Below the pieces are notes generated by a model. That model saw only the letters and a list, made by a program, of their open reading frames with translations, made no database searches and was not told the origin of the DNA. A stretch of DNA of 64,000 nt from Bacteroidales bacterium (GTDB lineage Bacteria > Bacteroidota > Bacteroidia > Bacteroidales > UBA932): contig JAAZIA010000022.1 of NCBI GenBank assembly GCA_012510445.1, positions 62,001 through 126,000 on the forward strand. Direction: 5' to 3'. Position 1 is the first letter of the stretch; every line of letters begins with the position of its first letter. Position numbers and translations under genes: made by a program. Shown piece after piece: positions 1-64,000 of the stretch.

Positions 1-1019
1 CCAAATCGATATTTTTCTTTTATGGCAGTTTGATAAGCATCCATCACCATTTCGTAACCGCCAAAAGCTGCCGTAAACATAAGCATGGTAGATTGCGGAA
101 GGTGAAAATTGGTGATCAGTGCATGGGGAATACAGAAATCGTAGGGAGGGAAAATAAATTTGTTAGTCCAACCTTCAAAGGTACTCAGTTCTCTTTTTGT
201 GGTTACAGAAGTTTCCACGGCACGCAACACATCTATTCCAGTAGCAAAAACAGAATGATCGGCACGTTTTGCTTTGTTGATAACACGTGTACTTGCAGAA
301 GAAATGACCATAGGTTCAGAATCCATTTTGTGCTTTGACAAATCTTCCACATCTACGGCCCTAAAATGTCCCATACCCATATGCAATGTGATTTCCGTTG
401 TTTTTACTCCTTTTATTTCCATACGTTTAAGAAGTTCTCTACTGAAGTGAAGAGCCCCGTCCGGAGCTGCAATGGATCCTTCTACTTTTGCAAATACAGA
501 TTGGTAACGTTCTGTGTCTATGGGGTCTGCCTGTTTGCGAATCCACTTAGGAATGGGCATTTGTCCCAAGCGGTAGAGGGTGGCTTTAAAGTCTTCGTAC
601 GTTCCGTCGCATAAAAACCGCAAAGTCCTTCCTCTGGAAGTGGTATTGTCTATCACTTCTGCTACCAGGGCCTCGTTTTCTCCAAAGTAAAGTTTATTTC
701 CTATCCGTATTTTACGGGCAGGGTCTACCAACACGTCCCACAGGCGCTGCTCTTTGTTAAGTTCTCTTAAGAGAAACACTTCAATTTCTGCTCCTGTTTT
801 TTCTTTGTTACCAAAAAGACGTGCAGGGAAGACCAGAGTGTTATTAAAGATCACCACGTCCTTTTCATTCATGTGATTAATGATGTCTTTAAAGATCTTA
901 TGTTCTGTCTCTCCTGTGTCTTTATGGAGAATCATCATGCGGGATTCGTCCCTGTTGTGAACCGGATGACTGGCAATCAGTTCGGCCGATAAATCAAAAT
1001 TAAATTGTGAAAGCTTCAT
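1..1019 (-). CDS. queA: S-adenosylmethionine:tRNA ribosyltransferase-isomerase (3' end cut by window)
   Basis: QueA moves the ribosyl part of S-adenosylmethionine onto preQ1-modified tRNA, making epoxyqueuosine at wobble position 34. Translating from the ATG at 1019 gives about 339 residues that run off the left edge; family members are about 340-350 long, so only the last few residues are missing. Family segments visible are the N-terminal '[10 protein letters not shown]', the '[12 protein letters not shown]' stretch (usual GSVAAPTAGLHF) and 'FHLPQSTML'. It lies 63 bp after truB on the same strand with no promoter-like -7 element between, so it is probably the last or near-last gene of the long dcw-led transcript. 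The identity is secure. Confidence 0.95.
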
Positions 1020-1082
1020 ACAGTCGTTTTAAGAGAAGGGATAAACGATGTATTATACGTAAAATATTTAAAAAAGTTTCAT

Positions 1083-1823
1083 TTAATGGAAAAGAATTTC
1101 AAATTCCTCCATGGAAAAAGCGTTTTTAGACTTATATTCACCTGACTGTGAGCGGTGTAAAGAAATTAAATGAGCGCCACTGTTTAAAGCCTCTCCCAGA
1201 TCGCGTGCCAAGGAGCGGATGTACGTTCCTTTGCTGCATTTTATCTTTAACAGAAGTTGAGGAGGAGAAAACTCCATGATTTCCAGTGCATATATTTCAA
1301 TGCTGTTTTTTTTCATTTCCGGAATTTCCACTCCTTGTCTGGCCAATTCATAAGCTCGTGTTCCGTCAATTACTTTAGCAGAATATACGGGAGGTAACTG
1401 GAGTTGCTTTCCCAAAAAACCGTCCAATATGTTCAAGAGCCCGGCTCGGTCAATATGTTTCCAGGGGTAGGTGGCGTCTATAGGGTGCTCCAAATCGTAA
1501 GATACTGTTGTAGCACCAAATTTTATACCGGCGTGATATTCTTTTTCCTGTGCTTGAAACAAATTGGCCAGGCGGGTAGCTTTTCCAACACAAAGAATCA
1601 ACAAACCGGTGGCCAGCGGATCTAACGTGCCGGCGTGGCCTACTTTTATCTTCTTTATGTTCCAAAGACGTTGCAACCGAAACCGGACCTTTCTTACCAC
1701 ATCTGCGGAAGTCCAGCCAAGCGGTTTATTTATGCACAGTACCAGCCCCTGGTTTACAGCCATCTCAGGTCCGGGAGCCGAGCCTGTCAAAGCATGTTTG
1801 TCCAGAACAATTACGTTTTTCAT
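1083..1823 (-). CDS. truB: tRNA pseudouridine-55 synthase
   Basis: TruB isomerises U55 in the T-loop of tRNAs. The motif 'GHAGTLDPLATG' holds the catalytic Asp (about residue 68), and 'LGWTSADVV' and 'KCSKGTYIRSLARDLG' are further family blocks. The protein is 246 aa. The start overlaps the rfbC stop by 4 bp (ATGA), which suggests translational coupling. About 20 residues precede the usual TruB N-terminus ('LVLCINKPLGWTS'), so Met21 ('MAVNQG', at 1763) is a possible alternative start. I keep the longer form because of the ATGA overlap. The product is a cytoplasmic RNA-modifying enzyme. Confidence 0.95.
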   Translation of the reverse strand: MKNVIVLDKHALTGSAPGPEMAVNQGLVLCINKPLGWTSADVVRKVRFRLQRLWNIKKIKVGHAGTLDPLATGLLILCVGKATRLANLFQAQEKEYHAGIKFGATTVSYDLEHPIDATYPWKHIDRAGLLNILDGFLGKQLQLPPVYSAKVIDGTRAYELARQGVEIPEMKKNSIEIYALEIMEFSPPQLLLKIKCSKGTYIRSLARDLGEALNSGAHLISLHRSQSGEYKSKNAFSMEEFEILFH

Positions 1824-2353
1824 TTTGTAAAATAAGGAGCGTTTTTATCTTTTCCGGAAAGAACCATTTGGTGAGAAGGCAGTGGCCACGGAATATTTAG
1901 TGTGGGAGAATCGTAACGAAAGACTCCTTCAGAAGCCGGATGATAAAGAACGTCTGTTTTATATTGTACAATAGCCTTGGGTGACAATACACAAAAGCCA
2001 TGTGCAAATCCTTTAGGTATGAACAACTGTTTTTTGTTTTCGGAACTTAAGTACATAGAGAAAACCCGGCCGTATGTAGGAGAACCCTCCCGAATATCAA
2101 CCGCTACATCAAAAATCTGCCCCACTACAACCCGTATAAACTTTGACTGAGCGTAAGGTTCTCTTTGAAAATGCAATCCTCTGGTTACTCCGTAACGTGA
2201 CATGGATTCGTTTTCCTGAACAAAGGTTATAGGCCCAGTTTTATCTTCCAATACTTCTTTCAGATACGATTCCATAAAATACCCTCGTTTGTCTTCTATA
2301 ACCCGAGGCGAGATAATCCATATTCCTTTAAGGGTGCCTTCTTCTATTTTCAT
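1820..2353 (-). CDS. rfbC: dTDP-4-dehydrorhamnose 3,5-epimerase family protein
   Basis: RmlC/RfbC epimerises C3 and C5 of dTDP-4-keto-6-deoxyglucose in dTDP-L-rhamnose synthesis, feeding surface polysaccharide. The 177-aa length is normal. Cupin-family features are visible: 'RGYFMESY' near the N-terminus, 'GVTRGLHFQ' with the catalytic His, 'GQIFDVAVDIR' with the Asp, and 'IPKGFAHGFCVLSP'. No rfbA, rfbB or rfbD gene is nearby; instead it lies between an MFS gene (1 bp gap) and truB (4 bp overlap) at the tail of the dcw run. It may supply a rhamnose pathway encoded elsewhere or act on a related sugar nucleotide. Confidence 0.9.
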   Translation of the reverse strand: MKIEEGTLKGIWIISPRVIEDKRGYFMESYLKEVLEDKTGPITFVQENESMSRYGVTRGLHFQREPYAQSKFIRVVVGQIFDVAVDIREGSPTYGRVFSMYLSSENKKQLFIPKGFAHGFCVLSPKAIVQYKTDVLYHPASEGVFRYDSPTLNIPWPLPSHQMVLSGKDKNAPYFTK

Positions 2354-2354
2354 T

Positions 2355-3566
2355 TCATAGCCAATGATTGGGGCTCCAAAGATACTTAGAAAAAACTACA
2401 AAGACGGTGGTTAATCCCATGACTCCTCCTAAAAACAAAAAAACATCGCGGCTACTCCCAAATTTTGTTATCAAGGCAAAAACACCGGAAGCGGCCAAAA
2501 TGAATAAAAATGACATTTGGTTGGCATAAGCCAGCATAGGCCCCAGGTTGCGGCCCGGAACCTTGCCCAGGATGGCTGCATCAAAAGGTACTTTGTATAA
2601 ACCGCAAAGGATTCCGGTGACAAAAAACAACAAACCAAACCATACACCGTCAATGGGGAAAAAATATACGGCCAGGAAGGCTAACGTTATTCCCAGGCTG
2701 CATAAAGGAACAAAAATACTTTTGCTCCACTTCTTAGAAACAAGGCCCGACAAAAAACAACCACCTCCTGTGCCTACGGCAGCTGCCGTTAATACCAGTC
2801 CGGTCTGAAAATTTGTCATTTCCAAAGTCCGGCGGCAAAATACCAATAAAGTCATTTGTACGGTTCCTGCAACGAACCAAAATACAGACAGTGCTATGAT
2901 TACCGGGTTTAGCCCCTTATAATGTGTGGCTTTTTTAGCACTTCTATAGAAAAAAAGAAAAGGCCTTAACGTTTCTTCGTCTTTTGTGGTAGGAGACTCT
3001 GTGGCTTTTATAGTCAGCGATAAAAGAAAACCAACCAGGGCAATGAAAAGAAAGATCACAGACAGCCCCATGGCAGAAACCGTTCCGGCAGAAAACGAGG
3101 CCAACATGGTTCCCAGGATCATGCCCAGAAAAGAAACCGTTTCCATATTTCCTGTCCCAAAGGCAATCCGCTCCGGACCTCCTATATCTCTTATAAGCCC
3201 ATACTTAGAAGGTGAAAAAAGACAACTTTGAACGCCCATCAGAAAAATGGAAAACATAACCATCCAAACGTTTTTTATAAGGAACCCTGCCGAGGCCAGC
3301 ATCATGATGGGAATTTCTGCCAGCTTGGCACTGCGTACCACCCAAATTTTATTAAAGATAACGGCCCATCTGCCTGCCAGAGGAGAAAAGAAAACGTAGG
3401 GAACTACCAGCAGTCCGGCGGCGAGAGAAACAAGTGGCCCTTCGTACTCTGCTCCTACCCAGCCCACGGCTATAAAACAAGCCAGGGTCTTTAAAAAATT
3501 ATCGTTAAAGACTCCTGCAAAATTGGTTGTCAGCAAAGGCCACCACCGCGGTTTGTGCCGGCTCAT
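2355..3566 (-). CDS. MFS transporter, LplT-like (lysophospholipid flippase family)
   Basis: This 403-aa polytopic membrane protein has about 12 hydrophobic segments. The N-terminal pattern 'NFAGVFNDNFLKTL' and the 'SPSKYGLIRDI' stretch resemble the LplT group of the major facilitator superfamily, which flips lysophospholipids inward for re-acylation. In many bacteria this module is fused to or beside an acyltransferase/acyl-ACP synthetase (Aas). No such gene is next to it here, so the substrate is inferred only from family resemblance. It sits in the minus-strand run, 1 bp from both gltX and rfbC, so it is almost certainly cotranscribed with them. Confidence 0.8.
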   Translation of the reverse strand: MSRHKPRWWPLLTTNFAGVFNDNFLKTLACFIAVGWVGAEYEGPLVSLAAGLLVVPYVFFSPLAGRWAVIFNKIWVVRSAKLAEIPIMMLASAGFLIKNVWMVMFSIFLMGVQSCLFSPSKYGLIRDIGGPERIAFGTGNMETVSFLGMILGTMLASFSAGTVSAMGLSVIFLFIALVGFLLSLTIKATESPTTKDEETLRPFLFFYRSAKKATHYKGLNPVIIALSVFWFVAGTVQMTLLVFCRRTLEMTNFQTGLVLTAAAVGTGGGCFLSGLVSKKWSKSIFVPLCSLGITLAFLAVYFFPIDGVWFGLLFFVTGILCGLYKVPFDAAILGKVPGRNLGPMLAYANQMSFLFILAASGVFALITKFGSSRDVFLFLGGVMGLTTVFVVFSKYLWSPNHWL

Positions 3567-3567
3567 A

Positions 3568-5121
3568 TTACAGTTGTGTTAACGCTCGTGTAAGGCGATC
3601 CAATGTATCTTTCTTCCCAAGAACATCCATGATTTCTGCTACTCCCGGACCTGTAGGCTTCCCTACTATGCAAAGCCTGAGGGTATTCATAACCTGTCCC
3701 ATTTTCAGTTGCTTCTCTTTGATCCAATGTGTGAGGGTATTCCCAATATCCGTTGCCTCAAACGATGCACACAAAGCAAGTACATCTATGGCCTGACGAA
3801 TGAGTTGGGGAGTTTCTGCCGTATAAAATTTTTTCTTCATGCCTTCGTCATACTCGGAAGGAGGAATGAAAAAATAATAGGACAAATCCCAGAATTCATG
3901 GACAAAAGCAACCCTGTTCTTCATCAAAGAGATTACTTTTTCTACTTTTTCAGTGTCGGCTTCTATTCCTTTTTCCTTCAGTATGGGTATAAAGAGCTCC
4001 ATCAATTGAGCAGGGAAGCGTTTTCGCAAGTATTGTTCGTTGAACCATCGGGCTTTTTCCGGATTAAAACGGGCTCCCGATTTAAGCACTCTTTCCAGAG
4101 AAAAAGCTTGCACCAGTTCTTCCAAAGAAAAAATCTCTTGTTCTGTTCCCGGGTTCCATCCCAACAAGGCAATTAAGTTGACAAAGGCCTCGGGGAAATA
4201 TCCCGATTCTCTATAGCCGGTTGCTTTTTCCCCTTGGGGATCCGTCCATTCCAGAGGAAAAACGGGGAAGCCCATCTTATCGCCATCACGTTTGCTCAAT
4301 TTTCCTTTTCCACTGGGTTTGAGCAATAAGGGAACGTGTGCAAATTGTGGCCGTTGTTCTTGCCAGCCAAAAGCATCGTACAAGAGATAATGAAGGGGAA
4401 GGGAAGGAAGCCACTCTTCGCCTCGGATAACGTGTGTTATCTGCATCAGGTAATCATCTACTATGTTGGCCAGATGATAGGTAGGAAGCCCATCGTGGGC
4501 TTTCCACAACACTTTGTCATCCAGGGTCGCTGTTTTTATTTGTATTTCTCCCCTAATCAGGTCGTTCATCACAACGGTTTTTCCTTCCGGTATGTGAAAC
4601 CGGATCACCCAATTGTCGCTTTTTTTTATTTTTTCTGCAGTTTCTTCTGCCGTCATATTCAGAGAATTAGCGGTTTTTTCTCTAAACTGACTGTCGTATA
4701 CAAAGGCTTCTCCTCGTTGTTCCGCTTCTGAACGCAATCGGTCCAATGCTTCTTGCGTGTCGAAGGCATAATATGCATTTCCCTGTGCTACCAAGCGCAA
4801 GGCATACTCTTTATATAGTTCTTTTCGTTCGCTTTGGCGGTAAGGGGCAAAAGGATGTTGTTCCGAGGGAGTCGATACCACTTGGCCCCCGGGTAGTACG
4901 CCCTCTTGAGGGAAAATGCCACACCAGTCAAGAGCTTCTGTAATATAGGCTTCTGCTCCCGGTACAAAACGCCGCGTATCTGTATCTTCTATGCGAAGAA
5001 CAAAAGTGCCGTTATGCTTTTTAGCAAACAAATAATTGAACAACGCAGTACGAACACCGCCCATATGCAGAGGTCCTGTGGGACTGGGAGCAAAACGTAC
5101 CCTTACTTTCTTTTCTTGCAT
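3568..5121 (-). CDS. gltX: glutamyl-tRNA synthetase
   Basis: This class I aminoacyl-tRNA synthetase charges tRNA-Glu. The HIGH-type motif is 'PSPTGPLHMGG' near residues 12-22, and the KMSKS equivalent is 'KLSKRDG' near the middle. The 'RIEDTDTRR' block follows the HIGH region as in other GltX proteins. At 517 aa it is a normal length for Bacteroidota GltX. It starts 1 bp after the ftsZ stop, so an essential translation gene is hard-wired to the end of the division cluster. No separate promoter is apparent. Confidence 0.97.
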   Translation of the reverse strand: MQEKKVRVRFAPSPTGPLHMGGVRTALFNYLFAKKHNGTFVLRIEDTDTRRFVPGAEAYITEALDWCGIFPQEGVLPGGQVVSTPSEQHPFAPYRQSERKELYKEYALRLVAQGNAYYAFDTQEALDRLRSEAEQRGEAFVYDSQFREKTANSLNMTAEETAEKIKKSDNWVIRFHIPEGKTVVMNDLIRGEIQIKTATLDDKVLWKAHDGLPTYHLANIVDDYLMQITHVIRGEEWLPSLPLHYLLYDAFGWQEQRPQFAHVPLLLKPSGKGKLSKRDGDKMGFPVFPLEWTDPQGEKATGYRESGYFPEAFVNLIALLGWNPGTEQEIFSLEELVQAFSLERVLKSGARFNPEKARWFNEQYLRKRFPAQLMELFIPILKEKGIEADTEKVEKVISLMKNRVAFVHEFWDLSYYFFIPPSEYDEGMKKKFYTAETPQLIRQAIDVLALCASFEATDIGNTLTHWIKEKQLKMGQVMNTLRLCIVGKPTGPGVAEIMDVLGKKDTLDRLTRALTQL

Positions 5122-5122
5122 A

Positions 5123-6535
5123 TCAGTCTTGTGTTTGGTGTATGAATGCGTTGTCTGTTTCTAGCCGTTGCTTTCCGTCTTTTGAGGTAAGGGTGTTTTT
5201 AGAAGGGGCAACTATGTCTGATCCTTCGGCCATGTGACCGGGTACTTCCTTTCTTTTGTAGGCAGGGATTTGTTCCAGCTTGCTGATGTCTTCTCCCGGT
5301 TCTACAATAAGAACAGGTTTGCTTTTAGAAACAGACGGAACCGTATGGGTAGAAGGCAAAGGATTTACAGGAAACACACTTGGATTGTGTGTAATGCGAA
5401 AGCCTTCCGAGGCCATTTCTTCGGTTGTTTCTACAGGATCGTCAGATAATGGTAAATGGTCATCTGCCAAAGAGTTGTCGTCCAGAAAAACAGTTATTTT
5501 GCCGTCTTCTTTTTGTTCTTTTTCTGCTCCGTAAACAGCCATGGGGGGAAGGGAGTGAATGCTGAAGCCGGTAGCAATAACCGTAACCCTTATCTCGTCT
5601 TGCAGAGAGGGGTCACATACAATGCCGCGTTTGAAGTTGGATACTCCTCCGGTATAATCTGCAATGTACTGCATGATATGAGAAAGCTCTGTCATAGAAA
5701 GTGCTTTTTCTTTACCGGAAGTAATGTTGATGAGTACATTTTTAGACCGGCTTAAATCGGCGTCATTCAATAAAGGAGAAGTAAAAGCAGACTCTACGGC
5801 TTGAAGAGCTCTGTTTTCTCCCGACCCCGACCCCGACCCCATCAAAGCCATACCGCTGTCCTTCATTACCATCTTAACGTCTGCAAAATCTACGTTCATA
5901 AATCCGGGGCGAGTAATAATTTCGGAAATGCCTTTGACGGCTGTATTCAGAATATCGTCTGTTCGTTGGAAAGCTTCAAAAATGGGAAGATCTCCGTAAA
6001 CTTTATACAATTTCTCATTATCTATGATCAGCATGGAATCTGTATACTGTTGCATTTCTCCAATGCCGTCAAGGGCTCTTTGCAGAAAATCTCTTCCTTC
6101 GTCGCGGAAAGGCAAAGTGACTACACCAACGGTAAGCAATCCCAGTTCCCGGGCAACGCGTGCAATAACGGGAGCTGCTCCCGTACCGGTTCCTCCTCCC
6201 ATTCCTGCGGTAATAAAAACCATTTCTGTTAGCCCTTCAAATAAGGCACGTATACGGTCTTCGCTTTCCAAGGCTGCCTGTTTGGCAATTTCCGGATTAC
6301 AACCGGCTCCTCTGCCACCTGTTAAGACAGCACCCAACTGAAGTTTTTCAGGTACGGGACTCATGTCCAATGCCTGCGAATCTGTATTGCAAACCACAAA
6401 ATCTACGTCTGTCAATCCCTGTCGGAACATATGACTTACGGCGTTACCGCCTCCACCACCTACTCCAATGACTTTTATAATGGACTGGTTTGTTTCCCAA
6501 TTTAGGGGAATAAATTCATCTTCTTTATTTTTCAT
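5123..6535 (-). CDS. ftsZ: cell division protein FtsZ
   Basis: FtsZ is the tubulin-like GTPase that polymerises into the cytokinetic ring. Visible motifs are the N-terminal 'GVGGGGGNAV', the tubulin signature 'GGGTGTGAAPVIA' and the T7-loop region 'VDFADVK'. The protein is 470 aa: a GTPase core of about 330 residues, an acidic and Ser/Thr/Pro-rich linker, then the conserved peptide 'IPAYKRK' that normally binds FtsA. Here that peptide is followed by about 40 further residues ending in 'HQTQD'. The gene is 4 bp downstream of ftsA and 1 bp upstream of gltX. Confidence 0.98.
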   Translation of the reverse strand: MKNKEDEFIPLNWETNQSIIKVIGVGGGGGNAVSHMFRQGLTDVDFVVCNTDSQALDMSPVPEKLQLGAVLTGGRGAGCNPEIAKQAALESEDRIRALFEGLTEMVFITAGMGGGTGTGAAPVIARVARELGLLTVGVVTLPFRDEGRDFLQRALDGIGEMQQYTDSMLIIDNEKLYKVYGDLPIFEAFQRTDDILNTAVKGISEIITRPGFMNVDFADVKMVMKDSGMALMGSGSGSGENRALQAVESAFTSPLLNDADLSRSKNVLINITSGKEKALSMTELSHIMQYIADYTGGVSNFKRGIVCDPSLQDEIRVTVIATGFSIHSLPPMAVYGAEKEQKEDGKITVFLDDNSLADDHLPLSDDPVETTEEMASEGFRITHNPSVFPVNPLPSTHTVPSVSKSKPVLIVEPGEDISKLEQIPAYKRKEVPGHMAEGSDIVAPSKNTLTSKDGKQRLETDNAFIHQTQD

Positions 6536-6539
6536 AATC

Positions 6540-7871
6540 TCATGCTTCGTTATCTGTTTCTTTAAAAAACCTGTCTAATTTGTTAAAAATGTTGCCCATA
6601 TTAGGTTTTTCTATTTTGTCTTTTCCTTTCCCGGAAACTCGGACCGATCGTTTTGTTTTTCCGGGAGCTACTCTTTCTACTCCTGCAAATATTTCTGTTA
6701 AAGTAGGTTCTCGTTTGGCTGAAAGCTGACTTTGCGCTTCAAAACCATAAATGAGCATCCCTGCGGCACAGGAATGGGTCACTTGACTTACGTCGTCGCC
6801 ACCTTGGGTAATGATGCCACGTGGCCGTGCTACCCGGGCTTCGTAACCTGTTTTAAACTTAATAAACGGAACCAAATGGGTAAGTAAAGAACCTCCTCCT
6901 GTAAGAACAATACCTGCCGGAAGCCTGTCTCCATAACCGCTTTGGTTAATCTCATACAACACAGCTTCCAGAATTTCATCTACACGTGCCTCGATAATCC
7001 TGGATAAGAATTTAAAAGAAATTTCTCTAGGCTCTCTTCCTCCAATACCGGAAATAACAATGGCCTTATTCTCGGGAGCCAGATCTACGTAACAAGACCC
7101 GTATTGAATTTTCATTTGTTCTGCATGGCGGAAAGTGACCTGGCAGCCCTGGCGAATGTCTTCTGTTATCACGTTGCCTCCAAAAGGGATAACGGCTGTG
7201 TGGCGTACAATGTTGTCGTGGTAAACCAAAAGATCTGTAGTTCCGCCTCCAATATCTACCATAACAACCCCCAGCTCTTTTTCATCTTCCTGAATAACAG
7301 CTTCTGCCGTTGCCAGGGGTTCCAGTATAAGCTTGTTTAACTTTACACCTGCATTTTCAATGCTTCTTTTGGTGTGTTCTGCAGAAACGCTTTTACCAAT
7401 AAAAATTTTGTAATTGGCCTCAATGGAACTGCCACAAACCCCAACAGGATTGGTAAGGTCTCTGTATTCATCTATATGGTATGATTGCGGTACTACATGC
7501 AATACTTCTTCTCCCGGCTTAACTCTGGAGTTGTACATATTCCGCCACATGGTACGAATTTCTTCCTCGGATATTTCTTTGTTGTGGTCGGGACGATTGG
7601 TATTGCTGCTGACAGAGGAACAGCGGACGTATTGCCCGGCTATTCCCACAATAGCTTCTTCTACAGGCTCTCCTGTTCTTGCCTCTAATTCTTCCAGAAG
7701 CGGTTTAAGGGTATTAAGTACACTTTGGTTGTTAACCACTTCCCCTCTCATAATGCCTTCAGAGGGAGCTTCACAAGCGGCTAGTACTTTATAGCCTTCC
7801 GGGGTTTTTATGCCGGTCAAGCATACCACTTTAGTGGTCCCCAGGTCAATCACAGAAATAGTCTTCTTCAT
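6540..7871 (-). CDS. ftsA: cell division protein FtsA
   Basis: FtsA is the actin-like ATPase that tethers FtsZ to the inner membrane. The N-terminal phosphate-binding segment is 'VIDLGTTKVVCL'; 'VVMVDIGGGTTDL' and 'IVLTGGGSLL' are the other nucleotide-binding loops. At 443 aa it is slightly long because of a charged stretch ('SGKGKDKIEKP') just before the C-terminal segment 'IFNKLDRFFKE', which has the amphipathic pattern expected of the membrane-targeting helix. The gene lies 22 bp after ftsQ and 4 bp before ftsZ, the standard dcw order. Confidence 0.97.
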   Translation of the reverse strand: MKKTISVIDLGTTKVVCLTGIKTPEGYKVLAACEAPSEGIMRGEVVNNQSVLNTLKPLLEELEARTGEPVEEAIVGIAGQYVRCSSVSSNTNRPDHNKEISEEEIRTMWRNMYNSRVKPGEEVLHVVPQSYHIDEYRDLTNPVGVCGSSIEANYKIFIGKSVSAEHTKRSIENAGVKLNKLILEPLATAEAVIQEDEKELGVVMVDIGGGTTDLLVYHDNIVRHTAVIPFGGNVITEDIRQGCQVTFRHAEQMKIQYGSCYVDLAPENKAIVISGIGGREPREISFKFLSRIIEARVDEILEAVLYEINQSGYGDRLPAGIVLTGGGSLLTHLVPFIKFKTGYEARVARPRGIITQGGDDVSQVTHSCAAGMLIYGFEAQSQLSAKREPTLTEIFAGVERVAPGKTKRSVRVSGKGKDKIEKPNMGNIFNKLDRFFKETDNEA

Positions 7872-7893
7872 AGGTCTGTCTTATTCTATATTT

Positions 7894-8682
7894 TTAATTT
7901 TTTCTTTGTTTGCATACCAATTGGTCTTTAAACCGGGCATCTATTACTTGGTATTTTTCTGCCCCGCCACGCGGTGCCAAAACGCGGTAAAATTCACGCA
8001 GTTTGTTCATTTTTGCTACAAACCGATTTGTATCACCCAACGTTAATATCAGGTTTTCTTCCGGAAGGATGCAAATCTCTTCCGAGTTTTTCACCCAGAT
8101 GCTTTTTGTTTTTTCTTTCCAGAAAGGGTCATTTACTACATAGGCTACAAAAGGTATGAGCTCTTCTAACCATCTTTGGGTGGAATCTGTATAGCCCCTA
8201 AACGAACTTTTGTAAGGAAACGGCACGTTGCCGTGTACCGTAAGTAACGGTAGAGGTTTTTCCAATCGGGCAGGGAAAACAAAACGTTCGTTGGTTACGT
8301 AAAACGTTCCGACCTGTGTCTCCAACAGAAAGAGTGGGTGGTGTTGCCAAATTTCCAGACTTAAGGTTCCTTTTATATTTTTAACGGCATTGCACTGGCG
8401 TACGGCGCCTTGAGATTCTATTTCTTTTTCTACCTGAAACAAATCGATTTCAGAAAAATGCTTCCCGGGAAGTACCATACCTTTCTTGTTCAGGGTAGAC
8501 AGAACTTCCGTGGCATAGGTTAAAGGAATAGCAATGCTGTCTTTTATAAGGATATCTACTTCCTGACATCTTTCCTGGTTTTTCTTATAAACAAGCACAG
8601 AAGCAAAATAAAAATAAGTTCCCAGCGCACCTGTTAATAACAGGTACCCCAGCATCTTTATTATTATTTTTAGCGCTTTCAT
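7894..8682 (-). CDS. ftsQ: cell division protein FtsQ
   Basis: FtsQ is a bitopic divisome protein linking early and late division proteins. I place the start at the ATG at 8682, which overlaps the murC TGA as ATGA. An ATG seven codons further upstream would create a 25-bp overlap. The resulting 262-aa protein has a short basic N-terminus, one membrane segment ('IIIKMLGYLLLTGALGTY') and a periplasmic part with a POTRA/FtsQ-like pattern. FtsQ is poorly conserved, so the call rests on position between murC and ftsA, topology and size. Confidence 0.9.
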   Translation of the reverse strand: MKALKIIIKMLGYLLLTGALGTYFYFASVLVYKKNQERCQEVDILIKDSIAIPLTYATEVLSTLNKKGMVLPGKHFSEIDLFQVEKEIESQGAVRQCNAVKNIKGTLSLEIWQHHPLFLLETQVGTFYVTNERFVFPARLEKPLPLLTVHGNVPFPYKSSFRGYTDSTQRWLEELIPFVAYVVNDPFWKEKTKSIWVKNSEEICILPEENLILTLGDTNRFVAKMNKLREFYRVLAPRGGAEKYQVIDARFKDQLVCKQRKN

Positions 8683-10052
8683 AAGCCCATTTCTTTTAAA
8701 CATTCGGTAATGGGATGTACCAGTTGGTCAATGTTACCGGCTCCCATGGTAAGCAGTACCTGCGGCCGGTGTTCTTTCACAAAATCTACCACCTGCGAAG
8801 AAGGTAATACACAATGTTCTTTTACTGTAAGCATGCGGCCCAACATTTCTGAGCTTACCCCCGGGAGGGGAGCTTCGCGTGCGGGATATATAGGCATAAG
8901 AACTACCTGGTCCAACAGGTCCAGGCTTTGAGCAAAGGCTGCGGCAAAATCTCGGGTTCTGGAATACAGGTGCGGCTGAAAAATACCGGTAATTTTCCGG
9001 TTGGGGAACCATTCCTTTACCGAAAGTACCGTAGCTTTTATCTCGGCCGGATGGTGTGCGTAATCGTCTATATAACAACATCCGTTTGTGAGGTAGCGAA
9101 CGTCCATTCGCCTGGCTACTCCGTTAAAAGCAGCTAGGGCTTCTCTGATGCCGGCAGGTTCTATTCCGTTGATATAAGCCAGGCCCGCAGCAGCAACGGC
9201 GTTTTCAACATGAATCTTTCCCGGAATGCCTAAAGTACAACCTTCAAGCCGGTGTCCGTTGAGCATAAGGTCAAAAGAATATTTTCCACCCGCGCTTGGA
9301 CGTGCGTTGCAAGCGTAAAAATCACACGGCTCTTGGTAATCGTAGGTAAAAAGTGTTATGTCTTCCTGCAGAGACAATGGAATATGCACGCCTTTTTTTA
9401 ACAAAAGCGAGCCGCCCCGGGTAATTTGTGAGGCAAACCGTCCAAAAGCTTCTATTATAGCACTGTGAGTGCCGTAAATATCCAGATGATCTGCCTGTGC
9501 AGAGGTAATGACCGCCGACTGCGGATGCAGTTGTAAAAAAGAGCGGTCGTATTCGTCTGCTTCTGCTACCAAAAAACCGCTGTCGCTCAACAGTAGGTTA
9601 GTATGGTAATTTTTTGAGATTCCGCCAAGGAAAGCCGTGCATCCCGTTCCCGAATGTTTGAGGATATGAGCCAACAGGGTAGAAGTGGTAGTTTTTCCAT
9701 GTGTTCCTGCAACGGCCAAGGTAATGTGTTTCTCTGCAATTTGTCCCAGGGCGGCGGAACGTTTAATGATGCGGTATTCTTTTTCCTTGAACCAAAGTAG
9801 CTCTTTATGGTCTGGCGGAAGGGCAGGAGTAAAAATAACGAGGGTTTTATATTTGTTTTGAACTATTTTTGCAGGAATCTTTCCGGGATCATCTTCAAAA
9901 TGAATGTCCATTCCTTCTGAAAGCAAGGCATCTGTAAGAGGAGTAGGCGTTAAATCGTAGCCACATACATAAGCACCGGTATGTTTATAGTACCGTGCCA
10001 ATGCACTCATTCCAATGCCTCCAATACCCAGGAAATAAACGTTTTCTATCAT
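8679..10052 (-). CDS. murC: UDP-N-acetylmuramate--L-alanine ligase
   Basis: MurC adds L-Ala to UDP-MurNAc, the first amino acid of the peptidoglycan stem peptide, in the cytoplasm. The N-terminal Rossmann-type motif is 'FLGIGGIGMSALA', the ATP-binding loop is 'GTHGKTTTSTLL', and 'DDYAHHPAEI' is the C-terminal Mur ligase block. The 457-aa length is typical. Start and stop codons overlap those of murG and ftsQ by 4 bp each, consistent with coupled translation. Confidence 0.97.
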   Translation of the reverse strand: MIENVYFLGIGGIGMSALARYYKHTGAYVCGYDLTPTPLTDALLSEGMDIHFEDDPGKIPAKIVQNKYKTLVIFTPALPPDHKELLWFKEKEYRIIKRSAALGQIAEKHITLAVAGTHGKTTTSTLLAHILKHSGTGCTAFLGGISKNYHTNLLLSDSGFLVAEADEYDRSFLQLHPQSAVITSAQADHLDIYGTHSAIIEAFGRFASQITRGGSLLLKKGVHIPLSLQEDITLFTYDYQEPCDFYACNARPSAGGKYSFDLMLNGHRLEGCTLGIPGKIHVENAVAAAGLAYINGIEPAGIREALAAFNGVARRMDVRYLTNGCCYIDDYAHHPAEIKATVLSVKEWFPNRKITGIFQPHLYSRTRDFAAAFAQSLDLLDQVVLMPIYPAREAPLPGVSSEMLGRMLTVKEHCVLPSSQVVDFVKEHRPQVLLTMGAGNIDQLVHPITECLKEMGL

Positions 10053-11167
10053 AACTCCAATACAAGCGTTGCAATATCTTTTGCCGCATGAGGTCGGCTT
10101 AATTGCAATACATTGCTTGATAAAATTTGCAATTTTTCATTATCAAATACAAGTTCCAGTGCTTTGTCCATCAAAACCTCCATGGCTTTGTTGTCCGGAA
10201 CCAAACAGCCCGCTTTTTCTTTTACAAGAGCCATGGCGTTGTGTGTCTGGTGGTCTTCTGCCACGTTGGGAGAAGGCACAAAAATACAGGCTTTTCCTGC
10301 TGCGCACAGCTCGGAAATAGTTCCGGCGCCGGCCCTGGAAACAACTAGGTCTGCCACTGCAAAAGCCAGGTCCATTCGCTCGATGAATTCGTGAACATAT
10401 ACAGGTACGTCCGGATATTGCCTAAGTGCCTCTTGAGCTCTGCCAATTCCGTTTCTTCCGCATTGCCAGAGGACTTGGACTGTTTGCTCTTTGGCACGAG
10501 GCAGATAGGCCTCCAAGCACCTGTTCAACGTTCCTGCACCCAAGCTGCCTCCAATGACCAGTATGGTTTTTTGTTCGGGATTGAGCCGGAAATACTCCAA
10601 CCCTTCTTTTACCCCTTTCTGTGTTGCCGGGCCAATGTTCTCCCGGATGGGGTTGCCTGTGAGTACTATTTTTGAGGCAGGGAAAAATCGCTCCATCCCG
10701 GGATAAGCTACGCATATATGTGCAGCTTGCGCCGCCAGTTTCTTATTTGTTTTGCCGGCAAAGCTGTTTTGTTCCTGCAGTAAGTAAGGTGTCTTTTTTC
10801 TTGCGGCTGCCCATAATAAAGGACCGCTGGCATACCCTCCAACGCCTACGGCTGCGTGAGGTCGAAAACGACGTAAAATTTGGAAAGATTTCAGAATACT
10901 TACCAACAGCTGAAACGGTAGCTTAAAGTTGCTCACTAAAGCCCGCCGGGAAAACCCCCTTTGGAATCCGCCAATGGGAAGTCCCTTTATGGGATATCCG
11001 GCAGCAGGAACTTTTTCCATTTCCATTTTACCCAGGGCTCCTACAAATAAGATCTTTGCCTTGGGGTCTCTTTCCCTGATGGCATGGGCAATGGATAAGG
11101 CGGGAAAAACGTGTCCGCCTGTTCCTCCTCCGCTTATTATGATATTACGATTTCGGCTCTGTTTCAT
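10049..11167 (-). CDS. murG: UDP-N-acetylglucosamine--MurNAc-(pentapeptide) pyrophosphoryl-undecaprenol GlcNAc transferase
   Basis: MurG converts lipid I to lipid II at the inner face of the cytoplasmic membrane. The GT28 signature 'SGGGTGGHVFPALSIA' is at the N-terminus, with 'GVGGYASGP' and 'VVSRAGAGTISEL' in the donor-binding domain. The protein is 372 aa, the usual size. The start overlaps the end of ftsW by 23 bp, and the stop overlaps murC as ATGA. Confidence 0.97.
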   Translation of the reverse strand: MKQSRNRNIIISGGGTGGHVFPALSIAHAIRERDPKAKILFVGALGKMEMEKVPAAGYPIKGLPIGGFQRGFSRRALVSNFKLPFQLLVSILKSFQILRRFRPHAAVGVGGYASGPLLWAAARKKTPYLLQEQNSFAGKTNKKLAAQAAHICVAYPGMERFFPASKIVLTGNPIRENIGPATQKGVKEGLEYFRLNPEQKTILVIGGSLGAGTLNRCLEAYLPRAKEQTVQVLWQCGRNGIGRAQEALRQYPDVPVYVHEFIERMDLAFAVADLVVSRAGAGTISELCAAGKACIFVPSPNVAEDHQTHNAMALVKEKAGCLVPDNKAMEVLMDKALELVFDNEKLQILSSNVLQLSRPHAAKDIATLVLEL

Positions 11168-12380
11168 CTTTCATCAACTCTCGTTTTTCTTTTTCTGTAA
11201 GTTCCAACTCATACAACCTTTCGTTTTCCAATGCTCGGCTCACAGATAGCATCATACCAAAAGCAAGGCCAACAGCCATAATGGAAGACCCTCCCAGGCT
11301 TATGAACGGAAGCGTTTGCCCCGTTACCGGCAGAACGCCCACATTTACCAGGATGTGTATCATGGCCTGAGTAACTATTAGTATACCAAGGCCAGACACC
11401 AGCATGGCAGAAAAGGTTTTCTTACATTTTTTAATAATGATTACAACACTGTATAAAAGCCACATATAAAAGCCAATGACAACCACTCCTCCCGCTAATC
11501 CCGTTTCTTCTACTATGATGGAAAAAATGTAATCGCTGTTAGAGAGCGGAAGCACTTCTCGCAACGTTCCGTTCCCCGGGATTTTCCCGCCAATTCCTCC
11601 GGTAGCTATGGCTACTTTTGAGAATACTACCTGATCGTTCTCTATTTTTTCTTCTTCTTTATCTTTGTTCAGGAAATCACCTATACGTTTTTCTACCGTG
11701 GCCAGCCTGGAAGTGGAAGTGAAAGAGGGATTGGTACTCTTTTTGACAGTACGGTGAAGCACCATGCCACCGTAACTAAGCCCGGCAAGCAAGATTACTA
11801 TTCCAACGGCCCGGGCAACGTACTTGAACGGGACTTGTGAAACAAGCAACATAATAAGGACAGTAAAAGACAACAAGGCTCCTGTAGAAAAACCTTCCCA
11901 CATGATGGGTAGAATAAAGACGGTTACCGGCAGGAACAACCTTAGTAAAAAATCTTTAAATGTGCCGAGCTTGTTATCTTCAAGCGTTTTTGCCACAAAG
12001 AGCACCAGTAAAATTTTTGCAAACTCTGAAGGTTGAAAGCGAAAGCCGGCAATGGACAACCACCGGGTGCTGTCATTGAGCGTTATTCCTCCAAAAAGGG
12101 TATAAATCATCAATCCCAGACCCACAACATAGGCAACGTAAGCCAGTTTTCTATAAAAACCCAAGGGAAAAATATGAGCAAGATAGACTATGACAAAGCC
12201 AATGATGATATGGCGCATTTGTTTGAGCATAATGGAAAAAGTAGTGGTGTTTTCCATTACTGCCTGACGACTGGAAGAAGAATACACAAAGACGAGTGAA
12301 ACCAATGAAAATACTATGATCAATGCCCACAAAGAAGTATCACCCTTCAACCGTATGTCTTTCTTTACGCTCTTAGTCAT
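11145..12380 (-). CDS. ftsW: septal peptidoglycan polymerase FtsW (SEDS family)
   Basis: FtsW is the SEDS glycosyltransferase that polymerises lipid II at the septum with its partner FtsI. The protein is 411 aa with about ten hydrophobic segments. Family blocks include 'LGGITLNDSTRWLSIAGFRFQPSE' split across a loop, 'FSIIVEETG' and 'LPFISLGGSS'. A charged extracytoplasmic insertion around 'KDKEEEKIEND' lies in the large loop, where other SEDS proteins vary. It lies between murD (2 bp gap) and murG (23 bp overlap). Confidence 0.96.
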   Translation of the reverse strand: MTKSVKKDIRLKGDTSLWALIIVFSLVSLVFVYSSSSRQAVMENTTTFSIMLKQMRHIIIGFVIVYLAHIFPLGFYRKLAYVAYVVGLGLMIYTLFGGITLNDSTRWLSIAGFRFQPSEFAKILLVLFVAKTLEDNKLGTFKDFLLRLFLPVTVFILPIMWEGFSTGALLSFTVLIMLLVSQVPFKYVARAVGIVILLAGLSYGGMVLHRTVKKSTNPSFTSTSRLATVEKRIGDFLNKDKEEEKIENDQVVFSKVAIATGGIGGKIPGNGTLREVLPLSNSDYIFSIIVEETGLAGGVVVIGFYMWLLYSVVIIIKKCKKTFSAMLVSGLGILIVTQAMIHILVNVGVLPVTGQTLPFISLGGSSIMAVGLAFGMMLSVSRALENERLYELELTEKEKRELMKDETEPKS

Positions 12381-12382
12381 CT

Positions 12383-13720
12383 TTATAATTTTCTTACGGC
12401 TTCTTTAAACCGGTTTCCTCTGTCTTCGTAATTCTTAAACAGGTCAAAGCTGGCACATGCAGGCGACAGAAGTACGGTGTCGCCGGGCGTAGACCATTCA
12501 TAGGCTTTGGCAACGGCCTCTTCCATGGAACGAGCCTCTGCCACTTTTGGCACCTTGTCTTTAAAGGCCATCATCAATTTTTCGTTATCTACCCCCAGGC
12601 ATATAAGTGCTTTCACTTTTTTGCCGACCGTTTCAAAGAGGGCACTGTAATCGTTTCCCTTATCTTCTCCACCGGCAATCCATACCACAGGAGTATCCAT
12701 ACTTTCCAAGGCGTACCATACGGCATTGACGTTGGTGGCTTTAGAATCATTCATATACAAAACGCCCCTTACCTTGGCTACCTCTTCCATACGGTGTGAA
12801 ATGCCTTTGAAAGAGGTCAGGCTTTCTCTGATTTGCGGGTTGCTCAAGTTCATGATCTTTGCCGAGAGGGCTGCTGCCATAGAATTATACACGTTATGTT
12901 TCCCTTGAAGGGCCAGCTCGTTGAGGAACATTTCAAATTCCTCTTTTCCGTAAGTAACGTGCATTTTCCCTTCTTTTGCATAGGCACCTTGTGCAACCGT
13001 AATTTTCTGTGACAGTGGCAACGCCTTGGCTTTCAGGATAATGTGATTTAGGTGTTCCATGGTAATGTGATCGTCCCTGCAAAAAATAAAACAATCTTCT
13101 TTCTCCAGATTTTGCGTAATCCTGAACTTGGCCCGCACGTATTCCATAAGGTCATTACCATAGCGGTCCAGATGGTCGGGTGTAATGTTTAGCAAAATGG
13201 CTATGTCTGCTTTAAAATCGTACATGCCGTCCAGCTGAAAACTGCTAAGCTCCAGAACGTATATGTCGTAATCTTGTGTAGCTACTTGGAAAGCAAAGCT
13301 TTCTCCAATGTTTCCTGCCAACCCCACGTTTAATCCTGCGTTCTTTAACAAATAATAAATTAAAGAAGCGGTGGTAGTTTTACCGTTGCTTCCCGTTACG
13401 CATACTTTTTTGGCTCGGGTATATCTGCTGGCAAACTCTATTTCAGAAATAACGGGAATTCCTTGTTGGATCAAGTCTTCTACAACAGGTGCCGTATACG
13501 GTATTCCCGGGCTTTTGATTACTTCTGCGGCTGTGATCATTTTTGAGAAAGTATGCACTCCTTCCTCAAAAGGTACGTTCAGCTCATTCAGCACTTTCTT
13601 TGCCTGCGGCTGTATGACACCCGAATCGGAAAGAAACACGTCGTACCCCTGCCTTTTAGCAAGCACAGCCGCTCCAATTCCGCTTTCGCCCCCTCCCAGT
13701 ATAACCAGTTTTTTACTCAT
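12383..13720 (-). CDS. murD: UDP-N-acetylmuramoylalanine--D-glutamate ligase
   Basis: MurD adds D-Glu to UDP-MurNAc-L-Ala. Evidence is the N-terminal 'ILGGGESGIGAAVLA' nucleotide-sugar fold, the ATP loop 'GSNGKTTTASLIYY', 'NITPDHLDRYG' and the C-terminal 'LLSPACASFDLF'. The 445-aa length is typical of Bacteroidota. It lies 13 bp after mraY and 2 bp before ftsW, the usual dcw order. Confidence 0.97.
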   Translation of the reverse strand: MSKKLVILGGGESGIGAAVLAKRQGYDVFLSDSGVIQPQAKKVLNELNVPFEEGVHTFSKMITAAEVIKSPGIPYTAPVVEDLIQQGIPVISEIEFASRYTRAKKVCVTGSNGKTTTASLIYYLLKNAGLNVGLAGNIGESFAFQVATQDYDIYVLELSSFQLDGMYDFKADIAILLNITPDHLDRYGNDLMEYVRAKFRITQNLEKEDCFIFCRDDHITMEHLNHIILKAKALPLSQKITVAQGAYAKEGKMHVTYGKEEFEMFLNELALQGKHNVYNSMAAALSAKIMNLSNPQIRESLTSFKGISHRMEEVAKVRGVLYMNDSKATNVNAVWYALESMDTPVVWIAGGEDKGNDYSALFETVGKKVKALICLGVDNEKLMMAFKDKVPKVAEARSMEEAVAKAYEWSTPGDTVLLSPACASFDLFKNYEDRGNRFKEAVRKL

Positions 13721-13733
13721 ATTGCATGTGTTA

Positions 13734-15098
13734 TTACCTGATTTTTAGTGTTATGATGGTTAGAACTGCCAATAGTATGCTTATGATCCAAAACCTGACA
13801 ACTACTTTAGGTTCTGCTAAAGGTTCTTCCGGGTTTTTTAAACGAATCTTGCTTTCCACCTTTTTTCGATCGTATATATAATGGTCATGAAGGGGAGCCC
13901 GCACAAAAACTCTTTCGCCCGTAATTACGTCTCCCGGTTTATAGGTTCCTTCTTTTATAAGTTCTTTTGTTTTGCGTAGGCGTGTTCGTTTGTACCAAAA
14001 ACGCTGAACGATTACAGAAACGCTTTCTGCCAAGAATATTCCGCAAAGAATAAGCAATAGCAATTCCACACGGATCATCAGGGCAAAAACAGCCACAATA
14101 CCACCTAAGGTAAGGCTCCCCACATCTCCCATAAACACTTCGGCCGGGTAGGTGTTGTACCATAAAAACCCAATGAGAGCCCCTATAAGTCCAGACATAA
14201 AGACCACCATTTCTCCCGAATTTGGGATGTACATAATGTTTAGATAGCGAGCATAAATGATGTTCCCCGACAAGTAAGCCAGCACGCCCAAGGTAATTCC
14301 TGCTATAGCCACGGTTCCTGTGGCCAGACCATCCCGTCCATCTGCCAGGTTTGTCCCGTTAGATACGGCCGTTACAATAAAAATGGCTACCAGAATGTAA
14401 ACTACCCATCCTGCTTTTTGTCCTGCCTCTCCCTTCAAAGGAGTGAGCCACGAGTAATCGAACAAATTGTCTTTCAAAAAAGGAATGGTTGTTTTTGTAC
14501 TTTTTACATGGCGTATATCTTCCGGAAACACTACTTGTTCTGTACTTTCTGTTTCTTTGGGCAGTTTCCCCATTTCAACAATAACTGCTCTGTCGCTCAT
14601 ATACAACGCCAGCCCCACAATCAATCCCAGACCTACTTGTCCATATATTTTAAGTTTTCCTTTCATCCCATCGCGGTCTTTGCGTTGAAAACGCAGAAAG
14701 AAACGCATAACCTTGCTGTCTTTTATTCCTGCTTTGCGCCTGAGCTTGAGTATATCATCCAACAAGCCTATGAGAGCAAGCCATAGGGTAGAAACAAGTA
14801 GCAATTGAACGTACAGGTTGGTAAGGTCGCACAATAACAATACGGCAACCAGCAAAGAAAGAATAATGATGATTCCTCCCATGGTAGGGGTCCCGGACTT
14901 ACCGTTTTCCCCGGTTTTAACAACCGTATCTGTTATTTGGTTTTTTTTCAAACGGGCAATGATGTGTTTACCGGCTACAAGGGAAATAAGCAAGGCTATA
15001 ATGACAGAACCAATGGACCGAACAGAAATGTAGCGAAACAGACCAATTCCGGGAAAATCTACGTGTTGTTTTAAGAATTCAAATAAATGGTAAAGCAT
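13734..15098 (-). CDS. mraY: phospho-N-acetylmuramoyl-pentapeptide transferase
   Basis: MraY transfers phospho-MurNAc-pentapeptide to undecaprenyl phosphate, making lipid I. The protein is 454 aa, longer than the roughly 360 residues of proteobacterial MraY; long forms with extra loops are known in Bacteroidota. Ten or so hydrophobic segments are present. 'GKSGTPTMGG', 'LIGLLDDILKLR' and 'NLADGRDGLATG' correspond to the conserved cytoplasmic loops with catalytic Asp residues; the last differs from the usual NLTDGLDGLA. A hydrophilic insertion of about 70 residues between segments accounts for most of the extra length. Confidence 0.96.
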   Translation of the reverse strand: MLYHLFEFLKQHVDFPGIGLFRYISVRSIGSVIIALLISLVAGKHIIARLKKNQITDTVVKTGENGKSGTPTMGGIIIILSLLVAVLLLCDLTNLYVQLLLVSTLWLALIGLLDDILKLRRKAGIKDSKVMRFFLRFQRKDRDGMKGKLKIYGQVGLGLIVGLALYMSDRAVIVEMGKLPKETESTEQVVFPEDIRHVKSTKTTIPFLKDNLFDYSWLTPLKGEAGQKAGWVVYILVAIFIVTAVSNGTNLADGRDGLATGTVAIAGITLGVLAYLSGNIIYARYLNIMYIPNSGEMVVFMSGLIGALIGFLWYNTYPAEVFMGDVGSLTLGGIVAVFALMIRVELLLLILCGIFLAESVSVIVQRFWYKRTRLRKTKELIKEGTYKPGDVITGERVFVRAPLHDHYIYDRKKVESKIRLKNPEEPLAEPKVVVRFWIISILLAVLTIITLKIR

Positions 15099-15099
15099 A

Positions 15100-16575
15100 T
15101 TATCCGGTCTTTAGTAGTTCTGTAAGTATTTCCTTATCATCAAAGTGCTTCTTTACGCCCTTAATGTCTTGGTACGTTTCGTGGCCTTTTCCCGCAACAA
15201 GAATGAGGGCTTCGTTTCCTGCCAGTTTCACAGCCGTTTTGATGGCCTGAAACCTGTCTGTAATGCGTAAGCATTTGTTCTGACGCTCTGGAGAAAGACC
15301 TGCGAACATATGATCCAGTATGATCTCGGGATCTTCAAACCTGGGGTTGTCAGAGGTGAAAACACAGACGTCTGCATATTTGTCTGCCACTTGTGCCATC
15401 AAAGGCCTTTTTGTAGTATCTCTGTTGCCACCACACCCCACCACACAAATCAACTGCTGCCCGGGAATAAGCAAGTCTCGCAAGGTGATCAATGCATTTT
15501 GCAATGCGTCGGGGGTATGTGCATAATCTACCACAGCTGTTAGGTTTTTACCTCCTCTTACGTACTCCATCCGACCGCTTACCGTTGTTAGAGAGCTAAG
15601 TACTCTCAGGATTTCTTCTGCCGGTTGGTCCAGTAGCCGAGCGCAGGCATATACACTCAACAAGTTGTACATGTTGTGAACTCCAATGAGAGGGCTCCAT
15701 ACGTGTATTCCGTTAATCATCAGCTCCATGCCGTCTGCGCTATGCTCCAGTATGCGTGCTGTAAAATCCGCTTTTCTTCTACAGGCATATGTGTAAATCC
15801 GGGACCGGGTGTTTTGGGTCATGACGTTTCCGTTGCGGTCGTCTGTATTGACCAGAGCAAAGGCCCGGGTGGGAAGGGCATCGAAAAAGGATTTCTTAGT
15901 ATCTCTGTAAGCAGCAAACGTTTGGTGGTAATCCAGGTGATCGTGTGTAAGGTTGGTAAAAATGCCTCCGGCAAAATGCAGCCCTGCCACTCTTTGCTGA
16001 TCAATGGCATGAGAACTTACCTCCATAAAGCAGTAAACACAGCCCTGTTCTACCATGTTTGATAACAAACGGTTGGTTGTTAAAATATCGGGGGTAGTAA
16101 GGCTGGCGGGCTCTGTCTCTTCGCCCACATAATTGGCAATGGTAGAGAGCAACCCGCTTTTATATCCCATTTTGTTGAAAAGCCTATGCAGCAGGGTGGC
16201 GGCTGTTGTTTTGCCGTTTGTACCGGTGATACCTATTAAGGTGAGTTTTTCTGACGGATGGCCGTACCTGGCATGAACAAGGATACCTAAAGCTTGCGCA
16301 GCATTGGGCACTTCAATAAATGTTGTTGTTTCTTTATATTCATCAACTACCTCCCAGTCTTCCAGGCAGCCTTTTTGGAACAAAACGGCAGCGGCTTTTT
16401 TTTCTACCACTTCTCTTACAAACAGATGCCCGTCTGTTTTTGTACCGGGTAGAGCAGCAAAAAGATCTCCTTCTCTTACTTGACGAGAATCTTGGCAAAT
16501 GTCGTTTATGCGAACCTCTTCCGGCCCGATGACGTTTTTTTCTTTTAACGTTTGTATGAGTAAGTTCAGTTTCAT
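15100..16575 (-). CDS. murE: UDP-MurNAc-L-Ala-D-Glu--2,6-diaminopimelate ligase
   Basis: MurE adds the third residue of the stem peptide. The ATP loop is 'GITGTNGKTTAATLL'. The motif 'TSDNPR' contains DNPR, which in this family marks specificity for meso-diaminopimelate rather than lysine, so the cell wall is predicted to be mDAP-type. 'VDYAHTPDAL' is another Mur ligase block. The 491-aa length is normal. It sits 11 bp after ftsI and 1 bp before mraY. Confidence 0.97.
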   Translation of the reverse strand: MKLNLLIQTLKEKNVIGPEEVRINDICQDSRQVREGDLFAALPGTKTDGHLFVREVVEKKAAAVLFQKGCLEDWEVVDEYKETTTFIEVPNAAQALGILVHARYGHPSEKLTLIGITGTNGKTTAATLLHRLFNKMGYKSGLLSTIANYVGEETEPASLTTPDILTTNRLLSNMVEQGCVYCFMEVSSHAIDQQRVAGLHFAGGIFTNLTHDHLDYHQTFAAYRDTKKSFFDALPTRAFALVNTDDRNGNVMTQNTRSRIYTYACRRKADFTARILEHSADGMELMINGIHVWSPLIGVHNMYNLLSVYACARLLDQPAEEILRVLSSLTTVSGRMEYVRGGKNLTAVVDYAHTPDALQNALITLRDLLIPGQQLICVVGCGGNRDTTKRPLMAQVADKYADVCVFTSDNPRFEDPEIILDHMFAGLSPERQNKCLRITDRFQAIKTAVKLAGNEALILVAGKGHETYQDIKGVKKHFDDKEILTELLKTG

Positions 16576-16586
16576 ATATCCTTTTG

Positions 16587-18365
16587 TTAGGAAGCTTGTT
16601 CCGGAGCTTCTAAAGGAGCGTTCCAGAAGGGGTTTGTAATGTATATATGGTCTGCTATTTTCTTAAAAACAGGAGCTGCCCAAGAGGCCCCGTAAAAATT
16701 GGCTCGGGTAGGGCTGGAGTATAAAATCACAATCATGCTGTATTTGGGTGATTCTGAAGGAAAGAACCCCACAAAAGAAGCTTGATGTTTTCTATACCCG
16801 TTATGCACAAAAGCTCCGTCGTAAGCGATCTGTGCCGTTCCCGTTTTACCCGATATGCTGTAACGGGAATCGTTTATCCCGGCCGCTGTTCCGTATTCTA
16901 CCACTCCTCTGAGTGCCTGACGAACGTCCCGTAGTGTAGAAGGAGTGCACAGTGTTCCGCTAAGAGGAGTATGTTCAAAGCGCTCTGTCACTTTTCCGTG
17001 TTGCATAAACGATTCTATGAAATACGGAGTAACCATACGGCCGTTGTTGGCAATGGCATTGTAAAACGTAAGTACATGAAGAGGGGTAAGTTGTATTTCG
17101 TACCCCATAGCAATCATGGGTAAGGAAAGCTTAGACCATCCCGGTTCTCCCGGAAAAGGAATCATAGCCTTGCCTTCTCCAAGCAGTTCAATGTTTAACT
17201 TTTCATTCAACTTCATGTTGTACAATCGGTTGATGAACCGCTTTTCTTTGTCTCCGTATTTATCTACTGCCAGCTTGGCAAAAGCCACGTTAGAAGATTT
17301 TTCAAAAGCTTGTTCCACCGTGAGGGTACCAAAAGAAGAGGTGGCCTCCGTAAAATTCTTACCGTAATAACGCCATCCGCCTCTTCCTGTTCTTACACTG
17401 TCTTTCAGATTTATGTAACCGTCTTCCAGAAGGGCAATGAGTGTTGCCAGTTTAAAAGTAGAACCGGGGTTTGTAGATTCGCTTATGGCGTAATTGAATG
17501 TTTCGTCGTAAGAGCCGTTTTTCATTTTCTTCATGTTTACAATGGCCCTTACGGCCCCTGTACTCACTTCCATGACTACGGCAGTAGCTCCTTCAAAAGT
17601 AGAATCTCTGGAGAGTTGTTCACGCAATGCATTTTCTGCGGCTTCTTGAATGGTGATGTCCAAGGTCGTCAAAATGTCCAGCCCGCTTTTAGGGTTTATT
17701 TCCGGGCGACCGGAAACAGGAACCCATTTATCCTCTCCGGAACGTCTGCGTACACGTTGTTTTCCCGGATGTCCTTTCAAGTACGTATGATAGGCATATT
17801 CAATACCTACTCCGGCCTGTTCGTTATCGCTTATATACCCAATGGTTCTATAAGCCAGTCTTCCGTAAGGATAGATCCTTTTGTCTTTTTGATTTACAAT
17901 AAAACCACCGCGGAACTGCCCCAAATTAAATATGGGGAACTCCTTAATCTTCAGCATTTCACTGTGAGATACCAACCGGTTGCCAAGCTGCAGGTTGCGG
18001 TATCCCGGTTTTTTTGTTCTGCGTGCCGTTGCAATTTCTCTTTCATAGGCAGCGGCCGGTTTATCTTTGAAGAGGGTTGAGAGTGATGCAGCAAGGGCTC
18101 CCAGGTTCCGATCAAGCAAGGCTTGATCCGGTATGGAACAATCCATCCTTATTTCATAAAAAGGAACGGTGCTGGCCAATACCCGGCCATCGTACCCCAA
18201 AATAGATCCGCGACCGGCCGGAACGTCAAAGGTGCGATACACAAGAGAGTCCAACTGATTTTTGTAATCGGAAAAGAACTGCAGGTATACAATCTGTCCT
18301 ATAGCCAGCAAGGCTATCAGAAGGTATACGAAGTACACGATCAGCATTTTGTTTGCCGTCTTCAT
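16587..18365 (-). CDS. ftsI: penicillin-binding protein 3-type transpeptidase (FtsI)
   Basis: This class B PBP cross-links septal peptidoglycan with FtsW. It has a membrane anchor (about residues 8-29), a dimerisation domain starting at 'GRGSILGYDGRVLA' and a transpeptidase domain. The three active-site motifs are S302-T-F-K305, S357-S-N359 and K507-T-G509. At 592 aa it ends about 80 residues after KTG with no room for a C-terminal PASTA domain, which many Bacteroidota homologues of about 700 aa carry. The start overlaps ftsL by 4 bp. Confidence 0.96.
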   Translation of the reverse strand: MKTANKMLIVYFVYLLIALLAIGQIVYLQFFSDYKNQLDSLVYRTFDVPAGRGSILGYDGRVLASTVPFYEIRMDCSIPDQALLDRNLGALAASLSTLFKDKPAAAYEREIATARRTKKPGYRNLQLGNRLVSHSEMLKIKEFPIFNLGQFRGGFIVNQKDKRIYPYGRLAYRTIGYISDNEQAGVGIEYAYHTYLKGHPGKQRVRRRSGEDKWVPVSGRPEINPKSGLDILTTLDITIQEAAENALREQLSRDSTFEGATAVVMEVSTGAVRAIVNMKKMKNGSYDETFNYAISESTNPGSTFKLATLIALLEDGYINLKDSVRTGRGGWRYYGKNFTEATSSFGTLTVEQAFEKSSNVAFAKLAVDKYGDKEKRFINRLYNMKLNEKLNIELLGEGKAMIPFPGEPGWSKLSLPMIAMGYEIQLTPLHVLTFYNAIANNGRMVTPYFIESFMQHGKVTERFEHTPLSGTLCTPSTLRDVRQALRGVVEYGTAAGINDSRYSISGKTGTAQIAYDGAFVHNGYRKHQASFVGFFPSESPKYSMIVILYSSPTRANFYGASWAAPVFKKIADHIYITNPFWNAPLEAPEQAS

Positions 18366-18697
18366 GGCTTGCTCTTAATCCAGGCAGGCGGATGGGTAGG
18401 GGCCTTTAGGTCAGACCCGCGTGCCTTCAGTTGTTTTTCTATTTCTTGTTGTCGGCTCAATTGCATGAGCTCGGCTGTTTTTCTTGTATACTCTGCATAC
18501 AGTACTTGTAGCTCTTTTTCCAATCTGTAATTGGCCAACAGCGTATTTTGCACTGTGTTGTTCATACTGATGTACAGAATGAGCAGCAGAAAAATGTATA
18601 AGATGAAGCTCAGATGTTTGGAAATGACACCTTGTAATAAGGTCCTGCCTCCAAAAAGGGTGGCAATGATCTGTTCACTTTTACGCATGGCTTGCAT
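18362..18697 (-). CDS. ftsL: FtsL-like cell division protein
   Basis: This 111-aa bitopic protein has a short cytoplasmic N-terminus, one membrane segment ('HLSFILYIFLLLILYISM'), then a heptad-like extracytoplasmic stretch ('RLEKELQVLYAEYTRKTAEL') suited to the coiled coil FtsL forms in the divisome. Sequence conservation in FtsL is weak, so the call rests on topology and on position between rsmH and ftsI. Two nearby ATGs (18697 and 18688) are possible starts, and both overlap the rsmH 3' end. Confidence 0.85.
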   Translation of the reverse strand: MQAMRKSEQIIATLFGGRTLLQGVISKHLSFILYIFLLLILYISMNNTVQNTLLANYRLEKELQVLYAEYTRKTAELMQLSRQQEIEKQLKARGSDLKAPTHPPAWIKSKP

Positions 18698-19574
18698 CCT
18701 CCCTTTTTTTCGCTGCCCGTAACTTGGCGCTTCGTGCTCTGGAGTTCTCTTTTATTTCTTCTTCTGTGGGCGTAACGGGCTTTTTGTTTAGTACAGACAA
18801 GAGGCCGGCAGAGGCCGACTCCCTTAGAAAATGCTTTACTATTCTGTCTTCCAAAGAGTGGTACGTTATGACCACAAGCCTACCACCCGGGTTTAATAAA
18901 GGAATGCTTTGGGTAAGCAGTCCTTCCAGGGCCCTCAATTCGTTATTTACCTCAATCCGTAGGGCTTGGTATGTTTTTGCCAAAAACTTATGTTCTCCTG
19001 TATGCGGAATGAAAGGTTGTAAAGCAGCCCGTAACTCTTCCGTAGTCTGAAGGGGTTTTCTTTGGCGCCATTGTACCACAGCTGCAGCCATCGCTCCGGC
19101 ACGACTTAATCCTCCGTACCGTCTAAAAAGAGAAGCCAGGTCTTCCTGTTCGTATGTATTCAGTACTACGGCTGCTGTTTTTTTTGCTTTCCTGTTCATG
19201 CGCATATCCAAAGGAGCATCAAAGCGGAAAGAAAAGCCACGCTCTGGGGTATCAAATTGATGCCAAGATACCCCCAGGTCTGCCAATATGCCATCTACTC
19301 CCAAGATGCCTTTGTGCTTGCAAACTTGATGTATGAACCGAAAATTGGAATGAACCCAGTGTATTCTCTTGTCGTTAGGAAGATTATCTTGTGATTGGGT
19401 ATCCAAATCAAAAGCCAGCAACCGACCATCGGGCCCCAGACACTCCAGAATGTTCCTTGTATGTCCTCCGCCCCCGAATGTAGCGTCTAAGTATGTGCCT
19501 TCCTGTTTGATTGCCAGGAATTCGATACTTTCTCTCAAAAGGACCGGTATATGATAGAAAACCATAGGAGCCAA
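18681..19574 (-). CDS. rsmH: 16S rRNA (cytosine-1402-N4)-methyltransferase
   Basis: RsmH (MraW) N4-methylates C1402 of 16S rRNA with S-adenosylmethionine. Family motifs are 'YHIPVLLRESIEFL', the SAM loop 'YLDATFGGGGHT', 'GILADLGVSWHQFD' and 'VVITYHSLEDRIVKHF'. The 297-aa length is typical. It begins 2 bp after the mraZ stop; a second ATG lies three codons in. Together with mraZ it forms the standard head of the dcw operon. Confidence 0.97.
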   Translation of the reverse strand: MAPMVFYHIPVLLRESIEFLAIKQEGTYLDATFGGGGHTRNILECLGPDGRLLAFDLDTQSQDNLPNDKRIHWVHSNFRFIHQVCKHKGILGVDGILADLGVSWHQFDTPERGFSFRFDAPLDMRMNRKAKKTAAVVLNTYEQEDLASLFRRYGGLSRAGAMAAAVVQWRQRKPLQTTEELRAALQPFIPHTGEHKFLAKTYQALRIEVNNELRALEGLLTQSIPLLNPGGRLVVITYHSLEDRIVKHFLRESASAGLLSVLNKKPVTPTEEEIKENSRARSAKLRAAKKREDASHA

Positions 19575-19576
19575 TA

Positions 19577-20026
19577 TTAAGACAACAGCTTTTCTGCAAG
19601 CGATACATATTTATCTTCACTAATCAAACTCGCTTGATAGGACTCCTTTGGCCACAATTCAATTTTAAAATCAGCCCCTGCAAAAACGACCTCTCTTTTT
19701 ATCCCTATCATGTTGAGTAAATGTTTGGGAATCAGTATCCTTCCTGTTTTTTCATCGGGTTCAACAACGGCTCTGTTGCTCATATAAGCCCTCCAAAAGA
19801 CAGCGTGTTCACGGTTAAACGAAGGGTTCAATCGGCTTTTAACTGCCTCTGACTGTTTCTCCCATTCGTCGTATGAATACATTTCCAGACAGGGACTGAA
19901 CAAATCTTTCTTTACAACAAACCGCAGTGGCAAATCAGGATCTGCAAGTGCCTTCAATGCAGCAGGAAATACCAGACGACCTTTGTCGTCTAGTTTTGCA
20001 CTGTATTCTCCTATAAATTTTGCCAC
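19577..20026 (-). CDS. mraZ: transcriptional regulator MraZ
   Basis: MraZ is an AbrB/SpoVT-fold DNA-binding protein that forms rings and binds repeated boxes at its own promoter, controlling the dcw operon. It is 149 aa. 'GEYSAKLDDKGRLVFPA' and 'EPDEKTGRILIPKHLL' are the two repeated swapped-hairpin motifs. The start codon is GTG (20024-20026); no in-frame ATG precedes the conserved 'AKFIGEYSAKLD' N-terminus. Four TG(G/T)AA boxes lie just upstream. Confidence 0.96.
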   Translation of the reverse strand: MAKFIGEYSAKLDDKGRLVFPAALKALADPDLPLRFVVKKDLFSPCLEMYSYDEWEKQSEAVKSRLNPSFNREHAVFWRAYMSNRAVVEPDEKTGRILIPKHLLNMIGIKREVVFAGADFKIELWPKESYQASLISEDKYVSLAEKLLS

Positions 20027-20048
20027 GCTCAGATACTTTTCTTAGATG

Positions 20049-20056
20049 CAAAAATA
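20049..20056 (-). promoter_or_regulatory. predicted -7 promoter element for the mraZ/dcw operon
   Basis: On the minus strand this reads TATTTTTG, a match to the Bacteroidota -7 consensus TAnnTTTG. It predicts a start of transcription about 20 nt before the mraZ GTG. No good TTTG lies 19-21 nt upstream; that position is instead filled by the TG(G/T)AA boxes. Confidence 0.6.
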
Positions 20057-20060
20057 TAAA

Positions 20061-20100
20061 AATTTTTACACTATTTTCCATTTTTTTACAAATATTTCCA
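20061..20100 (-). promoter_or_regulatory. four 10-bp-spaced TG(G/T)AA boxes, predicted MraZ operator
   Basis: Read on the plus strand, four consecutive 10-bp blocks (20061-70, 71-80, 81-90, 91-100) each end in TTACA or TTCCA. On the minus strand this is TGGAA, TGTAA, TGGAA, TGTAA, one box per helical turn. In other bacteria MraZ binds three or four TGGGN-type boxes with 5-bp spacers (10-bp period) upstream of mraZ. The boxes lie immediately upstream of the -7 element, so bound MraZ would cover the -33 region. The neighbouring blocks on both sides lack the box. That these are the MraZ sites is inference from spacing and position. Confidence 0.75.
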
Positions 20101-20147
20101 CTTTGATACGTTTTTTCATAGTTTTGTATGAAAAGAAGAAAGGCAAT

Positions 20148-21431
20148 ATGAAAATCAAAGGTTTTATTTTCTTAGCAATTTGCTTTGTATGGGTCCATTG
20201 TTCTGTATCGCAAGAAAAATCAGATCTCCTGCCGCAAGAGCGGGAAGAAACCCCGGTAAGTAGCCAACTGGCGGAGTTTTGCAGCCTTTTTGAGTTGCCA
20301 AGCCAAGAATACAGTATAGAAAATGACGTGGTTAAAAGGAACGAAAACTTTTCTGCCCTTTTGCAAAACAAAGGAATAGGGCATCAAAAAGTATTTCTTG
20401 TATCGGAAGCTGCCCGGGGAATATTTGACATGCGAAAACTAAAGGCAGGCAACGCCTATTCGCTTTTATATACGAATGAAGCAGAAGAACCTTCCTATTT
20501 AGTATATCAGGAAAATTTCAGAACGTACATATGTTTTTCGCTTACAGACAGCTTGTGGGTTGCTCGTTCCCAGATTCCCCTACAAGTAGAAGAAAAATGC
20601 ATAGAAGTAACCATTGATCGTTCTTTATGGCAAGACTTGTCAGACGCCGGTTTTAATCCGCTGGTAGCTAACGGGCTGTCAGAAGTATTTGCCTGGACGG
20701 TAGATTTTTTTGGACTTCGCAAAGGAGATGTTTTTAGGGCTTACTACCTGGCGTACCTGCTCCAAGGCAAAGAAGTAGATGCCGGACCCATTTTGGCCGC
20801 ATCTTATACAAGAGACGGTGAATGCCGGCTTGCATTCCGGTACATACAGGATAGCATTCCGGGGTACTGGGACCAAGAAGGAATAAATTTACAAAGGACC
20901 TTCTTAAAAGCACCTCTTAAATACTCCAGGATCAGTTCCGGATTTTCCTATGCCCGCAGGCATCCCATTACGCGTGTAGTACGACCCCATACCGGGGTAG
21001 ATTATGCAGCACCTACAGGTACTCCTGTAATGAGCATTGGAGAGGGAAGAGTAATAGAAAGAACGTATACACGTGGCGGAGGCAATACCGTTAAAATTAA
21101 ACACAACAGCGTGTATACTACGGCGTACCTTCATCTGTCCCGCTTTGCATCGGGGCTGGTAGTAGGGAAACGCGTAGCACAAGGAGAAGTTATAGGTTAT
21201 GTGGGAAGTACAGGCATGTCAACGGGGCCACACCTGGATTTTCGTGTTTGGAAGAACGGAAAGCCCGTAAATCCTTTAACTATGGAATCTCTACCGGCAG
21301 ACCCTATTGAAGAAGGTCGCATGGAAGATTTCTTAGCCTCTGTTTTGCCTTATCGCAAATACATACAACCCGAGATCTATAAAGAAAAAGCCCTTCAGAT
21401 TATTGAGTATGCCGGTCTGAGTTTTGAGTGA
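20148..21431 (+). CDS. M23 family peptidase, probably exported (lipoprotein-like signal)
   Basis: A 427-aa predicted cell-envelope endopeptidase. The start is the ATG after an A/G-rich stretch; the protein then begins with a hydrophobic signal 'IKGFIFLAICFVWVHC', with a Cys that could be lipidated, though the lipobox is poor. The C-terminal third is an M23 (LytM/peptidoglycan DD-endopeptidase) domain: 'PHTGVDYAAPTGTPV' gives the first zinc His and Asp, and 'YLHLSR' follows. The last motif is 'TGPHLDFRV' instead of the usual HLHFE, so the final His ligand is Asp. The middle region has no recognised domain. It is divergent from mraZ; a -7-like TAGTTTTG lies at 20119-20126. Confidence 0.88.
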   Translation: MKIKGFIFLAICFVWVHCSVSQEKSDLLPQEREETPVSSQLAEFCSLFELPSQEYSIENDVVKRNENFSALLQNKGIGHQKVFLVSEAARGIFDMRKLKAGNAYSLLYTNEAEEPSYLVYQENFRTYICFSLTDSLWVARSQIPLQVEEKCIEVTIDRSLWQDLSDAGFNPLVANGLSEVFAWTVDFFGLRKGDVFRAYYLAYLLQGKEVDAGPILAASYTRDGECRLAFRYIQDSIPGYWDQEGINLQRTFLKAPLKYSRISSGFSYARRHPITRVVRPHTGVDYAAPTGTPVMSIGEGRVIERTYTRGGGNTVKIKHNSVYTTAYLHLSRFASGLVVGKRVAQGEVIGYVGSTGMSTGPHLDFRVWKNGKPVNPLTMESLPADPIEEGRMEDFLASVLPYRKYIQPEIYKEKALQIIEYAGLSFE

Positions 21432-22233
21432 GATCTTTTTCCCTTTCCAGAGCCTTAGCAGAGTAGTCAGCCAACGGGGACGGTTCTTCACGTGGCGCAA
21501 CGGGAATGATTTTTCGCAATTCAAAACTTTGCCCCAGGTATTTATGCCTTACCTCGGGGTTAGAAGCCAACTCTTCTGCTGTGCCGCTCTCCAGAATACT
21601 GCCTTCATAAAGCAGGTAGGCTCTGTCTGTTATGGCTAGTGTTTCGTGTACGTTGTGATCAGTAATAATCACACCAATGTCTTTTGTCTTCAAGCTGGCT
21701 ACAATTTGCTGAATGTCTTCTACAGCAATGGGGTCTACCCCGGCAAACGGTTCATCCAGTAAAATAAACTTAGGATCGAGTGCCAACGCCCTGGCAATTT
21801 CACAACGCCTGCGTTCTCCGCCCGACAGCTGAATCCCATAATTTTTCCTTACGGTTTGCAAACCAAATTCCTGTATCAAATGTTCCATCCTGTCTTTCCT
21901 CTCGGCTTTGTTTAAAGGAGAAAATTCCATAACAGACATGATGTTGTCTTCTACGTTCAGCTTCCTAAAAACAGAAGCTTCTTGTGCCAGGTAGCCAATG
22001 CCTTTTTGAGCCCGCCGGTACATAGGGTACGTAGTGACTTCCTCATTATCCAAGAAAATTTTACCTCCGTTAGGTTTAATCAAACCGGTAATCATGTAAA
22101 AACTGGTTGTCTTTCCGGCACCGTTAGGTCCCAGCAATCCTACAATTTCTCCTTGGTCTACGTATATGGAAATGCCTTTTACTACGGTTCTTAAACCGTA
22201 TCTTTTTACAAGGTTGTGACAGTGCAGGCGCAT
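21400..22233 (-). CDS. lptB: LPS export ABC transporter ATP-binding protein
   Basis: LptB powers lipopolysaccharide extraction by the LptFG complex at the inner membrane. It has Walker A 'GPNGAGKTTSFYM', the ABC signature 'LSGGERRRCEIA', Walker B 'FILLDEPFAGVDP' and the switch His in 'VIITDHNVHET'. LptB proteins are usually about 240 aa. This one is 277 because of a charged 30-residue tail after 'FELRKIIP'. The tail-coding end overlaps the convergent M23 gene by 32 bp. It lies 11 bp after dnaX and is probably cotranscribed with it. Confidence 0.93.
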   Translation of the reverse strand: MRLHCHNLVKRYGLRTVVKGISIYVDQGEIVGLLGPNGAGKTTSFYMITGLIKPNGGKIFLDNEEVTTYPMYRRAQKGIGYLAQEASVFRKLNVEDNIMSVMEFSPLNKAERKDRMEHLIQEFGLQTVRKNYGIQLSGGERRRCEIARALALDPKFILLDEPFAGVDPIAVEDIQQIVASLKTKDIGVIITDHNVHETLAITDRAYLLYEGSILESGTAEELASNPEVRHKYLGQSFELRKIIPVAPREEPSPLADYSAKALEREKDLTQNSDRHTQ

Positions 22234-22244
22234 GATAATGAATG

Positions 22245-23990
22245 TTAACTGATGTCCAGGTGTAAATCTTTACGAAGTTTGGCTACCTCGGGGTGCTTTT
22301 CTGCCAAAAATTTTATTCTTTCTTCCGGCATGTAACAATTGTTTCCTGTGGGCGTATTGTTAGATTCCTCAACCACAAGTGACATGCACACCTGCTTGTT
22401 TTTAAGGGCTGTTCTTAAGTATGAATTGATGACTCTGCCGTAATGTTCTTCTATCCATGATTTTTGTAATTCGTTAACCACCCTAAACTGTATTTTTGTT
22501 CCCTCTACTATTTGCGGTTCACAACGCGACAACGTGGCTGATAAATTAGGTTTGTTTTTAAAAAGATCGAAAAAGCCGGGAAGGACTTTTTTTAAGTCCT
22601 CTTCATTGGGAATCAGATTTTCCAGCGGCTGGTCGTTTAGCTCTTTATCTTCTTCCCTAGCCTTTTCTCTTTGATGAATTCTGTCCTTGATCGAGGGTGG
22701 GGCAGCTCCGGAAGCAGGAGTGGTTGCCGAGGCGGCAGCAGCAGGAGTTGTTGCTGCGGTGTCTGTAGGAGCAGAAGACGTAGCCGAGGTATCTGTAGCA
22801 GCCGGAGTTGCAGTTGTGGTGTCTGTAAGAGCCGGAGTTGCAGCAGAAGCAACAGGCGATTGAACCCCGACAGTTTTTTGTGCTGCCGACCGCTCGCTTT
22901 CTGCAAGGCGGCTCAATTTTACCAAAGCCACTTCCAGGTGAAGTCTGGGAAAACTGCTTTCCTTATAGGCAGACTCGGTCTGAGTACATATGTTCAGTGC
23001 GTGAAACAAAAAAAGAGGAGAGCAAGCTTCTGCTTGACGGGTATATTTTTCCGCGATATCAGGACCGTATTCCAGTAAGGGAAGGCTTTTGGGTTGTTTG
23101 CACACCAGAAGGTCTCTGAAGTGCGACGCCAGTCCGCCAATGAAGTGCAAGGCGTTGAAACCTCGGGACAAAATTTCATCCAACAACAAAAGCATGCCTT
23201 CGTACTTACCTTCCAGTGCCATGTCTGTAAGCCGGAAATAATACTCACGGTCCAAAACGTTCAGGTTATCAATGACCTGCTCATACGTAATGTTTTTTCC
23301 GCTCACGGCAATGCATTGATCCAATAGGGTAAGGGCATCGCGCATGGCTCCGTCTGCTTTTTGTGCCATCACGTGCAACGAATCCCGGCCTATGGTTACT
23401 CCCTCGTTTTGAGCTACCTGTGCCAGCCGCTCCATCATGGCTTTTATGGAAATTCTGTTGAAATCAAAAACTTGACAGCGCGATAAAACGGTAGGCAGTA
23501 CTTTGTGTTTTTCCGTTGTTGCCAAAATAAAAAGTGCGTAGGAAGGTGGTTCTTCCAACGTTTTTAAAAAAGCATTGAAAGCAGACTGCGAAAGCATGTG
23601 CACCTCGTCTATGATATAAACGCTATGCTTGCCAATTTGTGGCGGAATCCTTACTTTGTCAATCAATTCCCGTATGTCGTCCACAGAGTTGTTAGAGGCG
23701 GCATCCAGTTCGTGTATAGAGTAAGACCTGCCTTCTGCAAAGGACTTGCAAGATTCACACTCGCCGCAGGCTTCTGTGTCTTGAGTAGGATTAAAGCAGT
23801 TGATGGTTCTGGCAAAAATCCGGGCACACGTTGTTTTGCCTACTCCTCGGGGACCACAAAACAAATAGGCGTGAGCCAGTTGTTTACGGCTTATGGCATT
23901 TTTGAGTGTGGCTACAATGTTGTCCTGATCAACAACATCGTTAAATTGCTGAGGCCTGTATTTACGGGCAGAAACAACAAAGGGATTCAT
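22245..23990 (-). CDS. dnaX: DNA polymerase III subunit gamma/tau
   Basis: DnaX is the clamp-loader ATPase. The start chosen is the ATG at 23990 ('MNPFVVSARKYRPQ'); an in-frame TTG three codons upstream is less likely. Walker A is 'GPRGVGKTTCARIF'. The zinc-binding Cys cluster 'CFNPTQDTEACGECESC' and 'IDEVHMLS' (Walker B) follow, with 'TTEKHKVLPTVLSRCQ' as sensor region. The 581-aa form contains an Ala/Thr/Pro/Asp linker built from 10-residue repeats (about residues 375-430) before the tau C-terminal domain. A slippery A7 run lies in that domain. Confidence 0.96.
   Translation of the reverse strand: MNPFVVSARKYRPQQFNDVVDQDNIVATLKNAISRKQLAHAYLFCGPRGVGKTTCARIFARTINCFNPTQDTEACGECESCKSFAEGRSYSIHELDAASNNSVDDIRELIDKVRIPPQIGKHSVYIIDEVHMLSQSAFNAFLKTLEEPPSYALFILATTEKHKVLPTVLSRCQVFDFNRISIKAMMERLAQVAQNEGVTIGRDSLHVMAQKADGAMRDALTLLDQCIAVSGKNITYEQVIDNLNVLDREYYFRLTDMALEGKYEGMLLLLDEILSRGFNALHFIGGLASHFRDLLVCKQPKSLPLLEYGPDIAEKYTRQAEACSPLFLFHALNICTQTESAYKESSFPRLHLEVALVKLSRLAESERSAAQKTVGVQSPVASAATPALTDTTTATPAATDTSATSSAPTDTAATTPAAAASATTPASGAAPPSIKDRIHQREKAREEDKELNDQPLENLIPNEEDLKKVLPGFFDLFKNKPNLSATLSRCEPQIVEGTKIQFRVVNELQKSWIEEHYGRVINSYLRTALKNKQVCMSLVVEESNNTPTGNNCYMPEERIKFLAEKHPEVAKLRKDLHLDIS
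22587..22593 (-). other. candidate -1 frameshift heptamer in dnaX
   Basis: On the coding strand the in-frame codons are TTA AAA AAA GTC, containing the heptamer A-AAA-AAA (codons for Leu-Lys-Lys, Lys468). Slipping back one base gives nine new residues (SPSRLFRSF) then TAA, a 477-residue gamma-like product without the tau C-terminal part. The run sits inside a small palindrome (GGACTT...AAGTCC). A GAAGAGG stretch lies a few nt upstream, closer than the stimulatory SD spacing in E. coli. Use of the site is inferred only. Confidence 0.4.
22741..22850 (-). repeat. 30-bp imperfect tandem repeats in the dnaX linker
   Basis: Consecutive 30-bp units starting at 22741, 22771, 22801 and 22831 share words such as 'GGAGTTG' and 'GTGTCTGTA'. 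They encode the 10-residue motif PA(A/L)TDTxxAT in the DnaX linker. The last unit is partly degenerate. The unit length is a multiple of three, so copy-number change would keep the frame. Confidence 0.75.
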
Positions 23991-23996
23991 AACGAA

Positions 23997-24004
23997 CAAA
24001 GATA
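23997..24004 (-). promoter_or_regulatory. predicted -7 element of dnaX
   Basis: Minus-strand TATCTTTG matches TAnnTTTG. Only 6 nt separate its last base from the dnaX ATG at 23990, so transcription would begin at or within a couple of bases of the start codon. No TTTG is visible at the -33 position. Confidence 0.5.
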
Positions 24005-24016
24005 AGAAATAATCCC

Positions 24017-24024
24017 TATTTTTG
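24017..24024 (+). promoter_or_regulatory. predicted -7 element of the M16 peptidase gene
   Basis: TATTTTTG, a match to TAnnTTTG, 24 nt before the ATG at 24049. It faces away from the dnaX -7 element 12 bp to its left, making a compact divergent promoter pair. Confidence 0.5.
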
Positions 24025-24048
24025 CGGCTCGGTTAACTTGCTGAAACA

Positions 24049-25293
24049 ATGAATAACGTTCTACTTACCACCTTGTCTTCCGGCATTCCGTGTGTGATAG
24101 GCACCACTGCTTCTCCTGTAAGCTATTGTGCTTTGAGCACTATGGCCGGTACCCGATTTGAACCGGAAGGCCTTGCGGGACTGGCGCATTTTTGTGAACA
24201 TATGTTGTTTAAAGGAACGGTAAAAAGAAACGCTTGGCACATAAACAATCGATTGGAAAGGCTAGGCGGAGAAATCAATGCTTTTACCACAAAAGAAGAG
24301 TTAGTACTCCACGCCACGGTACTGCGTGAAGATCTGGATAAAGCCCTGGAATTGATGTCGGATCTGGTCCTTCATTCTGTTTTTTCCAAAGAGGGAATTG
24401 CTAAAGAAAGAGAAGTCATTCTGGAAGAAATTCGTTCTTACAAAGATTCTCCCACAGAGTTGATTTACGATGCGTTTGAAGAAAAATTGTTTTGTGGCAC
24501 TTCCATGGCAAAACCCATTCTGGGCTATCCTCGGGAATTGAAGAAGATAGGATCGGAGCATATGAAGGCGTTTATGAAAGAACGCTTTGTTCCGGGAAAC
24601 ATGGCGTTAAGCATAGTGGGGAATACTACTCAGTCACGTGTTTGGGCGTTGGCAGAAAAATACTTTGGAGAGAATTCCATTTCTTTACCAACAGAAAAGA
24701 CAGAAAGACCGGAAAACGGAAACTCTTTCTGTGAACCTGCCTGTCTTTTTGAAGAAGCACAGAAAAGAGGAACGTACCAAGCGCATTGCCTTACCGGATC
24801 TACAGCCTATGGACTGCATCATAAATACAGAATACCCCTAGTGCTGCTGATGAACGTGATGGGAGGCCCGGCATCCAATGCTCGGTTGCATATGTTATTA
24901 AGGGAAAAGCACGGACTTGTTTATACGGTAGAGGCTTCTTACCAGCCGTATACAGATACGGGGTTCGCCGGTATTTATTTTGGAACTGATGCTCCCAACG
25001 TAACGCGTTGCAGGGAATTGGTAGAAAAAGTAATTGCTCAATACAGCCGTTCCCGGATGACTGGTTTGCAATTGAACAGAGCAAAAAAACAACTTATTGG
25101 GCAAGTGTCTATAGCAGAAGACAACCACGAAGTACAATGTCTTTCTATGGGGAAAAGCTTACTTTCCTTTGGGAAAGTCTTAACTCATAGTCAGTTGGTG
25201 TCTGAAATAGAGTCTGTTACACCGCTGCAAATTATGGAAGCAGCCAACCAAATTTGGGATGAAAAAAGAAGGTGTACCTTACTTTACCATTAA
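24049..25293 (+). CDS. M16 family zinc metallopeptidase
   Basis: This 414-aa pitrilysin/processing-peptidase-type protein has the inverted zinc motif HxxEH in 'LAHFCEHMLFKGT' (His about residue 46, Glu and His two and three residues on). The downstream Glu ligand region is 'LEEIRSYKDSP'. A C-terminal half with the second M16 domain pattern ('MNVMGGPASNARLHMLLREKHGLVYTV' split) is present. No signal peptide is evident, so it is probably cytoplasmic. It is divergent from dnaX and convergent with efp, 11 bp away. The substrate cannot be inferred. Confidence 0.93.
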   Translation: MNNVLLTTLSSGIPCVIGTTASPVSYCALSTMAGTRFEPEGLAGLAHFCEHMLFKGTVKRNAWHINNRLERLGGEINAFTTKEELVLHATVLREDLDKALELMSDLVLHSVFSKEGIAKEREVILEEIRSYKDSPTELIYDAFEEKLFCGTSMAKPILGYPRELKKIGSEHMKAFMKERFVPGNMALSIVGNTTQSRVWALAEKYFGENSISLPTEKTERPENGNSFCEPACLFEEAQKRGTYQAHCLTGSTAYGLHHKYRIPLVLLMNVMGGPASNARLHMLLREKHGLVYTVEASYQPYTDTGFAGIYFGTDAPNVTRCRELVEKVIAQYSRSRMTGLQLNRAKKQLIGQVSIAEDNHEVQCLSMGKSLLSFGKVLTHSQLVSEIESVTPLQIMEAANQIWDEKRRCTLLYH

Positions 25294-25304
25294 CAATTGG
25301 CAGG

Positions 25305-25871
25305 TTATCTTACGCGTTCTGAATACGCACGTGTACGTGTGTCTACTTTAATATGGTCTCCCTGGTTTATGAAAAGAGGCACCATAATTTCCGCCCCTGT
25401 TTCTATGGTAGCAGACTTAAGGACGTTGGAAGAAGCTGTATCGCCTTTTACGGCCGGTTCTGTATACGTTACTTCCATTTCTACAAAAGGAGGTAACTCG
25501 CAAGTGAGTACACGCTCTTCATCTGCCAGAAACATCATTTCTACATGTTGCCCTTCTTTCATAAGGTCCGGATTTTCAAGCAAATCGGCCTGCAGGAAAA
25601 TTTGCTCAAAAGTTTCTGTATGCATAAAGTGATAACCTGTATCGTCTTGGTAAAGGTATTGGTAAGGGCGTCTTTCTACGCGAATGGTATCTATTCTTTC
25701 CCCTGCTGTAAATGTATTTTCCAGTACTCTTCCGTTTTCCAAGTTGCGAAGTTTTGTCTTCACAAAGGCAGCTCCTTTCCCCGGTTTTACGTGTTGAAAC
25801 CAAATGATAGAGCAAGGCTTCCCGTTAAAAGAAATGTACATACCGTTTTTAAAATCTGCTGTTGTTGCCAT
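25305..25871 (-). CDS. efp: translation elongation factor P
   Basis: EF-P relieves ribosome stalling at polyproline stretches. I take the ATG at 25871 ('MATTADFKNGMYISF'), giving the family-typical 188 aa; a start nine codons upstream would lie within the promoter. The 'KPGKGAAFVKTKLRNL' loop carries Lys32, the position modified or placed near the CCA end in other EF-Ps. 'DETGYHFM'-type and C-terminal OB-fold blocks are present. No modification gene (epmA/epmB) is nearby. Confidence 0.96.
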   Translation of the reverse strand: MATTADFKNGMYISFNGKPCSIIWFQHVKPGKGAAFVKTKLRNLENGRVLENTFTAGERIDTIRVERRPYQYLYQDDTGYHFMHTETFEQIFLQADLLENPDLMKEGQHVEMMFLADEERVLTCELPPFVEMEVTYTEPAVKGDTASSNVLKSATIETGAEIMVPLFINQGDHIKVDTRTRAYSERVR

Positions 25872-25895
25872 AAATAGTAAGAATTTTAATGAATA

Positions 25896-25927
25896 CAAAT
25901 TTACATGTTTTTTTTTATATATCTTTG
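25896..25927. promoter_or_regulatory. divergent -7 elements of efp and the GNAT-like gene
   Basis: Minus strand 25903-25896 reads TAAATTTG (efp, about 24 nt before its ATG). Plus strand 25920-25927 reads TATCTTTG (GNAT-like gene, 9 nt before the ATG at 25937). Both fit TAnnTTTG. Confidence 0.5.
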
Positions 25928-25936
25928 CATGCTGTT

Positions 25937-27055
25937 ATGGTAACAGTTAAAGAAGTCATATCCAAATCTGCGAAACGCAAATTTGTGTCTTTTCCCCTAT
26001 CCTTGTATAAGTCATCTCCTTGGTACGTTCCGGAGCTGTCAAGGGAAGAGATGAGAAATTTTAATCCCTTAAAAAATGCTGCGTTTGAGTATGCATCGTG
26101 CAAAATGTTTCTGGCATACAAAAATGAAAAAGTAGTAGGCAGGATAGCTGCTATACTCAACAACGCGCATAATTACAAAACCAATTCGCGTCAGATGCGT
26201 TTTAGCCGTTTTGATTTCATAGATGACTACCAAGTGTCTGAAGCACTTTTCAACAAAGTGAAAGAGTGGGCAAAATCCATGGAACTGAATGAAGTGATAG
26301 GTCCCTTAGGTTTTTCAGACATGGACAGGATAGGGATGCTTATAGAGGGGTTTGAAGAGATGGACTTGTACTCTACCTCGTACAACTACTCGTATTACCC
26401 CAAGCATATGGAACGTTTGGGCTTGGTAAAGAAAACTGACTGGGTAGAGTATCAGGTAAAAGTTCCCAATGAGGTGCATCCTAAATTGGAAAGAGTGGCC
26501 AAAGCCGCTATGAAGCGTTACGGCTATTCCCTCCGACAGTTTAAACGAGCCAAAGATATGAAACCGGTTTTCAAGGAAGTGCTTCCCATCTTGAATGGTG
26601 TCATCAGGGGTTTGAGCGTTCCCATTCCTATATCGGAAGAACAAATGGAAACATTTGCAGCAGGACTGCTACCTGTGTTAAGGAAAGAATTCATATCCGT
26701 TGTAGAAAATAAAGAAGGGAAAATTGTAGGGTACGGTTTGGTGATGCCTTCCATCAGTCGTGGGATTCGTCTGGGTAGGGGGCGCTTGTTCCCTTTAGGC
26801 TATTTAGGAGTTATGCGTGACGTACGAAAAGCGAAAGTTCTGGATATGTACCATATAGGCGTATTGCCTTCTTACCAAAACAGAGGGGTTAATGCCGTTA
26901 TTTTATACAACAGCATTTTAAATGCCATCAAATATGGGGTGGAATATGCAGAGACAGGTCCCGAAAGGGAAGACAACGTAAGCGTTCAAACCCAATGGAA
27001 GCTCTTTGAACACCGTATGCATCGCCGCAGAAGGTGTTACACTATAGACATTTGA
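25937..27055 (+). CDS. GNAT-fold protein, putative N-acyltransferase
   Basis: A 372-aa protein of a type common in Bacteroidota, usually annotated only as a GNAT-family or hypothetical protein. I choose the ATG at 25937 because an earlier one would lie in or before the -7 element. The segment 'MFLAYKNEKVVGRIAAILN' resembles the beta-strand pair of a GNAT acetyl-CoA fold, and 'HIGVLPSYQNRGVNAVILY' looks like the acyl-CoA pyrophosphate loop (Q/RxxGxG/A). The middle part ('GPLGFSDMDRIGMLIEGF') is characteristic of this group. The substrate is unknown. Confidence 0.7.
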   Translation: MVTVKEVISKSAKRKFVSFPLSLYKSSPWYVPELSREEMRNFNPLKNAAFEYASCKMFLAYKNEKVVGRIAAILNNAHNYKTNSRQMRFSRFDFIDDYQVSEALFNKVKEWAKSMELNEVIGPLGFSDMDRIGMLIEGFEEMDLYSTSYNYSYYPKHMERLGLVKKTDWVEYQVKVPNEVHPKLERVAKAAMKRYGYSLRQFKRAKDMKPVFKEVLPILNGVIRGLSVPIPISEEQMETFAAGLLPVLRKEFISVVENKEGKIVGYGLVMPSISRGIRLGRGRLFPLGYLGVMRDVRKAKVLDMYHIGVLPSYQNRGVNAVILYNSILNAIKYGVEYAETGPEREDNVSVQTQWKLFEHRMHRRRRCYTIDI

Positions 27056-27071
27056 TCTTAAAGACCGGTTG

Positions 27072-28628
27072 TTAATCTACCAATGCTTCATAGTCTGCGC
27101 CCAGGTGCTTTCTTTCTATGAAATCGTACTGAGCCAAAGCTCGTAATTCGTAATAGTATCGCCAGTAGTTAAACAAAGCCTGGACGTAACCCACACGTGC
27201 CTCGTCCCTGTCTAGCTGGGCATTGTTCATGTCGGTTACTGTAATTTTGTCTATCAAGTACCGCTGCTTGGCTACGTCATACCTTTTTTGCGCAATGGTA
27301 TCGGCTTTGGCAGCAATCAGAAACTGTTGCCCTTGCATATTGAACTGACGTACGTTAAGGATGATGTCCTGCTCAAAATCTTGTCGCGATTGTTCTACCT
27401 GACGCTCAACCAATTCTTGGTTACTTTGCGCCATTTTTACCATTCCTTTGCCTCGGCCCCAATCCAAAATAGGCACAGTAAGCCCAATGCTAACGGTTTG
27501 CATATCTCGAGGGTCTTTGTACGATTCAAACAAGCCCGTTGCCTGTTGGTTCAACCCAAACGCTACGTTCAGGTTTGCCTGAAACCCTCGGTTGGCTTTC
27601 TGTTGAGCTACGTTTTTCTGAGCCTCTATCAGCTGGCGTTGGTAAGAGATCAATTCCGGATTGTTTTCAAAAGACAGTTGTAAGACTTGCTCAATGTCTA
27701 AGAGTACCTGAGGAATATCCTGAGGAATGACAATATTAATTTTCACACGTTCTGTGAAACCCAAATAAGAGCGAAGCCTGTTTTCTGCGTTTTCAAGGTT
27801 CAGTCTGTTTTCGTTCAGGGTTTTTAAGGCATTCTGATAAGCCAGCTCGGACTGAAGCAGATCGTTTTCTCCAATGGTTCCCAACTCAAACCGCCCCGAG
27901 GCAATGTTGTATAGCGTATCGTTGTTAGCGTGATTAAACTCGGCAATGGTCAAACGTTGCTGTGCAATGGCCATGTTGAAAAAGAGCTGTATGGCGCGCT
28001 GGTTCACATTCTCCATGTTCTTTATGTAGTTGCGCTTGGCTTCCTCATACTTTAAAGGAGAAATTTTGCGGTCCCACTTCATCTCGTTAACCCCAAAAAT
28101 AGATTGCGATAGCCTTACATTAAGGGCTGTGGAAAGGTATTCCGTACTTTGGTGGTTGTTGAACGATCCGCTAAAGCGGTCCGTCCTCTGCAAGGTAGAG
28201 CTGACAGATACCGTTCCCCCTGTAGGCAAGTTCTGCCGGATCATTAGTCCGCCGCTAAAGACGTTGTAAAACTCGGAAGAATAATCATGTCTTACTTCGC
28301 CTGTTACGGGGTCAATACTGGGTACGTCCACAATCCTTCTGGAAAACTCGGGCAGTTGGGACGTAAACATCAGGTTGGGTAAGAAATTGGCTTTATACGA
28401 TCTGTACTCCCAGTACCCCACCTGAAAAGTGTTTCTGGCACGCAGTGCTTCGTTGGATTGTGTAGCAGCCAAATGCAACACATCGTCCAAAGTGAGGTCG
28501 TACGTATGTTGAATGTATCCTGCGGAGCCCGGCCGGGCCGTTGTCTCTGTTTGTTGAGCAGAGAGGGTTGCGGCTGTGAAAAAAAGACCGGCCGTAAAGA
28601 ATAATAAAATAGCTGCTTTGGACTTCAT
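27072..28628 (-). CDS. TolC-family outer membrane efflux protein
   Basis: A 518-aa outer membrane factor. The start at 28628 gives a clean signal peptide ('MKSKAAILLFFTAG' to 'LSAQQ'); an ATG four codons upstream is also possible. After a variable N-terminal part, two repeated long alpha-helical/beta regions with TolC patterns follow ('ALKTLNENRLNLENAENRL', 'VAKQRYLIDKITVTDMNNAQ'). It is the last gene of an adaptor-permease-TolC operon and overlaps or abuts the permease stop, so it should form the outer-membrane exit of that exporter. Confidence 0.9.
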   Translation of the reverse strand: MKSKAAILLFFTAGLFFTAATLSAQQTETTARPGSAGYIQHTYDLTLDDVLHLAATQSNEALRARNTFQVGYWEYRSYKANFLPNLMFTSQLPEFSRRIVDVPSIDPVTGEVRHDYSSEFYNVFSGGLMIRQNLPTGGTVSVSSTLQRTDRFSGSFNNHQSTEYLSTALNVRLSQSIFGVNEMKWDRKISPLKYEEAKRNYIKNMENVNQRAIQLFFNMAIAQQRLTIAEFNHANNDTLYNIASGRFELGTIGENDLLQSELAYQNALKTLNENRLNLENAENRLRSYLGFTERVKINIVIPQDIPQVLLDIEQVLQLSFENNPELISYQRQLIEAQKNVAQQKANRGFQANLNVAFGLNQQATGLFESYKDPRDMQTVSIGLTVPILDWGRGKGMVKMAQSNQELVERQVEQSRQDFEQDIILNVRQFNMQGQQFLIAAKADTIAQKRYDVAKQRYLIDKITVTDMNNAQLDRDEARVGYVQALFNYWRYYYELRALAQYDFIERKHLGADYEALVD

Positions 28629-28632
28629 AAGA

Positions 28633-30084
28633 TTATTCATATCTGAGAGATTCAATGGGATCGCGTTCTGCTGCCCGTTTGGCCGGAGAGTATCCAAAAA
28701 TTACGCCTACGGCGGCAGATACGCCAAATGAGATGATTATGGATGAAAAAGAAACAATGGTGGTAATATCAAAGAAAGATTTGATAACAAAGGACAGTGC
28801 CACACCTACTACTATACCAATGATTCCTCCCGCCGCGCTAATGAGTATGGCTTCCGAGAGAAATTGAGCGATTACGTCTGCTTTTTTAGCCCCAATGGCC
28901 AGACGTGTTCCAATTTCTTTAGTCCGTTCCATAACAGACGCAAACATAATGTTCATAATGCCAATACCTCCCACAAGCAGGGAAATTCCGGCAATAGCCC
29001 CCAACACAATGTTGAATATATCTTTGGTACGCTGCTGTTGTTTAAGCAAAAGCTCGGGCACGGTTACTTCAAAATCGTGTACGCCTTGGTGGCGACGCCT
29101 GAGCATGCGCGTGATGACTTCCTGAGACGAGGTGAGCTCTTCTGTTTCGTTTACCTGTACGGTAATTCTGTCCAGTTGGTGGTAATTGGTACTTCCTCCC
29201 GAGCTAGAAGTAGTTACGTTTACGCTAACGCGTCTGCGTCCGCCTCCCATCATAAACACCCCTCCTGAAGCAGAACCCGGATTGGTAATGGCTAACGCTC
29301 TATTTTCTTGCCGTAACAACATAGTCCGGATGGGAATAAAAATCTGATCGTCGTACCCCTGCATACCCATACTTTCCGATCCAATAGTTCCCAGCGACCC
29401 CGACCGTGCTGTAGAAGCCGTACCGGAAGACTCCTCATCGTTTTCCAACGGTTTAGTAGCTCCCGAAGCACTTTGCTCCAGTACTCCAATTACTTTTACC
29501 CAATTGGCACCAAATTTTATAAAGTGACCCAAAGGGTCATTTTGTTGAAAAAAACGGGTTTTTATGTTGTGTCCAATAACGCACACGGCCATGGAGTTCA
29601 ATTCCTGTTCCGGACTAAAGAATTCGCCGGACTGAAGCTCAATGTTGTAGAGATTGAAATATTCAGACGTTACTCCAAGTACTTTTGCCGGTTGACGAAT
29701 GCCACTGTACGTAATATGACTAAATACGCTCACTTCCGGAGATACATGCTTGACAGAAGGTAAGACTTGCCGTATGGCTTCTGCATCGGCAAGTTGCAAC
29801 CCGGGGGAAAATTTCCTTGTCTGGCTGGCTGCACCGTTTTCCGCATCGTCTTCCATGTCTTCTACGGTAGCCGGTAGGATGACAATATTGTTTACTCCCA
29901 CCATTTTTATTTGGTCCAGAATTTCTTGCTGAGCTCCGTTACCAATAGCCAGCATACTGATAACAGCTCCTACACCAAATACAATACCCAAAGCCGTAAG
30001 AAAACTTTTCAGCTTGTTGCTGATGATGGATTCAACAGCAATAAGTATGTCGTGCAAATACCTGTTTATGAAAAAAATATTCAT
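28633..30084 (-). CDS. MacB-type ABC transporter permease (FtsX/MacB_PCD)
   Basis: A 483-aa permease with one N-terminal membrane segment ('KSFLTALGIVFGVGAVISMLAIG'), a long periplasmic MacB_PCD domain and three C-terminal membrane segments ('GAIAGISLLVGGIGIMNIM' onward). In this family the four-helix architecture transmits force to the periplasmic adaptor rather than forming a pore. The periplasmic domain carries Ser/Gly-rich inserts ('ESSGTASTARSGSLGTIGSES', 'TTSSSGGSTN'). Unlike E. coli MacB there is no fused ATPase, and no ATPase gene lies next to it. It is 19 bp downstream of the adaptor gene. Confidence 0.88.
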   Translation of the reverse strand: MNIFFINRYLHDILIAVESIISNKLKSFLTALGIVFGVGAVISMLAIGNGAQQEILDQIKMVGVNNIVILPATVEDMEDDAENGAASQTRKFSPGLQLADAEAIRQVLPSVKHVSPEVSVFSHITYSGIRQPAKVLGVTSEYFNLYNIELQSGEFFSPEQELNSMAVCVIGHNIKTRFFQQNDPLGHFIKFGANWVKVIGVLEQSASGATKPLENDEESSGTASTARSGSLGTIGSESMGMQGYDDQIFIPIRTMLLRQENRALAITNPGSASGGVFMMGGGRRRVSVNVTTSSSGGSTNYHQLDRITVQVNETEELTSSQEVITRMLRRRHQGVHDFEVTVPELLLKQQQRTKDIFNIVLGAIAGISLLVGGIGIMNIMFASVMERTKEIGTRLAIGAKKADVIAQFLSEAILISAAGGIIGIVVGVALSFVIKSFFDITTIVSFSSIIISFGVSAAVGVIFGYSPAKRAAERDPIESLRYE

Positions 30085-30103
30085 ACTAGTCTGCTTTTCT
30101 TTG

Positions 30104-31489
30104 TTATAGTCCCGGTTGTATGCCGGTGGGTGCTCCTGTTACCATACGGCGCATTCCTCGGCCTTTTTCCTGCTCGGCTTTCTTTTTTTCCTCCTCCGCC
30201 TCTTTTTCTGCTTCTTGCCTCAGTCGGCTTTTGATCACAGGGATCAACTCATCTCCTTGAAGTTTGAACCGGGTTGGGTTTTGTGGAAGAGATAAGTACA
30301 GCTCGTCTCCGGAGTGTATTCCTTGTTCAATAACCGTATAGTTTTCATTGGAAGGCCCTTTAACCACTATTTGCCGTACTCCGTTTGTCTTGTACACATA
30401 GGTAATGCTGTCCCTTTCAAAAATGGTTTCTGAGGGAATAAATACAGCCGAATCTATAGAGGCCGTAATAATCTTATTGCTTGTGGTCATGGCCGGACGT
30501 AAGATTTCGTCTTCGCCGTCTACCTTAATAATGACTTCAAATACTTTGGCATCTGCATTCTTGAGTTGTTCCCCAATGTTAGACACCTCTTTTACTATTC
30601 CCGTATAGCTCTTTTCCGGAAAAGCATCTACTCCCATACGTACCGGTTGCCCCGGTTTTACTTTAGAAATATCAATCTCGTTCACGTACGTTTTAGACAA
30701 CATGTTGCTCAGGTCCGGAAGGGTGGCCACCACCAGGTCCCAACCGCTGATGGAAGAGCCTATGCGACGTTTTTCTCCGCTCCAATCTCGAAAGTAAATT
30801 ACCATGCCGTCGTTAGGAGCAAAAATGGTAAAATTGCTGAGCACTTCCCTCAGCTCGTCCAGCTGCCTTCTTTTCCTGTTAAGTTCAATAAGAACGTCGT
30901 TGACGGTAGCTTGTGCCTGTTCTACTTTCAGCTCGTAATTATTGATTGCTTGCTCATAAGATCGGCGGGCTTTTTCCAGGTTGTTGGTATATTGCCTTTG
31001 CGTGGCAGGCGGTTCGTATATAGATTGCTCAACGGCGATTTTTGCTTCTTCTATATTAAATTTTTGGTTTTCAATATCGTCGCGCAGCCCTTTTAAGTTT
31101 AAAGAAGTATCCAAAAGCGTTCTTTCGTACTTTCCTTGCAATGCTTCGAATTCGTCTTCCAGGTCTTTCAGCGAGTTGTCTGCCGAGGTCCTGTCCAGCA
31201 TGGCTACATAATCTCCTTTTTTCACAACTGTTCCCTCGGGTACCAGGTCCTGAATTTTGATTTCACCCAGACGAACGTTTCTGGCTCTCATCCCGGTAGG
31301 GGCTTCAATCTTAATGTTGTTTTCTGCTTCCAGTTCACCCGTGGTAGTCACAATGATTTCAAAAAGTCCTCGCTGCGCCTTTACTACCTGCGGTTTGTAA
31401 ACGTCTTTTTTCCTGGCTGCAAAAATAACTATAAGTACAATGGCTACTACGGCCACAGAACTCCAGATGATGATATTCTTCTTTTTCAT
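30104..31489 (-). CDS. periplasmic adaptor subunit (MacA/HlyD-type)
   Basis: A 461-aa membrane fusion protein bridging the permease and the TolC-like channel. The ATG at 31489 directly precedes the single N-terminal membrane anchor ('IIIWSSVAVVAIVLIVIFAA'). Lipoyl-like half motifs flank a coiled-coil hairpin ('KARRSYEQAINNYELKVEQA', 'ELNRKRRQLDELREVL'), and a beta-barrel region follows. The C-terminus is unusually charged, with a Glu/Lys-rich run after 'SRLRQEAEK'. It heads the operon and has its own well-formed promoter. Confidence 0.9.
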   Translation of the reverse strand: MKKKNIIIWSSVAVVAIVLIVIFAARKKDVYKPQVVKAQRGLFEIIVTTTGELEAENNIKIEAPTGMRARNVRLGEIKIQDLVPEGTVVKKGDYVAMLDRTSADNSLKDLEDEFEALQGKYERTLLDTSLNLKGLRDDIENQKFNIEEAKIAVEQSIYEPPATQRQYTNNLEKARRSYEQAINNYELKVEQAQATVNDVLIELNRKRRQLDELREVLSNFTIFAPNDGMVIYFRDWSGEKRRIGSSISGWDLVVATLPDLSNMLSKTYVNEIDISKVKPGQPVRMGVDAFPEKSYTGIVKEVSNIGEQLKNADAKVFEVIIKVDGEDEILRPAMTTSNKIITASIDSAVFIPSETIFERDSITYVYKTNGVRQIVVKGPSNENYTVIEQGIHSGDELYLSLPQNPTRFKLQGDELIPVIKSRLRQEAEKEAEEEKKKAEQEKGRGMRRMVTGAPTGIQPGL

Positions 31490-31502
31490 AGTAAAAATTT
31501 GA

Positions 31503-31535
31503 CAAATGTACACATTTGATAGATACCAACACAAA
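31503..31535 (-). promoter_or_regulatory. promoter of the adaptor-permease-TolC operon
   Basis: Minus strand: -33 TTTG at 31535-31532, a 21-nt spacer, and -7 TACATTTG at 31510-31503 (consensus TAnnTTTG). The predicted transcript begins about 8-10 nt before the ATG at 31489. Confidence 0.7.
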
Positions 31536-31556
31536 TGGTTTAATGTTTAGAAATAT

Positions 31557-31587
31557 TTTGAGGGCAAAAAATAAATTTTTATCTTTG
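31557..31587 (+). promoter_or_regulatory. promoter of tRNA-Phe
   Basis: -33 TTTG at 31557-31560, exactly 19 nt, then -7 TATCTTTG at 31580-31587. This is a textbook Bacteroidota promoter 18 bp before the first tRNA base. Confidence 0.75.
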
Positions 31588-31605
31588 CAACCTTAATTCA
31601 AAAAA

Positions 31606-31678
31606 GGTGCCATAGCTCAGTTGGTAGAGCAAAGGACTGAAAATCCTTGTGTCCCTGGTTCGATTCCCGGTGGCACCA
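31606..31678 (+). tRNA. tRNA-Phe (anticodon GAA)
   Basis: The acceptor stem GGTGCCA pairs with TGGCACC, with discriminator A at 31678. The D-arm 'TAGCTCAGTTGGTAGAGC', an anticodon loop CTGAAAA on a 5-bp stem (AAGGA/TCCTT) and the T-arm 'CCTGGTTCGATTCCCGG' complete the cloverleaf. The anticodon is GAA. The 3' CCA is not encoded (the gene is followed by CAGAAG), so it must be added after transcription. The gene is a singleton with its own promoter and terminator. Confidence 0.98.
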
Positions 31679-31697
31679 CAGAAGAAAGATAAATATT

Positions 31698-31729
31698 AGG
31701 CAGCTAAGACCATTGGCTGCCTTTTTTTT
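31698..31729 (+). terminator. rho-independent terminator after tRNA-Phe
   Basis: The stem AGGCAGC...GCTGCCT (31698-31704 with 31716-31722) can extend by a GU and an AU pair. A run of eight T residues follows. It may also act on the opposite strand for the convergent lipoprotein gene, though that side lacks a good T-run. Confidence 0.85.
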
Positions 31730-31740
31730 ACCCAAATAAC

Positions 31741-32808
31741 CTAGTCCCTAAGGCAACGAACAGAGAACCCGTGATCATGGGTTCCACCACTCATGAAGAC
31801 AGTGGCGCTATCGTACCCAATGGCCCGGCCCCAGGCGCTACTTGCCCCCTCATCCGGAGCACTCCACCAAAAGCACTGGCTACCCATGTAGCTGAATAGT
31901 CCATTACTGAAACGCATGCCTCCCGGAAGAGTCGAAAAACCCGACTTGTTTCTATAATTAGGATAGTCGGTATTGCCTACAGCACCTATTTGGTCAGAAG
32001 AATCCCAGCCGCTTTCACTCGCCAATGATTTGGCAATTTTCGCATTTCCACCACCAGTAGTCCCGTCATAATTATGACCATTATCGGCCAGGTAGGTCTC
32101 TAATTGCGTCCACTCTGCGTTACGGGGCAAATGCCAGCCTGCGGGACAAGCTCCCTGTACCCTACCGGGATTCGCTGTGTTGCTTGTTGCTCCATGGATG
32201 GCAGCCGTCCAGTTGTAAAGTACTCCGTAGGTTTTGTAGTTATCGGTGGCTTTGGCTGCAACCACATCGGTACCGTTATAATCGTAAACGTAATAATAAG
32301 GCTCTGTAGTAGAGCTTGTTGCCGAATCTTGAACACTGGGCAGATAGGCCAGATTTTCGGCCATCCAGACTTGATCCCCTATGACTACTGTTTTGTACAC
32401 TTTGCCATCACGGGAGTCTGTAAATGTTGCACCTACTTCACCTTGATCTGTTGTGAATGATTCTTGCCTTCCGTAAGCAGTTCCTTGGGCGTTTGTGGCA
32501 TAGGCTCTAACATGATATGTAACATTGGGAGTCAGACCGGAAATATGGCTTGTATATATACCATGGCCTGAACCGTCTGTAGTCTTCGCATTTGCTGTGG
32601 TTGGATTCTCTGATGTGTTCCAGCAAACGCCACGGGCTGTTATCTGGGAACCTCCGTCGGCTGTTACTTCGCAGGTGCAAGTGGCTGTTGTGGCTGTAAT
32701 AGCAGTAATTTCTCCGGTATTAACAGAAGGAGTGGTAGGTACTACCTCTCTGGGGGTACACTGAATCAGTATCCCTCCAATCATTGAAAATAAAATAATC
32801 TTTTTCAT
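31741..32808 (-). CDS. FISUMP-domain surface lipoprotein (copy 1)
   Basis: A 355-aa predicted lipoprotein: signal ending in lipobox 'GGILIQC' (Cys17), then a fibronectin-III-like domain (about residues 28-120, 'GVCWNTSENPTTANAKTT', 'NVTYHVRAYATNAQGTAYG'). A C-terminal FISUMP domain (Fibrobacter succinogenes major paralogous domain, TIGR02145) follows: 'DSRDGKVYKTVVIGDQVWMA', 'CPAGWHLPRNAEW', and a final 'FSVRCLRD'. Function is unknown; such proteins are thought to be surface proteins. It is homologous along its whole length to the gene at 35022, and the two flank eno and the PHP gene. Confidence 0.85.
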   Translation of the reverse strand: MKKIILFSMIGGILIQCTPREVVPTTPSVNTGEITAITATTATCTCEVTADGGSQITARGVCWNTSENPTTANAKTTDGSGHGIYTSHISGLTPNVTYHVRAYATNAQGTAYGRQESFTTDQGEVGATFTDSRDGKVYKTVVIGDQVWMAENLAYLPSVQDSATSSTTEPYYYVYDYNGTDVVAAKATDNYKTYGVLYNWTAAIHGATSNTANPGRVQGACPAGWHLPRNAEWTQLETYLADNGHNYDGTTGGGNAKIAKSLASESGWDSSDQIGAVGNTDYPNYRNKSGFSTLPGGMRFSNGLFSYMGSQCFWWSAPDEGASSAWGRAIGYDSATVFMSGGTHDHGFSVRCLRD

Positions 32809-32831
32809 TTTTCAGTATCATAATAATGAAG

Positions 32832-32839
32832 TAAATTTG
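32832..32839 (+). promoter_or_regulatory. possible -7 element of eno
   Basis: TAAATTTG fits TAnnTTTG, 45 nt before the eno ATG. No TTTG lies at the -33 position. The eno start is also preceded by a real Shine-Dalgarno GGAGG (32873-32877, 7 nt before ATG), which is rare among the genes in this window. Confidence 0.4.
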
Positions 32840-32842
32840 TAA

Positions 32843-34165
<1,323 letters not shown>

Positions 34166-34167
34166 CA

Positions 34168-34971
34168 TTGGTAGACGTTCATACACATACGCACCACTCC
34201 ACAGACAGTCGTATGTCTATGGAGAAAGCAGCAGAAACCATCCTGGAAAAGTCCTTTTCCGGGATGGGTTTTACAGACCATTTTGATTTTGACGCTCCGC
34301 ACGATACCTCTGCCTTTACGTTTGATGTGGAGGCACAGCAGCAAGAGATAGATGCCCTTAGAACAACCTATCCCCATCTCTTATTATTAAAAGGTGTAGA
34401 AATAGGCATTCAGCCCATCAGTCTGGATACCATCAGAGAATTCATGAGCCGCCATACGTTTGATATAGTCATAGCCTCTATGCATTTTATCCGTGGTATA
34501 GATCCGTATCACGGACCTTTCTACGAAGCGTACGACTACAAAAAGGCGTATTCCATGTACCTGGAAGACATCTATTATTGCATGGAACGGTTTAAAGATT
34601 ACGATATCTTGGGACACTATGATTACATAGCGCGTTACGCTCCGTACTCCGTTCATGAAATTTCCCAGAAAACTTTCGGGGACATACTGGATCCCATCTT
34701 ACACCTTTTGGTACAAGAGGGAAAGACCTTTGAAATCAACACCAAAACGTACCAGCAACAAAGGTTCGGCATTCCTACCCTGGATGTTAACGTACTCAAA
34801 CGTTTCCGGGAACTGGGCGGAGAGGCCGTGGCGCTTGGGTCGGATGCTCACAAAGCGGAACGAATAGGTGAACATTTTGCCTATTACACAGACATGCTCC
34901 AAAGTTGCGGATTCCGCTACGGTGTATATTACATAGAAAGGAAGCCGCATTATTATAAACTGAATCGCTAA
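34168..34971 (+). CDS. PHP-family histidinol-phosphatase-like phosphoesterase
   Basis: A 267-aa PHP-domain hydrolase of the histidinol-phosphatase (HisK/HisJ) type. Metal-binding motifs are the N-terminal 'DVHTHTHHSTDS', 'FTDHFDFDA', 'KGVEIGIQ', 'IVIASMHFI', 'LGHYDYIARY' and 'ALGSDAHKAERIG'. The start codon is TTG, 2 nt after the eno stop. The HTH motif begins at residue 4, so a later start would remove metal ligands. No other his genes are nearby, so histidinol phosphate is the family-based guess only. Confidence 0.85.
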   Translation: MVDVHTHTHHSTDSRMSMEKAAETILEKSFSGMGFTDHFDFDAPHDTSAFTFDVEAQQQEIDALRTTYPHLLLLKGVEIGIQPISLDTIREFMSRHTFDIVIASMHFIRGIDPYHGPFYEAYDYKKAYSMYLEDIYYCMERFKDYDILGHYDYIARYAPYSVHEISQKTFGDILDPILHLLVQEGKTFEINTKTYQQQRFGIPTLDVNVLKRFRELGGEAVALGSDAHKAERIGEHFAYYTDMLQSCGFRYGVYYIERKPHYYKLNR

Positions 34972-35021
34972 TTCATCTTCTTTTTTCATATCTTTAATGA
35001 ATTAATGCTAAGCACATAAGA

Positions 35022-36098
35022 ATGAAAAAAACAATCTTTCTTTTGCTTGCAGGCAGTATACTGTTTGCATGCAAGCCACAGGAAAAGCCTGTGACAGAAC
35101 CTACGGTGGTTACCGGTGAAATAACAAATATCACTGATGTTTCTGCTGATGTTGAGGGAGAGGTAACAAAAACAGGAGGTGCAGAAGTAACTGAACGCGG
35201 AATCTGCTGGAGTCTTGCCCAGAATCCCACCACAGATGACAATGTGGTAGAGGCCGGAACAGGCTTGGGTGCATTTACAGGAAATCTTATCGGACTGACT
35301 CCAGAGACTACGTATTATATACGTGCATATGCGACCAATAGTGTGGGTACATCTTATGGTGAAGAAGATTCGTTCACGACCCGGGCATCGGAAGGTAATG
35401 GGAACGGAAACAACAATGGCAACGGCGATATCGTCTTTGGTGCGTTTGTGGACGGTCGTGACCAAACGGAGTACACGACTGTAACCATTGGAACTCAGGT
35501 TTGGATGGCAGAAAATTTGAAATACCTGCCCTCTGTTTATAAACCTTCGGAACTGGTTGCTTACGGCAAGCGTTACTATGTGTACGATTACGACGGTAAT
35601 GATGTAGCAGCTGCCAAGGCTACTCCTAACTATCAGACCTATGGTGTTTTGTACAATTGGGAGGCGGCCATGGAGGCCTGCCCTGACGGCTGGCATTTGC
35701 CCGGTGAGGCAGAATGGCAAAAATTAGAAAGGTTTCTTGGCATGGATGAACAATATTTTTCAGAAGAAAGTAAAATGTGGAGAGGGGATGATGAGGGCGG
35801 CAAGATGAAAGAACAAGGTACGACGCATTGGAACGCTTCCAACGTAGGGGCTACAAATGCCAGTGGTTTCACAGCCCTCCCGGGTGGATACCTGAAAGAA
35901 GGCCTCAAGGTGGATGGAGTAAAGGAAGATCACGAGTTTATTGAAATGGGCACGTATGGGTATTGGTGGACTGCCACAGACACAGGGTTTTTTGATTATT
36001 TAATATGGGCCCGGTACCTGAGTAATGAGAATGCCTATGTAGGCCGTTGGCAGTACGCGGGAGGCGAAGGCTTTTCCGTGCGCTGCGTCAAGGATTGA
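35022..36098 (+). CDS. FISUMP-domain surface lipoprotein (copy 2)
   Basis: A 358-aa lipoprotein with lipobox 'GSILFAC' (Cys17). It has the same plan as the gene at 31741: an FN3-like N-terminal domain ('GICWSLAQNPTTDDNVV', 'TTYYIRAYATNSVGTSYG'), a Gly/Asn-rich hinge ('GNGNGNNNGNGD') and a FISUMP domain ('DGRDQTEYTTVTIGTQVWMA', 'CPDGWHLPGEAEW', 'YGYWWTATD', 'FSVRCVKD'). The hinge and the loops of the FISUMP domain differ most between the copies. A weak -7-like TATCTTTA lies about 25 nt before the ATG. Function unknown. Confidence 0.85.
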   Translation: MKKTIFLLLAGSILFACKPQEKPVTEPTVVTGEITNITDVSADVEGEVTKTGGAEVTERGICWSLAQNPTTDDNVVEAGTGLGAFTGNLIGLTPETTYYIRAYATNSVGTSYGEEDSFTTRASEGNGNGNNNGNGDIVFGAFVDGRDQTEYTTVTIGTQVWMAENLKYLPSVYKPSELVAYGKRYYVYDYDGNDVAAAKATPNYQTYGVLYNWEAAMEACPDGWHLPGEAEWQKLERFLGMDEQYFSEESKMWRGDDEGGKMKEQGTTHWNASNVGATNASGFTALPGGYLKEGLKVDGVKEDHEFIEMGTYGYWWTATDTGFFDYLIWARYLSNENAYVGRWQYAGGEGFSVRCVKD

Positions 36099-36118
36099 AA
36101 AACAGCCCTTTTCGCCGA

Positions 36119-36213
36119 AAGGGTAGTAAGTGCTTGAAAAGCGCCCCCTATTGCAACTCGCTATATATCTGCGTGTTAGCGCGCTTTCTTCAAAGCTGCT
36201 ACTCACTACCCTT
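36119..36213. repeat. long imperfect inverted repeat between convergent genes
   Basis: Left arm 36119-36144 and right arm 36181-36213. AAGGGTAGTaAGT pairs with ACTcACTACCCTT (12 of 13) and AAAGCGC pairs with GCGCTTT, with a small asymmetric bulge. The 36-nt loop also has a short inner stem (CGCTA/TAGCG). The right arm ends at the asd stop codon. There is no T-run, so a foldback or an unusual bidirectional terminator is possible. A separate short hairpin CCCTTT...AAAGGG lies at about 36106-36123. Confidence 0.55.
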
Positions 36214-37359
36214 CTATGTGTACAGCCGTTCTGCTATTTGAACGGCATTGAGTGCGGCTCCTTTGCGCAGATTGTCTGCCACAGTCCATAGTTCCAGTCC
36301 GTTGGGAACTGAAACGTCGCGACGTACCCGCCCCACATACACAAGGTCTGTTCCTTCGGCTTCCAGCGGTGTAGCCACTTCTGCTTGTTTTTCCGAATTC
36401 TTTGTCAATGATAGCCCGGGAAAGGTGTGCAACAGTTGATGCACTTTATCCATAGTAAAAGGACGGGCAAATTGTGCGTTTATACTTACGCAATGCGCCC
36501 CTCTTACAGGGACCCGTACGGTGGTGGCCGAAACCCCTATGGTAGAGGTGTTGAATATTTTTCTTGTTTCCAGGGCCATCTTCTTTTCTTCTTCTGAGTA
36601 TCCGTCAGACAGTATGTCGCCTATCAGGGGAATGGCGTTGCCGTAAATGGGGTAGGGATATACACTGTCAATATTTTTCGCGACGCTGCTGTTACCGGTC
36701 GCCTTGTTGCTGCTACCGGTCGCCTTATTGCATCCTTGTGGGGTGGCCCCCTCTGCCATCCATTGTTGGCGTTCGTACTCCAATTGGTCCAGTCCTTTGC
36801 GTCCGGAACCGCTCACAGACTGGTACGTTGCGGCTACAATGCGCTGCAATGTAAAGGCTTTGTGCAAAGGGGCCAAAGCCATGACCATTTGTATGGTAGA
36901 ACAGTTGGGGTTGGCTACCAGACAATGGAAGGGTTGTAGCAAATGCCCGTTGATTTCCGGAACTACTAAAGGAACGCGCCTGTCCATCCTCCAGCACGAA
37001 GAGTTGTCCACTACTTTCCATCCTGCTTCTGCAAAGCGGGAGGCCCATATTTTTGACACGGCACTTCCGGCAGAAAAAAGGGCTATACCCGGCTCTGTTT
37101 TTAGTGCTTGCTCCAAGGGTACCACGGGAATTTCGCAGCCTCGGAACAAGACGATATTTCCTGCCGAGCGCTCAGAAGCAGCGGGAATGAGCTGTTTCAC
37201 GGGAAAATTTCTTTCTTCCAACAGGCGCACGATGGTACGGCCCACCAGTCCGGTAGCTCCGGCTACCAATACGGGTACAGCGATTTTGACTGTGTGCTCC
37301 GAGGCAGTTACCCGGCCTGCGATTACGCGGGCGTTGCTTGTTTTATCTAAGGAATTCAT
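36214..37359 (-). CDS. asd: aspartate-semialdehyde dehydrogenase
   Basis: Asd reduces aspartyl phosphate to aspartate semialdehyde, feeding Lys/mDAP, Thr and Met synthesis. The NADP loop is 'VLVAGATGLVGRTIV' and the active-site Cys is in 'VANPNCSTIQMV'. I choose the ATG at 37359, which overlaps the thrA TGA as ATGA (381 aa); another ATG is two codons upstream. The protein is about 40-50 residues longer than usual. It has an N-terminal extension of about 27 residues and a Ser/Asn/Ala/Thr/Gly/Lys insertion with a duplicated 'NKATG' unit just before 'VYPYPIYGNAIP'. Confidence 0.94.
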   Translation of the reverse strand: MNSLDKTSNARVIAGRVTASEHTVKIAVPVLVAGATGLVGRTIVRLLEERNFPVKQLIPAASERSAGNIVLFRGCEIPVVPLEQALKTEPGIALFSAGSAVSKIWASRFAEAGWKVVDNSSCWRMDRRVPLVVPEINGHLLQPFHCLVANPNCSTIQMVMALAPLHKAFTLQRIVAATYQSVSGSGRKGLDQLEYERQQWMAEGATPQGCNKATGSSNKATGNSSVAKNIDSVYPYPIYGNAIPLIGDILSDGYSEEEKKMALETRKIFNTSTIGVSATTVRVPVRGAHCVSINAQFARPFTMDKVHQLLHTFPGLSLTKNSEKQAEVATPLEAEGTDLVYVGRVRRDVSVPNGLELWTVADNLRKGAALNAVQIAERLYT

Positions 37360-39797
37360 ACGCATTGGAATATATCGTTAATCAATCCAGAGGCTGTCTG
37401 TTCTGCTCCGGCTCCGGCTCCTTCAACACGTATGCCGTTGGGGTACATACGGCTGTAAAGAACTACCGAGGCATCTGTGCCTGAGAGGCTGTAAAAGGGA
37501 TGGTCTTCCGGCACAAACTCTAGACCTACTTGCACAGTGCTTGTCTTTGACGTTGTGTTTTTTGCTTGTACAGGATCGGTTTCTATACGGGCCACATACC
37601 GGGGGCGGGTGCCGCTCTTTTGGGTCTCTTGCCACAGGGCTTGAAAGTGAACTTCATCAGGCCAGGCAGGGGGCAGGAACGAGTGGCTTTCCACTTGGTT
37701 TTCTTCCATGTCCAGACCGCATTCACGGGCCAGGATAAGGGCCTTACGGATGACATCGGTACCGGAAAGGTCCGTCATGGGGTCGGGTTCTGTGTAGCCC
37801 AATTGCCTGGCTTCTTCCACTACCTGGTGGAAAGGGGTGGTACTGTTATATTCACTAAAGACATAGTTGAGCGTACCGGACAAGCACGCTTCTATACGGG
37901 TGGGGGTATCGCCGCTGCGGTTCATTTGCCGTAGGACAGATATGACCGGTAAGGCAGCTCCTACATTGGTCTCGTAAAGAAAAGGAACTTTTTGGTCTAC
38001 TGTTTTCTGCCTTATTTTTCTGTAAAAATCCATGGGCAGGGTATTGGCAATTTTATTGCATGCCGTTATGGTAATCCGGGACGAGAGAATGTCTGCATAA
38101 CGTGCGGCAATGTATCTGTCTGACGTACAATCTACAAAAATACTGTTCTGCAGGTTGGCTTCTATCATTTTGTCAATAAAAGCCCCGTTGCGGTTGGCTT
38201 CGCCATCTGCTTCTCCCGTAAGCACACTATGTATGGTTTCTGCATCCAGCCCTTCTTTGCGAAAGATCATTCGGCGGCTGTTGCTTATGCCGCAGATCTG
38301 CACATCAACTCCTTCGTTCTCCAGCCAAGAGCTGTGCAGGGAAAAGACCATTGACGTAAGGCTTTTGCCTACATTCCCCCATCCGGCAATAAAGAGGTTG
38401 AGGCGGCGTGTGGGAGAACCAAAAAACTCTTGATGAACGGCCCGGATGGCTTCGTCTGCATCGCCGGTGCTGACAACGGCAGAAACGTTTTTTTCTGAAG
38501 AACCTTGCGCAATGGCACGGATGGTAATGTTGCGACGTCCAATGGCTTCGAACATGCGTCCGCTGGCCCCCGATTGGTTCTTCATATCGGCTCCAATCAG
38601 GCTGATGATGGAAAACCCGCTTTCTACTTTGAGCGGCTCTACTTTTTGCAACGAAATCTCGTAGGCAAACGTATCGTCGGCTGCTTTTTTTGCTTTTTCT
38701 GCATCTTTTTGCTCTATGGCCACCAGCATGGTATGGACAGAAGAGGCCTGTGTAATGAGTATGATATTGATTTGCTCTTGCGTAAGGGCGTTGAACAGGC
38801 GGCTGGAATACCCCGGGATGCCTACCATACCGCTTCCTTCCATAGATAAAAGAGCAATGCGGTCACTACCGGAAATGCCTCGGATTTTCTCTTTTCCTTC
38901 CGGCGGATCTTGTTCTATGAGCGTACCAGGTCTTTGAGGATGAAACGTGTTTTTTACCATAATGGGAATGCCTTTGGAAACGACAGGCTGTATGGTGGGA
39001 GGATAGACTACGCGGGCACCAAAGTGAGACAACTCCAAAGCTTCTTTGTACGAAATGTTTTCTATGGTATGCACATCCGACACAATGCGCGGGTCTGCCG
39101 TCATCATGCCGTCTACATCTGTCCAGATCCATAACATACGGGCCTTAGACCCCACGGCCATAAGAGAAGCCGTATAGTCCGAACCCCCGCGTCCCAGGGT
39201 GGTGGTGCGGCCTTCTGCGTCCGAGGCAATGTACCCGGGAACGATAAAAGTCTTAACGGGATTGGATTTTACCATCTGGCGGATGTTACGGAAGGTGGTG
39301 TCTGTGTCTACCGTAATTTGCGACGAAGAAGGACCGGTACGGACAATTTCGCGTGCGTCTGTCCAGCGGCAGCTCATACCGGCAAGCGTGCACATGGCTT
39401 CCAGAATGCGCGTAGACAACAACTCTCCAAAACTAACAATCAAATCGGACGTGGCCGGGCTTAACTCTCTGATAAGAAAGGCTCCCCGGCAGATGTCGCG
39501 CAATTTTTCAAACAACTGCGAGAGTGTTTGGCTTACTTCTTTCCTAAAATCGGGCGGAAGCAATTGGTGTATGACTTCTGTATGTTTTTCTTCCAGTTCT
39601 TTGATATTGTCCAGATAAGCCGTATGGCCGCCGGCAGCCAACCGGCCTGTGTTTGTGAGCGTATTGGTTACCCCGCTCAAAGCAGAGATTACCACAATGG
39701 TTCTGTCATTTTCAGACGCTTCTTTAATAATCTGTACTACTTGTTTTATAGAAGAAGCATCGGCTACTGAACTTCCTCCAAATTTAAGAACTTGCAT
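37356..39797 (-). CDS. thrA: bifunctional aspartokinase / homoserine dehydrogenase
   Basis: ThrA catalyses the first and third steps from aspartate to homoserine. The N-terminal aspartokinase begins 'VLKFGGSSVADA', with 'GRGGSDYTASL' in the kinase fold. Two ACT regulatory domains occupy roughly residues 310-460 ('SLIGADMKNQSG'), and the homoserine dehydrogenase starts at about 470 with the Rossmann motif 'FIAGWGNVGKSL'. 'DLSGTDVIRKALILARE' is a catalytic-domain block. The 813-aa length matches E. coli ThrA. It overlaps metX by 34 bp and asd by 4 bp, so the enzymes before and after it in the pathway are translationally linked. Confidence 0.97.
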   Translation of the reverse strand: MQVLKFGGSSVADASSIKQVVQIIKEASENDRTIVVISALSGVTNTLTNTGRLAAGGHTAYLDNIKELEEKHTEVIHQLLPPDFRKEVSQTLSQLFEKLRDICRGAFLIRELSPATSDLIVSFGELLSTRILEAMCTLAGMSCRWTDAREIVRTGPSSSQITVDTDTTFRNIRQMVKSNPVKTFIVPGYIASDAEGRTTTLGRGGSDYTASLMAVGSKARMLWIWTDVDGMMTADPRIVSDVHTIENISYKEALELSHFGARVVYPPTIQPVVSKGIPIMVKNTFHPQRPGTLIEQDPPEGKEKIRGISGSDRIALLSMEGSGMVGIPGYSSRLFNALTQEQINIILITQASSVHTMLVAIEQKDAEKAKKAADDTFAYEISLQKVEPLKVESGFSIISLIGADMKNQSGASGRMFEAIGRRNITIRAIAQGSSEKNVSAVVSTGDADEAIRAVHQEFFGSPTRRLNLFIAGWGNVGKSLTSMVFSLHSSWLENEGVDVQICGISNSRRMIFRKEGLDAETIHSVLTGEADGEANRNGAFIDKMIEANLQNSIFVDCTSDRYIAARYADILSSRITITACNKIANTLPMDFYRKIRQKTVDQKVPFLYETNVGAALPVISVLRQMNRSGDTPTRIEACLSGTLNYVFSEYNSTTPFHQVVEEARQLGYTEPDPMTDLSGTDVIRKALILARECGLDMEENQVESHSFLPPAWPDEVHFQALWQETQKSGTRPRYVARIETDPVQAKNTTSKTSTVQVGLEFVPEDHPFYSLSGTDASVVLYSRMYPNGIRVEGAGAGAEQTASGLINDIFQCV

Positions 39798-40855
39798 AAT
39801 GATGATGTAATTTGTTCGTATTCCAATAAAAAACCGTCGTGTCCAAAATCAGAGGTAATGACCTCTTTCCGGGCTTCCGGGATATGACGTGCCATGAAAT
39901 CAATTTCCGAGAGCGGAAAAAGAAGATCACTGTCAATACCAATACAAAGGGTACGTGCCGCTATCTGCGACAACGCTTTTTCTACACTGCTCCTCCCGCG
40001 TCCCACGTTGTGGGAATCCAGGCTGCGCGTGAGAACGTAATAACTATAAGCGCAGAACCGATTGGCCAGCTTTTCTCCCTGATATTGTTGGTAAGAGCAG
40101 GCGCGGGTGGCCGTAAGCACGTTGTTACAAGCCTCGGCCTGTGTTTGGCAATACCCTTCGTACGAGCGGTATGAAAGGAGCGCTATGGAGCGCGCGGCTG
40201 CCAGTCCCTGCCGCCCGGCACCGTTTGCTGTTTTGCTGCTGCTGCTGCCGTCTGCAGCTTTGTCGCTACTAGCTGTTGTGCTGCTTCCGTCTGCTGCGGA
40301 GCTGTTGCCGTTAGCAAATGTGGAATCGGCCAGAAGGGCCATGCGTTGCGATTCATTCAGAGCAGTAGCCCAGGGGCTTATACGGGCGCTGCAGGCTATC
40401 AGGCATAAATTTTTTATAAGCGAAGGGTTGCTTACGGCCCATTCTACGGCTTGAAAACCTCCGCTTGATCCACCAATTAACAGATGAATTTCTTCTATAC
40501 CTAATTCCCGGCGCAACAATTCGTGGGCTTGCACCATGTCGCGGATAGTAATGAGCGGAAAATCGGGACCGTCCGGTTGCGTGGAACCGTAACAAGAACC
40601 GATGACGTTGGCACAAATGATGAATTCACGGAAGGGGTCAAAAAACTTTCCTTTACCTACTAGAGTAGGCCACCAATCGCATGGGTTGGAGTTGGCCGTA
40701 AGGGCGTGGCAGATCCATATTACGCGCCTATTGTGATGACTGCCCGGGCTGCAATGGTAACGGACCCGGATCCCGGGAAGCACAGAGCCGCCTTCCAGAG
40801 GAAAAGGATGAGAATTGGTAAAAGTATGTTCTGTAAGGTACGTCTGTGCTTTCAT
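39764..40855 (-). CDS. metX: homoserine O-acetyltransferase
   Basis: MetX acetylates homoserine with acetyl-CoA, activating it for sulfur transfer. It has an alpha/beta-hydrolase fold with the nucleophile elbow 'GGSSGGFQAVEW' (Ser130), a C-terminal Asp in 'GIDSDLLFP' and a His in 'GHDGFLLEYE'. At about residues 181-214, in the lid just before the conserved 'RQGLAAARSIALLSYR', there is an extra low-complexity segment of Ser, Ala, Gly, Asp, Asn and Thr that normal MetX lacks. The gene overlaps metY by 4 bp (ATGA). Confidence 0.94.
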   Translation of the reverse strand: MKAQTYLTEHTFTNSHPFPLEGGSVLPGIRVRYHCSPGSHHNRRVIWICHALTANSNPCDWWPTLVGKGKFFDPFREFIICANVIGSCYGSTQPDGPDFPLITIRDMVQAHELLRRELGIEEIHLLIGGSSGGFQAVEWAVSNPSLIKNLCLIACSARISPWATALNESQRMALLADSTFANGNSSAADGSSTTASSDKAADGSSSSKTANGAGRQGLAAARSIALLSYRSYEGYCQTQAEACNNVLTATRACSYQQYQGEKLANRFCAYSYYVLTRSLDSHNVGRGRSSVEKALSQIAARTLCIGIDSDLLFPLSEIDFMARHIPEARKEVITSDFGHDGFLLEYEQITSSLCKFLNLEEVQ

Positions 40856-42138
40856 AACGGGATCTTTTTAAGGGACCGCTCCAAGTCGGACTTTATGTCG
40901 TCAATATGCTCAATGCCTGCAGAGAGGCGTAGGGTGCCGGGGTTAATGCCTGCTGTGCGCAGTTGGGTATCTGTCATTTGGCCGTGTGTGGTAGAAGCCG
41001 GATGGGCAATGAGCGTTTTGTTGTCTCCCACGTTTACCAGATGCGTTATCAGTTGCAACCGTTCTACAAAGGCGGCCGTTTGGCTGCGGTCACCTTTAAG
41101 CGTAAAGCTGAGGACAGATCCGCTTCCCTTTGTAAAATACTTGCGGGCGTTTTCGTAAGACGGGTGTGTCTTTAGTCCTGGATACTGTACGTTTTCCACT
41201 TGCTTTTGCGATTGAAGCCACCGGGCCAGCTCCAAGGCGTTGTCCATGGCCCGCTGCATACGTAAAGACAGCGTTTCTGTGCCTTGTAGAATGAGCCAAG
41301 CGTTGAAAGGCGACAGGCAACAGCCAAAATCACGCAAAGCTAGGGCTCTGGCCCGTGCACAAAAGGTTCTGTCTTTAAAAGCGGTCAAAAAGTTGAGGTT
41401 GTTGTACGAAGCACACGGCTCTTCAAAGTGCGGGAAACGGCCACTATCCCATGGGAAGGTACCTGCCTCGGCAATGATCCCGGCAATGCTGTTTCCGTGA
41501 CCTCCTAGCCACTTGGTAGCAGAATGTGTTACCAGGGCGGCTCCATACTCTGCGGGACGGAACAGGTATCCCCCTCCTCCAAAGGTGTTGTCCACAATAA
41601 GGGGGATGCGTTTCTTAAGGCAGAACTCTGCAAGGAAGTCAAAATGAGGTACATGATAATTAGAGTTGGCTATGGTTTCAGTAAAAACACCTTTGGTACG
41701 GTCATCAATAAGGGCTTTTGCATGGTGCGGTTCTTGTCCGTCTGCAAAGCGGACTTCTATACCCAGGCTGCGGAAACGGTCTCTAAAGAGGGTATAGGTA
41801 CCTCCATATAAAGCGGGAAAAGTAATTATGTTGTCACCCGGTTGTGCAAGGCTTTCAAAGACTAAAAAATGAGCTGCCTGCCCGGACGAGACGGCCAGTG
41901 CTGCTGTACATTGTTCCAAAGCAGCTACCCTCTCTTCCAGCACGGCCACCGTAGGGTTGGACAATCGGGAATAAATATGACCTTCCTGTTGCAGCTGAAA
42001 CAGGCGTGCGGCGTGGTCCATGTTGTCAAAACAGAACGAGGCCGTTTGGTAGAGAGGGGTGGCACAAGCTCCCGTAGCCGGGTCTTGTGTATGCCCGGCA
42101 TGGACCTGTAAGGTCTCAAAACGATTGAAAACAGACAT
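40852..42138 (-). CDS. metY: O-acetylhomoserine sulfhydrylase (PLP-dependent)
   Basis: A 428-aa Cys/Met-metabolism PLP enzyme that uses O-acetylhomoserine from MetX and a sulfur donor to make homocysteine. The PLP lysine is in 'VTHSATKWLGGHGNS'. 'ETLQVHAGHTQDPATGA', 'YSRLSNPTVAVLEER' and 'VSSGQAAHF' are typical of the MetY branch. It is the first gene of the metY-metX-thrA-asd operon, behind a structured leader. Some family members accept other O-acyl substrates, so exact specificity is inferred from the metX neighbour. Confidence 0.93.
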   Translation of the reverse strand: MSVFNRFETLQVHAGHTQDPATGACATPLYQTASFCFDNMDHAARLFQLQQEGHIYSRLSNPTVAVLEERVAALEQCTAALAVSSGQAAHFLVFESLAQPGDNIITFPALYGGTYTLFRDRFRSLGIEVRFADGQEPHHAKALIDDRTKGVFTETIANSNYHVPHFDFLAEFCLKKRIPLIVDNTFGGGGYLFRPAEYGAALVTHSATKWLGGHGNSIAGIIAEAGTFPWDSGRFPHFEEPCASYNNLNFLTAFKDRTFCARARALALRDFGCCLSPFNAWLILQGTETLSLRMQRAMDNALELARWLQSQKQVENVQYPGLKTHPSYENARKYFTKGSGSVLSFTLKGDRSQTAAFVERLQLITHLVNVGDNKTLIAHPASTTHGQMTDTQLRTAGINPGTLRLSAGIEHIDDIKSDLERSLKKIPL

Positions 42139-42278
42139 AAGTCAGTTAATTAAAAAATTATGAAAATGTTGGAAAAGGGGGTGGGATTACAGAGAAATCC
42201 CCGCGGAAATGCATCTTATCGATGCATTCGCATTATCATAGAAAGTGTGTGAGAAAGATTTTTCACGGTGCAAATATA
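42139..42278 (-). promoter_or_regulatory. promoter and structured 5' leader of the metY operon
   Basis: A -7 element TATATTTG lies at 42278-42271 on the minus strand, predicting a leader of about 125 nt. It can fold into AATGCATC/GATGCATT (42208-42228, loop of 5) and GGGATT/AATCCC (42183-42201, loop of 7), the second followed by a C/T-rich run before the start codon. This suggests attenuation or ligand/protein control. The SAM-I core sequences are not present, so I do not assign it to a known riboswitch class. Confidence 0.5.
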
Positions 42279-42318
42279 GCAACTTTTTTAAATTCTGTTT
42301 CATTTTAAAGATATATTA

Positions 42319-42350
42319 TTTGGTTTATAAAATAAAGTACTTTATATTTG
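42319..42350 (+). promoter_or_regulatory. promoter of the membrane protein/regulator pair
   Basis: -33 TTTG at 42319-42322, a 20-nt spacer, then -7 TATATTTG at 42343-42350. It lies 25 bp before the ATG at 42376. Confidence 0.7.
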
Positions 42351-42375
42351 CAAGTGAAATTCAAACACTGTAATC

Positions 42376-42963
42376 ATGGAAAATGTATTAAACGAAAAAG
42401 AAAGTATGGATTTGATCGTAAGAACGATTGAACAAACACGCCGCAGGGTAGAGAAGCATGCCGGTCTTCCTATGCTCCTGTTTGGTTATTTGAGTGTAAT
42501 CACCTCACTGGCAGTATGGCTGTTAATTTCCCGCACAGGCAATTACAGATACCATTTTCTTTGGGCGGCTGTTCCTGTGTTGGGCTGGCTATTACTCGCT
42601 ATTATGGGTAGGAACCGTAGCCGGAAAACCGAAGCCCCTCGTACTCATATAAGCATCCTGATCACGCGTATCTGGTTGCTGATTTCCGGTATTATGGTTC
42701 TGGCTATGGTAATCATCTTTGTGGAACAAGCTTTTCCTGCTCCTTTTCTTTTTATCCTGCTAACGGGTCTGGGGGTGGCTTGCACCGGATTGGTGGTAAA
42801 GTATACACCCTTTGTAGTGTGTGGTATTCTGGGAGTACTGCTATCCTTTGCTTCTCTGTGGCTTACCGGGTTACTGTACCTTCCGGCACTGGCCTTGGTT
42901 TTTGCCGTTATGATGGTAATTCCCGGTCACTTGTTGCAACATGCCTTGCATAAAAAACAGTAA
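42376..42963 (+). CDS. uncharacterised membrane protein paired with a winged-helix regulator
   Basis: A 195-aa protein with a charged N-terminal helix ('NEKESMDLIVRTIEQTRRRVE') followed by five or six membrane segments (for example 'FLWAAVPVLGWLLLAIM', 'ITRIWLLISGIMVLAMVIIFV', 'TPFVVCGILGVLLSFASLWL'). I do not recognise a named family. Its stop is 4 bp from the next start, so it forms a two-gene operon with the small regulator. In Bacteroidota such pairs are common, and the regulator often controls the pair. Its function is unknown. Confidence 0.75.
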   Translation: MENVLNEKESMDLIVRTIEQTRRRVEKHAGLPMLLFGYLSVITSLAVWLLISRTGNYRYHFLWAAVPVLGWLLLAIMGRNRSRKTEAPRTHISILITRIWLLISGIMVLAMVIIFVEQAFPAPFLFILLTGLGVACTGLVVKYTPFVVCGILGVLLSFASLWLTGLLYLPALALVFAVMMVIPGHLLQHALHKKQ

Positions 42964-42967
42964 AGCC

Positions 42968-43252
42968 ATGCGTAAAGAACTGGATCCTTTGCTGCATTCC
43001 CCGCTGCGTTTGACCATTATGTCTGTTCTGGTTTCTGTAGAAAAAGCAGATTTCACTTTTCTACAGCAACAAACCGGGGCAACGTCGGGGAACTTGAGTG
43101 TACAGCTGGACAAGCTGAGTACAGCAGGGTATATAGAAATTGAAAAAACGTTTAAAGGCAAAAAGCCCAGAACTCTTTGCCGCATTACCGACCGGGGACT
43201 GGATGCCTTCCGCCAATACGCAGAAACCCTTAAGGGGTATTTGAATGTGTGA
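42968..43252 (+). CDS. winged-helix transcriptional regulator
   Basis: A 94-aa DNA-binding protein starting at the ATG at 42968. 'LDPLLHSPLRLTIMSVLV' is the first helix pair. 'TFLQQQTGATSGNLSVQLDKLSTAGYIEIEK' (shown in parts) contains the recognition helix, and 'KKPRTLCRITDRGLDAFRQYAE' is the wing and last helix. The pattern matches the HTH_34/ArsR-like winged-helix group. It is cotranscribed with the upstream membrane protein and is a likely autoregulator. Its 3' end overlaps the convergent AlbA_2 gene by 23 bp. Confidence 0.88.
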   Translation: MRKELDPLLHSPLRLTIMSVLVSVEKADFTFLQQQTGATSGNLSVQLDKLSTAGYIEIEKTFKGKKPRTLCRITDRGLDAFRQYAETLKGYLNV

Positions 43253-43853
43253 AGGGGTGTGGCAGGCTACCGCCGGCAATCAGGCCGGATAGCACGTCTA
43301 TGCATTCTTTTTCCGTCATCAGGCTCAGCCTCGAAAGTGTCTTCACATCATAATTGTTTTGGCCGTCTTGTGTTTTAAGCACTTCCAGCAGCCGTTTGTG
43401 GCGGCTGTCCAGAGTAAAGGAAAGCGGTTTTGAGGTCCGCAATTTATACAGGACGGCCATTTCCAATGCAGTAGCCACTTTATTTTCGTCTCCCTTACGC
43501 AAGTACCCTGTGTATCTGCCGTTTTCCGAGGGTGCTTTGTGAGGAGCTTTCAGACTTTTAGGAACGTGCACTTCCAGCACGGTTTTACCTTCAAAAACCC
43601 ATTCTTTGATTTCGTACGTTACAGCAGGTTTGCAAAAGACATGAGCGGCTGCTTCTACTACATAGGCTTCTTCTTCTTTATGTTTTAACCCTGTAATTTT
43701 TCCGTTATCCTTCACTCCTACCAACATGCGGCCTCCCTCTGTATTGGCAAAAGCAGCCAGGGTTCTGGCAATCTTGCGGGCATCGCTCAGGAAATACTTA
43801 AAATCCTGATGCCGATGTTCCCCTTCACGAATCATTTTAAGGAGCGGATGCAT
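43230..43853 (-). CDS. AlbA_2-domain (Schlafen-like) putative DNA-binding protein
   Basis: A 207-aa protein with an N-terminal AlbA_2 domain: 'FKYFLSDARKIARTLAAFANTEGG', then 'RMLVGVKDNGKITGLKHKEE', where the AFANTxGG pattern is diagnostic. These domains occur in prokaryotic Schlafen-like proteins and regulators. The C-terminal part resembles a winged helix ('NYDVKTLSRLSLMTEKECIDVLSGL'). I use the ATG at 43853, which is preceded by TATCTTTG only 4 nt away. Its role is unknown. It is divergent from msrA. Confidence 0.8.
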   Translation of the reverse strand: MHPLLKMIREGEHRHQDFKYFLSDARKIARTLAAFANTEGGRMLVGVKDNGKITGLKHKEEEAYVVEAAAHVFCKPAVTYEIKEWVFEGKTVLEVHVPKSLKAPHKAPSENGRYTGYLRKGDENKVATALEMAVLYKLRTSKPLSFTLDSRHKRLLEVLKTQDGQNNYDVKTLSRLSLMTEKECIDVLSGLIAGGSLPHPFTHSNTP

Positions 43854-43857
43854 GGTG

Positions 43858-43899
43858 CAAAGATAAGGAATGGAACGCATTTCTTTTTTTATATCTTTG
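43858..43899. promoter_or_regulatory. divergent, nearly leaderless -7 elements (AlbA_2 gene and msrA)
   Basis: Minus strand 43865-43858 is TATCTTTG, 4 nt before the AlbA_2 ATG (43853). Plus strand 43892-43899 is TATCTTTG, 4 nt before the msrA ATG (43904). Both predict transcripts beginning at or next to the start codon. Confidence 0.55.
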
Positions 43900-43903
43900 T
43901 TTT

Positions 43904-44383
43904 ATGGAAAAAGCAATCTTCGCAGCAGGCTGTTTCTGGGGCGTGCAGCATTACCTGGATAGTGTTCCGGGTGTTATTAAGACGACAGTGGGTTATACGG
44001 GCGGACATAAGGAAGAACCCCTGTACGAAGAAGTGAAATCCCGGACAACTGGACATGCCGAGGCGGTAGAAGTGGAGTTTGACCCTGTACTGGTCTCGTT
44101 TGAAGAATTGTGCAAACTGTTCTTTGAAATCCACGATCCGGGGCAGAAAGACGGCCAAGGACCCGACATTGGGCCGCAGTATCGGTCAGAAATTTTCTAT
44201 ACCAATGACCGGCAACGCGTAGTAGCAGAAAAATTCATGAAACAACTGAAGGAAAAAGGCCACACTGTACACACGGCACTTACCCCGGCCGGTCGGTTCT
44301 GGCCCGCAGAAAAGTACCACCAACATTACTATAGGAAAACAGGTGACAACCCGTATTGTCATTTTCGCATAAAAAAATTCTAA
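43904..44383 (+). CDS. msrA: peptide methionine-S-sulfoxide reductase A
   Basis: MsrA repairs the S-diastereomer of methionine sulfoxide in proteins. The catalytic Cys10 is in 'FAAGCFWGVQHYL' (GCFWG signature), and 'VGYTGGHKEEP', 'HDPGQKDGQGPDIGPQYRS' and 'EKYHQHYYRK' are further family blocks. The 159-aa protein has no signal peptide and no fused MsrB domain. The ettA gene follows 7 bp later. Confidence 0.97.
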   Translation: MEKAIFAAGCFWGVQHYLDSVPGVIKTTVGYTGGHKEEPLYEEVKSRTTGHAEAVEVEFDPVLVSFEELCKLFFEIHDPGQKDGQGPDIGPQYRSEIFYTNDRQRVVAEKFMKQLKEKGHTVHTALTPAGRFWPAEKYHQHYYRKTGDNPYCHFRIKKF

Positions 44384-44390
44384 TACACTT

Positions 44391-46058
44391 ATGGCAGACG
44401 AAAAAATTATTTTCTCTATGAACAGGGTCAGCAAGATCCTGCCTTCCAGCAATAAGATCATTCTAAAAGACATTTACCTTTCCTTTTTTTATGGAGCCAA
44501 GATTGGTGTCATAGGATTGAACGGATCGGGTAAGTCAACGTTACTGAAGGTCATTGCAGGCATAGAGAAAAACATAGAAGGAGAAGTAGTATGGGCACCG
44601 GGACATACGGTAGGTTTTCTGGAGCAGGAACCGTACCTGGATCCGTCCAAGACGGTTATAGACATTGTGAAAGAAGGGGTGCAGCCGCTGGTAGATCTGT
44701 TGGAAGCCTACGAGCAGATAAACCTGCAATTTGCCGAGCCCATGGATGACGATCAAATGAATGAGTTGATCGCAAAACAAGGAGAACTGACAGAAAAAAT
44801 TGACAACGCCGGGGCGTGGGATCTGGATTCCCGCTTGCAACGGGCCATGGACGCCCTGCAATGTCCACCGCCGGATACGTCTGTGGAGCATCTGAGCGGA
44901 GGCGAAAGGCGCCGGGTGGCTCTGTGCCGGCTGTTACTGCAAGAACCTGATGTGTTGTTACTGGACGAGCCCACCAACCACCTGGATACAGAAAGTGTAC
45001 AGTGGCTGGAAATCCACTTGAAACAATATAAGGGTACCGTCATTGCCGTAACGCACGATCGATACTTCCTGGACAACGTGGCGGGATGGATCCTGGAACT
45101 GGACAGGGGAGAAGGCATTCCGTGGAAAGGGAACTACTCCTCTTGGCTGGAGCAAAAGGCCCGGCGGCTGGAAATGGAAGAAAAACAGGAAAGCAAACGC
45201 AGAAAAACACTGGAACGGGAATTGGAATGGGTGCGTATGGCTCCCAAGGCTCGGCACGCCAAATCCAAAGCCCGATTGTCTGCCTATGAAAGAATGTTGA
45301 ACGAAGACGGAAAACAGAAAGAAGAGCGTCTGGAAATCTTTATTCCCAACGGTCCCCGTTTGGGAGACAGCGTGATAGAAGCCAAAGGCGTATCCAAAGC
45401 ATACGGAGACAAACTGCTGTTTGACGATCTGAACTTCAAGTTACCGCCGGCCGGTATAGTAGGGATCATTGGCCCCAACGGAGCCGGAAAAACCACGCTT
45501 TTCCGCCTGATTATGGGGCACGAAACAGCCGATTCCGGTACTTTTACTGTTGGGGAAACAGTGAGCCTGGCCTATGTGGATCAGCAACACAAACAAATAG
45601 ATCCGGATAAGACGGTATTCCAGACCATAGCGCAGAATTCAGAATATGTACAACTGGCCAACCGTCAGGTTAATGCACGTGCGTACGTATCGCGGTTTAA
45701 TTTTTCCGGCGCAGACCAAGAGAAAAAATGCGGTGTGTTAAGCGGTGGGGAACGCAACCGCCTCCACTTGGCGCTTACGTTGAAAGAAAACGCCAACGTG
45801 CTGCTTCTGGATGAGCCTACCAACGATGTAGATATCAACACCATAAGGGCTTTAGAAGAAGGGTTGGAACATTTTGCCGGATGTGCCGTTATTATCTCGC
45901 ACGACCGCTGGTTCCTGGACCGTATTGCTACGCATATCCTAGCCTTTGAAGGAGATTCAGAAGTGTATTTCTTTGAAGGCACGTACAGCGAATACGAAGA
46001 AAATCGCAAGCGTCGTCTGGGAACAGACATCAAGCCTTTCCGTTATAAAAAACTGTAA
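44391..46058 (+). CDS. ettA: energy-dependent translational throttle protein EttA (ABC-F)
   Basis: This 555-aa soluble ABC-F ATPase acts on the ribosome and gates entry into elongation according to ATP/ADP. Two ABC cassettes are visible: Walker A 'GLNGSGKSTLL' and 'GPNGAGKTTLF', signatures 'LSGGERRRVAL' and 'LSGGERNRLHL', Walker B 'LLLDEPTNHLD' and 'LLLDEPTNDVD'. The interdomain linker 'RRLEMEEKQESKRRKTLERE' and the arm region fit EttA rather than Uup. It is 7 bp after msrA. Confidence 0.96.
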   Translation: MADEKIIFSMNRVSKILPSSNKIILKDIYLSFFYGAKIGVIGLNGSGKSTLLKVIAGIEKNIEGEVVWAPGHTVGFLEQEPYLDPSKTVIDIVKEGVQPLVDLLEAYEQINLQFAEPMDDDQMNELIAKQGELTEKIDNAGAWDLDSRLQRAMDALQCPPPDTSVEHLSGGERRRVALCRLLLQEPDVLLLDEPTNHLDTESVQWLEIHLKQYKGTVIAVTHDRYFLDNVAGWILELDRGEGIPWKGNYSSWLEQKARRLEMEEKQESKRRKTLERELEWVRMAPKARHAKSKARLSAYERMLNEDGKQKEERLEIFIPNGPRLGDSVIEAKGVSKAYGDKLLFDDLNFKLPPAGIVGIIGPNGAGKTTLFRLIMGHETADSGTFTVGETVSLAYVDQQHKQIDPDKTVFQTIAQNSEYVQLANRQVNARAYVSRFNFSGADQEKKCGVLSGGERNRLHLALTLKENANVLLLDEPTNDVDINTIRALEEGLEHFAGCAVIISHDRWFLDRIATHILAFEGDSEVYFFEGTYSEYEENRKRRLGTDIKPFRYKKL

Positions 46059-46060
46059 TT

Positions 46061-47248
46061 ATGTTAAAAAAAACCATTTCTTTACTAATTAGCTGTTTAC
46101 TATTCTGTTCTGTATTAACAGCACAACAAGCTCTTTTTGGGCGAGGGTACGATATCATCTCACCCCAGGTTCATGCCAATCATTCGGTAACGTTTAGGCT
46201 TATGGCTCCCAACGCCAAAGAAGTAAAACTGACTGGAGATTTTATTCCGTCCAAAGGATGGATTCCCGGAAGTGAGGCCATGGTTAAAGACGAAAAAGGA
46301 ATATGGTCTTATACAACAAAGCCCTTACCCTCTGATTTATATGGATATTCCTTCCTTGTAGATGGCATGAAAATGATGGACCCAAACAATGTGCATCAGA
46401 TCAGAGATGTGGCTACCGTAACAAATATTGTTATAGTAGGTGGTGGTCAGGGGGATTTGTATTCTGTACAGGCCGTGCCACACGGTACTGTAACACGTAC
46501 CTGGTATGATAGTTCTGCTAACCCTTATGTAAAAAAACGCAGAGTCACCGTGTACACCCCTCCGGGATATGAGGAAAGTATAGAAAAATACCCGGTACTT
46601 TATCTTCTGCACGGAATGGGCGGAGACGAAGAAGCTTGGATTAATCTGGGAAGAACAGCTCAGGTTTTGGACAACCTGATAGCCTCAAAAAAAGCAGAGC
46701 CCATGATTGTGGTTATGACCAACGGGAACGTAGCTCAGGAAGCGGCTCCGGGAGAGTCATCTCTTGGGTTATATAAACCTTCTATGCAACTGGAAGGTAC
46801 TATGGACGGTCAATTTGAAACTTCTTTCATAGAGGTAATCCGTTTTGTAGAATCGCGTTATAGAGTTATTCCTAAAAGCAATTCCAGAGCTATTGCAGGT
46901 CTTTCTATGGGTGGTTTTCACACCCTCCATATTTCCCGATATTATCCCAACACCTTTGATTATATGGGGTTGTTTTCTGCGGCAACTATGCCCGATAAGC
47001 GTAATGCAGGCAGTCCTGTTTATGCAGACATAGAAAAATCTCTTGAAAAGCAGCGTTATAACGGTTACAAACTATACTGGATAGCCATAGGCAAAGATGA
47101 TTTTCTTTACAAATCCAATAAAGAATATAGGCGGCTGCTTGACAAACTAAGTATGGACTATGTTTATTTAGAAAGCGAAGGTGGCCATACATGGGCAAAT
47201 TGGCGGTTTTACCTGACAGAATTTGTTCCCCTACTGTTTAAAAAATGA
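46061..47248 (+). CDS. secreted esterase with N-terminal E-set domain
   Basis: A 395-aa exported protein: signal peptide 'LLISCLLFCSVLTAQQ', then an E-set/CBM48-like domain (about residues 30-125, 'SVTFRLMAPNAKEVKLTGDF', 'PLPSDLYGYSFLVDG'). An esterase-D/Fes-type alpha/beta hydrolase domain follows. 'VLYLLHGMGGDEEAWI' is the oxyanion region, 'AIAGLSMGGFHTLH' the nucleophile elbow, and 'SEGGHTWANWRFYL' the His region. This layout is common in Bacteroidota enzymes that remove feruloyl or acetyl groups from plant polysaccharides; the substrate is not shown here. It starts 2 bp after ettA. Confidence 0.88.
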   Translation: MLKKTISLLISCLLFCSVLTAQQALFGRGYDIISPQVHANHSVTFRLMAPNAKEVKLTGDFIPSKGWIPGSEAMVKDEKGIWSYTTKPLPSDLYGYSFLVDGMKMMDPNNVHQIRDVATVTNIVIVGGGQGDLYSVQAVPHGTVTRTWYDSSANPYVKKRRVTVYTPPGYEESIEKYPVLYLLHGMGGDEEAWINLGRTAQVLDNLIASKKAEPMIVVMTNGNVAQEAAPGESSLGLYKPSMQLEGTMDGQFETSFIEVIRFVESRYRVIPKSNSRAIAGLSMGGFHTLHISRYYPNTFDYMGLFSAATMPDKRNAGSPVYADIEKSLEKQRYNGYKLYWIAIGKDDFLYKSNKEYRRLLDKLSMDYVYLESEGGHTWANWRFYLTEFVPLLFKK

Positions 47249-47315
47249 CTTTTGAAAAGAAATCCTTACTTTTGAAAACTTACATTCGATAACATTTACT
47301 AAATATTCCTAAAAT

Positions 47316-48599
47316 ATGAAAACAGAGAAAAGAAGCCACGTATTGCCAATCATCATGATGATTGTGCTCTTTGGTATGATCTCCTTTGTGACCAACCTGG
47401 CTGCCCCTATGGGACAAGTATTGAAAGAGCAGTTTGGTGCATCTAATTTCCAGGGACTACTGGGAAATGCTGCTAACTTTATAGCGTATGCCGTTATGGG
47501 TATCCCCGGAGGTTTGCTGTTGCAGCGCGTGGGTTACAAAAAAACGGCCCTTATTGCTATTGCTGTAGGGTTCCTGGGAGTACTCATTCAATTTTTTTCC
47601 GGCCATTCGCCTCAGTCTGCCGCGTTTAGCGTGTACCTGTTGGGAGCTTTTGTTGCCGGTTTTTCCATGTGTCTACTGAACATTGTGGTAAACCCCATGC
47701 TCAACACGTTGGGTGGTGGTGGTAACCGAGGCAACCAGCTGATTCAGGTTGGCGGTTCATTTAACTCGGTCATGGCCACCATAACCCCGGCTTTTGTGGG
47801 GGTACTCATTGGAGAAACAGCCAAAGCCAACCTTAAAGACGTGTTCCCGGTGTTGTACATCGCCCTGGGAGTATTTGCTTTAGTCTTTTTTGTATTGATG
47901 GCCGTAAGGATACCTGAACCGCATGTGGAACAGAGAAATGAGCCGTTAAAAGACTTGATGAAAGGCGCTTTGGCGTACAGGCATTTTATACTGGGTGCCC
48001 TGGCCATTTTTGTATATGTAGGTGTAGAGGTTGGCACGCCGTACCTTATGTTGTATTGGCTGTCCGAATATGCAGAAGTTGGAAAAACCATTGCAGGCTC
48101 TGTAGCCGGTACGTATTGGTTCCTCATGCTCATAGGTCGTTTGGCAGGAGCATCTATAGGCAACAAGGTATCTAGCAAAAGCATGTTATCGTTCACTTCT
48201 CTGGTGGGGATGATACTCGTTCTCTTGGCCATTTTTATGCCTCAGCAAACCATGGTTTCTTTACCTGTATTGCAATACTCACCCACGGGAGCTTTGTATT
48301 TTGGTCTTGCTCACGTGCCTGTAAATGCCATGTTCATTGTGCTGGTGGGACTGTGTACTTCTGTGATGTGGGGTGGAATTTTCAACTTGGCGGTAGAAGG
48401 ACTGGGAAAATATACGGCGGCAGCCTCGGGCATTTTTATGGTCATGGTATGTGGTGGCGGTATTTTGCCGGCATTCCAGGGATGGGTGGCAGACAAAGTA
48501 GGAGAGCTGTCCAGTTATTGGGTAGTTCTGGCAGGACTGGCCTACCTCTTATTCTATGCCTTGGTGGGATCCAAACAAGTAGTGAAAGAAAGAAACTAG
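47316..48599 (+). CDS. MFS sugar transporter (FucP/GlcP-like)
   Basis: A 427-aa, 12-segment major facilitator. 'FGMISFVTNLAAPMGQVLKEQF' near the N-terminus and 'LLQRVGYKKTALIAIAVGFLG' fit the sugar:proton symporter group containing fucose, glucose and galactose carriers. It is followed by a ROK sugar kinase (24 bp) and galactokinase, which together suggest hexose import. The exact sugar is inferred from context. Two copies of ACTTTTGAAAA lie upstream at 47248 and 47269, 21 bp apart. Confidence 0.88.
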   Translation: MKTEKRSHVLPIIMMIVLFGMISFVTNLAAPMGQVLKEQFGASNFQGLLGNAANFIAYAVMGIPGGLLLQRVGYKKTALIAIAVGFLGVLIQFFSGHSPQSAAFSVYLLGAFVAGFSMCLLNIVVNPMLNTLGGGGNRGNQLIQVGGSFNSVMATITPAFVGVLIGETAKANLKDVFPVLYIALGVFALVFFVLMAVRIPEPHVEQRNEPLKDLMKGALAYRHFILGALAIFVYVGVEVGTPYLMLYWLSEYAEVGKTIAGSVAGTYWFLMLIGRLAGASIGNKVSSKSMLSFTSLVGMILVLLAIFMPQQTMVSLPVLQYSPTGALYFGLAHVPVNAMFIVLVGLCTSVMWGGIFNLAVEGLGKYTAAASGIFMVMVCGGGILPAFQGWVADKVGELSSYWVVLAGLAYLLFYALVGSKQVVKERN

Positions 48600-48623
48600 T
48601 AAGAACCTTAATATAAAATAAGT

Positions 48624-49610
48624 ATGCAAAAACCTTACGTAATAGGGGTGGACATTGGAGGGCAAAGTACGCAATTGGGCGTAGCCGATGCCCGCGGAAA
48701 CATTGTTGTCCAAACTTCTTTTGATTCAAGCAACATAACGCGGCTGGAAGATTATCTACAGGCGTTTACAAACAATCTGAACAATCTTATTGATAACCCG
48801 GCCGTTGGAGGAAAAAATAACGTAAAAGGAATAGGTATTGGTGCGCCCAACGGCAACTATTACCAAGGAACGATAGAGGCGGCCCCCAACTTAAGATGGA
48901 CTCACGATGCTACGGGTGCTCCTCAGGTGGTGTACCTAAAGAAAACGGTAGAAGAGGCCATGGGGCTTCCCGTAGTAGTAACGAACGATGCCAATGCGGC
49001 AGCCCAAGGAGAAATGATCTACGGTGCTGCCAAAGGCATGAAAAATTTCATTGAAATCACGTTGGGAACGGGCGTGGGAAGCGGCATTGTGATAGATGGC
49101 AAAGTAGTGTACGGTCACGACGGTTTTGCCGGAGAACTGGGACATACTACTTCCATACGTCGTACAGGACGCCAGTGTAACTGCGGTAAAATAGGTTGCT
49201 TGGAAACGTACGCCTCTGCCATAGGACTGGCCAGAACGGCCAGAGAAATGCTAGAAATGTACCCCGAAAAGCCAAGTTTACTGCGTAACATGACGGCAGA
49301 CGATATCACCTCTAAAGACGTGGCTTTGGCTGCTGCACAGGGAGACGAACTGTCTGTAGAGGTTTTTGCCTTTACAGGCAGGCTGCTGGGAGAGGCATTT
49401 GCAGACTTTGTGGCCTTTAGCGCTCCCGAAGCCATCGTACTTTTTGGAGGCCTGGCACAGGCCGGAAACCTGATATTTGAACCTACCGTCCGAGCCATGG
49501 AAGACAATTTGCTGTCCATCTGGAAAGACAAAGTGAAAGTCATCCCCTCTCAATTGCCGGGGTCAGAGGCCGCCATATTGGGAGCCGCTGCATTGGCCTG
49601 GGAACTGTAA
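48624..49610 (+). CDS. ROK-family sugar kinase (glucokinase-like)
   Basis: A 328-aa cytoplasmic kinase. The ATP-binding loop is 'IGVDIGGQSTQLGVAD', the catalytic region is 'VVTNDANAAAQGEM', 'EITLGTGVGSGIVIDG' is the ROK block, and the zinc-binding CxCGxxGCxE is 'CNCGKIGCLETY'. ROK kinases with this pattern phosphorylate glucose or related hexoses. It lies between the MFS transporter and galK, 11 bp before galK. Confidence 0.92.
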   Translation: MQKPYVIGVDIGGQSTQLGVADARGNIVVQTSFDSSNITRLEDYLQAFTNNLNNLIDNPAVGGKNNVKGIGIGAPNGNYYQGTIEAAPNLRWTHDATGAPQVVYLKKTVEEAMGLPVVVTNDANAAAQGEMIYGAAKGMKNFIEITLGTGVGSGIVIDGKVVYGHDGFAGELGHTTSIRRTGRQCNCGKIGCLETYASAIGLARTAREMLEMYPEKPSLLRNMTADDITSKDVALAAAQGDELSVEVFAFTGRLLGEAFADFVAFSAPEAIVLFGGLAQAGNLIFEPTVRAMEDNLLSIWKDKVKVIPSQLPGSEAAILGAAALAWEL

Positions 49611-49621
49611 CGGAACGGATT

Positions 49622-50776
49622 ATGAAACTGGAAACGGTTAAGCAACACTTTGAAGAACAATTTGGTAGCCCTGCAGGCGTGGCTTTTGCCGCGCCCGGCA
49701 GGGTGAACCTGATTGGAGAGCATACAGATTATAACGGGAGCTTTGTATTCCCCGGGGCCATAGACAAAGGTATGATGGCCATAATCCGTCCCAATGGAAC
49801 GGATCGAGTGCGTGCCTGGTCTGTGGATTACCGGGAAAAGGTCGAATTTTCTATGATAGAAGAAGACCTTCCCAAAGCTTCCTGGGCCCGCTATCTTTTT
49901 GGGGTATGCCTGGAAATGATCAAACGCGGCAAAAAGCCGGGAGGGTTTGATACGGCCTTTGCGGGGGACGTACCCCTGGGGGCCGGCATGTCTTCCTCTG
50001 CCGCGCTGGAAAGCGTGTATGGATACGGACTGAACCAACTTTTTTCCTTGGATTTTGACCTTATGGAACTGGCACGTATAGGCCAGGCAACAGAACACAA
50101 TTACGTGGGGGTAAAATGCGGAATCATGGATCAGTTTATCTCGCTTTTTGGAAAAAAAGACCACCTGATCCGGCTGGATACACGCAGCATGGAGTTCACG
50201 TATTTTCCGTTCCGTCCACAAGGATATCGGTTGGTACTCTTGGATACGCTTGTGAAGCACGAACTGGCCTCGTCTGCGTACAACAAACGTCGCCAGTCGT
50301 GTGAAGATGCAGCCCGTGCCGTTCGCGACAACGGATATCCTCACGTAGAATTCTTACGCGATGTTTCTATGGACATGTTGCTTGAAGTACGGGAAGTGAT
50401 TTCTGCAGAAGACTTCAAAAGAGCACAATACGTTATTGAAGAAACGGAACGTGTGCTCAAAGTAAGCGACGCTTTGGAAGCAGAAGATTATCGGACGGTA
50501 GGCCAAATGATGTACCTGACCCATTACGGCATGAGGGATTTGTACGAGGTCAGTTGCCGTGAACTGGATTTCCTGAACAACGTGGCCCTGGAGTGCGGGG
50601 TTACCGGTTCGCGCGTGATGGGCGGAGGTTTTGGCGGATGTACCATAAATTTGGTAGAAGATGCGCTTTACGAGCCGTTTCTTGACCGGGCCAAAGAAGC
50701 ATTTACCCGGGAGTTTGGGCAAGAACCCAAAGTATATGACGTGTTGATCAGCGACGGAGCCCGCCGCTTGTTCTGA
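49622..50776 (+). CDS. galK: galactokinase
   Basis: GalK phosphorylates alpha-D-galactose at C1, the entry step of the Leloir pathway. GHMP-kinase motifs are the signature 'GRVNLIGEHTDYNGSF', 'PLGAGMSSSAALE' (ATP loop) and 'GSRVMGGGFGGCTI'. The 384-aa length is normal. It ends the plus-strand MFS-ROK-galK run. No galT, galE or mutarotase gene is present in this window. Confidence 0.97.
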   Translation: MKLETVKQHFEEQFGSPAGVAFAAPGRVNLIGEHTDYNGSFVFPGAIDKGMMAIIRPNGTDRVRAWSVDYREKVEFSMIEEDLPKASWARYLFGVCLEMIKRGKKPGGFDTAFAGDVPLGAGMSSSAALESVYGYGLNQLFSLDFDLMELARIGQATEHNYVGVKCGIMDQFISLFGKKDHLIRLDTRSMEFTYFPFRPQGYRLVLLDTLVKHELASSAYNKRRQSCEDAARAVRDNGYPHVEFLRDVSMDMLLEVREVISAEDFKRAQYVIEETERVLKVSDALEAEDYRTVGQMMYLTHYGMRDLYEVSCRELDFLNNVALECGVTGSRVMGGGFGGCTINLVEDALYEPFLDRAKEAFTREFGQEPKVYDVLISDGARRLF

Positions 50777-50784
50777 GAGAACGT

Positions 50785-51309
50785 TTAGCCGGGAAGTCCG
50801 TTGGCCAGTTCCGGAGAATCAATATCCAGAAAAACATAAGGGTTGCCAAGCAACTCCAAGCATCGACGGAAATCTTCTTGTCCTATGACTACGGTATATC
50901 GGTTGTCGTTGGGGTGGAAGCTGATTTCCTGTACGTCTTTCAGCCCCGCTTCCAAAAACAGGATTACGTGGTTTTCTGTGTCGTTTATCAATCCAAACGG
51001 AGAAACAGAACCGGGCTCTACCTCCAGATAGCGCATCATGCGTTTTGGAGAAGCAAAGGTGAGTTTGCCTTGTTTGAGCATCTTCTCTATCAAATGGATG
51101 GGAAGTTGTCGTTTCCAATCAAAAACTACCAGGTAATGCTTGTTCCCCTTATGGTTTCTGAAAAATAAATTTTTGCAATGTTGGGCATCTATGTCTTTCC
51201 AGTAGGCCATAGATTGTTCTGCCGTGTGCAAGGGAGGGTGTTCGTACAATTGGTAGGGGATGTTCCATGCTTCAAGCTGTCTAAGCACTTTGTCTTTTCT
51301 GTTTTCCAT
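50785..51309 (-). CDS. YbaK/ProX-type aminoacyl-tRNA deacylase
   Basis: A 174-aa stand-alone editing-domain protein. The start is the ATG at 51309 ('MENRKDKVLRQLEAWN'). 'QHCKNLFFRNHKGNKHYLVV' contains the family Lys that binds the tRNA 3' end, and 'GSVSPFGLINDTENHV' is the conserved GxxSPFG block of the PrdX/ProX group, which hydrolyses mischarged Ala-tRNA-Pro. The substrate is assigned from the family only. It is convergent with galK and divergent from a GNAT gene with only 26 bp between start codons. Confidence 0.88.
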   Translation of the reverse strand: MENRKDKVLRQLEAWNIPYQLYEHPPLHTAEQSMAYWKDIDAQHCKNLFFRNHKGNKHYLVVFDWKRQLPIHLIEKMLKQGKLTFASPKRMMRYLEVEPGSVSPFGLINDTENHVILFLEAGLKDVQEISFHPNDNRYTVVIGQEDFRRCLELLGNPYVFLDIDSPELANGLPG

Positions 51310-51313
51310 GGTG

Positions 51314-51331
51314 CAAAAATACGTATATTTG
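51314..51331. promoter_or_regulatory. back-to-back -7 elements of the YbaK and GNAT genes
   Basis: Minus strand 51321-51314 reads TATTTTTG (4 nt from the YbaK ATG). Plus strand 51324-51331 reads TATATTTG (4 nt from the GNAT ATG at 51336). Only 2 bp separate the two elements, so RNA polymerase could not occupy both at once. Both mRNAs would be leaderless or nearly so. Confidence 0.55.
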
Positions 51332-51335
51332 CCCA

Positions 51336-51788
51336 ATGATCATAAGAAAAGCCGTTTTACAAGATGCCGAAACCCTGGCCCGCAACCAGGTGGCCATGGC
51401 TCGTGAATCGGAAGGGCTGGAGCTTGATTACATCACCGTATATCAAGGAACGCTTGCATACTTGAAAGACGAAACTCGCGGTACAGCCTACGTGGCTTTG
51501 GCAGACGGACAGGTTGTCGGTTCCCTGCTGGTTACCCCGGAGTGGAGCGATTGGAGGAATGCGTGGATGTGGTGGATCCAAAGCGTGTATGTGCTGCCCA
51601 AGTACCGCGGGAAGGGAGTCTACAAAACCCTCTATGCTCATTTACAACAACTTGTCCGGGAGTCTGACCGGGTACGAGGCATCCGTTTGTATGTAGATAA
51701 GAACAACGTGCCGGCGCGCAATGTATATACCCGGCTGGGCATGACCGACGAGCATTACGTGACGTACGAGTGGATGAAAAATCAATAA
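51336..51788 (+). CDS. GNAT-family N-acetyltransferase
   Basis: A 150-aa single-domain acetyltransferase. 'MIIRKAVLQDAETLARNQVAM' is the first strand-helix, 'GSLLVTPEWSDWRNAWMWWI' spans the central strands, and 'VYVLPKYRGKGVYKTLYAHL' holds the acetyl-CoA loop (Q/RxxGxG/A as RGKGVY). 'VDKNNVPARNVYTRLGM' is the usual C-terminal block. The substrate is unknown. The 3' end overlaps the convergent TonB receptor gene by 7 bp. Confidence 0.9.
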   Translation: MIIRKAVLQDAETLARNQVAMARESEGLELDYITVYQGTLAYLKDETRGTAYVALADGQVVGSLLVTPEWSDWRNAWMWWIQSVYVLPKYRGKGVYKTLYAHLQQLVRESDRVRGIRLYVDKNNVPARNVYTRLGMTDEHYVTYEWMKNQ

Positions 51789-53917
51789 AACAACGGTACA
51801 ATTCCTAAAGAAAGGGTGTAGTTGATACCCGGCATGGGTCGGGCCAGGACAGATTCGTACTCTTCGTTAAATACGTTGCGCACGATGGCTTTTATATGCA
51901 GAATTACGCGCGGCAGTATCGTCTTTTTTTCCAGGGCTACGTCGTTCATAAAATAGGGCCCCAGTTCGTGCAACAGGGGGTTCTGCCAACCACCCAGCGT
52001 GGTAAATCGTTTGCTGTAGTACGTCCAGTCGTAGGTGAGTGTCCAGTCTTTCCACAGCAGGCGCGCCGTAAGGGCAGCAGAAAACCGGGGGATGTAGGGC
52101 AGTTGTTTTCCCTCGGACAAGGACCGGGTCCAGGCAAAGTGGCCCTCGGCCTGTGTTTTCCATTGGCTGTTCCACCGGATGTCCAGGGAGCCCGTAGCCT
52201 CGGCTCCGTAGCTTTGTACTAGTAAAACGTTTTGGGGAGACCAGAAGCCTTTGTGGGTAGGCATCCAGGCAATCCAGTTGGAAATTCCGGAATAAAACCC
52301 TCCGGCTGAGCCTTTCCAGCTTACGTGCCTGCCACTATGTGAAAAAGAAAGGCCTCCGTCAAAAGATACGCCTTGTTCCGGTTCCAGCAAGGGGTTGCCG
52401 CCCGGCATAAAATAGAGGTCGTTAAGTGTGGGGTAGCGGTAATTGCGTGTGGCAGACACTTTTACAAGCACCTCTCCCTTGTGTGAGATAAGGTACTCGG
52501 CAAAGAAGGAAGGGATGGGCGGGGTGGCCTTTTTTCCGTACACGTCTTCGCGCAGGGTAAGTGAAAGCCCCAGTCTTTCCACCGGACGGTACCGGGCGGC
52601 CAGAAAAGCCGAGGCCTCTGCCCGGGCTTGTTCGTAACCCAGGACTGCTTCTTCGCCTTCCACGGAAATGACGGCATGGTCCATACTTTTTACCAAATGC
52701 TGATTCAGGCTTACGTTCCCCGACAACATCCATTTGCCCACGTGGTATTCCGTTTCTGTACGGAAGAAAAAAGAATGGGTGTTGCTTTGCGAATGTACCA
52801 TATTGGCCCAGCTGTCGTCACCCAGGCGTCGTATGTATTCGTACAGCATGTCTGAATAGACATACCCCGCAGAGGCTTCCCATTTGCTGTTCTCCCGCAG
52901 CTTGCGCCATTGCACCACGCTGCGGAAAGTGTCTTCTGTCTGGTTGTTTTTTACCGTTTGGTTGTCTTTGTAATCCACGTTCAAAAAGGGAATGCCCCTG
53001 TCTGTGCGGGCGTACCAGGCACGTACGTCCCACAGCCCGCCGTGCGTTCCTTTTATTTGGAATTCCTGCAATATATGGAGGTCCCGGAAATGGCCGTTTT
53101 TGTTTTTTTCTACCGGGTAGGTAAAACCTGTAACGTTGCCTTCTTCATCGTATGAAAAATCTTTTTTTCTGTAATTGGTGTAGGAGTACTCGTTTTTTGA
53201 CGAGGCTCCGTACACGCGCGTAGAAGTACTCCAGCCGGGGGCGGTGTAAGAAAACCGCAGAAAGGAGTCGAACGTGAGAAAACTGCCTGCCCCCTGGTTG
53301 TATTGCAGGGAAAAACCGTCTTCCAAGGGTTGGGTTGTGGCCAGGGTTACGGCACCTCCCAGGCTGCCGGAGCTGACAGACGTGGCGCCCGGCCCGTGAT
53401 AGACGTGTACCCGGTCTATGAAAAAAGCCGGAATGGTAGAAAAATCGACCATACCCAGCATGGGAGAATTGATGGGGATGCCGTTCCAGGTCACTTGCGT
53501 GTGGGAAGGCGAGGTACCGCGCACCGAGGCGGTGGAAAGCGTTGCCCTGCCGTACGATTTGATAAACAAGGTGCTGTTTTGCCCCAGGACTTGTGCCAGG
53601 GACCCGGTCACATCGCTGTGCAGAGCCACAGAATCCAGCACGGTCTTTTGCATGCCCTGGTCGCGCAGTAGGGCCTGCGCCGTTACGGTAACGGCCTGTA
53701 GCTGCCGGGCAGGGACGGTGTCGCGGTACGTCGACTCGGCTGTCTGCCGCTGCGGGTAGCCGACTGTGTGCTGTTGCGCCTTGCCGTTGTTGTGCTGTTG
53801 CGCATGGCTGAATTTCTGCTGTTGCGAATGGCTGATTGCCTGCTGTTGCGCTTTGCCGACAGGGGGCGGGTAAGCTGCCAGAAACACGGTATGCAGAAAA
53901 ATCAAAAGCGCTTTCAT
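51782..53917 (-). CDS. btuB: TonB-dependent outer membrane receptor, BtuB-like (cobalamin)
   Basis: A 711-aa outer membrane receptor. A signal peptide is followed by an unusual Gln/His/Ser-rich segment with repeated 'AQQ' units (about residues 22-62). A TonB-box-like 'AVTVTAQ', a plug domain ('SVRGTSPSHTQVTWNGIPIN', 'HVYHGPGATSVSSGSLGGAV') and a beta-barrel ending in 'LGIVPLFY' follow. Sequence alone shows a vitamin/siderophore-type receptor. The cobalamin riboswitch and BtuG-like gene upstream make B12 the predicted ligand. It is the last gene of the operon. No BtuFCD inner-membrane transporter is adjacent. Confidence 0.85.
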   Translation of the reverse strand: MKALLIFLHTVFLAAYPPPVGKAQQQAISHSQQQKFSHAQQHNNGKAQQHTVGYPQRQTAESTYRDTVPARQLQAVTVTAQALLRDQGMQKTVLDSVALHSDVTGSLAQVLGQNSTLFIKSYGRATLSTASVRGTSPSHTQVTWNGIPINSPMLGMVDFSTIPAFFIDRVHVYHGPGATSVSSGSLGGAVTLATTQPLEDGFSLQYNQGAGSFLTFDSFLRFSYTAPGWSTSTRVYGASSKNEYSYTNYRKKDFSYDEEGNVTGFTYPVEKNKNGHFRDLHILQEFQIKGTHGGLWDVRAWYARTDRGIPFLNVDYKDNQTVKNNQTEDTFRSVVQWRKLRENSKWEASAGYVYSDMLYEYIRRLGDDSWANMVHSQSNTHSFFFRTETEYHVGKWMLSGNVSLNQHLVKSMDHAVISVEGEEAVLGYEQARAEASAFLAARYRPVERLGLSLTLREDVYGKKATPPIPSFFAEYLISHKGEVLVKVSATRNYRYPTLNDLYFMPGGNPLLEPEQGVSFDGGLSFSHSGRHVSWKGSAGGFYSGISNWIAWMPTHKGFWSPQNVLLVQSYGAEATGSLDIRWNSQWKTQAEGHFAWTRSLSEGKQLPYIPRFSAALTARLLWKDWTLTYDWTYYSKRFTTLGGWQNPLLHELGPYFMNDVALEKKTILPRVILHIKAIVRNVFNEEYESVLARPMPGINYTLSLGIVPLFY

Positions 53918-53927
53918 TTGGGTAGGT

Positions 53928-55391
53928 TCATTTGAGCAGGTTGTAATCGCAGATTCTTGTTACTTCTGTGGAGAGTTCTCCCAACCAGCCGGCTTTTGCG
54001 TTTACGGCCGTTTGTACCTTGACAAAGTCAATAAAGTCCAAGTGAATGGGTTGACCGTCTGTTGTAACGGCATCGGATATACGGAAAAGCACCTGGTCTG
54101 TATTGTCTACGTAACCCCAGTCAAAAGGGAGGTTTACCCAACTGCCGTCCTGCTGGCGGTAACTGCTTGGTTCCAAGCACGTTCCTGTGAGCGCATAACA
54201 GTCTGACAGGATCCATTGCGGATAATAACTTTCCTGTGAGTGGAACAGCTCCAGGTAATCTATGGCTCCTTGATTGCCTTTGTTGTCTGTCCAGTACACC
54301 GGTTTGCCCTGCTCCCGAGGCTTGAAATACGTAACGGAATATTTGTGCAAGGTGGTGGGGCTGCCGTGCTCGCTTCCTTTCAATTGGTACCAGGTATCGT
54401 CGGGCAGGCCGTTACCGTTGCTGTCCTGCATCACCCAAACAATGCCTGGTTCTGCAGACTGTTCGTGGGCATTGCCGGCTATCAGCAAATTGTATTCTCC
54501 GTCGTTTACTACGCTGTGATCAAACCCGGCAACAAGGTAGCCACCATAGGCACCCAGGGAAACAAAAAGACCTTCTTTTAAACGGTTTTGTGCGTATTGT
54601 ATCGCTTCTTCGGGGGTGTTCTCCCCGGAAAATCCGGCCTTTTCTCTGTCGTTTATAAATTGGCCGGGGGCGGGAGTGTAGGTGTATATCACGTTCCAGT
54701 CTGCAGCGCTATGAGGCTGTGCCGGTCTGTAATATTTGCCCGAGGGAACATGGGAGTCTGAACCTTCTTCCGGGGGCATATCCTCGGGATGTTTCACATG
54801 TACCGTAAAGTGCAGCGCATCGCTTCCGTCTTCGTTCTCGGCTTGCAGGCTTACCGCATGGCTTCCGATCGCTTCTTTCAAGAAGGCATACGTACGTTCC
54901 CTTCCTGCTTCCATACCGTCTATTTCCCAAAGAAACCGGGTGTTTTCCGGATGTTCAATAAAAGGGTTTAGCAACAATGTATCGCCGGTTGCCACGGTAA
55001 AACCACCCACAGGTATAGCCAAGTAAATTACCGGAGGCATTTTGTCCAGAACGTATAGGGTTACGGCGCGCTCAACAGAAACGTCTTCCCGGGTTACTCT
55101 AAAAACCAGCCGGAACGTACCCGGTTCTACACCGTGAAATTCATACGTTTTTCCCGTTCCCACCGTTTGTCCTTCCAGCTGCCATTCGTATTGGGCATTT
55201 GTATCGTATAAGACCTTAGGAGCTAGGACAAGGGAAGTACCCACTTTCAGGCTGTACTTTCCGTCGGGGGTTTCCCATTCAATAACAGGAGCCGGCTCCA
55301 GGTAAAGTATCCGCCCTTTGTTGCAACTGCCCAGAAACAGCATACCTAGAAGCAGCAGGATACGCGTTTTTGTATGTTGTTTTCTTTTCAT
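53928..55391 (-). CDS. PKD-type surface lipoprotein of the B12 locus
   Basis: A 487-aa predicted lipoprotein with lipobox 'LFLGSC' (about Cys24). Two or three PKD/Ig-like domains fill residues 30-210 ('YEWQLEGQTVGTGKTYEF', 'RFLWEIDGMEAGRERTYAF'). The C-terminal half ('GAYGGYLVAGFDHSV', 'NGLPDDTWYQLKGSEH', 'WVNLPFDWGYVDNTDQ') matches a surface-protein family often found next to BtuG genes. The ATG at 55391 overlaps the BtuG stop as ATGA; an earlier TTG is unlikely. Its likely role is at the cell surface in corrinoid capture, by context only. Confidence 0.8.
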   Translation of the reverse strand: MKRKQHTKTRILLLLGMLFLGSCNKGRILYLEPAPVIEWETPDGKYSLKVGTSLVLAPKVLYDTNAQYEWQLEGQTVGTGKTYEFHGVEPGTFRLVFRVTREDVSVERAVTLYVLDKMPPVIYLAIPVGGFTVATGDTLLLNPFIEHPENTRFLWEIDGMEAGRERTYAFLKEAIGSHAVSLQAENEDGSDALHFTVHVKHPEDMPPEEGSDSHVPSGKYYRPAQPHSAADWNVIYTYTPAPGQFINDREKAGFSGENTPEEAIQYAQNRLKEGLFVSLGAYGGYLVAGFDHSVVNDGEYNLLIAGNAHEQSAEPGIVWVMQDSNGNGLPDDTWYQLKGSEHGSPTTLHKYSVTYFKPREQGKPVYWTDNKGNQGAIDYLELFHSQESYYPQWILSDCYALTGTCLEPSSYRQQDGSWVNLPFDWGYVDNTDQVLFRISDAVTTDGQPIHLDFIDFVKVQTAVNAKAGWLGELSTEVTRICDYNLLK

Positions 55392-56416
55392 TTGAAACAA
55401 AAAAATCCGGGGTTTACTCCTGTGGTAAGCGTATCCAGAGGCACTCCCTGTGCGGTATAACGGTACACTTTTCCCTCTTGCATGTAGTCGAGCGCATCGG
55501 CCATATAAATATCAGACGTAACCGGATCCGCAGCCAGCCCGTACGGGAGGCGTCCCTGCCGGCTAATGAACGGCAAGGACGGGGGTTGGGTATCTTCTAT
55601 GGGCATGCGCCACAGGTCTTTATCCATGTAATATAAGGTGTCTTTTGTGCCGTTCAGGGCTATATATGTTTGGTATCCTTCTGTGCTGACAGGCAATTGT
55701 AAGGTTACTTTTTTTTGTAGCGGGTCTATGCGCAACACACCTCCCCGGACGGTACACCATAACATGCCGGCGGCATCTGTCAGAAGTTGTGACGGCTGAT
55801 GTCCCACAGAAAGCGAATCTATTATGCGGTCTGTCTGCGAGTCAATGACCAGCACGTAATTATCGTAAGACCAACAGGTGACAAACACCAGCTGATCTCT
55901 CTGGGCCATGGCCTCTGTGGACTTATGTCCCGGGGTGGGGATAGAGCCGATAATTTGCAGCGTACCGGGGTCTATGATGGTAATTTTTTCTGCATATAAA
56001 TCTGTGATGTAGGCTTTGTGATCGTCTATAAAATGTATGTGGCGAGGCGATACCATTCCCGTTATGGTTCCTTTCATCCGGAACGTTTGCAAGTCAATCA
56101 CAAACACCACTCCGGAATTATTAACCACTATGTACCCTCTGTCTTTGTACAAGGTCATGGACTGTGCCACATCTCCTAAGTTTATACCGTTAGCGCGCAG
56201 AAACACATGGTTTTCTATTTTTTTAGAGCCCGGTACGTAGTAACTGAGCGAGGCATTGGCGTACATAAAATTACCCTGGCTAACTATAAACAACCCTTCT
56301 CCGGAAGGACCGTGGGAAAAATCTTCCGTTGTGGGCGGTCCGTACTTCATGCAGGCTGCAGCGGTAAAGAGCCACAGGCAAGCAATCAGCAGCCGGAGAA
56401 GGTATGATGGTTTCAT
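55388..56416 (-). CDS. btuG: BtuG-like cobalamin-binding beta-propeller lipoprotein
   Basis: A 342-aa lipoprotein starting at the ATG at 56416, which overlaps the DUF4465 stop as ATGA. The lipobox is 'LFTAAAC'. The mature part is made of repeated four-strand blades ('GYIVVNNSGVVFVIDLQTFR', 'HKAYITDLYAEKITIIDPGT', 'VTCWSYDNYVLVIDSQTD'), a YncE-type propeller. In Bacteroides, BtuG proteins with this architecture sit on the cell surface, bind B12 very tightly and hand it to BtuB. Family, riboswitch and receptor neighbour all agree. Confidence 0.85.
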   Translation of the reverse strand: MKPSYLLRLLIACLWLFTAAACMKYGPPTTEDFSHGPSGEGLFIVSQGNFMYANASLSYYVPGSKKIENHVFLRANGINLGDVAQSMTLYKDRGYIVVNNSGVVFVIDLQTFRMKGTITGMVSPRHIHFIDDHKAYITDLYAEKITIIDPGTLQIIGSIPTPGHKSTEAMAQRDQLVFVTCWSYDNYVLVIDSQTDRIIDSLSVGHQPSQLLTDAAGMLWCTVRGGVLRIDPLQKKVTLQLPVSTEGYQTYIALNGTKDTLYYMDKDLWRMPIEDTQPPSLPFISRQGRLPYGLAADPVTSDIYMADALDYMQEGKVYRYTAQGVPLDTLTTGVNPGFFCFK

Positions 56417-57207
56417 AGTACAAAAAACTCCGATACAATCAGGTTGTCCATACAAAAATACGCCGGGGTATTCATGCCCCAGTCGCCCATATCTGTACTT
56501 TCCAAAGAAAAGGCAACCTTGTTTACACGGCCCAATGGGGTTAGGTCCACTTTTTGCCAGGTGGTTGTAACTCCCGGAGACGTGGACGTTCGGAAATCTG
56601 CCAGATAATATGCTACCGTACCGGTCAGGTGACCCTCTTTGCTGTAACCGGTAAAGGTGAGTTTAAGCCAGTCTTGATCTTCGTAAGAAAAAGCTTTGGT
56701 AAACGCATCGCCGTGGAGCATAGACAAAGCCGTGTAGGTACTGTTGGTAATGAACACGGTGTGGAAGACCATTTCTGTGTTGGGGTCTTCAAAATACATA
56801 GAAGCCTCTTCTTCTCCAATATAGACCAGGGCAAACGTCCCGGAACGGTTATGGCCACCCTTACCCGTCTCGGGATCTTTGTAAAAAACGCTGCACTGGT
56901 TCAAATACCCGGGAGTTTGGGTGTCGTTCATTTGGGAAAGAACTATGCCGTCCCAGGTGGTAAATTCGTATCCGTCAAAGCTTTGTGACGTGAAATGGTA
57001 GGAAAAGTTAAGCCCTGTTTCCTGGTCCCGATAGGGAACGTAGCTGCCGTCGTACAAGTTGTCGCCGTATGTTGAATTGACGAGCGAGGCTGCCTCTGCG
57101 TGTTCAAACGTAATCAAAAAAGGTTCCGGCTCGCCGGGAATGCACGGGTGGCATTGTACCAGAAGTACAGAAAGGCACAGTATGCCAAAAATGGATAGGT
57201 ATTTCAT
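56413..57207 (-). CDS. DUF4465 surface lipoprotein, possible BtuH-like corrinoid-binding protein
   Basis: A 264-aa lipoprotein with lipobox 'SVLLVQC' (Cys19). The body matches the DUF4465 pattern: 'SFDGYEFTTWDGIVLSQMND', 'GYLNQCSVFY', 'VFITNSTYTALSMLHGD', 'DWLKLTFTGYSKEGHLTGTV', 'YYLADFRTS' and 'GDWGMNTPAYFCMDN'. It is the first gene after the cobalamin riboswitch. Small surface B12-binding proteins named BtuH are known from Bacteroides B12 loci, and this protein occupies the same kind of place. Equating it with BtuH is inference. Confidence 0.8.
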   Translation of the reverse strand: MKYLSIFGILCLSVLLVQCHPCIPGEPEPFLITFEHAEAASLVNSTYGDNLYDGSYVPYRDQETGLNFSYHFTSQSFDGYEFTTWDGIVLSQMNDTQTPGYLNQCSVFYKDPETGKGGHNRSGTFALVYIGEEEASMYFEDPNTEMVFHTVFITNSTYTALSMLHGDAFTKAFSYEDQDWLKLTFTGYSKEGHLTGTVAYYLADFRTSTSPGVTTTWQKVDLTPLGRVNKVAFSLESTDMGDWGMNTPAYFCMDNLIVSEFFVL

Positions 57208-57239
57208 GATTGAGAAAATTAGTTAGTTCTCCGCTAGTT

Positions 57240-57420
57240 GTACACCGGCAGGTCTTCTGACTTATCCCTGTTTCAGTCGCCTTCCCGATCTCTTAAGGTC
57301 AGTGGCAAGATGGACAAAACGTTGGAACGTATGTTCCGGGAATTACAGCAGCGGGAACTGTTGCCGATTTGCACGGCATTCCCTTTTAATCTTTGAGGCC
57401 GTTCTCAGGCCTTTCAGAAC
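57240..57420 (-). promoter_or_regulatory. cobalamin riboswitch
   Basis: On the minus strand the conserved elements appear in order: 'AAAAGGGAAT', 'GCCGTGCAAATCGGCAACAG', 'CCCGCTGCTGTAA', 'GCCACTG' (57308-57297 region), 'GGGAAGGCG' and the B12 box 'AAGTCAGAAGACCTGCC'. The element lies between the predicted promoter and the DUF4465 start, and should shut the four-gene uptake operon when adenosylcobalamin or another cobalamin is abundant. About 30 nt separate its 3' end from the ATG, which favours control of translation initiation. The boundaries are approximate. Confidence 0.95.
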
Positions 57421-57430
57421 CGATGTCTTA

Positions 57431-57468
57431 CAAAGATAGTATAATGGATGAATATTGTATTATTTTTG
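57431..57468. promoter_or_regulatory. divergent promoters: B12 operon (-) and esterase gene (+)
   Basis: Minus strand 57438-57431 is TATCTTTG, starting the riboswitch leader at about 57424. Plus strand 57461-57468 is TATTTTTG, about 23 nt before the esterase ATG at 57492. Neither has a clear TTTG at -33. Confidence 0.55.
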
Positions 57469-57491
57469 TACACAAATCAAAGGAGTTGTCT

Positions 57492-58370
57492 ATGAAAAAA
57501 ATGTTGCTCTTTGTTGCCGTCTTTTTGGGTGCCGCTACGGCTTCGGCACAACCTACCGCTTCTGCCTCGGCTCAGCCCAAAACCAAAAGTGCTTATGTGG
57601 CAGATTCTATGTACAGCACCATCCTGGGAGAAACTCGGCATTTTGCTGTGTACTTGCCGGCCGGGTTTGGAACGGATTCCGATAGGGAGTACCCGGTTTT
57701 GTATTTGTTGCATGGTGGTGCGGGAACTTGGACGGATTGGAACAACTTGGGGCATGTAAAAGCTATTGCTGATCAATTGATGAAGGCGGGGGATTCCAGG
57801 GACATGGTCATTGTGATGCCCGATGCCGGAACAACGATGATGACGTATTTTAACGGGCCCGGCTGGAATTACGAAGACCATTTTTTTGAGGAACTGATAC
57901 CTGCGGTAGAAGCCCGGTATAAGATTAAATCGAGAAAAGAGGCTCGGGCTGTTGCGGGATTGTCTATGGGCGGCCAAGGATCGGTCATGTATGCTTGTCA
58001 CAGGCCCCATGTATTTGCCGTAGTGTATGCCATGAGTGCGTATTTGTACCCGTCGCCTATTTCTATGTACAATACGGACGATCCGGTGCATAAAGAGATT
58101 CGCAAGCGCGTAGCAGATAACAACGCAGTACGGTATATAGAAAACGTTACGGCAGAGCAGGCGGCTGCTTTGAAAGACATTGTATGGCTGATAGATTGCG
58201 GGGATGACGATTTCACGTACCGCTCCAATGTGGAATTTTCACTGGCCATGAAAGAGAAAGGCATTCCGTTGCAGGTACGGATTTACGACGGAGCCCACAG
58301 CTGGGCGTATTGGCGGGCGGCGCTCCGCAGGGCACTTCCGTTTATCTCGGCCAATGTACAAGGTTGGTAA
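57492..58370 (+). CDS. secreted esterase (Fes/esterase-D type)
   Basis: A 292-aa exported hydrolase. The start at 57492 is fixed by a Shine-Dalgarno AAAGGAG just upstream and a signal peptide ('KKMLLFVAVFLGAATASAQ'). Upstream in-frame ATGs would fall in the riboswitch region. 'VLYLLHGGAGTWTDWNNLG' is the oxyanion block, 'AVAGLSMGGQGSVMY' the nucleophile elbow, and 'YDGAHSWAYWRAAL' the catalytic His. It shares the catalytic domain with the esterase at 46061 but lacks the E-set domain. A short Ala/Ser/Gln/Pro stretch follows the signal. The substrate is unknown. Confidence 0.88.
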   Translation: MKKMLLFVAVFLGAATASAQPTASASAQPKTKSAYVADSMYSTILGETRHFAVYLPAGFGTDSDREYPVLYLLHGGAGTWTDWNNLGHVKAIADQLMKAGDSRDMVIVMPDAGTTMMTYFNGPGWNYEDHFFEELIPAVEARYKIKSRKEARAVAGLSMGGQGSVMYACHRPHVFAVVYAMSAYLYPSPISMYNTDDPVHKEIRKRVADNNAVRYIENVTAEQAAALKDIVWLIDCGDDDFTYRSNVEFSLAMKEKGIPLQVRIYDGAHSWAYWRAALRRALPFISANVQGW

Positions 58371-59329
58371 TGGAAACGGTACGCCAAAGAGTAATACGTT
58401 CCGTTAAGGCAGTGGCTCCCGGGGCTCTGAAAACGGCTTGGTGGCTTATCAAGATCATGTTTGTGGTAACGCTGGCCATTACCTTTTTAAGGTATTTTGG
58501 GGTGATTTCGTGGCTTTCTTTCCACTTGACGCCTTTGTTTTCCTATTTTGGGTTGCCTGGAGAGGCGGCACTGGCATACGTTTCCGGCTATTTTGTGAAT
58601 TGCTACTCTGCCATTGCCGTGACGACTACACTTTCTTTAGATGTGCGCGCTACTACCATTTTGGCTACCATGGTATTATGTGCACATAACCTTCCCATTG
58701 AAACGGCCGTGCAAAAGAAAACGGGCAGTTCTGCGCTACGTATGATTGCGGTGCGTACCTTGTCGTCTTTGATTTTGGGATGGGTGTTGCATAAGGTTAT
58801 GCCGGGAGAAGCTATGGTGCAAGCGGCCGAATGGATCCAGGAAGAGCAGGGGGCTTTAGGGCCTATGCTTTTAGATTGGTTGGTGCGTACGGTACGCATT
58901 GCCATACCCATGGTGTTGCTGGTAGTTTCCCTTACGGTAATTCAGAGGTTGTTGTCCGAGTTTGGGGTGATACGGTATATCGCCAAGTTCCTGAAGCCGG
59001 TGATGGTCTTTTTTGGTTTGCCTGCCAAAACGGCCTTTTTATGGATTGTGGCCAACACCTTGGGCTTGGCCTATGGGGCGGCTGTAATGATTGACGAGGC
59101 GGCTACAGGCAAGCTGTCAAAAACAGATATTGATTTGCTGAACCATCATATTGCCGTATCGCACAGCAACGTAGAAGACTTGTTGTTGTTTGTGGCCATA
59201 GGGGGCAGCCTGCCCTGGATGCTGCTATCGCGCTGGCTGATGTCGTTGGTGCTGGTGTGGGAACGCCGGCTGGAAACCTATCTGCTTGGCGCACCTAAAA
59301 GTGTAAAGCAAAACGCTCCAAAAATGTAA
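58370..59329 (+). CDS. nucleoside-recognition (Gate) domain membrane protein
   Basis: A 319-aa membrane protein whose ATG shares one base with the esterase TAA. Two Gate-type repeats are visible: 'FSYFGLPGEAALAYVSGYFV' with 'TMVLCAHNLPIETA', and 'MVFFGLPAKTAFLWIVANTL' with 'LNHHIAVSHSNVEDLLLFVA'. This family resembles spore maturation proteins and nucleoside carriers, but its transport substrate is unknown. Its last few codons lie within the 23-bp tandem repeats that precede the DUF4143 gene. Confidence 0.82.
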   Translation: METVRQRVIRSVKAVAPGALKTAWWLIKIMFVVTLAITFLRYFGVISWLSFHLTPLFSYFGLPGEAALAYVSGYFVNCYSAIAVTTTLSLDVRATTILATMVLCAHNLPIETAVQKKTGSSALRMIAVRTLSSLILGWVLHKVMPGEAMVQAAEWIQEEQGALGPMLLDWLVRTVRIAIPMVLLVVSLTVIQRLLSEFGVIRYIAKFLKPVMVFFGLPAKTAFLWIVANTLGLAYGAAVMIDEAATGKLSKTDIDLLNHHIAVSHSNVEDLLLFVAIGGSLPWMLLSRWLMSLVLVWERRLETYLLGAPKSVKQNAPKM

Positions 59330-59378
59330 ACTAAAACGCTCCAAAAGTGTAAGCTAAAACACTCTAAAAGTGTAAAGT
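59287..59378 (+). repeat. four 23-bp tandem repeats upstream of the AAA/DUF4143 gene
   Basis: Units begin at 59287, 59310, 59333 and 59356. The core reads ACRCTCYAAAAGTGTAAR, and each later unit contains an interrupted palindrome ACRCT-n5-AGTGT (perfect in the last copy, 59359-59373). The first unit lies inside the 3' end of the Gate gene and is the most divergent. The last unit ends 14 bp before the -7 element of the DUF4143 gene, so the array covers the -33 position. It looks like an operator array; what binds it is unknown. Confidence 0.7.
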
Positions 59379-59392
59379 GAAATAAAATTTGA

Positions 59393-59400
59393 TATCTTTG
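59393..59400 (+). promoter_or_regulatory. predicted -7 element of the AAA/DUF4143 gene
   Basis: TATCTTTG, a match to TAnnTTTG, 8 nt before the ATG at 59409. No TTTG lies at -33, where the 23-bp repeats are found instead. Confidence 0.5.
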
Positions 59401-59408
59401 CACGTAGT

Positions 59409-60671
59409 ATGAGCAATATGAAATATTACCCAAGAATTATCGAAGCAGAGATTAAGAGAAAACTTTTAGCTTCTGGAGCATTGTTAGTCAAGGGGCCGAA
59501 AGCGTGCGGTAAAACAGAAACCTCTAAACGGTTTGCTAAAAGCATATTACAGGTAGATAGAGACGAACAAGTTCCGGTGGTAATGGATGTTAATCCACGT
59601 TTTTTGCTAGAGGGTGAAACACCTCGTCTGATAGACGAATGGCAAGAACAACCTAAGCTATGGAATTATATAAGGCACGAGGTGGATGAAAGGAGAAAGA
59701 AAGCACAATTTATTCTAACCGGTTCTGCAAATCCAAATGAAGAGATTAAACTACATAGTGGGGCAGGGCGATTTACTGTAGTAGAAATGCAGACAATGGC
59801 TTGGCAAGAAATGGGCTATTCCTCGGGACATGTCTGCTTATCTGATTTATTAAAAGGAAATGCAATTAGGTATTCAAAAAATGATTTAACTATTGAGATA
59901 ATTGTAGAAAGAATGATAAAAGGGGGCTGGCCGGCTTTGCTGGGTGCTTCACTTAATCAGGCTATTATTATAAATCGAAGTTATATAGACTTATTGGCAC
60001 AGGTAGATATGAGTCGTATTTCTAATATAAAACGTGACCCGATCAAGGTGCGTGCCTTACTTTCTTCCATAGCAAGAAACATCGCCACTACAGTAGATAA
60101 TACTACGTACGCAAAAGATATTAAGTCTAATGAGAATGAAGGATTGTCCCGGCCAACCATTGTAGACTACTTAGATGCCTTATCTCAATTGTTGATTTTT
60201 GAAGAACAACAGGCATTTAATATGCATATACGCTCTTCCAGTTTTCTAAGAAAATCTCCAAAAAGACACTTTTGTGATGTTTCGCTTGCTATAGCTGCAT
60301 TGCAATTAGATAAAGATAGGTTGATGAAGGATTTAAAATATTGTGGGTTTTTATTTGAGTCCTTAGTTTACCATGATCTGAAAATGTATGCAAGAGCTAA
60401 TGATGCTGAAATTTTTTATTATAAAGATTCATCGGACTTAGAGGTAGATGCTATTGTTCAAAAAAATGACGGAACGTGGGCAGCATTTGAAGTAAAACTA
60501 GGAGCTGGAATGACAGACCAAGCAGCGTTCAATTTGCTAAGATTAAGTCAGTTAGTTGATGTTACAAAACAGAATAAACCTATTTCTTTAAATGTAGTAA
60601 CCGGTACTGAGATGAGTTATACAAGGCCTGACGGAGTAAACGTTATTTCTATAGCAGATCTGGGGGTATAA
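59409..60671 (+). CDS. AAA ATPase with DUF4143 domain
   Basis: A 420-aa protein. The N-terminal AAA module has Walker A 'KGPKACGKTETS' (about 29-38), Walker B-like 'PRLIDEWQ' (72-79) and sensor 'FILTGSAN'. A predicted winged-helix stretch lies near 240-265. The C-terminal DUF4143 region has a PD-(D/E)XK-like core: E317 in 'GFLFESLVYHDLK', D347 in 'LEVDAIV', E361 and K363 in 'FEVKLG'. The gene is visibly more AT-rich than its neighbours and stands alone behind a repeat array, suggesting horizontal acquisition. The function of DUF4143 ATPases is not established. Confidence 0.88.
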   Translation: MSNMKYYPRIIEAEIKRKLLASGALLVKGPKACGKTETSKRFAKSILQVDRDEQVPVVMDVNPRFLLEGETPRLIDEWQEQPKLWNYIRHEVDERRKKAQFILTGSANPNEEIKLHSGAGRFTVVEMQTMAWQEMGYSSGHVCLSDLLKGNAIRYSKNDLTIEIIVERMIKGGWPALLGASLNQAIIINRSYIDLLAQVDMSRISNIKRDPIKVRALLSSIARNIATTVDNTTYAKDIKSNENEGLSRPTIVDYLDALSQLLIFEEQQAFNMHIRSSSFLRKSPKRHFCDVSLAIAALQLDKDRLMKDLKYCGFLFESLVYHDLKMYARANDAEIFYYKDSSDLEVDAIVQKNDGTWAAFEVKLGAGMTDQAAFNLLRLSQLVDVTKQNKPISLNVVTGTEMSYTRPDGVNVISIADLGV

Positions 60672-60770
60672 AAATGTGTGGACGTGTGCCATCTCTGATT
60701 TAGCGGACCAAAGGGACGACAAGTTGCGGGAACGCAGGTTAGTGGTGTTTCATACCGTCTAACAGGGCTG

Positions 60771-61589
60771 TCATTCATACGGATAAGCTGTCTTAACCAG
60801 GGGTGTAGGCTCGTTATTCAACAAGGTATGTAGCAAGGGATCTTGTAGTACCCGGCGGTAGTCGTGCTCTTGGCCGTCAATCAACACTTTGTTAGAAATC
60901 AACCGGGCTCCGTGACTGTAGTCCACATACGTATCTATATGGATGTTGGTGACCGGCTGTATGCGAATCCCATCCAACTTGTGCCAACCGTAAATGGTCA
61001 CGTGGCGCGTTCGGACCGTATCGGCCAATTTCCCGGATATGACAATGTCTTTCTTGGTGCCGGCTACAAAAACACCCGGCTTGTGGCCGGCAGCTTTGCG
61101 TTGTGCCTGGACTATATTGGAATGGTCGTAGAGGATATCGGGCGTGGTATTCCGTATGCCTCGGGGAATAAAATTAAAGGGCTCCAATTTCAGTATGGCT
61201 TTCTCGTAGACCATATCCACCACCTTGGGAGTAGGTAGGGAAGCATCCAGCATATCGGCTATTTTCTGGGCCGTTTTGGGCCCCAGGGGGATAATAAAGT
61301 AATCGCCTTCTGTACCAATGGACAAGTAATCGGGAGACACATAAAAAATGACGTGCCGCTGCGTTCCTTGGGCATCTGCCAGTACCGTATCTATGGGTAC
61401 AAAATCCAGCAAGAATTCCGGGAAATTGCGGTTTTGGAATTGCTCCCAAATGGCTTGCTCCCTGTCTTCGAACGACAATTCCCGCATGTTTTCGTAAAAT
61501 ACAGACCCGGGAATCCGCTCCCGTTGTTGGCTGCGGCCCGGCCCTGCAATCAGCAGTACGGCCGCTGTGATGGTGAGGATTTTGCACAT
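60771..61589 (-). CDS. uncharacterised secreted protein
   Basis: A 272-aa protein starting at the ATG at 61589, which gives a signal peptide ('MCKILTITAAVLLIAGPGRS'). No known domain is recognised. The mature part has regions that look conserved in character ('HVIFYVSPDYLSIGTEGDYF', 'PRGIRNTTPDILYDHSNIVQ', 'GTKKDIVISGKLADTVRTRH', 'VTIYGWHKLDGIRIQPVTNI') and ends 'PTPLVKTAYPYE'. It is probably periplasmic or secreted. It is divergent from the ICMT-like gene with 25 bp between start codons. Confidence 0.75.
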   Translation of the reverse strand: MCKILTITAAVLLIAGPGRSQQRERIPGSVFYENMRELSFEDREQAIWEQFQNRNFPEFLLDFVPIDTVLADAQGTQRHVIFYVSPDYLSIGTEGDYFIIPLGPKTAQKIADMLDASLPTPKVVDMVYEKAILKLEPFNFIPRGIRNTTPDILYDHSNIVQAQRKAAGHKPGVFVAGTKKDIVISGKLADTVRTRHVTIYGWHKLDGIRIQPVTNIHIDTYVDYSHGARLISNKVLIDGQEHDYRRVLQDPLLHTLLNNEPTPLVKTAYPYE

Positions 61590-61594
61590 AAGAA

Positions 61595-61602
61595 CAAAGA
61601 TA
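61595..61602 (-). promoter_or_regulatory. predicted -7 element of the secreted-protein gene
   Basis: Minus-strand TATCTTTG, 5 nt before the ATG at 61589, so the transcript would be leaderless. On the plus strand an imperfect TATATTTA (61605-61612) precedes the divergent ICMT-like gene. Confidence 0.5.
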
Positions 61603-61614
61603 CTATATTTAAAA

Positions 61615-62283
61615 ATGAAAGTCTTTTTAGCGCCCATCCGGTGGATCATCATAACGGGGCTGGTGTTCTTTGCCGCCTCGGGTGATTTGAGCAATGTGCG
61701 GGTATGGATATACCTTGCCGTATATGCTTTGGGAGGCATTGCCATAGGCCTATTGCTCTATAAAAAAGCCTCGCAACTGCTAAAAGACAGAGAGAAAATG
61801 CAAGAAGGCACAAAGCCGTTGGATAAATACATCATCCTAACCTACTTCTTGCTCGCCCTATTTGTCACGCCCCTTGTAGCCGGATTGGACAGACGCATAC
61901 ACCTGGCAGACACCCTTCCTTTTGCTTATTTGTATACCGGTATCATCTTGTACCTGCTGTCTGCCGTTTTCTCTGTATGGCCCATGATTCACAACCCTTT
62001 CTTTGAAACAACCGTACGCATCCAACAAGACAAAAGCCACCAAGTAATCCGTACCGGTCCCTACCGCGTAGTCCGCCACCCGGGCTACCTGGGCATGATC
62101 CTGAGTTCTTTGTCCATGCCGTTGGTATTGGGTTCTGTACTAGCACTGATTCCCATGGTTTTCATGGTGGTACTGATTGTCCTCAGGACTTATTATGAAG
62201 ACACCACTCTCCAGTGCGAATTGGACGGCTACACAGACTATTGCCGGGATGTCAGATACCGATTGGTGCCGTATGTGTGGTAG
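61615..62283 (+). CDS. ICMT/PEMT-like integral membrane methyltransferase
   Basis: A 222-aa protein with about five membrane segments. Near the C-terminus the block 'VIRTGPYRVVRHPGYLGMIL' is the signature of the isoprenylcysteine carboxyl methyltransferase/phospholipid methyltransferase superfamily, where the RHPxY motif contacts S-adenosylmethionine. 'RTYYEDTTLQCELDGYTDYC' completes the domain. The start at 61615 is the last ATG before the first membrane segment. Bacterial members have unknown or diverse substrates. Confidence 0.85.
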   Translation: MKVFLAPIRWIIITGLVFFAASGDLSNVRVWIYLAVYALGGIAIGLLLYKKASQLLKDREKMQEGTKPLDKYIILTYFLLALFVTPLVAGLDRRIHLADTLPFAYLYTGIILYLLSAVFSVWPMIHNPFFETTVRIQQDKSHQVIRTGPYRVVRHPGYLGMILSSLSMPLVLGSVLALIPMVFMVVLIVLRTYYEDTTLQCELDGYTDYCRDVRYRLVPYVW

Positions 62284-62367
62284 GTGCGCTGACAACTATT
62301 TGCAAAATTTTGGAGACATAGCACCAGAAGGAAATCTAATAGGTAAAACTAAGTGTTTCTGTTAAGC

Positions 62368-63495
62368 TTACCCGGCCTTGAAGTTGTAAATGGGTCGTAT
62401 AACAGTCAACACTTCTGCCGTGGGTTCTATGGCCTGCAAGATTTCTTCCTTGGGTTTGTAGGCCTGAGGCGCTTCATCCAACGTTTTTTTACTTACCGAG
62501 GTGGAGTATATATTATCCATGGATTGGACAAAGTCTTTCATCACTAACAGTTCCCTCGCTTTGGTGCGGCTTAAGATGCGCCCGGCTCCGTGCGGAGCGG
62601 AGTAATTCCAATCGGGATTTCCCTTGCCTCTGCATAGGAGTGTGCCGTCGCGCATGTTTAAGGGAATTACCAACAGTTCTCCTTTTTGGGCACTTACGGC
62701 TCCTTTTCTGAGGATCATGTTCTTGGTGTCTATATAGTTGTGTATGGTCTCTACTATCTTTTCACAGGTTAGATTCATTTTCTCTGTGAGGGTTTGCAAC
62801 ATGACGTCTCTGTTGTGAGAGGCGTAACGTTGCGTTATTTCCATATCGTTCAGGTAGTCCTCAAACAAGGAGTCTTCCAGCCAGGCCAGATCGCGGTGTA
62901 CGTAATCTTTACCTGTGTCTTTGATTTGTTTCTGTGCACGTTTCTGGTAATAGCTGCAGACTCCTACGCCCAGGTTGCGGCTGCCCGAGTGGATAAGCAA
63001 ATAGAGTGCTCCTTCTGTGTCTTTTCCTACTTCTATAAAATGGTTTCCGCCACCCAGGGTGCCAATGGAATGGTACGCTCTCTTCAGATCAACGTAGCGT
63101 GCGCAACGCAGCTTGCTGAAATCGAAAGGCAGGGGTTTGTCCTTTACGGAAAATCCACTGGGAATGTATTTTTTAATGGCGTTGTCCAGCTTGTGTAGGT
63201 CTAGTTTGCTACGGCCCGATTTGCTGCGGCCGGGTCCGTCCAACCTGATTTTGGCTACCGTAACGCCGCAGCCTATGTCCACTCCCACCAAGTTGGGTGT
63301 GAGTTTGTTGGTTACGGTCATAGTGGTACCAATTACACAGCCTTTGCCGGCGTGCACATCGGGCATAATCCTGATTTTTTCTTGCCGATAGGCTTCGCAT
63401 TCCGCTAGGTCTTTGATTTGCTCCAAAGCCGTGGCCTCTATGTTGTCGGCAAAAATTTTAATGGTATTTCCTATACTGTTTTTGAATGTGTACAT
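62368..63495 (-). CDS. rtcB: RNA-splicing ligase RtcB
   Basis: RtcB joins RNA 2',3'-cyclic phosphate (or 3'-phosphate) ends to 5'-OH ends in a GTP- and Mn-dependent reaction. The 375-aa protein starts at the ATG at 63495 ('MYTFKNSIGNTIKIF'). Metal-binding and catalytic blocks are 'DVHAGKGCVIGTTM', 'VGVDIGCGVTVAKI', 'LGGGNHFIEV', 'HSGSRNLGVGV' and 'SAPHGAGRILSRTKA', the last with the His that is guanylylated. It is of the shorter bacterial type. No RtcA, RtcR or tRNA cluster is adjacent, so a role in repair of damaged RNA is inferred. Confidence 0.95.
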   Translation of the reverse strand: MYTFKNSIGNTIKIFADNIEATALEQIKDLAECEAYRQEKIRIMPDVHAGKGCVIGTTMTVTNKLTPNLVGVDIGCGVTVAKIRLDGPGRSKSGRSKLDLHKLDNAIKKYIPSGFSVKDKPLPFDFSKLRCARYVDLKRAYHSIGTLGGGNHFIEVGKDTEGALYLLIHSGSRNLGVGVCSYYQKRAQKQIKDTGKDYVHRDLAWLEDSLFEDYLNDMEITQRYASHNRDVMLQTLTEKMNLTCEKIVETIHNYIDTKNMILRKGAVSAQKGELLVIPLNMRDGTLLCRGKGNPDWNYSAPHGAGRILSRTKARELLVMKDFVQSMDNIYSTSVSKKTLDEAPQAYKPKEEILQAIEPTAEVLTVIRPIYNFKAG

Positions 63496-63738
63496 ACAAT
63501 ACAAGATACGGCTTTTCGCGATTTGCTGCAACTGAACAGTTGCTGCCTGCCGGCCGGCCAAACTTGAGTGCGTCGCACTCGGAGGTTAACTTGCTGACTA
63601 ACTGCAGATTAACAAAAACGTGCCCTGGGGGCACGTTTTGAGTAACTAGCTATAACACAGAGATTTAAGTGCTTAGTGCGACGCACTAAATTGCGCGCGT
63701 GCATGGCAGCCGCACTAAGTTGGGCGCGCGTGGCGCAC
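63496..63738. other. hairpin-dense intergenic region
   Basis: No gene is evident in these 243 bp. Perfect or near-perfect palindromes follow one another: GCAACTG/CAGTTGC (63528-63543), GGCCGGCC (about 63551-63558), GAGTGCG/CGCACTC (63566-63580), the 11-bp stem at 63615-63639, and TTAGTGCG/CGCACTAA (63673-63689). A 29-bp near-direct repeat (CGCACTAA(A/G)TTG...) starts at 63682 and 63711. An imperfect -7 (TATCTTG) for rtcB is near its start. Confidence 0.6.
63615..63639. terminator. bidirectional terminator-like hairpin
   Basis: AAAACGTGCCC and GGGCACGTTTT form a perfect 11-bp stem around a 3-nt loop (TGG). The A- and T-runs at the ends could work on either strand. It most plausibly ends the minus-strand transcript of the right-edge gene. 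Confidence 0.65.
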
Positions 63739-64000
63739 TTATCTGCGAGTACGTGGCGGGAAGTAGTTGTAGAGGATGTGCTCTATATGCCAGAGCAGGG
63801 GGCTAACTGTTTTTCCGTCTTCAGAGATGTTTGTGAATACAACGAAACCCGGTTTTCCGTCAAGGACTTCTTTAATGGAGGTTTCAGTTCCGTCTTGTGC
63901 TACCAGGTTGAAGTCGGGCAGTTCCATGCCTTCTATTAGGCCTTTGTCCCAGCCTTTGAATGTGGGTTCTTGACCAGGAGTGTACGATTTTTTACTGTCT
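63739..64000 (-). CDS. C-terminal part of a thioredoxin/redoxin-like protein (5' end beyond window)
   Basis: An open frame runs from the right edge to TAA at 63739 and gives about 86 residues. It ends 'GMELPDFNLVAQDGTETS', 'IKEVLDGKPGFVVFTNISED', then 'ILYNYFPPRTRR'. The 'G(M)xxPDFxLxxxDG...L.GKPxxVxF' pattern resembles the start of an AhpC/TSA (redoxin) fold, but the sequence stops soon after and has no CxxC. This could be a redoxin-like tail on another protein (for example DoxX-type) or a truncated domain. An ATG at 63927 is internal to the open frame. Confidence 0.5.
   Translation of the reverse strand, partial: DSKKSYTPGQEPTFKGWDKGLIEGMELPDFNLVAQDGTETSIKEVLDGKPGFVVFTNISEDGKTVSPLLWHIEHILYNYFPPRTRR

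Follow-up and report, generated by a model that had tools for sequence, protein, structure and literature searches.

A predicted MraZ operator of four 10-bp repeats between mraZ and a divergent M23 peptidase gene in Bacteroidales

Four direct repeats located upstream of mraZ (20061–20100, minus strand) are very probably a landing site for MraZ, a widespread bacterial division regulator. The best explanation, which we hold with high confidence on the strength of the comparisons below, is that MraZ bound to this array would repress mraZ and the operon behind it, as well as, less surely, the divergent gene for an M23 peptidase. The array is tied to mraZ, keeps a fixed distance to the promoter and stands next to a gene for a MraZ protein, which argues for a MraZ autoregulatory operator of the known kind. 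Among the papers listed in a literature search, largely at title and abstract level, we found none describing a MraZ operator in Bacteroidota.

The four-box array, MraZ and the genes behind it

In the window, i.e., the whole stretch of 64,000 nt of DNA that was analysed, the minus strand toward mraZ reads AAAGTGGAAATATTTGTAAAAAAATGGAAAATAGTGTAAAAATTTTTATATTTTTGC. The boxes follow one another as TGGAA (box 1, 20096–20100), TGTAA (box 2, 20086–20090), TGGAA (box 3, 20076–20080) and TGTAA (box 4, 20066–20070), all on the minus strand and with steps of exactly 10 bp. The 10-bp register ends at both flanks of the array. The box letters, the coordinates and the break of the period on both sides, as given in an initial annotation, were thus found to be right on direct reading. 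The array was the sole run of four TG(G/T) at period 10 on both strands of the window, and also the sole run of at least three TG(G/T)AA. A model using the sequence only was built from 40 arrays and found a single place in the window (E 8e-10), a score that is partly circular since these 40 include the array of the window. In the source genome (1.71 Mb, 86.7% complete; 150 of the 1827 first-look candidates were scored), this model gave one good match with an E-value of 2.2e-8, the next one being at 0.29.

The -7 element of Bacteroidota promoters is TAnnTTTG, usually separated from the -33 element by some 19–21 nt. By this consensus we take TATTTTTG (20049–20056, minus strand) to be the -7 element of mraZ, at a distance of 14 nt from the TG of box 4. 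The -33 position of mraZ would then presumably correspond to 20075–20081, on box 3. The overlap of the array with the -33 element, which had been proposed initially, holds by position only, with the customary spacing, as no clear -33 consensus is readable. A scan for promoters of the sigma-70 type yielded 33, which does not exceed the 31.8 of shuffles, and a terminator scan 31, a slight excess over 24.5 (sd 4.9); neither result was relied on.

The mraZ gene (19577–20026, minus strand) has a GTG start and encodes 149 aa. Both halves of the protein scored above the Pfam MraZ cut-off, and a sequence search of the PDB matched the MraZ of M. pneumoniae (E 4e-11). The structure predicted for the monomer had a mean pLDDT of 93.4; among the structural matches listed, all 16 at E ≤ 0.001 were MraZ chains, including 9sz7, a cryo-EM entry described as M. 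genitalium MraZ with a 4-box promoter. With two MraZ domains and the MraZ fold, the protein of the window is MraZ as judged by sequence and predicted fold. The family is defined by a DXXXR motif in both halves. In the window protein the first motif is DDKGR, of which D13 and R17 were invariant in the 24 aligned MraZ proteins, and the second is D-X4-R.

Beyond mraZ, Pfam matches and gene order indicate a probable operon extending from rsmH to truB (1083–19574, minus strand), with intergenic gaps of at most 22 nt. The order is rsmH, ftsL, PBP/ftsI, murE, mraY, murD, ftsW, murG, murC, ftsQ, ftsA, ftsZ, gltX, an MFS protein gene, a dTDP-sugar epimerase gene and truB. All 13 genes of division and wall synthesis announced in the initial annotation were present downstream, as was gltX, with ftsQ assigned by its place only, without a Pfam match. 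The last four genes (1083–5121), which come after ftsZ, are separated by 1-nt gaps or overlap, and this stretch is a probable extension of the dcw operon. A single transcript would cover all 17 genes from mraZ to truB.

Promoter geometry in relatives and the divergent peptidase gene

A total of 161 sequences upstream of mraZ were compared: the window and 50 relatives (mraZ was present in 51 of 60 genomes, source genome included), 80 named loci, and 30 class loci from the best-scoring genomes among the 110 of the class that have mraZ. Thirteen were dropped as duplicates, leaving 148 distinct loci, a sample that leans to near relatives; a survey of 199 order genomes, of which 164 have mraZ, contributed no loci to it. 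The named loci are recorded under Bacteroidales or Bacteroidetes, almost always as MAGs, and included Candidatus Coprenecus and Cryptobacteroides; the closest ones, UBA5433 and DTU002, showed a MraZ identity of 91%. TAnnTTT(G/A) followed the last TG of the array at 14 or 15 nt in nearly all near relatives (78 of 80, taking the genus together with the named loci), in 24 of the 33 other arrays from the family and order, and in 14 of the 27 class arrays.

On the other side of the array, a gene of the plus strand (20148–21431), which the initial annotation of the repeats had left unmentioned, codes according to Pfam for a peptidase of the M23 family carrying a Csd3_N2 domain. Its product is probably an exported peptidoglycan endopeptidase, export being predicted from the N-terminus. 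The segment TAGTTTTG (20119–20126, plus strand) resembles TAnnTTTG and is the likely -7 element of the divergent promoter, whose expected -33 zone would fall, with the customary spacing, at 20094–20100 (plus strand), over box 1. With box 3 on the -33 zone of mraZ and box 1 on that of the M23 gene, one operator would lie over both, and from this layout we infer a dual control. The array, located between the dcw operon and the gene of a wall-cutting enzyme, could control both.

The upstream sequence was 700 nt or longer in 77 named loci, and 54 of these had an M23 homologue head-to-head with mraZ, at 450 nt or less; in the remaining ones, it was farther away (three loci) or not found (20 loci). 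In all 12 scored arrays of the genus, 17 or 18 nt separated box 1 from a divergent -7 element (0.76 in shuffles). The genus is represented by 13 loci; L035 was unscored because one of its boxes is TGGGA, yet it shows the divergent element. For the 67 named loci, five of them unscored, the element was seen in 16 of the 39 scored loci with a head-to-head M23 gene, with gaps from 10 to 22 nt (0.79 in shuffles), and in none of the 23 scored loci without it (0.12 in shuffles).

MraZ oligomers are rings of eight or nine subunits. We propose that each subunit of the ring would read one box, the four boxes being presented in a row on a common face of the helix, one per subunit. Since the array lies over the -33 zone, bound MraZ would cover the -33 zone of mraZ and should exclude RNA polymerase. 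MraZ would in this way repress its own gene together with up to 16 genes behind it, a negative autoregulation. The same complex may also turn down the M23 gene, with less certainty, because the divergent -33 zone overlaps box 1. If the peptidase gene shares the site, MraZ would coordinate the synthesis and the cleavage of the wall, beyond the division cluster, and a true dual operator would place wall making and wall cutting in one feedback loop.

The sign of the control is uncertain in this model. In Burkholderia cenocepacia, according to the accessible text of PMC7761207, four 7-nt repeats with 3-nt spacers precede the dcw operon, and MraZ shifts the fragment that carries them. The window resembles this system by its four repeats ahead of the dcw operon, but the B. 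cenocepacia repeats are located downstream of the -10 box and over the start site, whereas those of the window are upstream of the -7 element. The same text describes the mycoplasma MraZ as an activator (PMC7761207), and both observations bear on the sign of the control. That MraZ binds as an activator, or that it binds and leaves the divergent gene unaffected, is a rather unlikely reading, although TAnnTTTG was missing from the tested place in 23 of the 39 scored named loci whose M23 gene is head-to-head. By position, the boxes cover both -33 zones, and in M. genitalium the downstream genes rise when mraZ is deleted, as stated in the part of PMC8475190 available to us, where repression by MraZ is reported for M. 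genitalium and, by citation, for E. coli.

Joint occurrence of the array and mraZ

The initial reading of the repeats as a Bacteroidota version of the MraZ operator depended on the conservation of the boxes and of their period in relatives, and both this conservation and the joint loss with mraZ support it. A run of at least three TG(G/T) at period 10 was present upstream of mraZ in 140 of the 148 distinct loci (mean of 1.35 in shuffles), and a run of at least four in 115 (mean of 0.05). When the remaining periods between 6 and 16 were tried, runs of at least four were found in at most one of the 148 loci. Period 12 gave 30 loci with a run of three and no locus with four, and each further period gave at most two loci with a run of three. 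Eight loci had no run of at least three; by eye, seven of them showed fewer, broken or partly inverted boxes, and no boxes were visible upstream of mraZ in L014. Two loci, L003 and L017, displayed by eye one in-register box that was inverted, TCCC standing beside GTGG or GTGC boxes.

The genomes followed that had no mraZ match numbered 31, of which 27 possessed rsmH (7 of 9 and 20 of 22); the four without an rsmH match were left out of the count, as were 15 further genomes without mraZ. These 27 clusters span 20 family labels. The 330 nt preceding rsmH held no run of at least three boxes in any of them, and the fetched stretches contained no MraZ frame. The array was therefore present in 140 of 148 loci with mraZ and in 0 of 27 without it, corresponding to a Fisher value of 6e-25 when kinship is ignored. 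The same situation was observed inside the genus g10: G354 has kept both mraZ and the array, and G021 has neither, its rsmH and M23 genes being still head-to-head. In G057, which has no mraZ, two boxes are left at 10 bp and look like a remnant. Such variation of an operator across a clade, together with genomes devoid of both regulator and site, constitutes a data set for the study of DNA reading by MraZ.

Two peculiarities of MraZ itself were seen in this collection. L047 (genome G015) has extra sequence inserted between residues 35 and 53 of the frame, and the profile match is in two pieces. In G026 the two halves of MraZ are on separate contigs (C14 and C28), one half lying at the end of its contig; the assembly is probably broken within mraZ.

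When applied to 39 genomes of the family, the array model gave a match at E ≤ 0.1 in 33; G020 and G035, among the six without a match, have mraZ. At E ≤ 0.001 there was exactly one match in 25 of the 39 genomes and two in none, and in the 20 single-match genomes that were fetched, a MraZ frame adjoined the match in all. These results point to a narrow regulon. A single chromosomal site is likewise mentioned for M. genitalium in the accessible text of PMC8475190, as compared to the one good site in the source genome here.

The array could also serve a different DNA-binding protein, or be a structural feature of the A-tract type, and lie at the mraZ promoter by coincidence. The stretch is AT-rich, and in many relatives the array is directly adjoined by a 9-mer of another kind, TTWTYAACA, so that a second protein may bind nearby. 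Against this stand the absence of the array from the 27 clusters without mraZ, also within g10 where the neighbours are kept, and the agreement of the box with both the GTGGG of E. coli K-12 and, as far as the available text of PMC5282649 goes, the AAAGTGK of Mollicutes; we consider this possibility very improbable. Chance repeats, which the low GC content of the array (19%) might favour, are refuted by the class-wide conservation and by shuffling: when the window's 160 nt ahead of mraZ were shuffled 20,000 times with dinucleotides preserved, no run of four TG(G/T) arose.

Box letters, the second MraZ motif and a neighbouring 9-mer

The MraZ boxes of E. coli were reportedly described by Eraso et al. 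2014. The sequence upstream of mraZ in E. coli K-12 reads GTGGGAAATTGTGGGGCAAAGTGGG, with GTGGG repeats at 10 bp; these three boxes are near the start codon, whereas the window has TG(G/T)AA over the -33 zone. The E. coli-type core TGGGN was not what we found, the core being TG(G/T)AA in the window and mostly TGG(G/T) in the class loci. The array shares with known MraZ boxes the direct TG-core repeats at a 10-bp period and the location at the promoter of mraZ, the first dcw gene. The description of the box in Mollicutes is attributed to Fisunov et al. 2016, as cited in PMC5282649 and PMC8475190. In the accessible text of PMC5282649, the Mollicutes sites are given as (AAAGTGKN3)3, where K is G or T, and the likeness to the window lies in the 10-bp direct repeats at the mraZ promoter and in the TG core followed by G or T. 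Box 1, extended to AAAGTGGAAA, matches AAAGTGK in full and is the only one to do so, hence the assignment of the window array to the MraZ operators rests on the wider TG-core definition. The clade of the window differs from Mollicutes by a base 4 that is nearly always A, by a promoter of the Bacteroidota type and by an operator placed between divergent promoters.

The commonest box letters in near relatives were AAAGTG(G/T)AAA. The base after TG(G/T) was A in 260 of 268 boxes from the 67 named loci, and the 93 boxes of the 27 class arrays had A in 4, C in 13, G in 35 and T in 41. The box had initially been described as drifted to TG(G/T)AA, but the choice between G and T is no drift, as it also exists in Mollicutes in the available text of PMC5282649. 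This choice being common to distant phyla, the change proper to the clade is the A at base 4. The strict G/T/G/T alternation pointed out initially was true of the window and did not extend to the genus, as box 4 was GTGGA in 11 of the 13 loci. A fifth in-register TG(G/T) was present in four of these 13 loci.

By a simple pattern search, the second half of MraZ contained D-X4-R in 91 of the 100 loci whose boxes are of the A type, compared with 0 of 40 others. The other nine A-type loci comprised four misreads of the first motif, three in which the motif was not found by this pattern and two with D-X3-R (L006 and L009). Mutual information linked base 4 to many MraZ positions, including residue 14 inside the first DXXXR. 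The coincidence of D-X4-R with A at base 4 is a lead only, because both traits follow one lineage, and for this reason residue 14 and D-X4-R were dropped as candidates for the residue setting base 4. A wider scheme, in which the operator would set both outward promoters and base 4 would have been recoded while the second DXXXR loop of MraZ gained one residue, is put forward tentatively, as possible but somewhat doubtful.

The 9-mer TTWTYAACA resembles a DnaA box, but is not called one here since it formed no consistent cluster around dnaA (21 loci in 20 genomes). It was absent from the 13 loci of the window's genus. In the class it abuts the array with a gap of 2–4 nt in 15 of 27 arrays, and in the other family and order arrays it does so in nine of 33 (ten within 80 nt). 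A reversed copy lies at a gap of 4–6 nt in 28 of the 67 named loci. Less than one occurrence was obtained in shuffles for each of these three groups; L159, L148, L144 and L007 are examples from the class and other relatives, and the named near relatives are within L071–L139. The reversed 9-mer was also found in eight of the 27 clusters without mraZ (for instance L057, L058, L174 and L181), for a shuffle expectation of 0.62, which makes it improbable that MraZ binds there.
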